Below are positions 1 to 64,000 of a stretch of 64,000 bases of DNA, one piece after another (positions within the stretch are counted from its first letter, which is position 1; each line of letters begins with the position of its first letter). The translations under genes were made by a program, and so were the position numbers. The notes beneath the pieces were generated by a model. That model was not told where the DNA came from. It did no database searches and was given only the letters and a program-made list of their open reading frames with translations. The DNA is from Watersipora subatra (Eukaryota > Bryozoa > Gymnolaemata > Cheilostomatida > Watersiporidae): NCBI RefSeq assembly GCF_963576615.1, contig NC_088714.1, forward strand, positions 32,272,643 through 32,336,642. Direction: 5' to 3'.

Positions 1-539
1 ATGTTGATGAATTACTTCGGAAATCAGGAGTTGAATACTTAAATGGTAACATGAGACAATCCAATCAGATTTGCCTTTGTTCCAGTGCTAATATCTTTGA
101 ATACAAAGTTATTTCCTGCCTACCATAAGCTAAGGCTGCTAAAAATATTGAGTCAACTTATTTATTATCTATTATAAGCTACTTTTTTGCATTATTGTAG
201 TACAGATAAATGTCTCAGTGAGGCCTATTTAAAACAATAACAATGTGTGGCACATTAATATGTCACATGAAGTTTCTAAAGTTTTTAGTTACCTTTCCAT
301 AAGAGGCCACAAGTTTAACCTTAGTCAGGGTGGCGATAAAAATAACCTTTTCCCAATTGCATACATGCCAAAGTTGGAACCAGTGATTAAATAGCAACAT
401 CTTTATTATATACACTGATTTTTTGCTAGTCAATGTCTAGATAGTTGCTGAGAAGGTTCACTTAAATACACTATTTCCACGTAAATAATAATCCTTATTT
501 CTACAAAAGTGACAATATCTACATATCTATCTCTACATA

Positions 540-660
540 ACTAATAATATCTATTTCTACATAATAGAGTCTATTTCTACATAATAAAGTCTATTTCTAC
601 ATAATAGAGTCTATTTCTACATAATAGAGTCTATTTCTACATAATAGAGTCTATTTCTAA
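540..660 (+). repeat. 20-bp tandem repeat, about six copies
   Basis: Unit ATAATAGAGTCTATTTCTAC; the first copies are diverged, the last four nearly identical. It ends 20 bases before the first visible RGS22-like exon. Confidence 0.85.
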
Positions 661-681
661 GTAAGTGAATTCTTCTTTTAG

Positions 682-950
682 AACCAAACTCTTCCGAGAA
701 CTAAAGCTACTGAAGTTGTTGCTTAGAGCTTTAGACGAAAGGTTTCAAAGAAGCGCTAGCCATAAATCTTCACAGATTAGAGGCTATAGTCGGCAGACTG
801 AAAGCTACGTCTCTTCTCTCAGTAACTCAGCAGATAACTCGGCTAATGAAGATGAATATGATGAAGGCTGGAACGGAGATTCTCGTGATGTGTATACAGA
901 AGGCCAGCCTGGGAGCCACACTGTCAGTCTGCCTGCCCAGCTTGGACATG
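682..950 (+). CDS. RGS22: RGS22-like exon a (first visible)
   Basis: Acceptor TTTTAG at 676-681 and donor ATG|GTTAGT at 950/951. The exon enters in phase 2 and leaves in phase 1, joining exactly to the 2259 exon. It encodes about 89 residues: a basic leucine-rich helix (KLLKLLLRALDERFQR) then an acidic Ser/Asn-rich linker. No RGS fold is seen here. The exon before it lies outside the window or was not recognised. Confidence 0.7.
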
Positions 951-3900
951 GTTAGTAGCATTGTTGGTTAACATGTCAAACATTTTAGAGTGGATGTTCA
1001 CTTGGATTCACACAATATTTTGGACAATTTACAAATATGACCAGGTTAATAACCTATAACACAGGCTAATTATAGTTTGCTGAAAATGGTGACTTAGCTA
1101 GGGGTTTCTTAAAAATGAGGCCACATTCGAAAGTTAATCTGTGAAATATTGTGGTCTTGCCTACAGGATACCCTACAGGGTGATATTATTCGATGAATTT
1201 AAAAATTCAGGTATTCGCGGACAGACAATTTCATGAATGGTTAAAATCTGCGAATAATTAGTAGTTGGCTCTCTTCTTAAAAGAAAAAGGGAAAATAACT
1301 ACTACCTAACATTAAAAACTAGTGGCCAAGCGTAGTCAGTAAACATAGCTGAGTTCCAAACTCATTTGTAACCATCGCTGAGGGTTAAAGTTGCGACCAT
1401 TGCAAATGCATCCCAATTCTTTCCAAAATTGTTTAAGGTGGTCACAATTTTTCAGAATTCAGCGTACCGTTGTCAAAAGTCGCTCTTGCAGTTTTTCACT
1501 GTGAAATCACCTCCAACAACTTCTACTCAAGTCGATAAAATTGACAATGATGATTTTGATTTAGAGATGGTATGTAATATGATTTGATTTGCAGATACGA
1601 TTATATAAAGTCATACATAAAGTTAAACACGGGCTATACGCATGTGAAGGTTTTGTACTCTATTGCTAGCTGGATTCACAGATTAATTTATTTGCGTATG
1701 TGTTCCTCTCCCAATAAAATAGTCCGCAAAAATGCATGAAAAGACAACTTTCGTAAAATATAACTCTGTGAATAATAATCTTCTGTAGGTTATAGGTATT
1801 TGTCTTAAATTCATTCTAGTAAATGTTTGATTAAATCTTGTGAAAGAAACTGAAGTGCCTAATTTACACGATGATTTTGTCAGGGAGACTGTGGCTGGTA
1901 GTCTAGTACTACTGACCTGGGAACATTGGGTTTAGGTTGAAGTCTTAGAAAAGCTGTAAAAATATTTTCAAATTTGACTAACACATGGATGCTTTACGAT
2001 CAATTTTTCTAGAGACTAGAACCCTCGCAGTCCAATGCGCTGTCAGGTGTAATAACTATATGTATAATTATTCTAAAATGTGGAAAGGCGGTCGATTGGT
2101 GCAGGTGGTAGAGTGTCAACCTGCTAAGCTGAAAGTTGTGAGTTCGAACTTGGTTGAAAGCAATCTTGTCTGTTAACTTTTACGCATAGCTTTGGACAAA
2201 CACGGCTGTTATTATAGTAAAGATTTAGATTATTTCACCTTTCTTTTTTTTCTTTTAGCTCGTTCAGCTAAAAGTGCCAAGCATAGACGCCAGACCGGAA
2301 AGCAGACGAACCAAACCAAAAAAGTTATTTTTTCACGAAAAGGAAAATCTAGTGACACTGAAACAGGAGATGAAGATAACAATGCCATCATTGGTGCAGT
2401 GAGACAGATGACCTTCACCTCTACAGATGCACAAGGTCTGCCATTTTTAATACTTTGGATGAGCCCTCCATAGAAATAGTATTCTATGAAACGTATTTGA
2501 ACAAAATTAAAATAATATAATAATATAATCATAGTGAAGGTAGCACATCTTTAATATTTGCTCAACTAACTAGATACATTTTGTATCTTCCTACGGAACT
2601 CTCAATTTCTTGCTATTAGATTTTTAATTGGTCAGTGGTTGTTTTGTTTTTTATATTGTTATTTTTATAACACTAACACCCTTGCAGTCTAGGGTGCCAT
2701 TAGAGATCATCAGGTGTAACAATAAATAACTGACAATAACTATACACACAATAATAATTAATCTCTGGAAGGTGATTGATTGGTGCAAATGGTAGAATGC
2801 TGGGTGTGTGTCCTAAATGTTATGGGTTTGAACCCAGTACAGTATAATTCTTTTTTCAACTGTTCCCAGCTGTTCAGCAACTTTTTCCTAACCGCCAACT
2901 GTGACGTCGGATGGACACAGCTCTTGTTGTAGTAAATAAATTTACTCTTCTTTAGGCTTTGTGTAGTTTTAAGAATCATCTTGACTTGTACAAGCTCAAA
3001 CAGTTTACTTTATATATTTGGATTTTGTGCAAGTAATACTAAAAATATGTTGACTGTATTTTTTTGTCAAATTATATTTATCTATGTTTTTGTCTTTAAA
3101 GTGTTGCATGAGAAATTAAGAATTTTCGACAATTACAGAAATCTTATAAAGTTTTACTAATATTTGAAGCCATGTCTTGCATTGTGGAACATTTTTGTTA
3201 CCAAAATATACATTGGTTTGTTTAATTTTTTGTTCATTCTTGTTAGCCATTAGTTTACTATTGATTGATTTTAGCCGGAATTCAAGAAGAGGGTTCAGGG
3301 TTTTTCTCTTCAAATGGAAAATATGGATATCCAAGGTAAGTTTTCTTCACCCTTTCTGTATAGCCCAAGGATCAACATTTACCAGTTACATTGTCTATTT
3401 CACTGATTTCACGATAGTTAGAAAACATTTAATGGTTATAAAATAATATGACCTAACAAACCAAGGTCATCTTGAAGATTGATATTGTGCTTGCATAGCT
3501 GCTAGGTTATTAAGAATGTGCAGCCGCATTAATTCGATAAGTTGCGAGTTTGCCCGTTCATTCACTGTCCGCTTGTCGATCTTGATTTGAATAGCAGTGA
3601 CCATCACAACACAAACAAAGGTTTGTCTTAGTAAAATGCCCTCCAGTCAGTAAAGTGTTCTATCACATTCACCAAAACACTTTTAGTTATAATAAGTAAT
3701 AACTGAGATGGTACAGATATTGTTAGATATCAGCTTTGAATTTCCTCCATTTTTGCTCAACTTATTATAATCATGCTTTTATCAATTATTTTATCCTATA
3801 TTTTCTCTTACAATTTTTATGTCACCAACATTACTACTATTGTTGCTACTAATAATACTACAATTATTATTCTTACTAGTACACCGGTAGTACAGTGTGC

Positions 3901-6900
3901 CGTGAAAGAGCGATGTGTGTAATAAATATGTGCACAATCATTCCATGTTGTGAAAAGGTGATTGAGTGGCGCAGATGGTAGCAAATCCAAACATCTGGGT
4001 TCGATTCTTCTGGGGTGTAATCCTTTTTTATTAATGTTCTTAGTGTGGCTTCAGACAGATGATTCTTACTATAGTAACTAACACCCTGGCAGTCTGGTAC
4101 GCTGTGAGAAGTCATCATGTGTATTAAGTATGAGCACAATTATTCTGGAATGTAGAAAGGTGCAGATGGTAGCGTTCCTGGCTGCTAAGCTGAGTATCTG
4201 AGTTTGATTCTTGTGCAATGTATTTTTTTCTAACCTTTTAGCGGGCTTTAGACAGACGGACAGATACGGCTCTTATTATAGTAAAGATTGTTATTACAAC
4301 TACTATTACTACTACTATTACCTTTATGACATAGTAGTAAAAGTATATAGAACACAGTACTACTACTACTACTACTACTACTACTACATACTACTACTAC
4401 TACTACTATACAGTGTATATTCTATATCTGAAGTTACTTATTCTTCTCCCTCAGATCGATATCAGCACCGGTGAACTACAAAGAGTTTCTACACATACCC
4501 ATGTATACAGATTTTGGTGACATATTTATTAATGACGACCTTGTCGGTGGAACAGAGGAAGATAAATTTGTGACATATAATGAGGACAAGGCGAGCGAGC
4601 AGCAGACGGAATCTGATATTAAGAATCTCGAAGGAAAGATCAACATGTCTTTGCAGCAAATGAAGGAGAGGATCTTTAGCTCTGTAAGTAACTGACAGCC
4701 TGCATCTGCCCAAGCTGTTTAGTACAGTAGGTTGATATTTCAAACAATCAAAAAAGAGTATTGGTTTTGGTAGAAGTAAGATGGTTTATTACCTGCAGAG
4801 CTGATGCTCTTGGGCCGTTCTACATTTATAGGCAATAATTAAATAGTCCAAGAACAGCAGATCTGCAGGTAGGAAATAGTTGTAATGACATTAAGCATAA
4901 CTCTTAGTGCCCTTTTTCTGAATGAATGGGGTAGCAGGTTTGAAAACTGACTTATTGTCAACTAGTTGCTGAACATTACTAATGAGATATCTACGTATAT
5001 TAATGTCTTCCACTCTGTCATCATGTCTGTCTGTTAGTCTGCGTAAGCGCTATGCAGTTCCACATTATTTGCCTAATCTTATCCAAACTACACACGCATG
5101 TGTTCTGTGCCTTCCACCAGGTCGCTGAAAGTGTTTGGTTTCAAAACATTGTCTAGTTCCTGATCACCAGCCTCTCAGACACCCACCTACTGTCTATCAG
5201 ATTGAAAATAACAGAAGTCCCAGGCATCATCAGACTTACTGCTAGTACATTATAAAGACTAAGCTATCTGTTGCAGCAGTAATTTACTCTCTGCTCTCTA
5301 TTACTAGCAGCTATTATTATTATTACTACTATCATCATCGTTATTATTATTATCAGAGAGCGGGCATGGCAGAGTTGACAGAGTTCCTCGCTGACACAAA
5401 TGGAATGGACCTGTTCAACTTTTGGATCGACTGCGAAACATTCAAGGACACAATGGCTGACCATGATGAAATCATGAAAATGGCTTCTAGAAATCAGCTG
5501 TTCAGGTAAATAGCTCAAATTCGAGAAAAAATTCTTAGAAAAAATTTTTCAAGTCTAAGATTTTGTTATAGGGTATTTTCTTTAATCTATAAGTAGCCAA
5601 AGAAAGTAACAGCCTTAACTCTTTTTATGTAAGTTTTAGACACTCTTGTATTAAGAATGGGTTTGCTATGTATAGATATTTAATCTTATAAGAGGAAACA
5701 CTTCATAGGGTGGAGCCTTTGTGCATGTAGCAGTTCATAAAATCTATTTTGACAAAGAGTTCAATGCAGCTTTCAAGGTTTGTTTGGATAATTTCAGATG
5801 ATATTTAAACAGTAACTGTGCGTAGATTGCATAGAATATCAACCTTGTTAACAAAGATGATACAGTTGTTGTGCATTGACCCCTCCATCTTTCCTTAGCC
5901 TGCTTTTCAAGTACAATTTACTATTGATACACATGTGATGGAGACTGTCAGCTTAACAACCTAAACTCTACTCTCCAGTGGTTAGTTCCTTGAGAGCATA
6001 GGCTAAGCTTTATGAGAACCCAAGCTTGAACCTCAAATATATGACGCAATTTCAAGTTCTGTTTTCCTTGTAAATTGTGGTTATGACATTAAATATGTTA
6101 TAATTTTGTTTATTTTTTATTTCCATTCTCTGTCTGTTATTTTAGTGGATTTCATTTACAGATTTTTAAATGTGGTTGCATAGACATTATTATCAGAAGC
6201 AGTAAGCTAAAAATACCTGTTACCATAGTGATAGCTCTTAGAGCTAAGCTCTTCCAAGTCCAGTTACTGTATTTATTTCTGGACTATTGATCCGTTGCAT
6301 TGTTAGGAGGTGCATAGCAGGTGTCAATAAAATTTGACACAGTAATTCTGAGTGATTATAATAGAAATCTATTGCAGATGTCTGTGTAGCAGTGCAATAC
6401 AGACCATAGCATAGATGTAGGAAAAGTGTTACTCGTGAATGTTTTAGTAAGACAACTCTTAAAATGGTTGGAAATAAATAAAATTGCTGGCAAATTTAAA
6501 AATATGACAGAAATGTTAACAACCTTGCTGGAGTTTCTGCCTCCTTATGGTAATACAAGTATGTGTGAAATAATCTGCAATTTTGGTGATCTCTTTTATT
6601 TTAGAGATATTCAAGACAAGTACAAGCTCAGCCTAACTGCCGATGCCAGAGCGCAGATACAGAAAGCTGCGAGCTCCTACCAGCTCAGCCACACTGTGTT
6701 CATACGCACCCAGTATGACGTTCTTCGTCGACTGCGTACCTACTGGCTACCGAGGTTCATTCTACACAAGGAGAAGGCTAATGAGCTCAAGTATATTCCT
6801 AATTTTTGTTTGTAGATAAAAAGCGGAGATGCTAGATTCAGACATTTTGTTTCAAATAATCCTGATTAAATTTGTTGTAGATCAGCAAGTGCAGTCGAAT

Positions 6901-9900
6901 TGTGATTTACAATCATATTTCCAGACAAATTTTATGGCATGGGACATTAATTTGAGCAAATATTACTCTCGAAATGCAGAGTCATTTTCAACATATGACA
7001 TGAAAGATATCCGTAAACATTGCAGTTTTGTCATTTATTGTCTGCTTGTCGATCTTGATTTGAATAACAACGATCATGACAACACGGACTAAGGTCTGTC
7101 TTAGTAAAATGCTCTTCAGTTGGTAGAGTATTATATCACTTTATTACTCTAGCAGTCGCGTGCACCGTGAGAGATCTTCATGTATAATAATTAAGTTCGC
7201 AATTATTCCATGAAGTTGAAAGGTTGTCTAGTGGTGCAGTTGGTAGCACACTTGACTCCAAAACAACAAATTTGAGTTCAATTCCAGTATGGAGCAAGCT
7301 TTTTTCCTAATGCTTTTCATGTGGTTTCAGATAAATGGCTGGACAGGGCTCATATTATAGTAAAGATTTACCAAAACAGTTTTGGTTATAATTAGAAATT
7401 AATGAGATGGTACAACTATTCCTAGATACCTAGATTTCATTCCTAGAGTTTATTGGTGTCTTGTAGAGAGTACATATAAAAACTGATAGCTGTTGTTAGT
7501 TGTATTAGCATTTTCTTATTAACTGCGATAACTGGATGGCCTGAGATGGTTACAAACTTGAGCTTTTATATTTGTGAGATGACATGACTTATTTTTAAAC
7601 CATGACATAGAGTATTTGTTTGTTTAGCTCTCTGCTTGGACTCCATCAGCTTAATGTCGCCAGTCAACAGACATCTACCGATAAACGTAGCGATCAGTTC
7701 CTTCCGAAGATCTCATTTGTAAACTCACTACCTATCGACCACAACAGAATTATGCAGCTGGCCGAGTCGGGTTCAGAAACCTGGACTACAGTGTTGCAAG
7801 GCGGGCGTAAACTCGACGCCAGAGTAAAGTCTGCCAGAATTATTCAATCAGTGAGCCAAAGTGAAGGACGGTTGGTAAAAATCTTTCGAACTCATGAATG
7901 CTGCAGTCTTATCTAAACTTATTTGTTAACCCTTCAAGAAATTACTTTGTGTCTGCACAAAACGTCTAGTACGAAAAGTGTTATAGAAGTTTTGCAAGTA
8001 ATTAGCATGAGGGTGTCGGAAAATGACAAGCATTGCATGAAGATGCACAAAGTAACGCAGACAAAATGATGCACAAGAAATAACATGCAAAATATCACAC
8101 GTGGAGTAATATAGGTGAGGTGACGCAGACAAACAAACATGCACTAATTGTCACAAAGGACCAGATATATTGTATACAGTAGACGCCCCTATAACGTAAA
8201 TTCCAGATGACGTTAAGACTTTATGTGTAGCTTTTGTTTCGTACTATGTAAAGAATTCCATATACATACTTGCATTTCAGGTTGTGAACTGTGGTCATAA
8301 AAGTAGCAACATAGCCATAGCTCCCTAGGTTATGACTTTGCACTAACACCACAGCTCTTAGTGTTGACTATTAATTTTAAGCTCACTAAACAAGACTTTC
8401 TTTATCATAGAAGATGTTAAATAGGTCTGATGTTAGCTTTGAATCTAACAAACTGCAACTTTAGGAGCTGTTTAGGAGCCAAATTTGAGATTTTTTTCAC
8501 TAATGTTTGAACCAATGATTTTTTTGCATATTAGTTTGTAAGAGCTATCATGTAAGTTTTATAAAAAGCAATGAAATTTGAGTTTGTTGTTGCAAAATGA
8601 AAGAGAAGACAACTCTTAGTTTTATATTTTCAAAGTTGATTATGGACACTTGCTATATTTGTGGCTCATTTGCCAAATTACAGTGGAAAATCATAAAGGA
8701 AGTATTTTTCTAAACAGGTCATATCAGCTAAAAAGTGCATTCAGCTGTTTTCAATAAATCTGGAATATTTTACTGATAGGAAGTTAGAGGGTTGGAGAGC
8801 AGCCAATAGGGTTTCAATTCTACTGGTTTTGACAGACCGGAAGTGCATTCAACTCCGCCCTCTGGCAATCCTGCAATGCATGTCCATCTGCATGACTACC
8901 AAGATCTTGGACTGAATCTGTCTGGGTAAAAGTAGGGAGTTACATGGTTAGTTTTGACTAAATTATCTTGTTGTCTGTTCTAGTGGTGACATTCGAGAGA
9001 GGATGCTTCTAGCGCTCCAGTGTGACAGAAATGCTGGAGGGCCCTTCAGAGCCTACCTAGCCAAGTATGTTCTTACATGTTATTCTTGTACCAAATTGAC
9101 AAACTTTGATTTGTTGTTTTTACATTTCTGGCATCCAGTGCGGTCTAAGCGCATTCATTTATTGAAGAAGATGATTGGTAAGATATTAAATTGAAATTCT
9201 GCAACTAGTGGTAGTTTTATGTGGCTAGAAATTTATTAAAACATTTTATAATCAAGTTTGTGCAAAGAAAGAGTGAAGGCTTGTATTGCGTACAAGCTAT
9301 TCCATTTAGAAGGATAGTAGCGACTTGTGAAGAAAAAAGTGCAAGACCATCCTGGATCATGCGCATTTTCCTTGCACTCTATTGGCTTCTAGTTAAACCG
9401 CCTCTATCAATTTATTGACTTCTAGTTACACTGTTTCTATCAGATCATTGACTTTTTACACATGGTATTTTATAAATCATAAATATCGAATGATCCTACA
9501 CGAACATAGATTAAAGTAGTGAAGATGAGATTGACTTGCCCTGGACATACATTGTACATGTGCAAAAGCTGTTGCCTCATGCACGTAGCTATTTACATTC
9601 ATTGTTATTTTTATGTCTAACTACATTTCTAAGGTGATGCTGAGAAAACCTGTATCTCCCGTTTATATGAATAAAAAGTATGAGTATTTTTCACACATTT
9701 TGTCATATTCATTGGTCCTGATGCTAATCCACTCAACGATTTTGTCATCCATCTTCTTGCTTGCAGATTTGAAAAGTGTACTTTACTTTCTAAATTGCTC
9801 TTTTGGGAGGCTGTCACAGACTACGGCAGCGCGGAGGACAGGTCAGCGGACAGGTTGTTAAGAATGAATCAGGCGTGGAATATATATAATTTGTATATAG

Positions 9901-12900
9901 GAGAGAACAGTCCTTATGATATTGGTAAGAGTTGTGAAATTTTAAGCATTTTTCATCTCTATTCCTAGAGCCCAAAGTCTTTCCCAGAACCCGTTGTTTG
10001 CAAGCTTAGACAAACTACAAATTATGATTTATTTAGTATCTGAAAAAACATTCCACAAAAAATTTCACTTGTTTTACATTATCATTTAATGCAAAACTTG
10101 GCATTATATCTGTCATGCAATATCATCCATGGAAGTATCCTTCATTCCTCTAACCCATATGCTCCAGACTATGAACTATAGATTGTAAACTATAGGCTAT
10201 AAACCATAGACTGTCAGGCAATAGATAATAGACATGTAGGTGAGATGTAGACTCAGATAGCGAGCAAACTCTTAGTTAATCATCGAAATATGGGATAAAA
10301 TGTTGTGTCAGGAATTCTTAAGTGAACTGTATGTATGTGCATAATATTAATCGCTTGTGTAGAGTTGCCTTCTTTTATTGGAAAGATAAATCTCAAGCGC
10401 TTTAAATTTGGTCGCTTGTGCCTAAATGTTAATATGCGTACAGTAACTGTTATGTAAAGCTTAACTTACACAAAATTTTTGTAGATTTTATCAGAAAGTA
10501 TTGATATTTTTCTATCTTTTGTGATTATTTTGGATGTTTGAGGTGATCTGACTTCCAGGATGTTTCAAAATTAAAATCAACAAAACTTGATTACGGTTGA
10601 GATGCTCGGATTCATGCAAAAGTGTGATTATGATGTCTATAGTAGCATCGCAGCAAACATATCGACAGAATAGACTTGCTTAACGCTGCAACTTGACCGC
10701 AGTAGCCGATATCAATAAAGAGAGAGACAGTCAGCCATGATACTAGTGATGTCATTTCAACACGTAGTTTTCTTCTGAGAGTTTTAACCGTGATCAAGTT
10801 TTGTGTATTTTAATCTTACAACATCCTGGCTATCAGATCATTTCAAACATCGAAAACAATCGCAAATAATAGAAAAATACCGCTACTTTCTAATAAAATA
10901 TACTAAATTTTTGCATAAATTCATCATTGAAATAACTAAAGTGTCTTCTCAGTTTTACGTATATAGTAAAAGAAATTTACTTGTTCAAATTTACATAAAC
11001 TTATCCTCCTGTTACAGATATCAGCGGAAGGGCTCGATCCGATATCTTAAACTGCTTAAAAAAGTCAACAGATTTTGTCAGCGCTGACCTTCTACAGTCA
11101 GCGCAGTCCCACGCTGTTGATTCGCTCATCGAGCCCTGGAAACTCTACCTAAAGTACGACGTGAAACTTTTCCTCGAGTGAGTACTTTACTGTTCATGCT
11201 CTAGTACCTTACTCTTCGTGTTTTTTATAACTGTTCCCTCTGAAATACCGTATTTTAATTTGGATATTTTTTGGCAATCGTTTTTGCATGTAGTTCTTAA
11301 GTTCAAAACTTGAATTGCTCAGAAGTTTGTTAAAAGCAAAAATGACTAAGAAAATCAGCTTGCATAGAGAATTATCTGCCATGTACTGTCTCTGAAATAA
11401 GTATTTTGTAGTCGCTTAACAACACTTGATAAGACTCAATTTTACTTGCCAATTTCGAAATCAGGAATTAATATATAAAGCATAATCGAAATATACCGTA
11501 AAACCTCTAATAGAGCGCCAAGCCGTTCTATTTTTCAACCCTTCCATAGTTGCGGTCAAATAGAGGTTCAATTAGAGGTTTTACGGTAGGTAAAATTTCT
11601 ACTAGTATTTCACTGAAAGGTTAGTTATTAATTACGCTTGTCTCCCAATTCTAACTTACTCCAGAGCCATCTTTATAGTGTCTTTGTTACAATTTACAGT
11701 GTCTTTGTTACAATTTACAGTGCTCAAGCTGCCAGATTTGGTACGATAGATGTAAGGCCATCATTTGCGCTTGAAAAGATTTTTGTCATATGTGACCCTG
11801 AAAGTTCCCGAGTGCTCATAAAGAAACCCCTCATGAGGCTTAGGTAAGTGTCATGATCTCAACATCCCTTCTCCTGTTGCATGTAAAGGGAGCAGTATGT
11901 TGCAGCACTACTAATGTAGCTTTGATGAGTTTTGCATCATGTGTGTTTCACAGGGATCATAACAACCTTTTAGCAAACTCAGTTCTGAAAATAGTTAAAG
12001 GAAATAACGACTGCTAAGTATGTTTTGCACTAAAACAAACAGGACACATGGATTCACTAGAAACTGATAATTAGCAGCATATAATGCAAGATTTGAAGTC
12101 ATTTTCCTACAATTGCTAAGTCATATCTCGACAGTTGCTTGCTGTAGCGGGCGTGTGTTTCAAGCCTATTCTCTTATCCAATGCACTCAGCCCTATGCTT
12201 GTCTCCATGAATGCAAATATATTGTTCATTTTGATTATAATAAACTGACCACTCTGGTTTAATAACAATGTATTATAAGATAAATAAGTTCCAATTAGCA
12301 TTAACTAAGAATAAAACGCTTTACATTTGGTTTGATTGTGTATAAGAAAGGTGGTGGCATGTGTCTCTGTGGGTGCTGCCAACTGACCAATGAGAGACCT
12401 TAATTGAACTTTTTGTAAATATGAGTATTTAGAGCGGCATCATACACAACTTCGATTCTAGATAGTAACAAAGCTTGCCTTTTGATTTGAGGTGTTCTCA
12501 GCCTATTTCTAAGTACAAATCCTGAGCTGTCTGTTGTTCTGGTGCTGCATTTATAAACATGAGAAGATATGTTTCCGTTATGGTTTTAGTATTGATAAAA
12601 TTTATTTTCAATTTCTGTTGTTAATACAATGTATTTTATTTAGTTTTATACAGAGAGTTCAGGCTATTTATATTATTTATAGCAATTCATAATTATTATT
12701 ATTTTGATAGTAGTTTGGAGAGTAACATCTGAAAATGAATGTTTAATATTTTGTGATACTAGCTTACCTTTTCATGTCGATTGAGGTGGTTATAATGATT
12801 GATGAGTCAAGACCGCTACTTGTTGACATCTTAGAGAAAGTTTTAGTCCAAAAAATGAGAGGTCACAAAGTATTTAAGGCAAATTTTATACCTTTACTAA

Positions 12901-15900
12901 CACATTCTGCGTAATTCTAAAATAGATGACGTTCTGTGCCTGACACGTTGTAGTGCTACTGACCCAGTTCACATATTTGTGCGAAACCACGAACTGCATA
13001 TGAACTGTAGTTTGCAATGTTTTTTCTTCTGGATCTCTGTTTTGCTTGGTCTGCGCTGAAAGTAGTAGATAAGTTTTTTATCATGTGCTATAGCCAATGT
13101 CAAATAAATGTATAAAACTATCAAGACTAGAGTGTCCTGTTTTAGAGTTACACCACATTAGTCCCGTTATTAGTAGCTATTTTAGCATCACTCTATGGAC
13201 AGATCGCAATTTCAATTGTACACGACCCTAGTGACTTACCTTTTATTTAACGTGTATTTTTGCAGTGTCTGTGCTTTTTAGTATAGGCAAACCGTAATGC
13301 ATCTAAAGCGGCTGGTGTTGTGGTTCACTAAGCTAAATAGTAGATTCGTCTGCTCGTGTTTGGCTTATGCAAATAATCACATGTTTACAGGTCTCTCCCT
13401 CAGATTCCAAACAGGTATTACCATGATTCACTTCTTAGCTAAATGGGTTTGAAAAGTTTGGATGCTTCCAGTCACAAAATGATAAAATTGTGTGAATCTT
13501 TTTGCTGGAAAAATAGTTGTGTAAATGGCACTTGATGACATCACTGCTTTAAATTCCCATAAATCTGAAGCATTTTTAGCCTAGGCTTTTAGAATTTAAT
13601 AAATGTCATTTGCTGTGTTAAGAAATTTAATGAAATTTGAAATTAAGCTAAATTTATTTTGTGAATAATTGGCATCCAGACTTTTCAAACAGTTAAATAC
13701 ATGCTGAGATTTAATGATTTTTTTCAGAATTCACGCTATACAAACATTCTGCTAGCTATCATGAAACTCTCCTGCTACACTTAATAATAGAACTCATGCT
13801 TCACAAACATGCAACAGCCTATCAGAGGCCTCACTACTACATTGCTTATTAAAAGTAATGCTATATAAATACTCATCAACCTATTACTTGCTTCTCAGCT
13901 GTGCTCGTTCGCTTTGTAGACAAACTTTATTTAAATAATTTGTGATCGTAAGCAAACATGCTTATCAATATTTATTATTATTGGTTTAAGTGCAATTAGA
14001 AAAAAAATAACATTCTAAATAGGTATTTTTTGTAATTTTCAAATTCTCTAGTGCGATAAGTGGTACTCTCCTAGTAATATACCATATTTTAACAGGCTTT
14101 TCATTTTAAAATGTTTTTCAGTTGAGGAAAATATTTTTGCATTAACTTTCCATTCCATTCTTATGAAAGGTGTAAAAAGTTTTATTGATCTTTTTTGCTT
14201 TTTATATTCTAGAGCTTCAACTTGTCTATAATTAGTTTTTATAATTATTAAATCATATAAAATAGTTTGCTAACAGCCAGTTCATATAAAATGATGTCTT
14301 AACACTAAAGTAACAATGTGGTCTGTTAACATTAGTGTCATATAAAATAGCCTTGTTAACATCAGTGTCATATAAAATACTCTGTTAACATCAATGTCAC
14401 ATAAAATACTCTGTTAACATCAGTGTTGTAAAAGTGGTATGTTAACATCAATGTCATATAAAATAGTTAATATCAGTTCCACATAAAATAATATGTTAAC
14501 ATCGATGTCAGGGCATAGTTTGGTAACAAAATCATAACATGGTCTATTAATATTAGTGTCATCTAAAATACTTTGTTAGCATCAGTGTTATAAAAGTGGT
14601 ATGCTAACATTTGTGGCATATAAAATAAGCTGTTAACAACAATTTCATATAAAATGAATAATATGTTAGCATCAAAGTCATAGCGTATTCTGTTAACAAT
14701 GTCTTAAGATAATCTGTTAACATCAATGCCGCATGAAACAGCCTATTAACATCAGTGTTATAAAAATAGTGTGTTAATAACAATTCCATATAAAATGATA
14801 TATTAACATCAATATCATATAGAATGGCTGGCTAACTTCCTATTCTCACATACAACATAGTTTCTACCGATAGATTATTCACTATTTTTCAAGCATAAAA
14901 CAAACAGCTCACAGAGATCTCTTTATAGCATGAAAGAGTAGACAACTACTTATTACAAAGATGAGTCTATTCACCAGCTGGGCTTGTTCACACTAACAAG
15001 CATGCATTTGAAATATAGCGTGGGAAAAGTAATCAGCTAAAATAATACGCTCTACCTTTTAACATAAACACATCAGGAACATCGCTTACTGGTTGGTCCA
15101 ACTCTTATTAAACTGTTCCAGGTCAGTGGTATAAGCGGGCAATAGATCTTTGCTTCTTGTGGACCAATAGTGTATTCTCTTCTGTTCTTACTATGTTCTG
15201 CTCATATGTTCTCTTCTGATAATGATTGCGTTCAGCTTCTCTCAAATCATTCATATCGATATGGCAAACTTTTAGTCTAATTTCTGTTAACAGCTTGAGT
15301 TATGAAAAAGTTATATTTTTATATAGACTTCATAGTTTTTACAGAGGCTTTCTAGAGGTGTGTTCGTTCTTATTCATCATTTTCAAACAATAGTATTCAA
15401 AATAAACTATATTTAGATAGAAGTAACTTGTACAAGTAGATTGGCAGTGCGTATGTTTAAGCACGCTTACTAGCTTAAGGTCAATATTATCATATGCACA
15501 TCTGCTATAGTTGGTAAGTCTGTTATTGCTATAGTTGGCAAGTCTGCTATAGCTATAGTTGGCAAGTCTGCTACAGCTATAGTTGTTAAGCAAATCTGAA
15601 ATCTCTTTGCATATTCAGCTAATTAAATTTTATCATGTGATAAGATATGTGCAGTGTTGAATCTGGGTTTACTTTTAGGGATGTTTTTAAAATTCAATAA
15701 CTAAAACAATGCAGGGGGTGAATTCTCCAAGATGGTATAACGCAGCGTATCATTGGATGGTTGGAGGCCTATGATGCAATAATGATCTAGATTGTCTATA
15801 TCTCATTATATTTTGTGGTTAGCTTAAAAGAAGCCATAAAATTAAAGGGTACTTAGATCTTGAGTGAATAATGAGAGTTTTTTTACTATAAATTTGGGCT

Positions 15901-18900
15901 CTCCAGTCTAAAGTCAAGTCTCAAGTCTAATCATACCTCTATGAGGTATGATTAGACCAAAAAGCCAACAACATTATCACTAAATTACAACCATATATAT
16001 ATAACCGTAATATTAAAAGTACCTTGAGAGGAGCGGTTATTGCTAAGACTAATTTGCTGTTTGATAAGAGGAAAATTTACAAGAGAAGATAATAACTAGC
16101 ATCTATTACTTTCAATATGCATGTAAACCAAAAATCCTTTTGAACTCTCAAAACACATTTTTGAAAGCTGACTTTTATTTTGTAATGCAAATTTACATCC
16201 ATGTGAATATTAGCCTACTTCAAGAGCAACTTTTTGTATGATTCTCACATGAGTAGATTTTGAAGATGTGTGCTGAGAGCAAAGAGATGTTCAATGCACT
16301 TAGTACAACATCAGTTCCTTGTCAATATTTTATATAATATTCCTGCTATTATTAGTAGTAATATAACTGATAACATTGTCACTGATAGTAAACTTCATTA
16401 CGAGTAACTTATCATATATCGTTTACACTGTTGTTAGGCAACCAACTGCCTCCTCGGTGACAACCATGGTGCTCAGACGGACACCTCTCACTCAGTCCGC
16501 CAAGGAGGAAAGACGGCAGCGTCGAAAAGAACGGAGGTTGCAGCTTCTCAAAGAACAGAAAGCTCTGCTCAAGATGGTTAAAGCTCGACAAGAGGAGCGA
16601 AAACAGAGAATTGTGGTTAGTCTACTGATTCCTTATTATATCATCTGGGTAGTTGCCTTTCCTTTCAGTGATCTTCTAAATGTGATTGGCAATTTTTTCT
16701 TATTTTTAAATTATGGAAATCTACTGTTGATGTTTTCATTTTGTATTGAGAATAGTTTTTATTTTTATTACAAAAACCCAAGTCATAGATACCATGCTGT
16801 TCAGTTGTTAAAAAATCTCTGAAAAACCTTTTTTGTAAACGCTGTTTTAAGTTTGATTGAATGCCAGTTTGTGATTTGCTGTACAGCGAAGGGTATGACA
16901 ACTCCAACTCGCTTATAGAATTGCATTATATTGTAGGTTATGGTAAAGTCTTATTCGGAGCAGTAAAAACACGCAATTGTTTTCTTTTTGGTTGGCGTAT
17001 AGATATGTAGCATCCTCCATAATGCTTTCTAATATCCTCTTCACTGATAACAATCCACTGCTCCTAGTTTGTTTTCTGCTATAATAACTTCAGTTGAGAA
17101 ATCACAAGTTGTGTTATTGGATACTGTGCTAAGTTTGTCTTTTATTTTATCAATCTATTAAAGTTTATATGTCATCTTAAATACTCTCTGTATCAGCTTA
17201 ATATACTTCTCTTTTAACTGTAATCTCACAAACTCTTTCAACTCATAAATATCTTCCAGTTTTTGTAAGCTAATCTCTCACAAACTCTATCAGCTATCAA
17301 CTATGTCTCTCTATTAGCTAATGTTTCACAAACTCTATCAGATATCAACTCTATATCTCTATAAGCTAATGTTTCACAAACTCTATCAGATATCAACTAT
17401 ATCTCTCTATAAACTAATGTTTCACAAACTCTATCAGATATCAACTATATCTCTCTATAAACTAATGTTTCACAAACTCTATCAGATATCAACTCTATAT
17501 CTCTATAAACTAATGTTTCACAAACTCTATCAGATATCAACTATGTCTCTCTATAAACTAATGTTTCACAAACTCTATCAGATATCAACTATGTCTCTCT
17601 ATAAACTAATGTTTCACAAACTCTATCAGATATCAACTATGTCTCTCTATAAACTAATGTTTCACAAACTCTATCAGATATCAACTATATCTCTCTATAA
17701 ACTAATGTTTCACAAACTCTATCAGATATCAACTATGTCTCTCTATAAACTAATGTTTCACAAACTCTATCAGATATCAACTATATCTCTATATAAACTA
17801 ATGTTTCACAAACTCTATCAGATATCAACTATGTCTCTCTATAAACTAATGTTTCACAAACTCTATCAGATATCAACTATGTCTCTCTATAAACTAATGT
17901 TTCACAAACTCTATCAGATATCAACTATATCTCTCTATAAACTAATGTTTCACAAACTCTATCAGATATCAACTATGTCTCTCTATAAACTAATGTTTCA
18001 CAAACTCTATCAGATATCAACTATGTCTCTCTATAAACTAATGTTTCACAAACTCTATCAGATATCAACTATGTCTCTCTATAAACTAATGTTTCACAAA
18101 TTCTATCAGATATCAACTATGTCTCTCTATAAACTAATGTTTCACAAACTCTATCAGATATCAACTATATCTCTATATAAACTAATGTTTCACAAACTCT
18201 ATCAGATATCAACTATATCTCTCTATAAGCTAATGTTTCACAAACTCTATCAGGTATCAACTATATCTCTCTATAAACTAATGCTTCACGAACTTTATCA
18301 GAGTTTATGAACCTATTAGCCGAATGCCCGGCCTTGCCTGGGTATTAAAAACAGCTTATAAACAGTGGCAGATAAGGTAGTTCCCTGCCACTTGCCATTA
18401 TTCTGGCACATTGCCAATGACTAATTTGAGTATGCTACTATCTGAATTGCTAAACTTACTAATAAAGAGCTCTGAGGTTCCGAGATCAAATCCACCACAA
18501 TGAGGAACTTTCATTTCTAGGTTTTAATAGCTATAGCTGGACCAAACGACAGACTTTAAGATTTATATATACACGTGTATAGATATATATACAGATAAAT
18601 ACTTGCATAAGTAAACACACTTTTGTGGATGTTGTGCAGTCCAAGGTTTATTTTTTCATATAACTGTTCTAGACTGAACAACTGTAATCAGTCTTTTTGT
18701 AGTCGGCTGAATCTAGTCGGCCTACATCAAATCGGCCTAAGTCAAGTCGACTCGAGTCGGTTCATTCAAAAATTGGCCGAACTCGATTGGTAGAAAAACT
18801 AGTTCTACCACAAATACGTAAGAAGGTAACTTTTGATGACCCTATGCATGATTTGCAGTTGTGCGTTTCTACCTGGTAAAACTTTCTTGTGCCTCTAAGT

Positions 18901-21900
18901 TAACCGATGGATTTAAAGTATCCCATTCTAAGCCTACAGGGTTTTTATCATGCCATGTTTTGCCATATCTGGTAGTCAAGTTGAATAATTTCTAAAAACT
19001 GTCTAAGATGGTGGTTAACTTTTAAAAGCCAGCTCAAACAGTTTATTTTTTTTGAAGTCAAGAAACTTATAATTCTAAACTAAATAAAAGAGAAGATATG
19101 TTGAGATCAGTAGATCTAAATTATACAAAAAAATATAATTGTCATTTTTTTAACTCGTTTAACTTTTTTGTAATATTCAACTACTATGAGTTCAGATTAA
19201 CAAGTCTGTGCATAGGGAACTAATTAGGAGTAAATGAATTTTTATAAATATGGTTCATTGAGTCAGCCGGGATGATGATTTAATACTGTTGCCTCGTTCT
19301 AACATAGTCAAAAGAGCAATATATAAATTATCATTCTATGATGTGATCACCCGAAGGAACAATGCCAATATTAAAGATTTTTTGAATATTTTATTCAAGT
19401 GCTTTAAATATAATAAAGAAACTATTGTTCAGACTATCAATAACTAATAAATAATCAATAGAAACCAAACCATTGGCTCAATAGTTAATTAAAACAACTA
19501 AAAACTGTTATATTCAATGAATTAGTGTTATTGTAACAATGAGTGTTTCTAATATAATATCAGTGTTAATTTTGGTTAAAGAATTTGATTAAAGGATTTA
19601 TTTTTATGGAATAAAACCTGACTTTTGTATAGTATATATCTATATTTAGAATATGTTAGTCTGACTCGTTACACTCAAAGGTTACTAGTGAATGTCCCTG
19701 TTTGCGTGGTTGGATGAGCCTAGGGGCCACACAAGTGTATGACTACCATGCGTGGGTTGAAAATGTGTGGATTTGAAGAGTGTAACCTCTGCGAGCTAAT
19801 TTTCACTGCTTCCCTTCCTTGTTTAATTGTTCTGTACGAAGTCAGCAACGTATACAATCTCGTTAAATGTACTTTTTTAAAGTTTCTAGCTGAAGAACAT
19901 TCTAGAATATTGTGCATTGTTGTAGTACAAAATAGTAGCTACTAGTTAAGGTAGTTAACAAGGTTTAGTATTGGATATAATGAGTTTGTCTCTGATTTGT
20001 AAAATTGAATTGGTGGTATGACCTTTGAAGATGGCATATATAAAAGAGAAGACAATTCACAAGCCATAAATTATATAAAAAAACAGAGTATCTTGCAAAT
20101 TTAACGATAAGACCTTTTTAGGCTCAACTCAAGTTAGAATGTAAAATGATGCATTCATCTCTGATCTGTAAAATTGATATCAGATAGTTACTTCTGTAGT
20201 TTCATGTTGAATTTTATCTTGCCGAAAATGAACCAATTGCTAGCTGCTGTAGCGTAGCTTGTTATTACCGTTGTGCTAAATTAAATACTGTCAGAGCTTG
20301 TCTTCTTAGTCCAATAGGCTGCTTGAGCCCACTAACTTATTATTGAAGTTTCATACACCTCTGCAGGACAGAGTTTTTTAAGATTTGTGTTGCTATTGTA
20401 TAGTATTTTTACTAATATGCGAACTTGACTCGTTTATTTTAAGTGTATCCAATGCCCGATTTTCTGGCAAAAAGCTTTTTGACTTCAACATAATCAGAAA
20501 ATTTAAAGAATTTGTCAGTGATTTATTTTTGATGTTTTTAGGATCTGAATGCCAAAAGCCGCCAGTCCGGCCAAGTGGCACTCGGACCAGATGGGGTGCC
20601 AATTGATGACTTTGGTGATGGAATGTTTGCTCGCTCAGGAAAGTCACATAAAAGTGGTTTCTCAAGAGAAACGCCTACTAAGGATGAACAGAAGTCAGCC
20701 AGAATCAATGCTGTATTACATGACAAAGAAGCAGACTTTGTGGATATGGTAAAAAACAGAACGTGAGTGTTTGCTTTTGTTAGTACTTTGCCAAGTGGCC
20801 GGTACAAACTGGCTACTGACAATGTTTAACTGCTACAAAAAAAGAAATGTCTTGCTTCTTTTGGCAAACAGACTTGGGAATGTAATAATATAGTATAATA
20901 ATAATATAATACAATTTCATATTCATCAAGTATAACTAATCCATGCTAGTGCCTTACAGTGGAACCTCTACTTACAATCACTTCAACATACAAACTTCTA
21001 CTTACAATCACTGCAACATACGAACTTCTGACAAATTAGAGCAAACATTTGATTTTGCACCCTAGGTCATTTCAACATACATAAAATTTCTTAACAAGTT
21101 TCAGTCTTTTGTATGTGAAAGTGAAGAGGTTGCAGAAAATTGAAAATAAACTGCAACAATACACAAATAGTATACCGCAAGCCACTACTCTCTCTATTCA
21201 TAAGCCTTCGTAATCAACAAATTTTTACTATAATAAGAGCTGTGTTCATTTGTCTGTCTGAAGCCTCAGTTTGAGGTTGTGGAAAAAGATTACATGGTGC
21301 GGGATTCGTACTCATGTCTTTTGACTGATTGGCACGGTAAGATAAGATTCGCAGCCGACAGCCACGGATGTTACCGACACAGTAACATCTGTGGCAATCA
21401 GCCGCACTAAAAATTGCCAAATATTTGTGCCCATAGTTATTATCTGTGCTTTATTGGCTCACCTCACAATCTCTCGTGATACACAAGACTGCCAGTGTAC
21501 TAGTAAAAACTAAATTAAGTATATTTGATTTGTTGAAATAGGAGGTCTTCATTTACTGCTGTAGCTGACATCATATTTTAACTAGAAATTCAACCAACCA
21601 TATTCTGTGCCTTACTAGCTTTAGGTTTTAGCGGTCAAGTACTGAGTGAGTCAGATGTATTATGTATATGGGCATTTTGATGTACATTTTGATGTATATG
21701 GGTATTTTTGAGTAAAGGATTTTCCTTGGGGTTCTACTTTAAAAAATCAACTCTATTGTGTCAGTTGATAGTAAATGTGTGTTAGTCTTTAGTTAGTAGC
21801 AGATTAAAACTAGTTTAATGTTTCGGGTATTATCAACAGAATGAGCTGAACATCAACTATAAAGTAACCATGATTTGAGTTATTTTATATATTACCGGTT

Positions 21901-24900
21901 ATTCATTATAATGTTGGCATTTTGGGCAACTTGTAATAAACATGATAACTTCTGATTTTTACTGTGTTACTGTTATTACTTTTATTATTATTGTCTGTTA
22001 TTACCTTGTTTTAGTATTATCATTATCCTTTCTATTATCATAATTACTATCATATTATTACTATGATTATTATCATGATATTACTGTTTAAGTATTTTAA
22101 GATAAAATACTCACAATAATAATTAATATTGTAATAATAGCGGTAAAAATATGAAAATAATAAAATCCATCAAATAGATAATTGATAATAATAACGGCAA
22201 TTTACGATATGCAGACATACTTATTATCAAATAAAATGGAAACTGTAAAAGTAACTTGAATACAAGATAGCAAAGAACAATTCATGTTTAGTTTAAGATT
22301 TTTTGTGTAAGAATTGAAAGAAAATTTACATGAGAGGATGACTTCAAATAAGTTGCGCAGGATAACTGATGCAAAATAAATTGATAGTATATACAAGTGT
22401 TTGTCTGAACACTAGATTGTCTATAGGTATTTATTACACATTATAGGCATTACATTATTACATGATAATAATAACAATAATATTTAAATTTTACTATAAT
22501 GAGAGCCGTGTTTATTCGTTCGTTTGTCCAAAGGCACTCTTATAGTGTTAGAAAAAAAATCAATCATACAAAAATTGAACTCATATATTTGATGCGGTAG
22601 ATCAACTCACTTACCTCTGCACCACTCTGCCAACTTGTACATAATTATTGCAGATTATAGTCTTTCATGGCCCACAGGGCTGCCAGCGTACTAGTAATAA
22701 TAATGGTAATACGCATGATAATAATAGTGGTAGTACACGTAGCGTATTGTCACTATGTATTATAAAATATCTAGTCTATTGGTCTTTGTTTTAAGTTCAC
22801 CAGACAAATTATTGGCACCCTAATTTTAGCATCATTCGAGTAAAGTTGTGATTATATTACAAGTGTAATACATTACAGATTACATGACTAAAATATAAAT
22901 TTATAACATGAATATTGAAATCGTCTTTACAGAATGATGACCATGTTCAAGAAATACCTGGTTGATAATGAGGCACGAGACTTCATCAACGCCGTTAACC
23001 TCTACCATGAAATAGACGTCTACCATAAGACTGAGTCTAAACCTAAGACCAAGAAAGACTTGCAGGTAATGCAGATGTGCTTTTGTTTACCTGCAATATA
23101 CAGCTATTAGATATCTAAATTTCATCATAATGTTACTATAGCATGGACTTCTCTCAAGTGATGATACACGGTGTGTTATTTGGAAGTAATTGTAGGTAAA
23201 CAAGTTTTGAACTCATCTCATAGTATTGAGGGCGAGAAAGCTTTGAAAAAATCTATTTTCTAAGATGCTACTGTTAACTAGCTACTGCTACTGGTAACTA
23301 TCCAGCTATGTAAGATATAAAAGTTTATAAAAAACGTTTTAATTGTCTTTTTTTCTAGATCAAATAATTAAGAAAACAGCTGTACTCATCTGCTAGTATT
23401 TTTTAAGTATGTGAACAGTAATTGGTTAGTGAAACGGTATAATGAAACACTAAATAACATATTGATAAGCATAACTGTGTTTATAGCCACCTTATGATGC
23501 TCTCCTAAATCTAGAGCTATGGTTCTTAACCTGAGTTCCATGGAACCCTAAGGGTTTGGTCAGGCTCAGGGTAAGTCAGCTGGAGGTAAAGACACATAAG
23601 TGATAGGCCAAGCAAAGATTTTGTATATCTTTGCGAGCAATCCTTTTCGAGGATGCTGCACGTAAAAACGAAAAAAAGTAACAGACTGCTTTAAAATTGA
23701 CACGAGTGTAGCACTTGTCAAGATGAAGTCACACATTTCTGAACTAGTCTCTCAAAGGCAGCAGCAAATGTGACACTGGTTTACAAGGTCATGACTTCAT
23801 ATAAAGATATGTAATTTGTCGTGAGTTCATGCATTGTATTGATTTTTTTCCTTGAAGACAGTGATGTTAATGCATAGTTCATTTTGTGCACCAGTAAAAT
23901 ATAGAACTATGTCTTGAATGTGAAAAAATCATGTTTTATTTTTAAATAAAGAACAATTCAGTGAAAGCGCATATGAAACTGGTGGGGTTCAGTATATCCA
24001 ACAAAGTAAAGAACCACTGCTGGAAAACATTTAATTTTTAGCGTAGCCTAACTTTAATTCTGCCCAAACTAGTTAACCAGCAGTATTTTACTATAAAAAG
24101 ACATTCTAATAGCATCATTACAATTTTATTTAACCAATGCGTCTGATTCGAAATTTTTCTCGTCACTTTTCTTACAATTGTTGTAGTCAAATAAGGTCAT
24201 CCTATTGGACCACAACAATTGTAAACTAACTTTTAATTGCTAATTATACTATTTTTAGACATAGAGAAGATATACCAAGAGACGGCAGCATGCTATATTT
24301 TTAATCAATAAAAATCCATGTGTGGGCTCACTGTAACCTAAATGTTTTAAGTTTTTTACTCCACCAGTTGGGCTCGTTTGATCATTCAGGTGAGAAAAAA
24401 CAAGAAGATATACTATTATATATAATTTTGTAGTTCTTTCTTTCAAATAACTTCTGGTTCCTTTAGTTTTTTGGGTATTTTTTGTTACAAATCTTCTTTC
24501 TTTATCAAGAATCATGAGCATATTTCATGGAGTCTCAACTGCCGTGAGTTTTTAGGATCTGAAATGTACTTAAATGATTTAACCGAATACAATGTCTTTC
24601 ACTTGTAGGCAACCTTCATATACAAAACCTATCTTGAGGCAAATGCCAAAAAGGCTGTTAAACTCAACAACGAAAAAGTCAAGTCACGTCTGGCTACAGA
24701 GAAAGATAGACCAAAGACAGCAACATTCAACGAGGCTCAGAAAGCTCTTGTCGTTCTCATCAATCCTATGTTTCGACAGTTCTTTGAGGTAAATTTTAAA
24801 TAAGCCAACATTTTACCAACTAGGTACAACCATGTATAAACTATGCACAACTTTGTACAAATTCTGTACAAATTAGGTACAAACTATACAGTCTCTATAC

Positions 24901-27900
24901 AGTCAGCTGTATAATTGTAGTCAATTGGGGGACAAACCGCATAACACAATGCCAAGTAATTTCGACCAGATACTCCAAGGATTTGTCTGGCACTATTTTT
25001 AAGTAGGAAAGCCTGTGACCCAATATGCTCGGCATCATGCCATGAAAGTAGTGCAACCAATCAGAATGCTCAACTAATGCAAGCACTAGGTGTGACAAAC
25101 TCAATCTCCAAACAGTCAGCTCTTTCATCTTTATCAAGATTTATCAATGGAGCTTTTTTGGCAGGAGGGACAAGCCCTAACTATCATTTCAGTCAACTTG
25201 CATTATTGCAGTTATACATAGCCCTACATTTTTCTAGTGCCAATTGACATGAATTTTTGGTTACACTTGAGTATTGATGTTTTCATGAATCTTCAAGTCT
25301 CACAAACATTTCCTTTCAAAGGCAATAGTGGCAATCTAAATAATCTGTTTGTTTAAAAAAATTATATCTAAATGGTGTTGTTAATAGCCTGAGTTTTTGA
25401 GTAGACTTATGGTGTTGTTAATAGCCTGAGTTCTTGAGTAGACTTGTGTTAGCAGGTGGCAACAAGCGATTATATAAACTACTTGTTGTATTAGGCTCAG
25501 GCTGAAGAGTTTGGCGTGGAGCCAAGGGTGCTAGCAACAATGTCTCAGGCGGAACTCGCGATGAGGTCTTCAGACACAGATATGGGAATGACTAGAGGGA
25601 GGAAGGGAGGACGTCAAAGAAAGGTAATTGCTGCACAACTTGAGACTCCATAAATTTGAGTACCCTCGTTGTGCTTATTATCGCAAATAGGTAGGCTAGA
25701 GTTTTAATAACTTTTAGGGCTATAATATTTCGCAAATATAGCATATATAAAAAAGAAGACAACTCACAGGACATAAATTTTTTCCACACAAAGGATTCTT
25801 GTCTTCAGCTTTACCCATTCACTAGTGATTAAAAGAACTTTTGGAAAATATTAACACAACTTAAAGATAAAATGTTGGAATGATGCTGGACTGTTGCTTA
25901 CGTAGTTCAATGATGAATTTCATATTGCCAAAAATGAATTAATTGCTAGTTCCGCAATAACTGCAATCAACTTTTAAACTAAGGTCAGAGTTTTTTAAAG
26001 GTTGCCTCCTCTTGTCATATTGCTTATTTGAAACTCTTCCACGTAAATGTAATATGGAAATATGTAATATAATATATAATAATATGTATGATAATAATAT
26101 ATAGTAATATATATATAACGATATAATAGTTATAATAATATAATGTATTATAATAGTATAGTAAAATAGTATATAATAATTAATATATATAATAATGTAT
26201 ATATAATGTAATAATAAGTGATATGGTACATGCAATGATTTATTGATTTGAAAATTGTAAAATGTTTTACAGTTTTTACTACTGACTTGCTTCTGTAGGT
26301 TTAGTTAGCATGTTTCAAACACTTGTCAAATCACAAGGTAGGAAGTGTGAGAAAATGTAAAAGCTTTTTGTTTCTAGCGCAAAGTTCTTTATAATTGCTA
26401 ATGGTCATACTTTGAGCATTTGATAAATCTGAAATTTTTCTGGAACCGTTTGCTTTAACTCTGAGAGATTTTTTCACACGTCAAGGATGATGATGAAGGA
26501 GACGACGGCGGCAGCGTAAATGCTAATGAGCAACCTGCTGGCCTCGCTGCTCCAAAGCAGCGTAAAAAGAAACAGGTAATGAGTTGGAATGGGATGTAAT
26601 CTCAAGAGAGATTCACTGCCTCGAGAGAGAGTTGCACGCTCTGTAGATGCATGCACGTAATGCTGTATAGTTCATCTTTCAGGTTTATTACATCATACTA
26701 CACACGACTTATGAGTTGGCGTGGGCCTTGTTAATCGTATAACGGTGTAACTTTATGTGCAGAATTCACATCTACGAATGTTTCTTGTCCCATGAGTATT
26801 GAAGAGCATGAATATCGTGCATTCAATGTTAGTATTTTATATTGAGAGAAGGCAACTCCCAATCTTTAAATCCGATGCTAGATATTGCAAAATGTTATAG
26901 TTCTGGTTAAAAACGTACATGTACAAGATTTTATTAGAATAGCTATTTTACAACGATTTTGATTTAGCTCCATTTACTAACTGTTTCCATGTGTTGTAAT
27001 TCTGTTAACACATGTTAACACTGTTAACATGTGTTGTGATTCTGTTAACACATGTTAACACTGTTAACATGTGTTGTGATTCTGTTAACACAGTGTTCTT
27101 CTCACAGTTTGACAAATACTGACACATTTAAACCTGTTTGAAAGTATCGTAGCTGCTTGCATATTGGCCACCTCTAAAACTCAAAAAGGTTATCAAACTA
27201 AAAGGTCAACTATACAAACATAACTCTATTCTCATACAAATAAAATAACAAGATGCTATGTGTCAGATCATAGAATATCATCATCTATCCATTCAGTCAT
27301 ATATACGCAGCCAAAAAAATTAAGGTTATAGTGAATAAAGTTATTTTTTACAAACTAAAACTTAATGTTTATAGTAATTTTAACCTTAATAAACTGTAGC
27401 GCGATCACATATAAGTTAGGCCATCATGTTCACTCTGGGCCTCGCTATTTTGCGTGTGTGATCAGCTAATCACTGTGTGACCACATTCATACTAGTCACT
27501 TAGCACTTTGCAGTTTCTTTTAGCTAGTAGGAGTACAATTGAGAGACAGGTAACCATGTCATTGTAATAAACCTGGATCAGTGCAATGCATGTCAATACT
27601 CTGTTTATACAACTCATTATAGTATTAAGGAGCCATCTTTTATGCAAGTTTTTACTGGTACATCATTTCTCATCTTTGGCCAGTTTTTTGAAGGTCTATA
27701 ACTGATAAATAAAAATATTATATCAAAATAAAATAATAATCAAAGGTCAAATAAGGTCAAGGTTTTTTGTAAGCAAGTATAGTGCATGTATTTGAGGGTG
27801 GTGCCTACAACTCCTACATCATCATGCATTCTATAGGATCAGTATGTTATGAGAGAAGGGTAACACGAAGATGTGAAACAAAGGCTTTAAATTTTAACTG

Positions 27901-30900
27901 ACTTTGACAGTTGTTTTCTTTGACTTTGACTCAAAATGGTGCAGATGGTTAGAAATGATGATGAAGGGTGTAGACTTGCGGTTGCAAGGTTAGAAGTTCA
28001 TGACTGAGGGTTGACTCTTCATACATACATTCAATCAATTGTACGCGTTTAGAAAGATTTCACTTTTTGTGGTAATTCATTAAATTCTCCAAAAATAACT
28101 ACTTCTACTACTTTTCCTTGTTCCGGTCTCACAGTTTGCATTTCTAACCATTCTGGTTCAGATGAGTCTGAAGATCGCAGTGCAAACTTACACTGCGTCA
28201 AGAACCTCCCGTCTGTCCATGGCAGACATATCTGATTGGTTCTTATCTCCACCACCTAAAATACGGTACAAAGGAGTAAGTGAAGAGTTTTTGCTAGTGC
28301 TAGCCTTAGCTCTAGCAACCATAGAGCTAAATGTCATTTGTAGCTGAAGTTATTGTTTAGTTGTTCAGTGGATTTAGTCCTAAATACACCATCCGGAAGA
28401 GTAGGTTAGCAAACTGATTTGGACAACCCCGTTGAATTGATCGGAATGTTTTGTCTTTCCAACTATATGTATACTTGTATTGTATCATGTATGATATTTT
28501 CACAGTTTCAAGTTTGAAGCTGTTATTTTAGTTTGTAGGCTTTAGCTAGTTGTCTTTACTAGTTTTAGTATAGCCCCAGCATCTTCAGATTCAATTCAAT
28601 TTGAGTCTCTCATATGTTACCAGCCCATTTCTGAACTTCTCTCATTTACAACAAACTACAATTTATTGACTAAGACCATCTTTTTGCTTACGCTAACCAC
28701 CAGCTCACTTCTGCACTTTCAAGCTGCTTTAGCTAACAAATGCTTTCCGATTTGGTTGTAGTAACAGTATTAGCACGACACTTCTCTGTGAACTACAGCT
28801 CTTCTTTTCACATACAATCTTGACATATATCTTGTTAGTTTGCAAGTAAGAAATAAAGACAACAATTTTTAACAATAACCATAATCTGACTAAATTGCGG
28901 TTGAGAAATTAGCATCAAACCACCAGTAGAATGGTAAAATGCTGCTAAAATTTTAGATTGTCATTTCCTCAAACTGTGTAATAAAGCGCAGTTTTTTAAA
29001 TGTCTCAAATTTTTTTCATGTCTTTACTGAAGAAATCCGCTGGTGTTACAGACTGGAAGAGCTCCTCCATCAAAAGAGGACAAGTTAAGTTTAATGCATT
29101 CACTCCAGGGTTCGCTGCTCAATGGTAAACCTACAGTGCAGATGGATGCGTTCTATAAGTACCTCATCAAACACGGGGAGGAGGATAATAGCCCCCTCAT
29201 TGATAAAGGTGATTTCTCTTTCAAATCTATGGAATAAACAACCTTGCATTGTGTTCTCTCTTGGAGTTGTTTTTCTCGATACAGGATTTTACCAAAACTC
29301 ATATTAGTGTTCATATGTAGATCTGTTCAACAGCCGCAAGTTGAATTGAGGTATGTTTAGTTATAGGGAGGTTTTAAGTTGAGATGCCTTAAAATTTTAA
29401 AATGAAGACCACATAGTCTGGGTCTGCAAACCAACTTGTTGTGTACATCTAAGAAATACTGGTCTCTCATTGGTGAATTCTAGAAACTACGTTCAAATTT
29501 ATTCCAATATTTTATATAAGCATCTCAACCGTCGCTTACACTTCCATCTACAGTAAAATCTCTACGTAGGAAGTTAATTCATTTCTGATTTTCTTTGTGC
29601 CCTAAAACTTCGTATGTTGGATTAAATGTTTGTATAAGAATACATTGTAATTCATTTAATCTGTTGCATAACCGAAAACCTATGCTAGCTCTTAAATAAG
29701 TACTGCGTACAACCACACTTAACATTAGGCTGTGTGCATTAGATACAACTAAGTTGTACAAGTATTTGTATAATTATTGTATTTGTTAGTTTGTATAAAC
29801 TAAATTATTTGTACAAACTGAATTAATGAAATAACTACCATTAAAATGATACTTTCATTATTACTTTACCTTAAAGAAAATTGGAACAGAAGTGTTGGCT
29901 CGGTCATAGAGATATGTGGTGTAACTTACCCTAATTACTAACTTTGATGATTTGTAGATACAGAGGTAGAAGTGGTAACTTACACTAAGTAAATATTAAA
30001 CTACTCATCTTAGATGTTTTTAGAATTTTCATATTCTTTTGCGCTTTTAAAATTTTACTAGCTTCACTGAAAATGTGATGCTTCAGCAGATTTAAAACGG
30101 TTTATGCTAAAAATTGCTTCTGGTTTAAAGTCCACTATTTGCTGAAATTTTATGTTGTCTGTTGAAACATCTGCGTAGTGATGTATAAGTAGAGATTTGA
30201 CTGTACATATTTATACAATGTTTTATTTATTAAATACATGCTGCAGTATCATAATATTATGTAAGGAATATTACACTATATTTGTTAACGTTTTATTAGT
30301 GCTAAGCAACTTTTCTAAAGACAAGATATACCACAGCAATAGCATGGAGTGGTGGATTTTTCACATCTTGTGTTATTCCCTATGACAATAATGACTGCCT
30401 TTTCACCGCCTAAAATCTATTAGTCTGGTAAAATAATCGAGTGCTTTCCTTTAAATTATTTTTATAGTAAATCTGCAGCTCTCTGTGCGCTTACAGATCT
30501 CATGTTTTACTTGGAAGTCCAAAAGTACAAAGAACTCTCTCACAACTTCAATGACGAAGAGCTTGTCAAGAAGAAATGTCAAGCCATTGTTGATTGTTTT
30601 CTGGAATCTTCCATACAGCCCTCCTGCCAGGTAAACCATAATACCAAGTAGAGTGGTTATGCAAGAGCTGGGCATAGATGTTTTTATACCAACAGTGCAT
30701 GACATCACGCTTTTAGCTTCACCGGTGTTGTATCAAGGGCAATCAATAATTTTGTGGCACTTGTTGAGCATAAGATAAGTTTGTTTGTCTCGACACGCAA
30801 AGTAAGTTTCAACATGCCAAACTCAAATTTCTCGAAACATTACAACTTTGTAAGCACTGGTAGGACAACCAGAAATTAAAAATAATGTGTGAAAGTAATA

Positions 30901-33584
30901 AAACAACATATAGATTAATTTAAACTGTTTTTAGTGTAACTTAGCGCCAGTCATTTTGTGAAGTAACAACAATGCCTCTGTGATCAGAGCTACTCATTTT
31001 TGTGTCTACACTTCTGTCCATGTGTCTCTCAAACAAAATAAAAACTTGTTGTATCACATTTTAATGCTGTATGCCATTTATTAGAGCATTTGTCATTGTT
31101 TTGTGAACAAATTAAGCGGCATGCAACAGAACATTATAAGGATATCTGCTTCAACATAAGATAGTTTTAACAGACTAAGTATGATAGCGTTTGTCTGCAT
31201 AAATAAGTGGTTTTTCATTAAAATTGCCAGCTTTTTAAAAATTTTTGACAATTCACCACTCCTGTTGTCTTCAGATCGATATATCAGCAGAGATGTGTAG
31301 TCGAATGGTGAAAAATGCGGTGAAGGTGATGCAAGGCAAGGAGACAATGGCAAACCTGTTTGATGAAGCTCAGTTTATTGTGTTCAAAGAGATTCTCCCA
31401 TACTGGGCAGGATTCATGAAGACCTACAAACCTCCTGAAGATCCTACCAAGAAAACTTGTGAGTCTCTCAGACAATGCAAATATTTTGAAAATGATTGTT
31501 TGGTTTTATGTGCGTTAAAGTTTCTTTTTTATTTTGAGTCTCAAAGTATTTTTATGTCAACAAATTTACTTTTTGGGAGAGTTTTTTAGCTTAGGGGTAT
31601 CTGCTGTAAATGGGGCAAGTGAACTATCCAACCTGGGCGCTTTGAAATGTGCTTTATTTTATTTCATAGCTGATAGATAATGCAAAAACTTATTGTTAAA
31701 ATCAATACTATTAGTAGCTGTTTTTATTGTTTATCTATTGCGTAATTAAAAAACTGTTCACTTACTGTTTGCAAATGGTTGCTATGGTGACTGCTGCAGT
31801 GAGCAAGAGACAGAAAGTGGTTCAGAAACGCTATGAAGAGTTTGTAAACGCGACGCCTCCAACAGAGGACCGTCTCAGTCTTCCAGTAATAAAACACGCT
31901 GCCGTACATACGACTAAGATATCCTCGCTGACTTACAGCATCACTGACGGACTAAAAGTCAAGGTAAACAGCCAAATTTTTTTATATTTTTTTCAATTTC
32001 ATGAGTAAAAGTTTTAAAATTCGTTATACATCTTTGGTAATCTGTGATAATCCGTGTTTGACTGAGGCGTTTCAGCCTTACATATAGAGAATTGAATTTG
32101 CAAAACAAATAAAGGTGCAATAAATAGAACATAAAATAATTAAAAAAATATAGTACTTTGAGGCTCATATAAACAATAAAATCACCAATTTGAACAAATA
32201 ACATACTAACAGACATTGCATGGTCTGGTATAAAAAATACATGAACAAGAAATAAAAATAGAATCGTAAAATATTATAAAATTATAAATAATTCATAATA
32301 AAATAAATTATGTAAATAAAAACATATTTAACTGCTACCTAGAAGTGTGCATCAGAATTTGTGTACCCAAATTTTTGCATACTTACCTTACACTCTAGAG
32401 GGAAAACTCCCAAACTCATCAGATGACTTGTGTGGTTTTTTATAGCTTTTAGGATGGGTTATGTAGCCTACTATTGATATCAGAGAACAGCTTCCTTATT
32501 TGGGCAAGATAAAGTCCTATTGGTTGCAAACACGATTAAACAATTTTTTAACAAGAAAAACTATAGTTGTGTTGATGTATTTTACAAATGAACAATAGCA
32601 TCACAATATGCTCGAGGTTGCATACTGTCAGCCCAACACTGTTCAATATAACCATTGTCTCTACTAGGTACATGTAGTTCAACTTCTATCACATTGTTAG
32701 TTGGGAACACCTCGAAGGTAACAATATGTTAATAAATTGTCTATAGTAATAAAAAATAGTGATCAGTGATTTATTTAAGCAACTGAGTTTTTATTGGTCA
32801 TTATATCTAATGGTCAGGTTTACACAACTCTAACGAAAACTTGAACAGAACTTTAATCTACCGTATTAGCAACTCTAATTTAATGATCATGTACCCATCA
32901 TGCTGTTCCCAAAGCTTAGTGTTATTCATTAGTTATTCATATGCTTGTGAATGACTGGTTACTTCAGGTTGGTTGCTGCGTTTCAAATTTATTTGTTTCA
33001 ATATTTATGGTGGCGTTCAGCTGAGGTATACATATACCAAATGAGGGTTTAAATGAATTAACTAATATTCTGATTTAGTATATATCTTGTGCGAATGATT
33101 GTTGTTATATGAGATGCCTAAAATGAATTACCAAGTAGTCTGCCTGTTGTATATGTGTAATAAGTGACCTTGAATTCATATTAGTGAGTCAGCACGATGC
33201 TTGGGGTGATTAAGTGCTTCGTATCATTTGTGCACCGGTCTTTTGCTCTACTGAAACAACCTATCAAGCGATAGTTTTGCAAGATTGTTTACAAACTGTC
33301 ATGGAAATTTTTCAAGGCTGTGACTTGATTGGTTTCATGTTATGTTGTCATAATTTCAAATAGTTACCATTTATTCACCATGTTAAGTTATGCATATTAT
33401 GTCAGCTTAATGAGTGTACTAAGTTAAAGTAAGTTATATTAACTTACTTTACTAGTAAAGTGGCAGTATTTCTCTCATTGGCTCCTTGTAAGACGATGTG
33501 TCCAGAATGCTATTTAGCTTGAATATTTTGCTATACTCTTGTTCTTTTCAGAAACGTCATAAGGGTGGTATGCGTAGAAAATGA
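682..33584 (+). CDS. RGS22: RGS22-like multi-RGS protein, 23 joined exons, 5' end outside window
   Basis: Regulator of G-protein signalling. RGS domains bind active G-alpha and speed GTP hydrolysis; RGS22 of vertebrates is a large multi-RGS protein reported mainly from testis. I joined 23 exons by AG/GT borders, and every junction keeps phase, giving about 1192 visible residues (human RGS22 is about 1260). Four RGS-like segments are seen at about residues 246-357, 438-612, 735-860 and 970-1130. The last carries the clearest family signature (LMFYLEVQKYKEL, then FDEAQFIVFKEILPYW). The linkers are basic or acidic and low in complexity, for example the Lys/Arg-rich stretch of the 16438 exon. The stop is at 33582-33584, with AATAAA at 33685. 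The N-terminus lies upstream of the window. That this is a multi-RGS protein is secure; RGS22 orthology rests on length, domain number and C-terminal sequence recalled from the family. Confidence 0.85.
951..2258 (+). other. RGS22-like intron
   Basis: Holds SINE copy 1. A 78-base open stretch with donor-like GTATGT (1492-1569) does not fit the flanking phase (phase 1 gives a stop), so no exon is called. Confidence 0.55.
2010..2228 (+). mobile_element. tRNA-derived SINE, copy 1
   Basis: Contains a pol III A-box-like TGGTGCAGGTGG at about 2098 and a B-box-like GAGTTCGAACTTGG about 35 bases later, the internal promoter layout of a tRNA. The 3' end is GGCTGTTATTATAGTAAAGATT, shared by other copies. 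Upstream is a family-specific head (AACCCTCGCAGTCCAATGCGCTGTCAG). Confidence 0.75.
2259..2435 (+). CDS. RGS22: RGS22-like exon b
   Basis: A pyrimidine-rich acceptor TTTTCTTTTAG precedes it and the donor is CAAG|GTCTGC. It runs phase 1 to phase 1. The product is a strongly basic segment (KHRRQTGKQTNQTKK) followed by an acidic one (SSDTETGDEDNN), most likely a disordered linker ahead of the first RGS domain. Confidence 0.75.
2668..2943 (+). mobile_element. tRNA-derived SINE, copy 2
   Basis: Head AACACCCTTGCAGTCTAGGG, A box TGGTGCAAATGG, B box GGGTTTGAACCCAG, tail near AGCTCTTGTTGTAGTAAATA. Same layout as copy 1, diverged. Confidence 0.75.
3275..3335 (+). CDS. RGS22: RGS22-like exon c (61 bp)
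   Basis: Acceptor GATTTTAG and donor CCAAG|GTAAGT. Phase 1 in, phase 2 out, about 20 residues rich in Gly, Ser and Phe. It is too short to recognise alone. It is supported because it joins both neighbours in frame and has a near-consensus donor. Confidence 0.65.
3557..3745 (+). repeat. Unclassified interspersed repeat, intact copy
   Basis: Starts CCGCTTGTCGATCTTGATTTGAATA and ends near GAGATGGTACAGATATTG. The same sequence is at 7046-7135 and 7369-7430, interrupted there by SINE copy 5. Confidence 0.65.
3878..4076 (+). mobile_element. tRNA-derived SINE, copy 3
   Basis: A box TGGCGCAGATGG, B box GGGTTCGATTCTTC, tail ATTCTTACTATAGTAA. It abuts copy 4 head to tail. Confidence 0.75.
4077..4290 (+). 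mobile_element. tRNA-derived SINE, copy 4
   Basis: Head AACACCCTGGCAGTCTGG, B box GAGTTTGATTCTTG, tail GGCTCTTATTATAGTAAAGA; the A-box side has a small deletion. A TAC microsatellite follows the tail. Confidence 0.75.
4287..4416 (+). repeat. TAC/TAT trinucleotide microsatellite
   Basis: Two runs of imperfect (TAC)n separated by about 35 bases, just upstream of the 4455 exon. Confidence 0.85.
4455..4683 (+). CDS. RGS22: RGS22-like exon d
   Basis: Acceptor TTCTCCCTCAG and donor TCT|GTAAGT. Phase 2 in, phase 0 out, about 76 residues. It holds a segment ending HIPMYTDFGDIFINDD and an amphipathic helix (LEGKINMSLQQMKERIFSS) that leads into the first RGS domain of the next exon. Confidence 0.8.
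5308..5354 (+). repeat. ATT microsatellite at an intron 3' end
   Basis: Imperfect (ATT)n broken by ACTATCATCATCG, ending at the acceptor TATCAG of the 5357 exon. Confidence 0.8.
5357..5505 (+). CDS. RGS22: RGS22-like exon e: first RGS domain, N-terminal half
   Basis: Phase 0 in, phase 2 out. The peptide (AELTEFLADTNGMDLFNFWI, then DCETFKD) has the RGS helix pattern of short acidic residues around FNFWIDCETF, comparable to the LxFWLxCExY core of RGS proteins. A TTA/ATT microsatellite sits directly upstream of the acceptor, so the intron 3' end may be length-variable. Confidence 0.85.
6605..6790 (+). CDS. RGS22: RGS22-like exon f: first RGS domain, C-terminal half
   Basis: Acceptor TTTTAG, donor CTCAA|GTATAT; phase 2 to phase 2. 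The encoded helices run from DKYKLSLTADARAQIQKAAS to FIRTQYDVLRRLRTYWLPRF, the usual end of an RGS fold, where a partly buried aromatic helix closes the bundle. Confidence 0.85.
7046..7430 (+). repeat. Unclassified interspersed repeat, split by a SINE
   Basis: Shares TGCTTGTCGATCTTGATTTG and, after the SINE, CCAAAACAGTTTTGGTTATA with the 3557 copy. Confidence 0.65.
7136..7368 (+). mobile_element. tRNA-derived SINE, copy 5, nested in another repeat
   Basis: A box TGGTGCAGTTGG, B box GAGTTCAATTCCAG, tail GGCTCATATTATAGTAAAGA. It splits a copy of the repeat seen uninterrupted at 3557-3740, so its edges are defined by comparison. Confidence 0.8.
7628..7870 (+). CDS. RGS22: RGS22-like exon g: inter-RGS linker
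   Basis: Acceptor TGTTTAG; donor CG|GTTGGT chosen because it alone joins the 8984 exon in frame, while the nearby GGTAAA site would not. About 81 residues, mostly polar, linking RGS domains 1 and 2. It ends in a basic helix with KSARIIQSVSQSEGR. Confidence 0.8.
8179..8280 (+). mobile_element. Mariner-type MITE end, partial
   Basis: TACAGTAGACGCCCCTATAACGTAAAT resembles the left end of the 46190 element and continues with a similar TTCGTACTATGTAAAGAATTC. No matching right end was seen downstream, so only a fragment is claimed. Confidence 0.5.
8984..9064 (+). CDS. RGS22: RGS22-like exon h: start of second RGS domain
   Basis: Acceptor CTGTTCTAG, donor GCCAA|GTATGT; phase 2 to phase 2. It encodes ERMLLALQCDRNAGGPFRAY, the first RGS helices (a short residue run then FxxYL). 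Confidence 0.85.
9767..9924 (+). CDS. RGS22: RGS22-like exon i: second RGS domain core
   Basis: Acceptor CTTGCAG, donor ATTG|GTAAGA; phase 2 in, phase 1 out. The sequence contains LLFWEAVTDYG and NQAWNIYNLYIGENSPYDI, a clear match to the central LxFWxxxxxY and A..IY..YI...SP..I pattern of RGS domains. Confidence 0.9.
11018..11177 (+). CDS. RGS22: RGS22-like exon j: second RGS domain, last helices
   Basis: Acceptor CCTGTTACAG, donor CTCGA|GTGAGT; phase 1 in, phase 2 out. It continues the second RGS bundle (DLLQSAQSHAVDSLIEPWKL), including the A....V...L...W segment typical of helices 7-8. Confidence 0.88.
11494..11590 (+). mobile_element. Short palindromic MITE (about 95 bp)
   Basis: Starts TACCGTAAAACCTCTAATAG and ends with its near mirror ATTAGAGGTTTTACGGTA. 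TA at both borders fits a mariner-type MITE. A related copy is at 49851-49943. Confidence 0.7.
11721..11843 (+). CDS. RGS22: RGS22-like exon k
   Basis: Acceptor CAATTTACAG, donor CTTAG|GTAAGT; phase 2 to phase 2, about 41 residues. It follows the second RGS domain and joins the 16438 exon across a 4.6-kb intron. The 18 bases before the acceptor are an exact direct repeat of the 18 before them (GTGTCTTTGTTACAATTTACA), so a second, duplicated CAATTTACAG acceptor lies upstream. The downstream one is chosen by phase. Confidence 0.82.
14280..14830 (+). repeat. Degenerate minisatellite, GTTAACATCAGTGTCATATAAAAT-type unit
   Basis: About fifteen imperfect units of roughly 25-40 bases, each with a GTTAAC palindrome and an ATAAAAT core. 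It fills the middle of the 4.6-kb intron between the 11721 and 16438 exons. Confidence 0.8.
15505..15592 (+). repeat. Short tandem repeat, CTATAGTTGGCAAGTCTG unit
   Basis: Four units of about 24 bases, each containing the self-complementary CTATAG. Confidence 0.75.
15925..15957. repeat. Perfect 15-bp hairpin
   Basis: GTCTAATCATACCTC, a 3-base loop TAT, then the exact reverse complement. Confidence 0.8.
16438..16615 (+). CDS. RGS22: RGS22-like exon l: basic coiled segment
   Basis: Acceptor GTTGTTAG, donor ATTGTG|GTTAGT; phase 2 in, phase 0 out. It encodes a run of Lys, Arg, Glu and Leu (for example AKEERRQRRKERRLQLLKEQ), most likely one long charged helix or coiled coil between the second and third RGS domains. 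Confidence 0.85.
17225..18309 (+). repeat. 48-bp minisatellite, about 21 clean copies
   Basis: Unit CTAATGTTTCACAAACTC... of 48 bases, in three main variants (ATATCTCTC, ATGTCTCTC, CTATATCTC). The first copies (17225-17320) are diverged. Because 48 is a multiple of three and the unit lacks in-frame stops, it leaves a 329-codon open frame of sixteen-residue repeats. It lies in an intron of the RGS22-like gene, so it is not a protein. Confidence 0.93.
18316..18583 (-). mobile_element. Small non-autonomous Helitron
   Basis: Read on the minus strand it begins TCTATACACGTGTATATATA and ends with a GC hairpin (CCCAG..CCGGG) and CATTCGGCTAA. The flanks are A at the 5' side and T at the 3' side, the Helitron insertion rule. 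It touches the end of the 48-bp array. Confidence 0.75.
20030..20310 (+). repeat. Unclassified interspersed repeat with GAGAAGACAATTC motif, copy A
   Basis: Shares GCATATATAAAA, AGAAGACAA..TCACA, ACATAAATT and TTGCCGAAAATGAACCAATTG with 25738-25970. Confidence 0.6.
20542..20762 (+). CDS. RGS22: RGS22-like exon m: linker and start of third RGS domain
   Basis: Acceptor TTTTTAG, donor AGAAC|GTGAGT; phase 0 in, phase 2 out, about 74 residues. The Gly/Asp-rich linker (GPDGVPIDDFGDG) is followed by INAVLHDKEADFVDMVKNRT, which leads into the third RGS segment. Confidence 0.85.
21225..21505 (-). mobile_element. tRNA-derived SINE, reverse copy 6
   Basis: On the plus strand it begins TACTATAATAAGAGCTGTG (the reversed tail) and ends with the reversed head GACTGCCAGTGTACTAGTA. 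Contains a 12-base near-palindrome (TGTTACCGACACAGTAACA) not in the other copies. Confidence 0.72.
22493..22703 (-). mobile_element. tRNA-derived SINE, reverse copy 7
   Basis: Begins TACTATAATGAGAGCCGTG and ends GGGCTGCCAGCGTACTAGTA; internal reversed B box TTGAACTCATA and reversed A box CCTCTGCACCA. Confidence 0.72.
22933..23065 (+). CDS. RGS22: RGS22-like exon n: third RGS domain core
   Basis: Acceptor GTCTTTACAG, donor TTGCAG|GTAATG; phase 2 in, phase 0 out. It encodes MFKKYLVDNEARDFINAVNL and then YHEIDVYHK, the F..YL.....D..FW....EI.... register of RGS domains in which the usual Trp is an Asn/Ala pair. This RGS copy has therefore lost the LxFW tryptophan. Confidence 0.88.
24172..24225. 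repeat. Inverted repeat around a short centre
   Basis: TTACAATTGTTGTAGTC and, about 20 bases later, GGACCACAACAATTGTAA; a likely MITE or hairpin. Confidence 0.6.
24609..24788 (+). CDS. RGS22: RGS22-like exon o: third RGS domain continued
   Basis: Exactly 60 codons between ACTTGTAG and the GAG|GTAAAT donor, phase 0 both sides. It includes IYKTYLEANAKKAVKLNN and then AQKALVVLINPMFRQFFE, the final helices of the third RGS domain. Confidence 0.88.
25378..25450 (+). repeat. 38-bp direct tandem repeat, two copies
   Basis: GGTGTTGTTAATAGCCTGAG repeated once with minor change, upstream of the 25495 exon. Confidence 0.7.
25495..25623 (+). CDS. RGS22: RGS22-like exon p
   Basis: 43 codons, phase 0 both sides, acceptor TGTATTAG and donor AAAG|GTAATT. 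It starts with AQAEEFGVEPRVLATMSQAE and ends in a Gly/Arg/Lys-rich basic tail (RGRKGGRQRK), probably a flexible linker. Confidence 0.82.
25738..25970 (+). repeat. Unclassified interspersed repeat with GAGAAGACAACTC motif, copy B
   Basis: Second long copy of the 20030 family (GCATATATAAAAAAGAAGAC, TTGCCAAAAATGAATTAATTG). Confidence 0.6.
26040..26222 (+). repeat. TA/ATA low-complexity tract
   Basis: About 180 bases of A and T with very few G or C; open frames here are by chance. Confidence 0.85.
26486..26575 (+). CDS. RGS22: RGS22-like exon q (90 bp, frame-neutral)
   Basis: 30 codons, phase 0 both sides, donor AACAG|GTAATG. It encodes an acidic run (DDDEGDDGG) ending in a basic run (KQRKKKQ). 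Length and phase mean that skipping it would keep the frame, so it could be an alternative cassette. The acceptor (ACGTCAAG) has a weak pyrimidine tract. Confidence 0.7.
26990..27095 (+). repeat. 40-bp tandem repeat with GTTAAC palindromes
   Basis: Unit TCTGTTAACACATGTTAACA and then CTGTTAACATGTGTTGTGAT, about 2.5 copies; each unit is itself partly palindromic. Confidence 0.8.
28135..28275 (+). CDS. RGS22: RGS22-like exon r
   Basis: 47 codons, phase 0 both sides, acceptor GGTCTCACAG and donor AAAGGA|GTAAGT. The peptide includes SRLSMADISDWFLSPPPKIR and lies just before the last RGS domain. Confidence 0.82.
29052..29208 (+). CDS. RGS22: RGS22-like exon s: start of fourth RGS domain
   Basis: Acceptor GTGTTACAG, donor ATAAAG|GTGATT; phase 0 in, phase 1 out. 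It encodes LMHSLQGSLLNGKPTVQMDA and FYKYLIKHGEED, the first helices of the C-terminal RGS domain. Confidence 0.88.
29551..30203 (+). mobile_element. Mariner-type MITE, 653 bp
   Basis: Left end CAGTAAAATCTCTACGTA, right end TAAGTAGAGATTTGACTG, imperfect inverted repeats, each flanked by TA. No coding region. Lies in the intron between the 29208 and 30497 borders. Confidence 0.7.
30497..30630 (+). CDS. RGS22: RGS22-like exon t: fourth RGS domain core
   Basis: Acceptor GCGCTTACAG, donor TGCCAG|GTAAAC; phase 1 in, phase 0 out. DLMFYLEVQKYKELSHNFND followed by KKKCQAIVDCFLESSIQP is the strongest RGS match in the window (L.FY.E...Y....., then I...FL.S...P). Confidence 0.93.
31275..31458 (+). CDS. 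RGS22: RGS22-like exon u: fourth RGS domain, last helices
   Basis: Acceptor TTGTCTTCAG, donor AAACTT|GTGAGT; phase 0 in, phase 1 out. It contains LFDEAQFIVFKEILPYWAGF, the typical FD.AQ..V...L..YW..F end of an RGS fold. Confidence 0.93.
31800..31963 (+). CDS. RGS22: RGS22-like exon v
   Basis: Acceptor CTGCTGCAG, donor GTCAAG|GTAAAC; phase 1 in, phase 0 out. The preceding T plus TG forms a Leu codon, which avoids the TGA seen if the exon is read alone. The peptide (KRQKVVQKRYEEFVNATPP and following) is C-terminal to the last RGS domain. Phase 0 at the donor allows either of two downstream 3' ends. Confidence 0.85.
31964..33551 (+). other. RGS22-like last intron
   Basis: AT-rich with an A/T low-complexity part near 32230-32330. 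No exon candidate. Confidence 0.55.
33552..33584 (+). CDS. RGS22: RGS22-like terminal exon, short basic tail
   Basis: Acceptor TGTTCTTTTCAG followed by codons for KRHKGGMRRK and TGA. It joins the 31963 donor in phase 0 and is followed about 100 bases later by AATAAA (33685-33690), so it works as a complete last exon. Confidence 0.75.
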   Translation, partial: KRHKGGMRRK

Positions 33585-33684
33585 CTACAGGCTAACTCCA
33601 GGCTATATTTAATCTAGCCGACTGTGTATTATTGATTAGTGCAGAGTAGCTCTGTTGTTTGACATGTCTTGTATATATTATACA

Positions 33685-33690
33685 AATAAA
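33685..33690 (+). terminator. Polyadenylation signal for the proximal RGS22-like 3' end
   Basis: AATAAA 101 bases after the 33584 stop, followed by a T/G-rich stretch (GTGTACGTATG...TTGTATTG), as expected for a cleavage site. Confidence 0.6.
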
Positions 33691-33955
33691 CCATAACACA
33701 CTGTGTACGTATGCATGCCTTGTATTGCTCACTAGGCTAGTTGATGTTTTAGACCGAAGGTGGTCCTACGTTGGGATAAAAATGTCGACATTTTGATCGA
33801 TCTCGGTAGGATGCTAAGGTTGCCGTGTGATAATGCTTTGTAACCCTACTGTTTGTCGATGAAATTTGTGCCACGCCGCTAATATAAAATGCATGGGCTA
33901 CCTTATATTCCTTACATTAGTACACTGTACATTCTGTGTTGTCTTATTCATTTAG

Positions 33956-33976
33956 GACGAGTCTGAGGATGCCAAG
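33956..33976 (+). CDS. RGS22: Candidate alternative RGS22-like micro-exon (21 bp)
   Basis: Acceptor TTATTCATTTAG, seven codons DESEDAK, then AAG|GTTTGC. Phase 0 on both sides, compatible with the 31963 donor upstream and the 34744 exon downstream. The acidic content matches the start of the next exon. The donor is weak and the exon is very short, so this is inference. Confidence 0.5.
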
Positions 33977-34743
33977 GTTTGCAATCAATCAATGCTTTCC
34001 CCTTGTACTGTTTCTGCACTGTTGTCAATGCTTCCAACCTTTACTCTTCTGATGCACATTAGAAGTTGTCTCCTTTAGTATAAAGTGTGGACAACTCCAG
34101 ATATATTGAAAATTTCATTGCTGACTACCAAACTGATTTTCAAACGATTTTAGTTGAATGTTTCTTGACTTTCTATGCTCTCTTATTAGTCTATCTAGAG
34201 TTTAGACTGCCATCAATGGAAGAAGATCGTGTCTAATGTAAGTTGGAGCAGTTGCAAGCGCGTGGCGTGTGAACTCTTCTGGTACCTTGATTATCCTATC
34301 TCTCATTGCAATGCTGGCGTGTTTTATTGATTTAGCATAGTGAATATACTATAGATTTGTATAAAATAATTGGCATAAAGCCATTTGCATGCAAACTAAA
34401 CTATAGCCTTTTGATAATAAATTGCACCTTGCCTAAAATGTGCTACATTACCATCCTTTCAAGTCCCTGCTCGACACGGTTTTAAACAAAAAGAATAATA
34501 TGAACAATACTATATTTTAGAAGTTAAATTTACTTAAATTTAATTATGCCGTTAAATGATGTTTGATGGTCTCATGACTTTGTGTTAATACTAAAATTTA
34601 GAGACAAAGTAAAATCACAAAAAGTTGTGGTATCTACAGGTTTGCAGATGTTCTCTTCAATGCACCTACTTTATTATTGCTGCCGGAGTAGGAAATACTG
34701 TAATTGCTACCTTGTTACAGCATTTCTTACTTGTACATTGCAG

Positions 34744-34893
34744 AGTGATGATGATGCTGAAGCAGGAGGTGAGGCCAAAGCCCGTGGACCTCAGCAACAA
34801 TTAAAGATGCTAGCCAACCGAAGAAGGACGAGTGGTCTCAGCAGTCTCCAGTCAACCAGCAAGGCTGATATGAGCTCAGCAGTCCCAGCCTAA
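34744..34893 (+). CDS. RGS22: Alternative RGS22-like terminal exon, acidic-to-basic tail
   Basis: Acceptor TTGTACATTGCAG, 49 codons and TAA. The tail starts SDDDAEAGGEAKARG, continues through KMLANRRRTSGLSSLQST and ends in Val-Pro-Ala. Phase 0, so it can follow the 31963 donor directly or through the 33956 micro-exon. AATAAA at 34916-34921 supports a separate 3' end. Confidence 0.7.
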   Translation, partial: SDDDAEAGGEAKARGPQQQLKMLANRRRTSGLSSLQSTSKADMSSAVPA

Positions 34894-34915
34894 CAGATTA
34901 TAGCACTCTTCACTT

Positions 34916-34921
34916 AATAAA
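34916..34921 (+). terminator. Polyadenylation signal for the distal RGS22-like 3' end
   Basis: AATAAA 23 bases after the 34893 stop codon, very close but within the range seen in compact 3' UTRs. Confidence 0.55.
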
Positions 34922-35981
34922 CACCCCCAACTTAACTATAACACACACCCTGGTCACATGATAACAGTTTATAATTCGGCTTTTCTGTGCAAGTTTCACA
35001 CATGTTTCTAATTGTTGTTTTCAAGTTATGGTATAGAAACCTAGAGCCAGCACCAATGCAGCTTTTAGTGATCAAGCTTGACTGGTTTTTGATAATTGAA
35101 TCTTCTTTGTTTTTGATGTATATTTCATGGTAACAACCTTCTTTCTGTGACTTGCTCAATTCAGCTCTTCTATGTTGGAATGCTGAGACCAAGACTCTCA
35201 TTATTTATTCCTAGACCTATATAGCTTTTGCTATATTAACGCTACATTTATAGCAATTCTTTAAATATGACTCCAGCATTTTCCCCAGTTTTTGTGCATC
35301 TATGTACTTCATGACATTATGAACTAAAAATAATATCTAACGGTTTATTTGTAATCAAATTAATCTTGTTATATATATATCATAATTACACAACAAAAGC
35401 ACACAAATCAATGAATGTACGAGTTCTGCTGCACATGGACTGACATGTGAGTTTGGGACTAAAATAGTCTCTCTAATGGCACCGTAGCAAAACAGCGCTA
35501 AGGCTGTTGTGTCATAATGTAATCAGCATTCAGAGAGGTTGTCTAAGATTCAGTAACACTCAGTCCATGTGGCATTAGAAGTCTCTAAAAGAAAGAATAA
35601 TCTCCCCTGAATATATATTTATATCACATTAGCAATCCTCGTTTGAAGTAGCATTCGCCAAACTAACAATTTAATATTGAGTACAGCATACTTTTGCACA
35701 TATGCAATCTATAGTAAATACAAAAACATGCGAAATATAGAGGCCAACGTACAAAGAATGTACAGATGTTGCGATAAAGAGGCGAATAAGTAGCAAAAAT
35801 TAGTTTTCTTTTCCAAGTTAATACTAAGATGAATGCAATTCTATATGTAACAGCTAGAGGTAACATTTGCAGAAACAAAAATTTGCACGCTTATGTAGCT
35901 AAACTGCCATGGTCATAGTAGGCTGTATTGCTAGTATGCCACAGCAATAGTAAAAAGCCGTACCTGTTAACTTTATGTTAA

Positions 35982-36086
35982 TTACGATTGTGGCTCTTTA
36001 AATCTGTAATACTTGATGTTAGCAAGCACCCATGCAGGATAGGCCAAGATAGCAATGGAAATTGCAGTTATCGAAACAACTTTTTC
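35982..36086 (-). CDS. COX8: COX8-like exon 3 (membrane helix, stop)
   Basis: Acceptor ATGTTACAG, then EKVVSITAISIAILAYPAWV continuing LANIKYYRFKEPQS and TAA. One transmembrane helix followed by a short charged tail, as in COX8. Confidence 0.78.
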   Translation of the reverse strand, partial: EKVVSITAISIAILAYPAWVLANIKYYRFKEPQS

Positions 36087-37286
36087 CTGTAACATATAAC
36101 AATGAACACTATATAGTTAAGTCTCCCAATAAATATTCAGTCTACGCCAATTCCAACCAAAATGACCAACGTAGCCTAATGCACAACAGTTGAGTATGAA
36201 GGAATGAGGAAAAATGGCTGGACGAAATCGATGATTCATAAACACACAGATCGGATCATTACGTAAATGACATTTTGTCAGTTGAGTTTAAAATTTTCCA
36301 CAAAAGACCCTCTAAAGAGGTAAAAATTACAACGGAACTCATATTATTCTAAACATCTACTGGATCTCGGTACGCAGTTCTCGTACAGAACAAGACCAGA
36401 AAAAATATTTAAGCTGGTCAGTTTTAATAAAAGGTAGGTAGTATTGGCCAAAACGAGTGGAGAATGCAGGAGACTAAGCCTCCTCTGGTAAACTGCTATC
36501 TCTAACCCTAACTCCCAAAGCTATGTCAATATCACCCCACAGAACTTTCCTAACAAAAGTATGACGAAGTTTAACTCGTCTCTCTTCCAAGGATTCAAGA
36601 GATTTAATTTTTCTTAGCTCAGTGGAACTACTGTTCGATAATCACTAATCGATAACTACAAGTTATCGATTGCAAACCAAAAAGATGTTAGATAGTAAAA
36701 GATAAGTGCGAATATACATACCACTAGGTTATATTAACTTACTATAGTAAATCATTACAATATTTTAATGTCTTTGACGTTGTTGCACTTGAATACAAAC
36801 GTTTAACTGACTTCGTGAATCGCGATGATGTGAATGTGCCGGCATTCACTCCTTATGATTTATACGACGCGTTCGTTAGTATTCGTAACTAAAAACAATT
36901 GATGTTTTTTTCACGAAAGAATATTCTTAAGAACTCGAAATATTATAAAGAATTATAAAAACCCTTATTCTAAACAAGCATTTACCTGCAAAGATGGAGA
37001 AAAGTGCATAACATGATCAAAGTAATTCTGGAAAAAGTTATTTCCAATCAATACATGAAGTATGCAGTAATCAGAACGTTTAGAACATGCTGAGACAAAA
37101 GGTTTACGGGCAATGTTAAAAGACGAGCTGAAACCCTATTTAGTCCTTGACGAAGCAAAGTAGTTAATAGCTTACAGTGGTTGATATGGGGTTAGCTGGA
37201 GGGCCAGAAACATTGGTAGCCTTCTGTATGTTCTGAATAGAGTGCCTAGGAGAAAGCACTGTTCTGCGAATGATCGAAGATAGCAT
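35982..37286 (-). CDS. COX8: COX8-like cytochrome c oxidase subunit precursor, three exons
   Basis: Small nuclear-encoded subunit of respiratory complex IV in the inner mitochondrial membrane. Three exons on the minus strand join in phase 0: 37286-37176 (37 codons), 37027-36986 (14 codons) and 36086-35982 (34 codons and TAA), 85 residues in all. The N-terminus (MLSSIIRRTVLSPRHSIQ) is Arg/Ser-rich without acidic residues, as in a mitochondrial targeting peptide. The last exon encodes one membrane helix ending PAWVLANIKYYR, which corresponds to the family's (P)AGW(I/V)LSHLExYR. Residue count, single helix and position of the Trp all fit COX8. Donors are GTAAGC and GTAAAT; acceptors TTTTTCCAG and TGTTACAG. 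The gene converges on the RGS22-like gene. Another small single-helix mitochondrial protein is possible but less likely. Confidence 0.75.
36986..37027 (-). CDS. COX8: COX8-like exon 2 (42 bp)
   Basis: Fourteen codons, NYFDHVMHFSPSLQ, between acceptor CTTTTTCCAG and donor CTTTGCAG|GTAAAT. Phase 0 both sides. Confidence 0.7.
37176..37286 (-). CDS. COX8: COX8-like exon 1 (targeting peptide)
   Basis: ATG at 37286-37284 is the only start giving a basic, hydroxylated presequence (IIRRTVLSPRHS). Donor ACT|GTAAGC after codon 37. Confidence 0.75.
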
Positions 37287-38762
37287 GATGATTGCTGCAA
37301 ATTCACAGGAGTACTTTATCTCTTATTCTACAGCCGGTTACAGAGCTGGTTGTTAGCCAAAGACCAACATTTACATAGACATCATTCTATTCTAATATTT
37401 TAAGTTCTAATAGTTACATCGTTAGAAAAACATCTATGATGGTAGCGTGAGTAGTTTAATCAATATAATAATTAGGACTATTTTTAGCGAGTCGGCTTGA
37501 AACGTTGATGAACATTGGTGAGAGAGAACAACTCCCAAAAACAAAGATAAAAGCAAGTCTCAAAAGCTCCAAATAGGATAATGAACTTGTTCAAAGAACA
37601 CTCCACTTTTACCATAACAGTTTTACTTCACATGTTGAGGTTTGACTTTAATTTGACAGATATATTTTGGTGGTGGCAAGCTTTAGGGGGCATTCATATT
37701 TTTTGCTTTTATGAAATAGGCTTGTGAGGCATGAGTAAGGCATTTGATTTTGTTTGTGTACTTCTCACGATTGTTTGCTAATCACATCGGTCTTTACCTT
37801 ATGTAGACTAGAGTCCTCTGTTATTTTACAATGTAGTGTGTTCTTATTATTATTATTTGCTTTCACAGTTTCTGTTTTTATTGGTTTTAGAACTTCTATC
37901 CAAGTTCCTGCTCTAATATGACAATATTAGAGCAGGAACTTTAATATTATCATCTTAGAGCAGGAGCTCTTTGATATAATATGATAATATCATACTATGT
38001 TAAAGAGCTTACACTAATACTATCTGCTAATATACCTAACACCTGTAAACACTACAAATGGCAACAACGGATATTGGACTTCCTCCAATTTTTTTATTTG
38101 TGCTTGAGAATCCTGTTGTTCCTTGGACTATTTGAAAAAAATTGTCTCTTAACTATACATTGCTATACATAACACTATACATGCTCATTGACACTGAAAA
38201 ATGTCTGCCAGCATGAGCACTGGCATTTCTGCTTGACCCTCTTGGTGTTATAAAACAGAGAACTGATTACACATTTACTAACCTACCAGAGTCTACTCCA
38301 GAACATACATTGACTAACGAGGAATTTCACACATGTTTAAAAAAAAGTTGATTAGTATTTTTACCAAAAGTAATGTGTTTGTTGAGCAATATAAATTTAA
38401 AAAAAATAAGTGTGAGAAGGGTTTGTGTGTCAATCAATATGTGACTGGAAGATCTTAGCGGAACATGCTCATTTCATGATTTGGAGCAGATTTGTCACAG
38501 CTTAGTTTTGCACGCTAATGACAACTATGTTTAAGAGAGGTTACTTATGAATGTGAGCTTTGCAGTACATGGGGCGCTGTAGACAGGCAGAAATAATGAG
38601 GCAGCTAGTGATGCAGTGAAGTTAATAAACGAGCCCCAAGTAACTGAATAAATAGTGGTAGCACAGGTGCAGAGTAAACATTACCGCCAAGAAAAGAGAA
38701 GATGTTTTAGACCTGGCTTGGGTTCATATTTGGCTTCAAACCTCATTTGGCTTGAATCCTTA
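37287..38762. other. Intergenic, upstream of COX8-like gene
   Basis: AT-rich with no open frame or splice pattern that I could support. It includes the 37903 hairpin and must hold the COX8-like promoter. No TATA box can be assigned with confidence. Confidence 0.5.
37903..37940. repeat. Perfect 17-bp hairpin, GACA loop
   Basis: AGTTCCTGCTCTAATAT, loop GACA, exact reverse complement; a third, partial arm TTAGAGCAGGAGCT follows at 37953. Confidence 0.85.
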
Positions 38763-39200
38763 TTAGTGATATCATATCTGTTTTTATTTTTGCGGATATG
38801 ACGTCACCAATACGTTGTATCAATGACGTCATATCCAAAAAAAATAAAAACGGATATGACGCCACTAATACAATGTATTAGTGACGTCATATCTGCAAAA
38901 AATAAAAACGGATATGACGTCATCGACGCAATGTGTTAGTGACGTCATATCCGAAAAAAACCGAAAATGACGTCACTGATACAATGTATCAATGACGTCA
39001 TATCCGGAAAAATAAAATTGGATATGACGTCATTGATACATTGTATCAATGACGTCATATCCGTTTCTAATTTTTGCGGAGTCATTGATACGATGCACTA
39101 GTGACGTCATATCCGTTTTTATTTTTGCGGAGTCACTAATACATTGTATCAATGACGTTATATCCGCAAAAAACGGATATGACATCACTGATACAATATA
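38763..39200. repeat. Array of nested palindromes with CRE (TGACGTCA) motifs
   Basis: Units of type GGATATGACGTCA..TGATACAATGTATCA..TGACGTCATATCC, arms inverted around GATACAATGTATC-like centres and joined by short A/T spacers. Ten perfect TGACGTCA octamers and three degenerate ones occur in about 350 bases. TGACGTCA is the full CREB/ATF palindrome. No coding. Confidence 0.88.
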
Positions 39201-41890
39201 AGGCTTGTCAAGTTTTAAGAACGATTTCCGGCCGAATTAATCTGTCTATGTATAATCCGATTAGATGGGTAGGTTTTAGAATATTGTCGACAATTTTCAA
39301 AGACTTGGTAACATATTTAAATAGGTTTATGTGTTTTTTATCGTTATTATACTTAAACGACTCCATTGAAAAATGGTTAAACTTGTTGATGAGATTTCGG
39401 TACAAGGGTTTGCGACAGTGTTGATGAATAATTTTCATGAGTTGTGTGCACATGCATTTATCATAAATCTCTCAAACAATCGCTCCGCTCGTGTTTGGTC
39501 GTGGGAATACCATTTTTGCCAGAAATGGGTATTAAGTTAGTACGTCTTGAGACTCATCTCACGGATGAGCCTTAAAGCTTATTCGAGCGAGCATTCGTTT
39601 TCTCTTAATGAAGGAATAATAGTATACAGTGCACCCTCAGCCTGGTACAGTGCACCCTCAGGATACGATTATAATCCATTCCTGGGTTGGCATCGTATGG
39701 TAAAAAAATCGTATGAAGGGAGTATAGAAACCATAGTAATTACATGTATATAATGCAAACAACCTTGTAAAAAACGCCAAATTTTTATATAACTGCTGTA
39801 CATATTAAAACTTATTATTTTTAATATGTATTTAATGTATAATATTAAATACAAATTTAAATATAAACTATATAAAAATATATATAGTATATAGCGTAGT
39901 ATATATAGTATATACTATTTATTTGAATATAAAATATTAACAAATATAAATTTAATATATATATGTAAATTTTTAATATTAATCTATTGTATTGATATCC
40001 TTGGACCATTGAATGCCTGCATAAAAGGTAACCTACTAGGAGTACGGGTTCTGATACAATTGAATAGTTTCTAAATCTCTTATATATACATATGTATATT
40101 ATTTTATCTCAATATTTATTTTGAAACTTATCTGTGACATCATAAATTATAGAAATATCAGAGAATTAATTATTAATTATTTTAAAAAATGACGTCACAA
40201 ACTATATCATTATTTTTATTTGTGATATCACATTGTGGGAAAAATGACAATACATTTCACGGAGTCATTTTCAAGGTTCCAATTTATTCATGACGAGATT
40301 AACTCTAACTCTTTTCACAATACCTTATACTGAAATCATGATATACATATGGCAAATAATAAACAACTAACATAACTAAGCTAACGGAATAAAAGTAAAA
40401 TTAATCAACTGATAGCTTGTGTACAAAATTAAAAACAGTCAACCTGTTAAAGGTTTCATTATATAAATTATGTAAGAAGCTGCAACAATGTGTAGTAGTT
40501 GATGCATGGGTGTATCATAGTATTACGGTCACCGTATTCCAATATTTGAGTCTGCTGCATTTGTGATATACATAATTCCGATGTATGGTGTACAATTCCT
40601 CCTTAATCGAATGTACAATGTACATATGCTATGTTATATGCTATATTTATTATTATTTGGATTTTAAAATTCTGACATTATCCCAAATATATTTGACATT
40701 TAGAAATCCATCTTAGATGGTGTACTACCTTGAAATATACTCTGAATCAGGTATACACTCTCACTTTTTCCTACTCTCTAATTGAATGAACAGTGTGTTA
40801 AAAAGCATGTTTGCCACTGAAAGAATTTGCCAATTGCATTTGGGGGGCAATCAAACAATCATGGAGCAGACAGTGTGTATAATCTATGATGGTCTATTTT
40901 TGGGAACAACATTCTTAGGCTATTTAAAGATAAGAACTCCAGCTATAGCATTTGGTGTCAACTCAGTAATCAAGCAGTGAAAATTCAGACTATGGTATCT
41001 AATGGCCATTTGCTCTAGTAGACCTCAGTTTTGTCATGTTAATAGGCTATCATAGCAGAAATAACCCTACAGCATGTAGTGAGCTGAGACAAAGAATTTG
41101 CTTGTTCGGTGCTGTAACACTGAAATACCGAGGCCAGACGGGCTAAACAAAGCTTTTATATACATCATGAGATAAACACTTGCCCAGTTGTAAGATTGTG
41201 ATAATTGTTTTTCATGCCTCATACTCTTCCGTAAAACATTGAGTGTTAGTTTTTGTGTTATTGTTATGTATGGTTGTGGAGAAATTATGTTATGCATAAC
41301 TAATCCGAATTCACAGTCTTCAGCTGGTGCACGTGATGTCAGCGCGTAGGGTGGAGCTCGTGACTTACTCCTGGTGTCTAGGTCATGTTTGACAGGAGTG
41401 GCAGATTTATATGTGTGCACTCATTTGATTCGTCTCTATTGTTTCTCTGGTGGTTTTCTGATGATGGTGGTTGGTAGCTTTAATTGCTTCGACTTCCCTT
41501 TGGTGGTTTCCACAGGCGGTGCTGATGCAGTTTCCATGACTGATTTCTTCCACTTCGGAAGTTTCTAATTTTCTTTTGACATTTTTCAATTACTGGATCT
41601 TTTGACATATTTTAGGCGTCTTGCTGCTTGTACGCATTATATGCTTTCCCTGTGGTCTAACTGCATTCCCTGTTGGTATCTTGTTTTCACAGTATCTCCA
41701 TACAACATTATGATCACCACTTTTTAGAATATATGAGGGAAACTTTGGACTACAGTAAACTGAGTAAAGGGTTTATTATATCTTATCACTTCACAATCTT
41801 GTTGAAGTGAAGGATATAATAATATAAATTTGTTGGTGTTCCTTGAAAGTTATTTGGATGTGATTGTTATCATAAGTGTCTATGAATGAA
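39201..41890. other. Intergenic, no gene recognised
   Basis: Low-complexity A/T around 39840-39970 and one more TGACGTCA at 40191. The open frames at 41067-41589 (minus) lack splice context and recognisable motifs. Confidence 0.5.
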
Positions 41891-43692
41891 TCTACTATAT
41901 AAACGGCAATCGTTGTCTGTCTGTCCGCGTGTGTATGTGACCGCCTTATAGAGTACCGTACTTCTCGGAATATTAGCCGCTACTAGGTATCTAGGGCGTA
42001 TTAACGGGAATCTCCGGTTAGTACGCTCCTCTATACATAACCTATTCATCATTTGCCGTTTTCACACAAAATGACGTAATAATTTCAACTCTATGGCTTT
42101 TTTTAGCTTCATGACATGTGATGCTTTTTTGTCCTCGACGTATTAGGGCCAATTTGTTTTCGGCAAAACGATATCGACAATAGACTCTCTCAATATTAGA
42201 ATTTAGTGATTAAATTTTATTAACTCTATGAAATACAATGCCGTTTTTGTGAACCTCTATTTCTGGCTTTTCTTAAGGTTCAATTGCTAAATCACTGTTA
42301 AGGTCACTACTTTTTACGCGGACAATTGTACTATCTCGAGCAGGAATAGCATCTAGATTCTCTCACCTTCGATCAGACAAAGACACTACAATGTTTTATT
42401 TTTACATAACATATCGTTGTACCAGTATCGTCGTTTTCAGAGTTTTGATGGATAGCTGTTGGTGGAACAGTAACTTTTTTATACACACACTTCTATGCAA
42501 GAATTGTTGATATTAATTCAACATATTCACAAATTTTATTTTGTTTTCTCAGTTCGTATTAATTGTATCATTACCGAATCATTTCATATTGTAATCGTAG
42601 CAAAACAGACTCAATTTCGCTATTACTTGCTAATTATTTCACTGTTACATCTAAACCCTTTTATAGTCGTTTTATTTTTAAAATTTATTTGACCTGCACG
42701 AAACATTTTTCTCATGATATGAAGTTTAAAAGTTGATTGACAAAGTAAGTTTGAAAACCTTTACTACCCGGATAGCACAGCTAGGCTTGGGGCCGTGGCG
42801 TAACTCAAGGATGCGCGGGAGACCTTTTTCGCCCCGAGTGCAGCGAGAGTCTCCAGGCGCGGCTTTTCGGATGAATGAGTTGGCGAGTGCGAGGAGATTG
42901 AGTAGTAGGCGATTGATCGCGAGGTGATTGATTGCCAGTGCGAGACTATTGGTTGCGAGACGATTGATTGTGAGGCGATTGGTTGCGAGGCGATTGAGTG
43001 CGAGGCGAGTGGGAGGTGATTGCAAGGCGAGTGCGAGGAGATTAATTGCGAGGCGAGTGCAAGGCGATTGATTGCGAGGCGGGTGCGGGCCGATTGATTG
43101 CGAAGCGATTGATTGCCAGCGCGAGGTGATTGGTTGCGAGACGATTGATTGTGAGGCGATTGAGTGCGAGGCGAGTGGGAGGTGATTTCAAAGCGAGTGC
43201 AAGGAGATTAATTGCGAGGCGAGTGCAAGGCGATTGATTGCGAGGCGGGTGCGGGCTGATTGATTGCGAGTGCGAAGCGATTGATTGCGAGGCGAGTGAA
43301 AGAGCGCGATTGTCAACTGCAAGGCGGGTAAAGACTGGTCAGCCAAGGCCGGGGTTCGGCGGCAGAAGTGCGCGATCGTCAACTGCAAATATAGACGGGT
43401 ATGAACGGATGCATGAATCTAGACACATAAATCTAAAATATTTACTAGAATTTACACGCATCTAGCTGTAAAACACATTGCAGATTTCTATTGTTCTCCC
43501 CAACATTATTGACATGTATATGTGTATGCATATTCAGGGCAACAATTTCAGTAGACAATTTACATAATAATACATCAGGGCAACAATTTCAGTAGACTGC
43601 ATATTTGGAGTTGGTGTACAGTATGAAAGACAACTCTCAATAAACCTTATGCTGCACGTGAATCTGTTTCTGTAGGCGGGTAATACAGCTAG
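41891..43692 (+). mobile_element. Helitron (1.8 kb), non-autonomous
   Basis: Starts TCTACTATATAAACGGCAATC after an A and ends GTAATACAGCTAG before a T, matching the Helitron 5'-TC...CTAG-3' ends and A/T target. Five bases of stem (CTGTA/TACAG) precede the end. No Rep/helicase coding found inside. Confidence 0.75.
42880..43335 (+). repeat. GC-rich minisatellite inside the Helitron (GCGAGGCGATTGATT units)
   Basis: Imperfect 10-17 base units of GCGAG and GATTGATT in GC-rich sequence, against the AT-rich background. It also repeats as a larger block of about 190 bases: two near-copies starting near 42954 and 43137. Confidence 0.8.
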
Positions 43693-44129
43693 TATAATAT
43701 AATTGGATTACAATCTTGTGTTACGGCGCTATAATTTAAAAGGATAATAGGAACATATACGTATAAGGTAAGATACTCTCTCGTACCTATTAGCATTAAT
43801 AAACTCCCTCATACCTAGTAGCTGTAGATAACTCACTATTTCTGACTTTTACTGTCTGACTAACCAGAGTCACTCCTCCGGTTAGTTATCAGTAGTAAAA
43901 ACTCAGTCATCCCATGTTACACATCTTGGTGTACAGTTACGTACACGGGTTGTTTCCTTTAATTACATGTGTATAAGGTGCTGGTTGACCAGCTGACAAC
44001 CATCTAAGCTTTTTCTTTATTTGTTTGCACCTTAACTACTGTGAATACAATTATATCAAATATCCTTGACGGCATGTCAATGTACGTAGAGGTTATTAGA
44101 GATTGCAGCTAGTTTATTGCCAGCAACAG

Positions 44130-44352
44130 TCAAAGCACAAGCATCACAAACTGTCTCACACAGTCTGGTTTTCTGTTCTCCAGATAATCAACTAGATCCA
44201 CTAACGTAGCAGCAACTCGGGTCCCAAAAAAGCGAGCGTATACCACTGTAATGTAAAACTCGAGCTCTTGTGGTAGCAGATTGGTGCAGCTAAATTGTAG
44301 CTTGTCAAGCCTGGAGTTGCGCCCTTTTGACACTAAGGGCGGATGACTATGT
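44130..44352 (-). CDS. Terminal exon with C-terminal helical segment
   Basis: Acceptor TATTATAG, 74 codons, TGA at 44132-44130 and AATAAA (minus strand, 44118-44113) 12 bases later. The peptide (for example ELEFYITVVYARFFGTRVAA, then LVDLVDYLENRKPDCVRQF) reads as a compact helical fold of a type I do not recognise. Assignment to the same gene as the 45339 exon is likely by position but the phase does not join directly. Confidence 0.6.
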
Positions 44353-47300
44353 CTATAATACATAGAACTGGTAATGTAATTGATTGAACATCAGAAAAAG
44401 TAACATGAAAATTTGGTAACTTAACAAATGATAAACACCGTATCATTGATCAGCCTCATAGGCTGATCAAACAGCCTATTCACGACCACATCTATAAAAA
44501 GTTAAATTCAACCTAACTGAGTGCCATATGGGATTCCAAGTAATTGACAAGTCTGAGGAACTTGCTAGAGTGGTAGGTTTTGTAGATAACAGCTGCAACA
44601 GTTCTTTACTTTGAGTCCATAACTGAACATGTAGACTGTGTATATCAAGTTATTACTCTTTGTTCATCAACACTTAGCTCAATATTTCGTATGACAAATC
44701 ACTGTTGAAAATGGTGATGACGAATGAAGCGATTGTTTTAACAGTTAACGATACAATATATTTAGTAACTAACTACTACCTTAGTATACAAGGAATAAAT
44801 ATTGAACACGTAATACACATAGGAATATAGAACATATTACACACGGATATTATCAAATAGATCTCCTGTGCATGTACACTCTATGTATCAACTGTTAAAC
44901 TCAGGTCCCTATAAAGAGTGACTCATTATCTTGCTATGATTCGACCATGTCTTCCATGTAAAAAGGAGATGACAGACAACTCCAACTAAACTGCTGTCAC
45001 TTGAACCATTCACTCTAGTTATGCAATCGATATTATGACTTTCCCTCAGCATCTTTTCAGTTGACGCTTTGTGTTTCAGCCGTGTGAGAATTGCTGAAGA
45101 GGTTTAATCATGATCCATCCCTTCCACCTGTATTCAACAAGGACAGAAGCTGAATAACCAAAACACTGGCTACACGTTTGACGAAATAAAATGTTTCAGG
45201 ATTTCCATGTTCACAATAGCATCTCAAGTTTTGGATTTTTCCCACAAGTACAAACAAAGATTAAGTTAACTGAAGACAGCAATGCTAACTAATTAAGGGC
45301 ATTATTGTACACCTCTTTTAGTTAAAATACTAACATACCAGCCAGCGTCATGATTCTGCTACGCTTAACGTCTCCATCACTAACAGGTGAGCACGACTTC
45401 CTTTTTCTCCTAGCAACTATAAAATGAACACAAATTATAATTGAACTAGTATCTACCTCCACATATTAATGAGACAGAGATTACTAGATTTTCTCATGAA
45501 TTTATAATTATACAGAATAATCTTGCTGAAAGTGCAAAGAATTTTGCTGTTTATACTGGGGTTTTACAGCCCCAGTTCCGGGTAACGCTGGCATCTCCAA
45601 TCTGTTAGATTTTACTCACCAGTAGAAATATAACTTAAAGTCAACTTTAGACAGCAATGCTATCTAGAGTTGACCCTTGTTTGTTCAGACTAATACAGAC
45701 CTGGCCATGTCCAGATATCCAAAAGCCAAAACATAAAAACTTCAGTACTGTACAGTACCACATTGTATGTTAAACAGCCTATATATTGTCTCATACATAT
45801 ACTCCTAGGCCACAATATGGTACAATATGCATATAAAGTATACATGAGAGAGTAAAATATGGTTACACCAGCAATATGTTACAACAACTATAATATTAAC
45901 CCTTTGACAGGTGCAGCAACATTTATGTCGCCTATACTTTGCATTTTCCCATGGGCAAAGTGACATTGATGTTGGAGGGGCAAGCATTTCTTTAAACAGG
46001 TTTCCACATACGTAGAAGTAGCAGACCTGTGTCAAACAAGCGTTTAACAATATTTTACTCTGAGTAAAATATATTCAGCTGATAGAATTACTACTTATTT
46101 AACTTTAAGCTTTAAGAAAAAACTAATAACTTTGGAGCTATAAAACGGACTACGATACGCCATAGCAATGGCGGCTCCTTATGCTAGTACAGTAGACGCT
46201 ACTATGATGTAAATCTCATATAACATAAAAATTTATATAAAGATTTTGCTTCGTACCATGTAAAAAATTCTCTATAAGATAAATTGTCAAGTAGGTGCAA
46301 GCTCTCAAATTGGATTTGAATAACGAAAACATTGTAGTTAGCTTTAAAAATGTTGCTTTATCTTTCGTTGCCCTTAGCAGAAAACTGACGCGCGTATCTT
46401 GTATCTCTGTTGTATATACAGAGTTCCATGACAGTCTAGTTCATTGTGATAGATCGTCAGCTGTTTCGACAAAGCTCAGAGGATATGTAACTGTACAACT
46501 TTTCATAAATTCTTGAAAGACAATTGATTGGTGCAGGTATTACATTGTCAACCTATCAATTTGAATGTCATGAATTTGAGCATCGTCGAATGTTATTTTT
46601 TATCATAACCCTGAAACCCTGAATACGTGACTATGAACATGTAGACAACGTGGTTGTCATGGTAAAATATATCATTGGTTTACATGATCGCAGTCGTACA
46701 GCGTATTTGTTATTAATTTTTCTTTTCAGATTAGCTCTCGCTGTTTAGTAAAAATAAACAAGTTATTGTTGATTGACATCGGAGATGAGTGCTTCCCTCA
46801 AGTTAAGTGATAAGAAAAAGGAGAAATGCTGTCAATACAAACCAATAATACTGCAGTTATGATACAGCCAATAAACAAAAGTTAAGTCTAGTTTTTTTCC
46901 TTTCCGACAAGAACAAAGAAATGAGTTTGGGAAGATCTTGGAACAGATTAGGCGATTTACATTTATTTTAAAGTTCCTATAACATAAAATCCCTACAACG
47001 TAAACAATCCTCAAATGGATTATTTATGTTGCAGGAGTGTCTACTGTATGATGTATCTAAAGAGTATGTTAACACTTGCAAGTCTGGGCCTGAAATAACT
47101 CGAAAATATGAACTTCACCTGATCCTATGCCCAGCAAACTCGAATTCATAGGTTCACTGCGTTTTTATGTACTTCCTATTTACGGAAGATTATGAAACTT
47201 TGGTGGCTTTGTGTCGTATAGGACTTTAGTAAAATTCTAAAGTATCAAGTTGACAGGACTACCGGGTTCTTGAGATATAGTACAAATACCGATGACACTT

Positions 47301-50300
47301 CTATCCGAATGAGAAATAAAAAAAATGGCTGCTGACAGAACACTAGTTCTTTCAAGACTTCCGGTTTAATTAGAATAACAAGATTTTGATCACGTTATGC
47401 GATATATATATTTTAGCGCAGTTAAAAAAAACTTCCAGTTGATAGGATTATTGCCGTATGTTTCGAACTATCAGCCGCTACTTTTTTCAGACGTTTCAAG
47501 TCATGCGGCTTATTTAGAGGTTGCGGCTATTCTGTGGTCTTTTCTTTCACCGCTAGGGTCGCACTTTATGCGGTAAATATTTTCAGTATAATGCAAAAGT
47601 TTCAAGTCGTTTAGAATATTAGTTATGGAAACTGACCGACTGAGAAATGATAAATGGCTGCTGTCAGAACATTAATCTCTAATGTAACCCTGACTGAAAT
47701 ACTTTGTATTGAAGATCAAACACAGGCAAGCTAATTAAAAACTAAAACTAAAAAGCCTCTCCTCAGCAACAAGAACTTAATACTAAACAAGTTGTTTTTC
47801 TATTCTTAAAAGTAGACAGATTTTATCAGACTCGGTTTACACCTACCATTATGTTTCTTCAGTTACCTCTATAACATCACATCTCTCAACGAGTGTGAAA
47901 CAAAAATTACTATATTTACATTCGCAGTGGGATTACATTCACAAAGGATTTGTGTTACTGTAAGTACTTTTACAGTCGATTGAAAGTTATTAATTTAGAT
48001 CTTTGTGACTTCAAATCACTGTGTAGTTATAAATATTATGGCTACCGAGCTTCCCAGACACACGCATCACTGAAACCACGGTAACTACGACGACAACGGA
48101 AAGTTTATTTTGTGGATATTGCTGTCATCAAGTCACTATTAATACCATTTTGTGGAGAATGTTTTGCTGATCACTTTTTTTTCGAGTACGTAAAGATCAA
48201 ACAAACCGTTTTATAAGTTATGATCAAAAATAGTGAACGTAAAACATATCGATGAATTTTTTCGGAATTAATTTGCAAGGAGTGGCGGAACACTAAAAAT
48301 AAATTTGCTGTCCCCTGAAGGTTTAATAGCAGCAGCAACAACAAACAAAACAACAGTACAACACTCTTCGAAGAGACACAGCCGCATCGGATAATCATTC
48401 GTTCCAAGATGTTGTCAGGGCGTTTGAAAGTACGGACAAGTAGTCTGAAGAAGTGGGGATCGACTGTCTATCATGATCATTATATCATAACTCTGTTTGT
48501 TAAAATACAAACATACCAGAGAGTGTCAAGATTCTTCTGCGCTTGGCTTCGTCATCACTAACAGGTGAACACGACTTCCTCTTTCTCCCAGCAACTATGA
48601 AATGAACAGAAATTATAAGGGAACTATACGTAGTAATGAGACAGAGAGATTACTAGACTCTCTCTCAAGACTCAGTAGTTATACAGAATATATTACAGAG
48701 TAAGGTGTGTCATAATACCTAGTACGATTCTATAAGTAGAAGCAATAAGCATATTCAGCTGCTAACTACATGTACAAGATAAAACAACAAATTCTTCCAT
48801 GTACAAAAGTATCTTTCTACTTCGAAGTAGTCTACATATATAAAAAACGGCTTCAATCTACGATGGCAGATGAACTTTCAAAACAAAGCTATAGAAATAA
48901 TTACTGTTTCAGGCGAATAATGGTTCCTTGTTTAATGCGGTCTTGAAACTTCGAAGTACTTGTACATATAGAAAAAACAGTTTAAATTTACGAAGGTAGA
49001 TGGAACTTTGAAAAAACGCCATAGAAATAACTACTGTCTCAGGCTACTTTTAGTGCGCAAAATGAAGCGCGCAAAAGTTTTGCTCGGCCAAAAAATGTTT
49101 GGATGCTAATATCGACTAGTTTAGCAGTGCAGAAAAAAATTTCAGGCCAGAAAATATTGTCAAATGTATTGGACAACTAGAACATGTGCGTTCCATCGAA
49201 GGCAACAATCAAAACGCAGCTTTCTGAGCAAACAAGGAAATATTTTTGTTTTAAAAACGTCAATTTTTGTTTCTGCATGTAATATAAGTAGGATTCGTTT
49301 ATGTCACTTGTTCATGAATATGTATTTGTATCATTTAATAGATTTATTATCGTGCGGGCTTATAAATAGACTTAGAAATATGCAGATTTATAGCAGGTTA
49401 TTTAATGGATCGATGCTCATAACTTCATTTCTATTGCACATTAAAAGCTAGTTTTGGCAGTAAACTGTAGCAAACTTATCGGTGAGTGCAATGAGCCTTT
49501 ACTCAACAATGTTAAATATAGATATAAAATAAACATATGTCTTCAAATTTAGAATGAAATAAAAATAGAAAATGCCAACAAATTGCGAAGGACACAGGCT
49601 ATAATATCAACGCAGGTCAATTGCAAGCAATAGATATTAACGGGTAGAGATATTTCTCAGTTTCTCCATGCACATTCATTCAGAGATCTTCGTCAAGTTA
49701 GAGGTAAGTTTGCAGATTTATTGCATCCAAAAGGTTTAACATCGCTTGACCGAAGAAAGCGCGCAAAATATAGGCGACATTCGCTTTGCAATTAATAGGG
49801 CTTAATTTATCTTCCCAAAATTCCAACTAGCCATTTGAAAAATAGACTGCCAACCTCTATTTAAACGCCGCCTCCAATTGATCCCACTATAGAAGGTTAA
49901 AAAATAGAGCGCCATGGCGTTCAATTAGAAGTTTTACAGTAATAGTAAAATACTAAGACTAGAGGAGTATGTGTTGTGCTTAACCAATCACAGAGCGCAT
50001 GACATTCAACCAATCACAAACAGTGTGCGCTGCGTTTAGACAATTAAAATTAAAATGAACCTTATGTGAAAATAACATTAAACAAATGGTTAGCTGCTCA
50101 GAATAAAATAACAACTAACTGAAACCCACAAAACAAAACAATGAAAAACACTGCAACACACACCAGGGGGAATGCGATCCTCAGAGGATGAATGAGTGAT
50201 GGTGAGACCAGAATCAGAGGAAATCGATGAGCTGTCAGAATGAGGATTATAGAAGGAAAGGATTGAACCACTAGACTCATTGTCAGAAACACGAGGAAAA

Positions 50301-53013
50301 CGTCTTCGTAGTTTCCTACGAGGAAAGACTGGAAGTGTCCTGGTCACGACTCTAAACAAATACACACCTTTTGAGAATATGAACACTGCCTGGATAGTTG
50401 TAACTTTGTACGCATGAAACAAAGAGAACTTCGTATTAAATTTTAACTTGTATCTCTCATTAACTGACACATGAAAGGAATGAAACTGAAAGTTTTCCTT
50501 TCACGATGAAAGCAACACGTTTGAAAAGTTCTAATGGCATTGTATCTAACAGTAAATTATCTATATAAATATACAAAATGGTGGAGTTGTCTTCCACCAG
50601 CCCTCAATTGTGATTGTTAACATTATGATTATATGTAAACCAGCTTTTTCATATATGACAGTTTTTAGTTACAATAATTACAATATTGTATATTAATTCC
50701 ATAAAAAATTGTTGATACTTATAAATAACTCAAGGTGAAAATTTAGCTGAATCACAGCTCATACTTCATGCATGTCTGTACACTTTTTGGTTTGGTGGAA
50801 ATATCAGTGAGCTACCATGGCACATCTAACATACCTGGATCTAACCAGCACCGTCAGAGCCAGCCACTGTTTCCTAGACATCTCACTAATGGTCGCATGT
50901 ACGTGTTGATTGAATTTGTTTCTGGCCTTTCTTTCAACCATCCTATCCAGTACTAGTCTTGTTGTGATGTTCATTAGACGAATAAAGCCCCTATCAGATA
51001 TCTTAGCCCTCTTACATCTTAAAGCAGCCTGTAACAAAAAAAATACATTAAGAAATAGGAGTTAATCTGACTGCTATGCAAGAGAGAGTCAAATCTGTTC
51101 GAAGATTGTTTAGAGAGATCTGGAAGAGAGATATTACACACTATCCCATATGTACAAAACAGAGAACTACAAAAACTATCTTCATGACAGCACATCAGTG
51201 AGAGTTAATGGACAAAAATCCAAATTTATTGCAAATTAAGAATTGTATTGGTATATGTAGTTTGGTTGGCATTTCTACTGGTAAAAGTGAGATACACACA
51301 TTTCTAGTACCGAATGGATGTACTAGTGATAATATTATAACAGATTTGTATCAATTTTCTTACACATAAACCTTTAATTCAGAGAAACTTAGTCATTCAA
51401 GAGACGAGAAAGATGGGCCAGCACTCTTGTAACCAGCACTACCAAATCTTGTCTAGTCATTTGGTTTTTCAGTTAACAAGATATTAAAATAACTTGAACT
51501 ATAGCAACAGCTGTAATCACATATTATTAACATAAAATACAATTAATAACGGAGTAACTATATTATTACAACAGAGGACTATCATTATAAAAACCCCTAA
51601 TATTCAATTATATGAATCACAGAACAAAGACCTAGAATCCAAAGAGTAACAAGTTACACAGACATACCTTTATGAACCTCTGACTGGCCATCATGTTCGT
51701 CACCAACACATCAACTTGGTAGTTAGAGAGGGTAGAGAAGTTCTTAGATCTAACCAAATGTTCATACTCTTGCCCAAAAGTACCCATTCTAATAGCATCT
51801 TTCTGTAAGTGTAAAAACCACAAATTAGTTTACATAAAATCCTTACTGTTAAAGGGTTACAGTGAAGTTATAAAACTAGTACAGATCATATTCTATTCTA
51901 ACAATTTTAAAATATAAATGTATAGCACAGACTAGAGCTGATATCAAGAAACCATCTTGTCAGTTAGTTTGTGATATATTAAGAGTTTTGACAATGCATA
52001 CTTTATGAGATAATTATAAATTGCGTGATGATGTATATAGACTTAGAAATTGAGTGCAGTGCTTTCACTTTACAAAAAAAACCTTGACCATAGTTTGAAA
52101 TGTAAAATCGTACAAACGCACTCTCAGACTTGAAAGGAAGTACACTTGATTGTTTCAGTCACACAATTGTGTATGGAATATGTAAGGCTACTGTGTATAA
52201 GTGAACATACTATGACTGCTCGAACTTCCAGAGGAATAACAGACTCCATGAGCAGTTGAGACACAGAGTTCATTCTTATAGAACCATCTGCAGCACATGT
52301 CTCACTCTTCGAGTACTTCTGTAAAAATAAATTTATATAAATATACATGGAATATTCAGTGCAAATCAATTAGACCAAATTATAGACTATGAAATCTTAT
52401 CAAGTTTAAACAGCATGATTATGTCTTAAGGTTGTTGCATGTTTTGTTTTTATAACTTTTATCCATCATTTTAGAGATAATTCGTTTCTACATTTAAAAA
52501 CTTAAACTGTATCAATTCTGTTTGATTGCATAAGGAGAATATCCTAAATTTATTGTTGAATGAGTTATTTAACTTTTTTCGCTAAACCTGAAAGTCTATA
52601 TACTATTTATTTATCAACACAATGTTATAGTAGTCAAACATTGATACAGCATTAGGTTTTATTAGCATGCTTCTACAAATGGTTTATATAGCGATGAGAA
52701 TAAATTGAACGATATTGAAGTTAAAGCTTAAAAAATAGCACAGTGCAGATAGATTTTCAACTGTACCTCAATAAGAAACTTGTGACTGACAGTAAATTTG
52801 CTTCATTACTAAAAACTTAGGAACAAGTCATCAAATCTGTGTGGTAAAAAGTAGTTGGTTTTTGAAATGTAGGCAACCAGTTTTCTGCCTCAGATTGAAA
52901 GTGTTACAAATATGAATAGGCGTTACTAGCATAATCATGTTACTTACTAGAGCTGAGCTACAAGCCGCTCCTCTTAAACTCTGATCACCAAGACTACGAG
53001 ATTTTCTAGGGAC
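44130..53013 (-). CDS. Unrecognised multi-exon gene with basic, Ser-rich C-terminal half
   Basis: Seven exons join in consistent phase on the minus strand (53013, 52318, 51802, 51028, 50351, 48594, 45416), and a terminal exon (44352-44130) follows. The first four encode about 167 residues of mostly helical, evenly charged sequence (for example SNYQVDVLVTNMMASQRFIK, RGFIRLMNITTRLVLDRMVE). The next is Arg-rich then Ser/Asp-rich, and two near-identical 26-residue exons each carry RKRKSCSPVSD plus KRxRI, resembling nuclear localisation signals. The terminal exon needs phase 2 but the 45339 donor is phase 1, so at least one short exon between them is unresolved (a candidate lies near 45050-45120). 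The 5' end lies upstream of 53013, past the P element. I do not recognise the family. The cellular role is unknown; nuclear location is inference from the basic motifs. Confidence 0.6.
44446..44470. repeat. Perfect 11-bp hairpin
   Basis: TTGATCAGCCT, loop CAT, AGGCTGATCAA. Confidence 0.75.
45339..45416 (-). CDS. Duplicated 78-bp exon, downstream copy
   Basis: Same length, phase and border sequences as 48517-48594, with RKRKSCSPVSDGDVKRSRIM. The similarity extends into about 100 bases of flanking intron (ATGAGACAGAG..TTACTAGA..TATACAGAAT), so it arose by tandem segmental duplication rather than chance. Confidence 0.62.
46190..47046 (+). mobile_element. Mariner-type MITE, 857 bp
   Basis: CAGTAGACGCTACTATGATG at the left and GCAGGAGTGTCTACTG at the right form imperfect inverted repeats flanked by TA. 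A fragment of the SINE family (A-box-like TTGGTGCAGG near 46530) lies inside. Confidence 0.65.
48517..48594 (-). CDS. Duplicated 78-bp exon, upstream copy
   Basis: Acceptor TTTCATAG, donor CTCTG|GTATGT, phase 1 to phase 1, 26 codons including RKRKSCSPVSDDEAKRRRIL. Closely similar to 45339-45416 in sequence, length and splice sites. Because phase is symmetric, either, both or neither copy can be used without a frameshift. Confidence 0.65.
49851..49943 (+). mobile_element. Short MITE related to the 11494 copy
   Basis: Contains TAGAGCGCCATGGCG, TTCAATTAGAAGTTTTAC and AACCTCTATTTAAACGCC, seen in the 11494 element in similar order. Confidence 0.55.
50164..50351 (-). CDS. Unknown minus-strand gene, fifth exon (Arg- then Ser/Asp-rich)
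   Basis: Phase 2 in, phase 1 out. It starts with an Arg-rich run (FPRRKLRRRFPRVSD) and goes on to a Ser/Asp-rich acidic stretch (SDSSSISSDSGLTITHSSSE), typical of disordered regulatory regions. Donor CCTG|GTGTGT is only moderate. Confidence 0.6.
50835..51028 (-). CDS. Unknown minus-strand gene, fourth exon
   Basis: 194 bases, phase 0 in, phase 2 out, acceptor TTGTTACAG and donor TCCAG|GTATGT. Basic and helical, containing DRMVERKARNKFNQHVHATI and SRKQWLALTVLVRS. The low-complexity content is small, which favours a folded domain. Confidence 0.68.
51668..51802 (-). CDS. Unknown minus-strand gene, third exon
   Basis: 45 codons, phase 0 both sides, acceptor ACACTTACAG and donor AAAG|GTATGT. Contains GTFGQEYEHLVRSKNFSTLS. 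Confidence 0.65.
52211..52318 (-). CDS. Unknown minus-strand gene, second exon
   Basis: 36 codons, phase 0 both sides, acceptor ATTTTTACAG and donor ATA|GTATGT. Contains MNSVSQLLMESVIPLEVRAV. Confidence 0.6.
52948..53013 (-). CDS. Unknown minus-strand gene, exon 1 of those visible
   Basis: 22 codons in the only open phase (PRKSRSLGDQSLRGAACSSA), acceptor GCTTACAG, donor CTA|GTAAGT. Its start lies 153 bases from the P-element edge, so the element sits in the intron upstream. Confidence 0.5.
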
Positions 53014-53165
53014 CTGTAAGCAAATTAATTGTGACTACTATGCTACACTTCTAGATGTTTATAAAATGAACACTTATAGAAACCAGTTAGGATCGAGATG
53101 ACGATTGAACACTAGCCTGGCTAGCAACAAACTGATAGGCAGACAAATAAACCCATTGTCTAAAC

Positions 53166-53194
53166 CATTGAACTTAAAACCCCTGGAATGGCAA
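53166..53194 (+). repeat. Left terminal inverted repeat of P-like element
   Basis: 29 bases identical to the reverse complement of 56317-56345; preceded by the 8-bp target copy GTCTAAAC. Confidence 0.95.
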
Positions 53195-53305
53195 GAGGTC
53201 ACTCGCGAGTACGGAAATCCGGTCGACGCCATTATCAGTTAATGTTCAAGTTAATTTCATTGCGTTCAATGTGAGAAAGAAATCTAATTTCAGATTTAAC
53301 AGCTA

Positions 53306-54078
53306 TGGAAGGTCACGATTACACCGCTCAATCAAAGGAACAGACTACTGAGATTGCTACTAATAATTTATGTACGAGAGATAAGGGTGTAGGTGCACAG
53401 TGCTATTGCTATTCCATGAACTGCAAAAACCGCAAGAATGGACTTTTAAAGGAAAAGGCATGACATTTCACAAGTGAGTCACTTCTACTACTAGTTCTAT
53501 TACTATTGCTCAAGTCTACGACTACTAATAGTTGTGCTACTACTAGTTAGTACTGCTACTAGTTAGTTCTACTACACTAGTCACTGGGTGAGTGAGAGTC
53601 GATCAGTGTCACTACTGAGTGTACGAGTTTGACTGTATTTTGTCGGTGACTAGATAAATTTATAAGCTAGTGAGTGAAATGTTCTTCCTTCAGAACGAAG
53701 GTTTTTTATTATTTAAATTTTGATTTTTTTATATTAATATTTTGGAACTACAACCCATTAGGTTATTTCTAAATATTTATATTTGAAGGAAGTGTTTGTC
53801 GTGCTTATAATATTATTTATTTTTGTACCTGGATCTAGCCAGCAGTAAAGAGATAAGAGTAATAATACTATTGTTATTACTACTGTTGCTAACTAACTAC
53901 AGTTTCATTTTAATTTTTAGATTTCCAAACAAAGCAACTGAGAACTCTCGTTATTTACAATGGTATCGCAACCGCAGAAGAGTGAATAAGCCTGATCCTT
54001 GAGCACTTATCTGCAACAAACATTTCAATGATCTATGTTTTGACAGCAGGTTAAAACGTTCGACTGAAGCCATTTAAA
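53306..54078 (+). pseudogene. Degraded THAP domain of P-like transposase
   Basis: An ATG at 53306 opens a frame with two Cys (CYCYSMNCKNR) matching the start of the THAP C2CH zinc finger. An intron follows, 53474-53920 (donor CAA|GTGAGT, acceptor TTTTTAG). The second exon gives FPNKATENSRYLQWYRNRRR, then ICNKHFNDLCFD, which carries the downstream Cys and His of the finger. A frameshift just before the intron (about 53440-53465) and a premature TGA after PDP (near 54000) break it. The THAP domain is the known DNA-binding module of P transposase and THAP9. Confidence 0.8.
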
Positions 54079-54883
54079 GGTAATATTTTTCAATGTTGAA
54101 TGATACTTTTCAATGATTGAATTTAAAACCATATTGTCAAGCACAGTGCTGCAAGGTTGCTCAACTTAAAGTAGCCATACATATTTGAAAGAAATTTAGA
54201 AACCTCAAACAGCACCCAAAACAGTGACAGCTGCCACAGCAATTGCCTATGAATATGTCTGCAGCCTAGCAGTTGTGTGATCTGTTCTCTGTGATTCTTC
54301 ATCTTCGTTTCTGGGATTTAATGTCCAACGCATAAATTATGCTGTCCTTTTTATCAAATGTTAACTGTGTAAATGTTTGTTCATTTCCTAGTTGTTGTAA
54401 TAAAACTACATAATACTCCTGCAAATCATAAATTCCAAATTGATAGCAATAACTTTCAATTTAAAACACAAAACATCTTTTTGGAACAAAAAAAATCAAA
54501 AAAATCGATTTAAATAAAAAAAATCAAATAAAACAATAGAAATCGATCTTTTTGATTTAAAAAAAAATCATCGATTTTTAACAACCCTGCCTACAACACA
54601 ACAGGGTAAGACATGGTGAATCTTTTCATATCAAATAACGGTAATGTGAATTTTAGTTGCAAGTCAACCATTAAGCTTTATGCCTAAGATGGGTGTGAAT
54701 GACTTCTAGTGAAAATTGCTACATTTTCATTTTACATAGCGATATGGTAGCATTTTGAGCTGTTTTATTTTCATTTATTTTATTAGTTGTATTGTTGTTT
54801 ATTAAGGGTACTATGTTTATGTGAATAAGACATTCATTTTTGTTGATTTTATGTAATTGTTATAATTGATGCTTTTGTTTAGG

Positions 54884-55521
54884 GGGTTGGAATAATAATC
54901 CTACTGTTACTCAGTTTAAGGCTACCTTCACAAACTTATCATCAAATGTGGTGCAGAATCAGATGCTAGTAAGACAGGTAATGTTACTGCTCAAAACGAG
55001 ATTCTCATCATACAGGCTACTCCAGAAGTTGATCAGTTTGTGGAACTCAATGATTTCAGATGTCAAATTTCTGTTATAGGTAACAGTATAGTCTATATAG
55101 CTGGCTACATTGTGCAAAAGCTAACTAAAGTGCTGTCGTGACATTGGCCGTCAGTCGCTGGTTACGGACTAAGTCAAATATCCAGTACCGACATCTCTAT
55201 ACTCTACTCAAGCTACAAAACAATGGAGGATTGGTGCTTCCATCAGACGATGTCATCAGGATCCTGCTAGTTGCAGATCAATACTTTCGTATTCATACAA
55301 AGCCAGATCCACTCCATTGTGTGGTGTATTTTATCAATAGTGTAAGGTCTAGTGATGTGTTATGCTTTGGGAAACACCTTACGTATATGGCAGATGGCAT
55401 ATCCAACCACTGCGTCATTGTCAAAAACCTTATTGAGTCGTTTTATGATCCCCGACAGCATCATTATGCTAAAATCCTACACTCAAACTGCAAGGTGCAT
55501 CTTTGTGGCATACAATACTAA
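54884..55521 (+). pseudogene. Degraded C-terminal region of P-type transposase
   Basis: After a TTTAG acceptor, GWNNNPTVTQFKATF matches the GGxxxNPxxxQF motif of P/THAP9 transposases. A one-base shift is needed to continue into KLIIKCGAESDASKTG. Further on come VYIAGYIVQKL and, after another break, LLKLQNNGGLVLPSDDVIRI, both typical of the P-element C-terminal domain. At least two frame breaks are present. The 127-codon open frame from 55138 is only the last piece. Confidence 0.78.
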
Positions 55522-56316
55522 AGTAGTACTTTTTAAAGGCCAGTAACAATATAATCACTGTAATATTCATCTGCAGCTGTTGTTGTGCTGTTATTCCTAA
55601 TCTAATTTAGTTCTAAGAAACTGATGCACCTTGGCTCAATATCCACTTTTATACAAATCTCCTTTTACACAGTTTCTGTAACGTGTATGTATAAGTTTAA
55701 TCATCTGATTACACTAATTCCTGCATTTCCTTGTTTGCATTATTTTGATTATTCTCTATTACAACGGTTTTTAATTTCCGTTTAGTTGTTGCAGTAGTTC
55801 ATTTCATCTTTTACAGATACTGTATTATACATATCATGCATTCATAAGCTATTATCACTTAAATCTTGAAAACAGTTTCGGTTTTGGCAGCATACCTCTG
55901 TGTTGTTTTTATCGAAATACTTCATGTGCTAAGTTTTTCCATATGCATTTATGCATATGTAATATAAATTTTAATATAATGGAACAGTTGTTATTTGCCT
56001 GAATATATCATTTGCTGGGTTTATGCATTTGTAATACAACAGTTTGTACGAGTAACATGGTCCACGGAAATCTATTATACATCTACTTATCATTTGATAT
56101 ATCCTACTCCACATGTTATAAATAGGTTTTCTTCTGTCAGGGCACTCTAAACGTTGTGTTGGAGTAGCTTTCTTTAACACCCAGCTGAAAAATAACTATT
56201 CAACATGTATATTTCTGTCATTTTTCACCCTTTGTTTACAAACGGAAACAGCATTCGATTAGCTCTCCAATATGGCGCACACGTTACGTATTATTATCAA
56301 CGTAAAAGTCACGTGA

Positions 56317-56345
56317 TTGCCATTCCAGGGGTTTTAAGTTCAATG
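56317..56345 (-). repeat. Right terminal inverted repeat of P-like element
   Basis: Mirror of 53166-53194, followed immediately by GTCTAAAC (56346-56353), the second target-site copy. Confidence 0.95.
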
Positions 56346-56390
56346 GTCTAAACCTTAGCTACAGATTCAGCCGGCAGTCAAGGCAGTCTC

Positions 56391-56529
56391 TCAGCACAGC
56401 GATCTTATGGCTTGCTTCTTGACTAGTTTGCCAGACAGCAGCTCATCCATCTTCATCATCGTGTGATTATTTACATAAAGTTTCAATGCTTTTTGATAGC
56501 GAGGCTCAAATGCGGCCTCATCCAATATT
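56391..56529 (-). CDS. Isolated terminal exon of an unidentified gene
   Basis: Acceptor GTTGTCACAG, then 45 codons (for example AAFEPRYQKALKLYVNNHTM, then KMDELLSGKLVKKQAIRSLC) and TGA. Codon use and amphipathic helices look coding. It needs phase 2 from upstream. It does not join the 53013 exon by any good donor, so it is probably the last exon of a separate minus-strand gene. The P element lies 38 bases beyond its stop, in what would be its 3' UTR. Confidence 0.45.
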
Positions 56530-57838
56530 CTGTGACAACAAAAAGATAATATGGTTGTAAACTTTGAGATTAAACCAAGTGTTTGGGCATCAAAAAAGTT
56601 TCTTTAAATGAAAGTACCAAACATTCAAAAACAGATAAAAACTCATTTTACACCAATAGCTTATCAAGTGTGCCTAAGGGCAGTAAATTTAATTTTGTTT
56701 GGTATTCTTTGTGCATCAAAAGTCTTTCTAATGAATTAAAAGTAGGTAGTAACCACTTAAAGTCACAAGCATTGATAATCAGCCGCACAAACAGAGCAAT
56801 ACTATGTCATCCTTGAAAACAATTCGCTGTGATCAAGCTGGCAAATCCAGTTACTAAGATGTATCGTGCTTAACAGCTACTTGGTAGTAACAGTTACCAA
56901 GTCAATGTTACTTGTAAATAAAACATGGCAAAGTAACTTCTGAAAAGTGCAAGGAAAAAAGGAAATAAACTTTGGCAAAAATATCGAGATATGCTGCCAA
57001 ACATTTAAGATTACAAACATATGAAGAAATACATAACAGAACTTACCAATGGCATGATTAAATTGATCTCTATGAATAAAAGAATGCAGTTATGATAAAC
57101 TTTTGCTAGCTTTTTAAGAAAACCAAACAAATATACTGGGTGCAAAGGAGAAATTTGTCTCATTAGACAGTCGCTCTGCTCAACAATGGTATTATTCAAG
57201 ACTGGCTTTACCTCCTTTAAAATAATCGTTCGAAAAAAATCATTTTTCTACTAATCAAAAGGGATGCGTTTCAAATTATACATAAAATTAGAGAAGACAA
57301 CTCTTACTAAAAATGTCGTGTTGTTGACTGAGGAGACAACTCTCTAAAAACTTCAAATATTTGCAACAAAGTTTTGCATAGATTACTAGTTTTAGCAGTT
57401 CGAGACTTAATGCCTGCAAAACTTAATGCAACTTTCTTATTTCTGAGATTTTTATAATATCTTTTCTACAGTTATTAAACACCACAAACTTTGTTGGCCC
57501 ATTATTCTACCTATTATCACTACTAGTTTTTAGTGAACGTTCATTCGTGAGATCTTTTTCTTTTCTTTCAGGTTTCGCAGAGCGGTTTGTATCTTTCCAG
57601 CGGCGTGATTTTGTAACGACGGTTTTAATTTAAACAGCAATATTTGAATTCGTTTTAAAAGTTGTCTGTCCTTTTGAGAAAATTCACTCGGTTTTGCGGA
57701 AAAGTGCGGAACATAAGGCCTTGCGGAACGTAGACCTGTCCCCGCTAAGGAACGTAGTTACGCACTCTAACGATTTAAGGCCGATTGTCAGCTGTGAAAT
57801 TTAACTAGTTTTTGTATTATTTTGATTTTAATATCATA

Positions 57839-57882
57839 ATGAATAAAGGAAAAAAATCAGCTAAAGTAGCAGCCAGAAGATG
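57839..57882 (+). CDS. RFX-like gene exon 1
   Basis: ATG and 14 codons rich in Lys, ending AGATG|GTAATT so the Trp codon is completed by the G at 58776. Confidence 0.6.
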
Positions 57883-60141
57883 GTAATTAATATAAATTAT
57901 TTAGATCAATTCTAATAGTTAAAAATAACTGTTAGTTGATTGCTATAAAACCTAACAGCCGTTCCTGTGAGACATCATTTGATTGTGTGACCAAAGAACA
58001 AACATTTGTAAACTCTTTTTGATGGCATTTACTTGCCACATGTTTCTAATGATCATTGTATAACTTTTCATGTGCACTTAGCCAGTCAAGCAAGTGAAAG
58101 GCAACTTGTCATTCCAATTTTATCCACCTTTTTAGCTTATATGCCAATATATACATTGTGCTATCATTTATAGAACTGTTAATCAGCGTCAATTTTATAG
58201 TTGTTGCAAAATAATATATGCGTTGTAGTCATAGTTATCTTTTCCACATTGCCAAGTCCTATAGATTACTACTATATACATCTATACTAGTCGAATGCCC
58301 GACGGTGCACGGGTGTAATAGAATAATTACCTAATGGATTTGAGTAACTTGCCTGGACAGCTAAATCTACTCAAATCTTTACTAAAACAATACTTGCGTT
58401 TGGGGCCAGCTTATCAATAGTGACATTATGTGTAACGATCAACAGTGCTAGTGCATTAAGCGTGAGTATCTCAACCAATGTAATGAATATTTTCACTATT
58501 ATTGATAGCTATGCTTAGTTGCGAGTGTAGTCCTATGGGTAAGTTTGCTGGCTGTTGATGTTGAGGTTCCGAGATCAGATCTTGTGCCGTGTGGATTTTT
58601 CATCGCTAGATTTTAATTGTTATAACTGGACACAGGGTTTAACAAACAAAGAGACAAAAAAGCTGAAAGACCAACACCGAGATTTATAGATGAATTGCAT
58701 ATATATCGCGCATATATATCGCGCATATATCTGGAACCAATAGTATAACTGCTGTCATTTTTTTATTTGTACCAGGATTAAAGAAAGCTATGCTTTCGGA
58801 AATGCTTCAAGTCACAGAGATGTTCTGGTCAGCTCTGCATATGACCATTATAAAGGTCATTGTTCAGGACTGAGTAAGAGACAGTTTGGCATTGTACTGC
58901 ATAAAGTATTCCCATTTATTGGTACGATGAAAGGACCAACAGTCGATGGCAAAAGAGTGCAAGTTTACTCTGGCTTGATTAGAAAAGGAAACGATCCTGT
59001 CACAACTTTTCCTCACCACATTTTGTTGGACCACAGTTACTCAGCAGTGAAGTTCGCTGTTCAGGATACTCGTGTCATAAATGTAAGGGAAGTGCAAAGC
59101 GCTACAAACAATCTAGAGACAAGTGACATCAAGGACTCAGACTGCGATTTGACATCTACTGTCAGTGATTCAGATTGCGACTTAACTTTTACTGATGAGG
59201 ACTACATACCATTTGACTCATCTACTAACAACAGACCATCTACTCAGACCATAGATATAGACAAAATTATAGGTTGTTTTCCACCAGACCTTAAAAATCA
59301 TCCCAACTTCGCCCAACTCCTCCAAGATGTTATTGATCATTGTTCTAAATCTTCCAAAACAGCACGCAGATGGAAGATTAAGTAAGTTTTTAAAAAAAAT
59401 TTTTCTGTATTTAATCATTCTAATAAAAAAATAGTTGATACAGTGACAAGTACTAAAGAATGCTTAACAAAAACTTTATTCTTTTATGTGGATTCCTGCT
59501 AAATTAAATACTTATCCTTACGATGTTTCGTGGACATGGAAAGACTTAAACCAATTGTGGATTGCAATCTTGGACATGGAGATCAATGTGTTAGACTTAT
59601 AAAGGCTCCTAATATGACTACCTACAGATTTACAAATAGTTGCAGTACCAACGCTCAAGTAGCTGGTAATTGACACTCCCAACAGTAAAATTTTTGGTAA
59701 GAGATTTTTCACAAATAAATTTTTGTATATCAACTTGTTGAGCTAGGTTTTGGAATACTTTTTATTCATCTGATGTCATGGCTGCTGTATATGGTTTTCA
59801 ATTTAATGGCACTACTCAATAGGAACAATCTATTGCAAAAGGTCTCTAAGCATGTATAATAGCATTTTTGTCGGATTTTTGCAACTGCAACTAATACTTT
59901 TCATACTCAAAAAATGAATTGCTTTTATTCACAGTTTGTTTTCTAATAAAGCGTGCTCACCAATTGAATCTTTGAGTCTGTCTATAGTATATTTCTTGGG
60001 AGTTATGTTTGATATCAAAAAAACATTGGCCCACATTCATTTGTATAGAGATCCCTCCACTGTGCAAGAAAGCACTTTGAATAAAACAATAAAACTCTCT
60101 CTTTCTTCTTACCATCGCCTATCGCAACACTCGGAGTACCG
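57839..60141 (+). CDS. RFX-like winged-helix protein, three exons
   Basis: Exons 57839-57882, 58776-59381 and 59935-60141 join in phase 2 at both junctions, about 285 residues. The start ATG opens a basic peptide (MNKGKKSAKVAARRW) that runs straight into the domain. Residues about 14-80 follow the RFX DNA-binding layout: W..ESY, then SSAYDHYKGHC, then QFGIVLHKVFPF and VQVYSGL, corresponding to LY..Y...C, FGK.I...FP and YHY.G. The RRLGTRG recognition loop is replaced by MKGPTVDGK, so DNA binding may differ; ARID2-type RFX-like domains are also divergent here. A long acidic Ser/Asp region (DSDCDLTSTVSDSDCD) follows. At the end, TACCG|GTGAGT can splice on, or TGA at 60143-60145 can stop the protein. 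Family call is fair; function is unknown. Confidence 0.65.
58287..58735 (-). mobile_element. Non-autonomous Helitron related to the 18316 copy
   Basis: On the minus strand the 3' end is a hairpin (CCCGTGCACCGTCGGG) followed by CATTCGACTAG and then T. The 5' part shares GGTTCCGAGATC and the AAATCT..TAT region with the 18316 element. The exact 5' border is uncertain. Lies in intron 1 of the RFX-like gene. Confidence 0.7.
58776..59381 (+). CDS. RFX-like gene exon 2 (domain and acidic region)
   Basis: Acceptor TTTGTACCAG, donor ATTAA|GTAAGT. Contains the winged-helix-like segment and two copies of an SDCDLT motif. An Ile/Asp/Pro-rich stretch near the end (IDKIIGCFPPDLKNHPNFAQ) suggests a second small helical unit. 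Confidence 0.7.
59935..60141 (+). CDS. RFX-like gene exon 3
   Basis: Acceptor TTATTCACAG, phase 2 in. Encodes KACSPIESLSLSIVYFLGVM and then a basic stretch to SEYR. Resembles a BEN-type or other small helical module only vaguely; not assigned. Confidence 0.55.
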
Positions 60142-60145
60142 GTGA

Positions 60146-63100
60146 GTAAGACCTATTCAATAGATGGTAAAAATATACATGTACAAAGCAATAGGTTAAT
60201 AATAATTATTATCAATCAAGCTCAAAATTCTTAGAAATATATAACTTCACTATTTTACAGCTGTTTGTGTCACTTTTGTTTATAAAAAATACATGCATAT
60301 CACTATTAAAATGTTGTAATTTAAATCGTTTACACCAGGAGAAAAATCAATTTAAAAAGAAGTTTATCAATTTCATATATCAAGTGCGCTAGTCCTTGTG
60401 TAGTGAAATCATCATCAAATGCTCATTATGTCTCGAGTCTCAAATTTTTACAAGACAATGTCTCGAGTTTCGTCTCAAACTTAAAAAGCCTGTCTTGTTC
60501 CACCTCTATTTGATGATGCATGAGAATTACATTATTTTATGAAACTTTGCTATAATATTTTGAAACATAAAGCGAGTTTGAGGCAGCAAGCACTGAAATG
60601 TTATAACATTATATATAGATAATAATATTTAAACTTACCACATTAATAATAATATTTTATTACACGTTTGTTTTGATATACTTTTAGCCCAAATATAGAC
60701 AAATTTTAAATAATTAGGTTGTATGGATGTGCATTCATATAGGTAGATATTGTAGTTTTGACACCTGTAGGGGAGTTACAAATGTAGCTGACAAACTAAG
60801 CTTACAAACAATGTAAGCTGTACCAACTTAACCATTAAGCTACATGCAATACAATAGATTTTTTGGGTAAATAGTCATTACATAGGTTAAAATACTTGCG
60901 CTGCTTGCTTGGGGTTAATAACTAGCACTGTTGACCCACGATTATTAAGCTGGCCCAAAACGCAGGTATTTTTTAGTAAAGATCTAGCTTCCCAGGTAAG
61001 TTGTTCAAATGCATTAGGTAAATATTTTATTACCTGTGCATTGTTGGGCATTCAGCTAGTTGTTATATAATAGCAACTAAAGCATTGTTTTGCTGTAAAC
61101 ACATTCTGAAAATAGGACAAACATCGGAGCTGTTATATCAAATGTGTTCATATTTTATAACATCTAACTTAAACCTAGCATTAACAATGGTTAGCATGTT
61201 CACAGTATTGAAATATCCGTACAGTTTTCTACGCATGTACATGTAGTACTACTAATATTTGTAATGTACAGGTGATTTGAAAACATGTAATTCTTGTGCA
61301 TTGCATTAATAAGAATGTAGAAAATGAGAGTAATCATTCAAAAAGGGCATTTAACTTTGTAAAGAGATACTTTCCAATTATTTAAAGTTTTATGGAAAGC
61401 TCTAAGTTCTACCTGACCTTTGTTTACAAGTATAAGTCAGGCTTATCCGCTCCTTCAGATATACATCATGGTTACATCTAACTGGGGTCATTGTGATTAT
61501 TAAAGGATAATCAGAATGACCCCAGGTAGATGTTATCATAACAGTTATTTCTAGGGCAGATAAACTTGATTTACATTTTATATGTATAACGCATTTATAT
61601 TTTAAAGCAAGTTTACATTTAAATAAATTAAAGACATTGTTCCATTGAAAACCATGTTGGTGATGAACAATGATAGCACTAATGAGATACTGTGTATGGT
61701 TGCTCTATATTGTTCGGAACACACCATTATATTATATTACAGGCAGTATTTTGTCTGTCAGCTGTTGCTTTAGGATTCTCCACTTTAATACATTTTCAAA
61801 AACTTGACTGAAAACTGCTCTTACTGGTTCTTCTTTAGACTAACCACTTGCTACTTCTGTTGTATAATCATGTTAGTGGGCCACAGGCTATACTGATGTC
61901 ACGACAGTTACAGGTAATTATGAGAAGTCAAACAAAGTCAGTGATATAGTAGTGACATATTAGAAGGATTAAAACTTGGTATAAAGGCTAGTGGAGGAGA
62001 AGACCAGTCTCTTCTTTGCTACACCTGATATAAGTAGACCATTATTTATACAACAACCCCAAATCTAGTAGCACTTATAATCCATGCCTTGATCTATTAT
62101 GTACTGTATATACAAATAAAGTGCAAGATCTGCACGTTTTAATGTATGACCTCTTCATGCACTTAGCAAATGTTGAAAATATTTCTCCTTTATTTCTAAT
62201 GGGGTGATGAATCGTACAAAAAGTGAAAATGTACAGCTCCATATCATTGACATGATTATGAAATAGGTAGATAATTGGTAGTTGAAACTGTAACAGCATA
62301 ACTTTCACGTTTCTCTATATAAAAAACCATAGTGGTCTAGAATACCTGACCTGTAAACAACAAGTTGCAGTTCAATTTCCGAAAAAAGGCCACCAGTGGT
62401 GAAGGAATGGCATTCAACCTTAAATTGCTCTCCGTAAGGAGACCATAAAGCCAAGACCATAAAGACATTTTATAGCAATGCTCTTACAAATGCGCACGGC
62501 TTCAGCTTGCGGCAAATTAAGCAGATGCTATGCTCACCTTCGAGGGATTGCTAACACACATTCCGAAGCCATAGTGATGTCAGAGAACATTACCAGTAAA
62601 CATTTTTAGTGCATATGAAAATATTCTTCACAGCTGCACCGACTAATGGCTTGCTGTGAATACTGAATAGGGAACACACATCGACATAGCAGCATATTTG
62701 TTAACAATGCGCTGCCTTCTCTTAGTACTATGTCCTGTGAGCGCATGGACGATAATGGTTCTCCCCACTTCCTATAACCATGGCTTTTCTTGGCAGGTTT
62801 TAACAGTGTCTTCCATTATCAGTGCCATTGCTTTCTGTTGGGTGTTTTTATTGAGACACTATCTCTGGCTAGCAGGCCATTGGCTAGCATAGGAGCTCCT
62901 CCGCCCTTTGTCAGGTTTTGCTTTGCCAGGTTGCTAGCCACCCTCCTCATCCACGATGAAACGCAGATGGGGGAGATGGTTTAGTCGCTGACGACTTGAC
63001 CACAAGATGCTAAAAAACTGTTAACCAGTAATTAAATAGAATTGATACTTCACACTAGCCAAAAATCCTGATTTGTTATAGTCACAAGTCAAGACATTCA

Positions 63101-63438
63101 AAGTCAGTCACATGTGTATAGAGCAGTATACCTGCGTGACTGTGTAACGCTCATTGCTGTAACAATGCTATATTGCTGTCCAAGATGGCGCCACATCTGC
63201 TAAGCAGTATAATATGTATAAAACATGCTAATACAAAACTAAAGATTTCAAACAGATTGTAAGTCTAAAAATGGTTTCAGGCAAATAATGCCAAAAGTAG
63301 AGCATAAAAAATTAACAAAAGGTGTTAAGAAGGAAATTATCATATTTGAAAATATCGAGTCCAAAAGAGTGAGATCACGTTAAAAACCATTTCCTATGCA
63401 GGTACAGAAGTAATCAATGATTTCCCAGTAAGCTGTGT
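60146..63438. other. Region without recognised genes
   Basis: Apart from the 61468 hairpin element, no exon-like stretch with splice context was found on either strand. Two AAGATGGCG/AATATGGCG-like YY1-type octamers occur nearby (63185 and 56272) but are too short to mean much. Confidence 0.45.
61468..61545. mobile_element. Hairpin MITE around a 5-10 base centre
   Basis: ATGGTTACATCTAACTGGGG and, mirrored, ACCCCAGGTAGATGTTATCA with partial complementarity through TCATT..GATTATT. Confidence 0.6.
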
Positions 63439-63627
63439 TTAAACAGTCTTAGAATAACACACATTTACAACATCTCCAAATATTTGTAAAATGAGATCAA
63501 CCCTATTAACATAGCGTACAGATAGCTGAGTGTCTTTAATTTCGATGGTTGGCACAATGCGAGCTAACAATTGACAGCCATTGTTATTCTCCCCTGCCCG
63601 GGTATCATCTCCACAACTAAGGGACTT
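63439..63627 (-). CDS. Possible terminal exon of a gene entering from the right edge
   Basis: Acceptor TTATGGTTGCAG, 62 codons (SCGDDTRAGENNNGCQLLAR, then IVPTIEIKDTQLSVRYVNRV and DLILQIFGDVVNV) and TAA. Amphipathic pattern and splice site suggest coding, but no upstream exon was found within the last 370 bases. Family not recognised. Confidence 0.35.
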   Translation of the reverse strand, partial: KSLSCGDDTRAGENNNGCQLLARIVPTIEIKDTQLSVRYVNRVDLILQIFGDVVNVCYSKTV

Positions 63628-64000
63628 CTGCAACCATAAAACACTACAATCATGCAAACTAACCTTTCTGCGTATAATAAGCACTTAGGAAAAAATGCCT
63701 TATCCACATCATGATGACCAATCTGCAGAGTTAATGATCAAAAAAACACAAGGCATATGAAAATTTTCTTTTTAACCTTTATAAAGGTTAACTTTACCAT
63801 TTTCTGAACTTTACTTGGACTGCATCAAGATTTATCACCCCTGGCTTGAAATTTCCAAGCAATGGGAGATAGTTTGCGAGGTATAAATTTAAATATTTTC
63901 TTTTCATCTAGTCTTGAACAAAACTTGGTGTAATAAAAAGTGATTTTATTCACATTATACATTTAATCCTGTAGCCCGAATTACCATAATCTTATACCTA

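Follow-up and report, generated by a model that had tools for sequence, protein, structure and literature searches.

What kind of mobile element lies at positions 53158-56353 of the window (that is, the whole stretch of 64,000 nucleotides that was analysed), and did it arrive there whole or already broken? Judged from its sequence, the stretch 53166-56345 is very probably a defective copy of a cut-and-paste element of the P superfamily, from which the middle of the transposase is missing. Its parts are as follows.

53158-53165, no strand: left target site duplication, 8 bp, GTCTAAAC (direct repeat)
53166-53194, plus strand: left terminal inverted repeat, 29 bp, starting CATTGAAC (29/29 against the right end)
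53385-53473, plus strand: relic of THAP exon 1 with the first zinc ligands and a frame change inside, mapped from 53385 (Pfam and structure match when joined to exon 2)
53474-53920, plus strand: inferred intron, GT...AG, phase 2 (sequence; codon position as in human THAP1 intron 1)
53921-54079, plus strand: relic of THAP exon 2 with an in-frame stop, followed by a donor-like GT at 54080 (Pfam THAP match on its own, below cut-off)
54080-54882, plus strand: AT-rich (29.5% GC) and intron-like, in the place expected for the missing transposase parts (no Pfam match to them)
54883-55518, plus strand: relic of the transposase C-terminus with the GGWNNNPTVTQF motif, then YIAGY and GGLVLPSDDVI, and at least one frame change (PF21789; PF22824 below cut-off)
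55519-56316, plus strand: right part of the element, apparently non-coding (no plus-strand family match)
56317-56345, minus strand: right terminal inverted repeat, 29 bp (29/29 against the left end)
56346-56353, no strand: right target site duplication, 8 bp, GTCTAAAC (direct repeat)

Ends, target site and neighbourhood

The element proper is 3,180 bp long and is flanked on both sides by the exact 8-bp direct repeat. Its terminal inverted repeats, with the sequence CATTGAACTTAAAACCCCTGGAATGGCAA, are identical at all 29 bases, and the likeness ends at base 30. An earlier note on this DNA had described perfect 29-bp ends and an intact 8-bp target duplication, and both were found exactly so. Note that the 37-nt inverted pair with 95% matches given by the repeat finder consists of the 29-bp ends together with the 8-bp duplication. 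When the whole window was scanned for exact inverted pairs (at least 12 bp long, 100-15,000 bp apart, with an exact 8-bp flanking repeat), the pair at 53166 and 56345 was the only one found. With up to three mismatches allowed, an 18-base piece of the end matched only the two ends of the element, and two matches were seen in none of 100 shuffles; neither the 18-base nor the 19-base pattern gave a further match in the window at that tolerance. Since two matching ends are accompanied by an exact 8-bp duplication, it is a whole unit that was inserted at 53158-56353.

Relatives were also sought in other collections. An exact scan of viral contigs with the 18-base end gave no match, and the same scan of prokaryote genome contigs gave 8 stretches, where about 7.5 are expected by chance (257 billion bases, two strands, equal base frequencies). 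Each of the eight is identical to the 29-bp end over 18-20 bases and then diverges, and in no case does the stretch contain an inverted second end. For a 130-residue piece of the C-terminal relic there were 11 pattern matches in viral contigs, none of which was confirmed, and phage records gave no match. As viral, phage and prokaryote collections are not animal genomes, these negative results say little.

The surroundings of the element contain several other features. On the minus strand at 56391-56529 there is an exon-like frame that follows an AG acceptor, with its stop about 37 bp from the right duplication. If this frame is real, the element would lie just downstream of a minus-strand gene or in its 3' untranslated part. 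The only solved structure matched by the frame is CTPR3Y3, over 13 residues (E = 0.00034), and no stretch of it passes alone. A tandem array of 48-bp units lies at 17266-18302 (21.6 copies, 96% matches), with one frame open over 330 codons, and at 38793-39166 there are tandem arrays with unit lengths of 51 and 58 bp, in the consensus of which a palindromic sequence of the TGACGTCA type occurs. A single-frame Pfam match to the RGS domain was found on the plus strand at 5246-5506 (E = 0.0019); it lies below the cut-off, as do the remaining matches of that scan, with E values of 0.012-0.15. A further RGS match on the plus strand, near 30500, came from a read-through of 27,000-36,900 (E = 0.011, below cut-off). 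Perhaps both are exons of one long plus-strand gene with an RGS domain, and such weak matches would fit an animal genome. A read-through Pfam search of 1-9000 on the plus strand gave nothing at E 0.1 and did not recover the match at 5246-5506. The minus strand of 44,000-53,157 and of 56,354-64,000 likewise gave nothing at E 0.1, solved-structure searches with two pieces of the window reached a best E of 0.29, and Rfam had no match in the window.

Remnants of the transposase

On the left side of the element, the THAP domain can be seen only when two exons are joined. Exon 1 alone (a 62-residue frame) has no Pfam match, and exon 2 alone matches the THAP profile at E = 0.00088 (20.4 bits, under the cut-off of 23.9), as does the unspliced six-frame translation at E = 0.0029 (18.8 bits, same cut-off). 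Read through together, the two exons match at E = 1e-8 with 36.3 bits against the cut-off of 23.9, which bears out the THAP relic that had been proposed for the 5' side. The solved THAP1 domain (2jtg) matches the read-through at E = 3.7e-6, and in the matches to the solved THAP1 and THAP2 domains the cysteines and the histidine are aligned.

The predicted intron runs from the GT at 53474 to the AG at 53919-53920, with exon 2 extending to about 54079, and splits the lysine codon of FHK-FP after its second base. In human THAP1, intron 1 is described as following coding base 71 (PMC4049367). Base 71 lies second in codon 24, and the lysine of SFHKFP is residue 24 in the 2jtg numbering. At this one broken locus, the putative intron would agree both in position and in phase with intron 1 of human THAP1, and this agreement supports the exon model of the relic.

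On the right side, the C-terminal relic, which follows an AG at 54881-54882, reads GGWNNNPTVTQF. Translated in one frame, it matches the profile TNP-like_RNaseH_C (PF21789) at E = 1e-5 with 25.9 bits, above the cut-off of 24, and the match covers positions 19-34 of the 35 of the profile, that is, only the end of the domain is present. The same profile stays under its cut-off in a longer read-through (20.4 bits) and in the unspliced six-frame search (E = 0.00026, 21.3 bits), and so does THAP9_C (PF22824) in the longer read-through (E = 0.0031, 17.6 bits, cut-off 24). Both C-terminal motifs named by the earlier note, GWNNNPTVTQF and GGLVLPSDDVI, are present. For the 130-residue stretch with GGLVLPSDDVI, which presumably resembles P transposases, no significant match was obtained (best E = 0.14 in Pfam and 0.48 among solved structures). 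A structure of the fly P transposase has reportedly been published; at E values up to 10, the C-terminal relic matched no transposase among the solved structures, its only match being a tRNA-synthetase-associated protein (E = 0.48 and 1.2).

In a six-frame Pfam search of the element at E values up to 1, none of the dimerisation, helix-turn-helix, RNase H N-terminal and GTP-binding parts was found, nor was an RNase H of the P type with its GTP-binding insertion and three catalytic acids. On the minus strand there was a match to DUF3874 at chance level (E = 0.12). As the six frames yielded no other domain of a P transposase, the greater part of the catalytic protein is lacking, in agreement with the absent middle that had been suggested. 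A deleted copy is expected to lack the RNase H N-terminal and GTP-binding parts; their absence rules out that the element is autonomous, but not that it descends from an autonomous P element.

The AT-rich middle also contains, at 54470-54600, repeated units of the AAATCGATTT type that end in AACAACCCTG, an ending that resembles the end of a hAT element. No partner end with a duplication was found for it. A nested hAT remnant between CAAGGTTG at 54152-54159 and CAACCCTG at 54582-54589 was considered and rejected as a defined element, because the 8-base flanks of the two are not the same.

The remaining coding parts carry three to five disablements. Three are clear: the reading frame shifts inside THAP exon 1, THAP exon 2 is interrupted by an in-frame TGA, and near 55129-55141 a frame change is accompanied by a stop. 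Two more are ambiguous, namely a TAA where THAP exon 2 ends and a frame change near 54978; in place of the latter there could be a gap of 38 nt with GT...AG borders that keeps the frame, although an animal intron of that length would be very short. The frameshifts and the stop that had been read from the sequence before can thus be recognised, three of the lesions clearly and two with doubt.

Superfamily and history of the copy

The assignment to the P superfamily, which the earlier note had also made, rests on the split THAP domain together with the C-terminal motif of a TNP-like RNase H. Both the inverted ends and the target site duplication of 8 bp agree with it. An exact subterminal inverted repeat was searched for in the inner flanks of about 600 bases, and the longest was 9 bp, which is chance level (260 of 300 simulated pairs reach at least 9 bp); such repeats are not known to be universal in P elements.

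A different superfamily, either hAT or a Kolobok or Harbinger element bearing a THAP domain, seems very improbable. hAT elements also make 8-bp duplications, but they have ends of the CAGGG type, whereas the ends here begin with CATTG, and no hAT domain was found in the six-frame Pfam search of the element. THAP domains do occur in other transposons (Kolobok, Harbinger); against these stand a duplication that is neither TTAA nor 3 bp and the RNase H C-terminal match, whose profile is presumably a P-type one. In the oyster, a THAP domain together with a Harbinger-derived domain has been reported (PMC10027918). That the stretch is a domesticated and expressed THAP gene instead of a transposon relic is scarcely credible: plausible splice sites would connect both THAP exons to the C-terminal part, but there is an in-frame stop, both coding parts have frame changes, and inverted ends and a duplication flank the relic.

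If the element is a deleted P copy, how did it come to lie here? When a P element is excised and its gap is filled back only in part, the usual outcome is an internal deletion. The middle would have been lost through an internal deletion, and the deleted copy would have been placed here by P transposase from another, longer copy, with the small lesions arising partly before and partly after the insertion. We favour, with some reserve, this mobilisation in trans at 53158-56353. The earlier note had argued for it, and hence for an autonomous relative, from the perfect ends around dead coding sequence; under our decay model this argument appears plausible, yet weaker than it was stated there.

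The model describes neutral decay after insertion, with 884 coding bases, 74 bases of ends plus duplication and assumed indel rates of 0.08-0.20 per substitution. At 2% divergence, at least three disablements are reached with P = 0.25-0.64 and at least five with P = 0.03-0.24; the chance that the ends and the duplication are still unchanged is 0.17-0.20. Over 2-3% divergence the respective values are about 0.25-0.87, 0.03-0.55 and, for both ends and the duplication, about 0.07-0.20, and at 4% they are 0.67-0.96, 0.26-0.79 and 0.03-0.04. Therefore, with three lesions counted, the small lesions alone do not require that the copy was dead before its last jump, whereas with all five the model comes under greater tension, which would somewhat favour mobilisation in trans.

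On the other hand, an autonomous full-length P element may have been inserted here and may then have lost its middle in place and decayed, never being mobilised as a defective copy. We regard this as unlikely, though still to be reckoned with. A neutral decay of 2-4% is compatible with three to five disablements in about 884 coding bases, and at that level, with the assumed rates, the ends and duplication would remain intact with P of about 0.03-0.20; but a large deletion in place is needed here too, and deleted P copies in flies arise more commonly by an internal deletion that precedes transposition. Note that this course of events contests the step of mobilisation in trans only, and its probability overlaps with our high confidence in the identity of the element.

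Comparison with known P elements

P-type elements are described as being moved by excision and insertion, through a transposase that contains a THAP domain and produces 8-bp duplications, and in flies full copies of 2.9 kb are accompanied by deleted copies of 0.5-2.8 kb (PMC7776569). The P element of Drosophila melanogaster and its deleted copies (KP and others) share with the present copy the 8-bp duplication, perfect inverted ends of about 30 bp and an N-terminal THAP domain, and the deleted ones also the missing middle (PMC7776569). The fly ends are close in length, with 31 bp against 29 bp here, whereas the fly element has 11-bp subterminal inverted repeats and no exact ones were detected in the present copy (PMC7776569). 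The present copy differs further in the predicted intron inside its THAP domain, and its C-terminal relic matched no transposase structure. The end sequence of the fly P element is presumably different from the 29-bp end found here.

The view that P copies with full ends are less documented outside Diptera, which the earlier note had expressed, is right in part, but zebrafish Pdre2 and several internally deleted Pdre copies with 8-bp duplications have been described (PMC10983969, PMC7776569). The 8-bp duplications, the ends that start with CAT and the occurrence of internally deleted copies, which zebrafish shows for a non-insect animal, are as in the present copy; Pdre2 differs in having 13-bp ends and 12-bp subterminal repeats, against 29 bp and no exact subterminal repeat here (PMC10983969). 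The P-MITEs of Anopheles gambiae are 205-2450 bp in size and have P ends and an 8-bp duplication, as here, around an interior that is unrelated to P (PMC1562414); the present copy exceeds them in length and retains recognisable pieces of the transposase on either side. By its sequence, the copy fits an ordinary, internally deleted member of the P group, with competent-looking ends and no enzyme. P transposons of Ciona are reportedly the subject of a published paper.

In summary, the locus contributes one more P-element copy whose ends and target site are exactly delimited, in a genome that is probably that of an animal; anything novel would have to come from the host lineage and from an autonomous partner. 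A bolder reading, which we hold to be less likely than not, is that the host is a non-dipteran animal, possibly of an early branch, where a P family with an intron at the THAP1 position and ends of 29 bp was recently active and still has a working autonomous copy in that genome. The shared place of the intron weakly suggests that the THAP domain of the transposon and human THAP1 come from one intron-bearing THAP gene; if true, such a common ancestry would bear on the passage of THAP domains between transposons and host genes.
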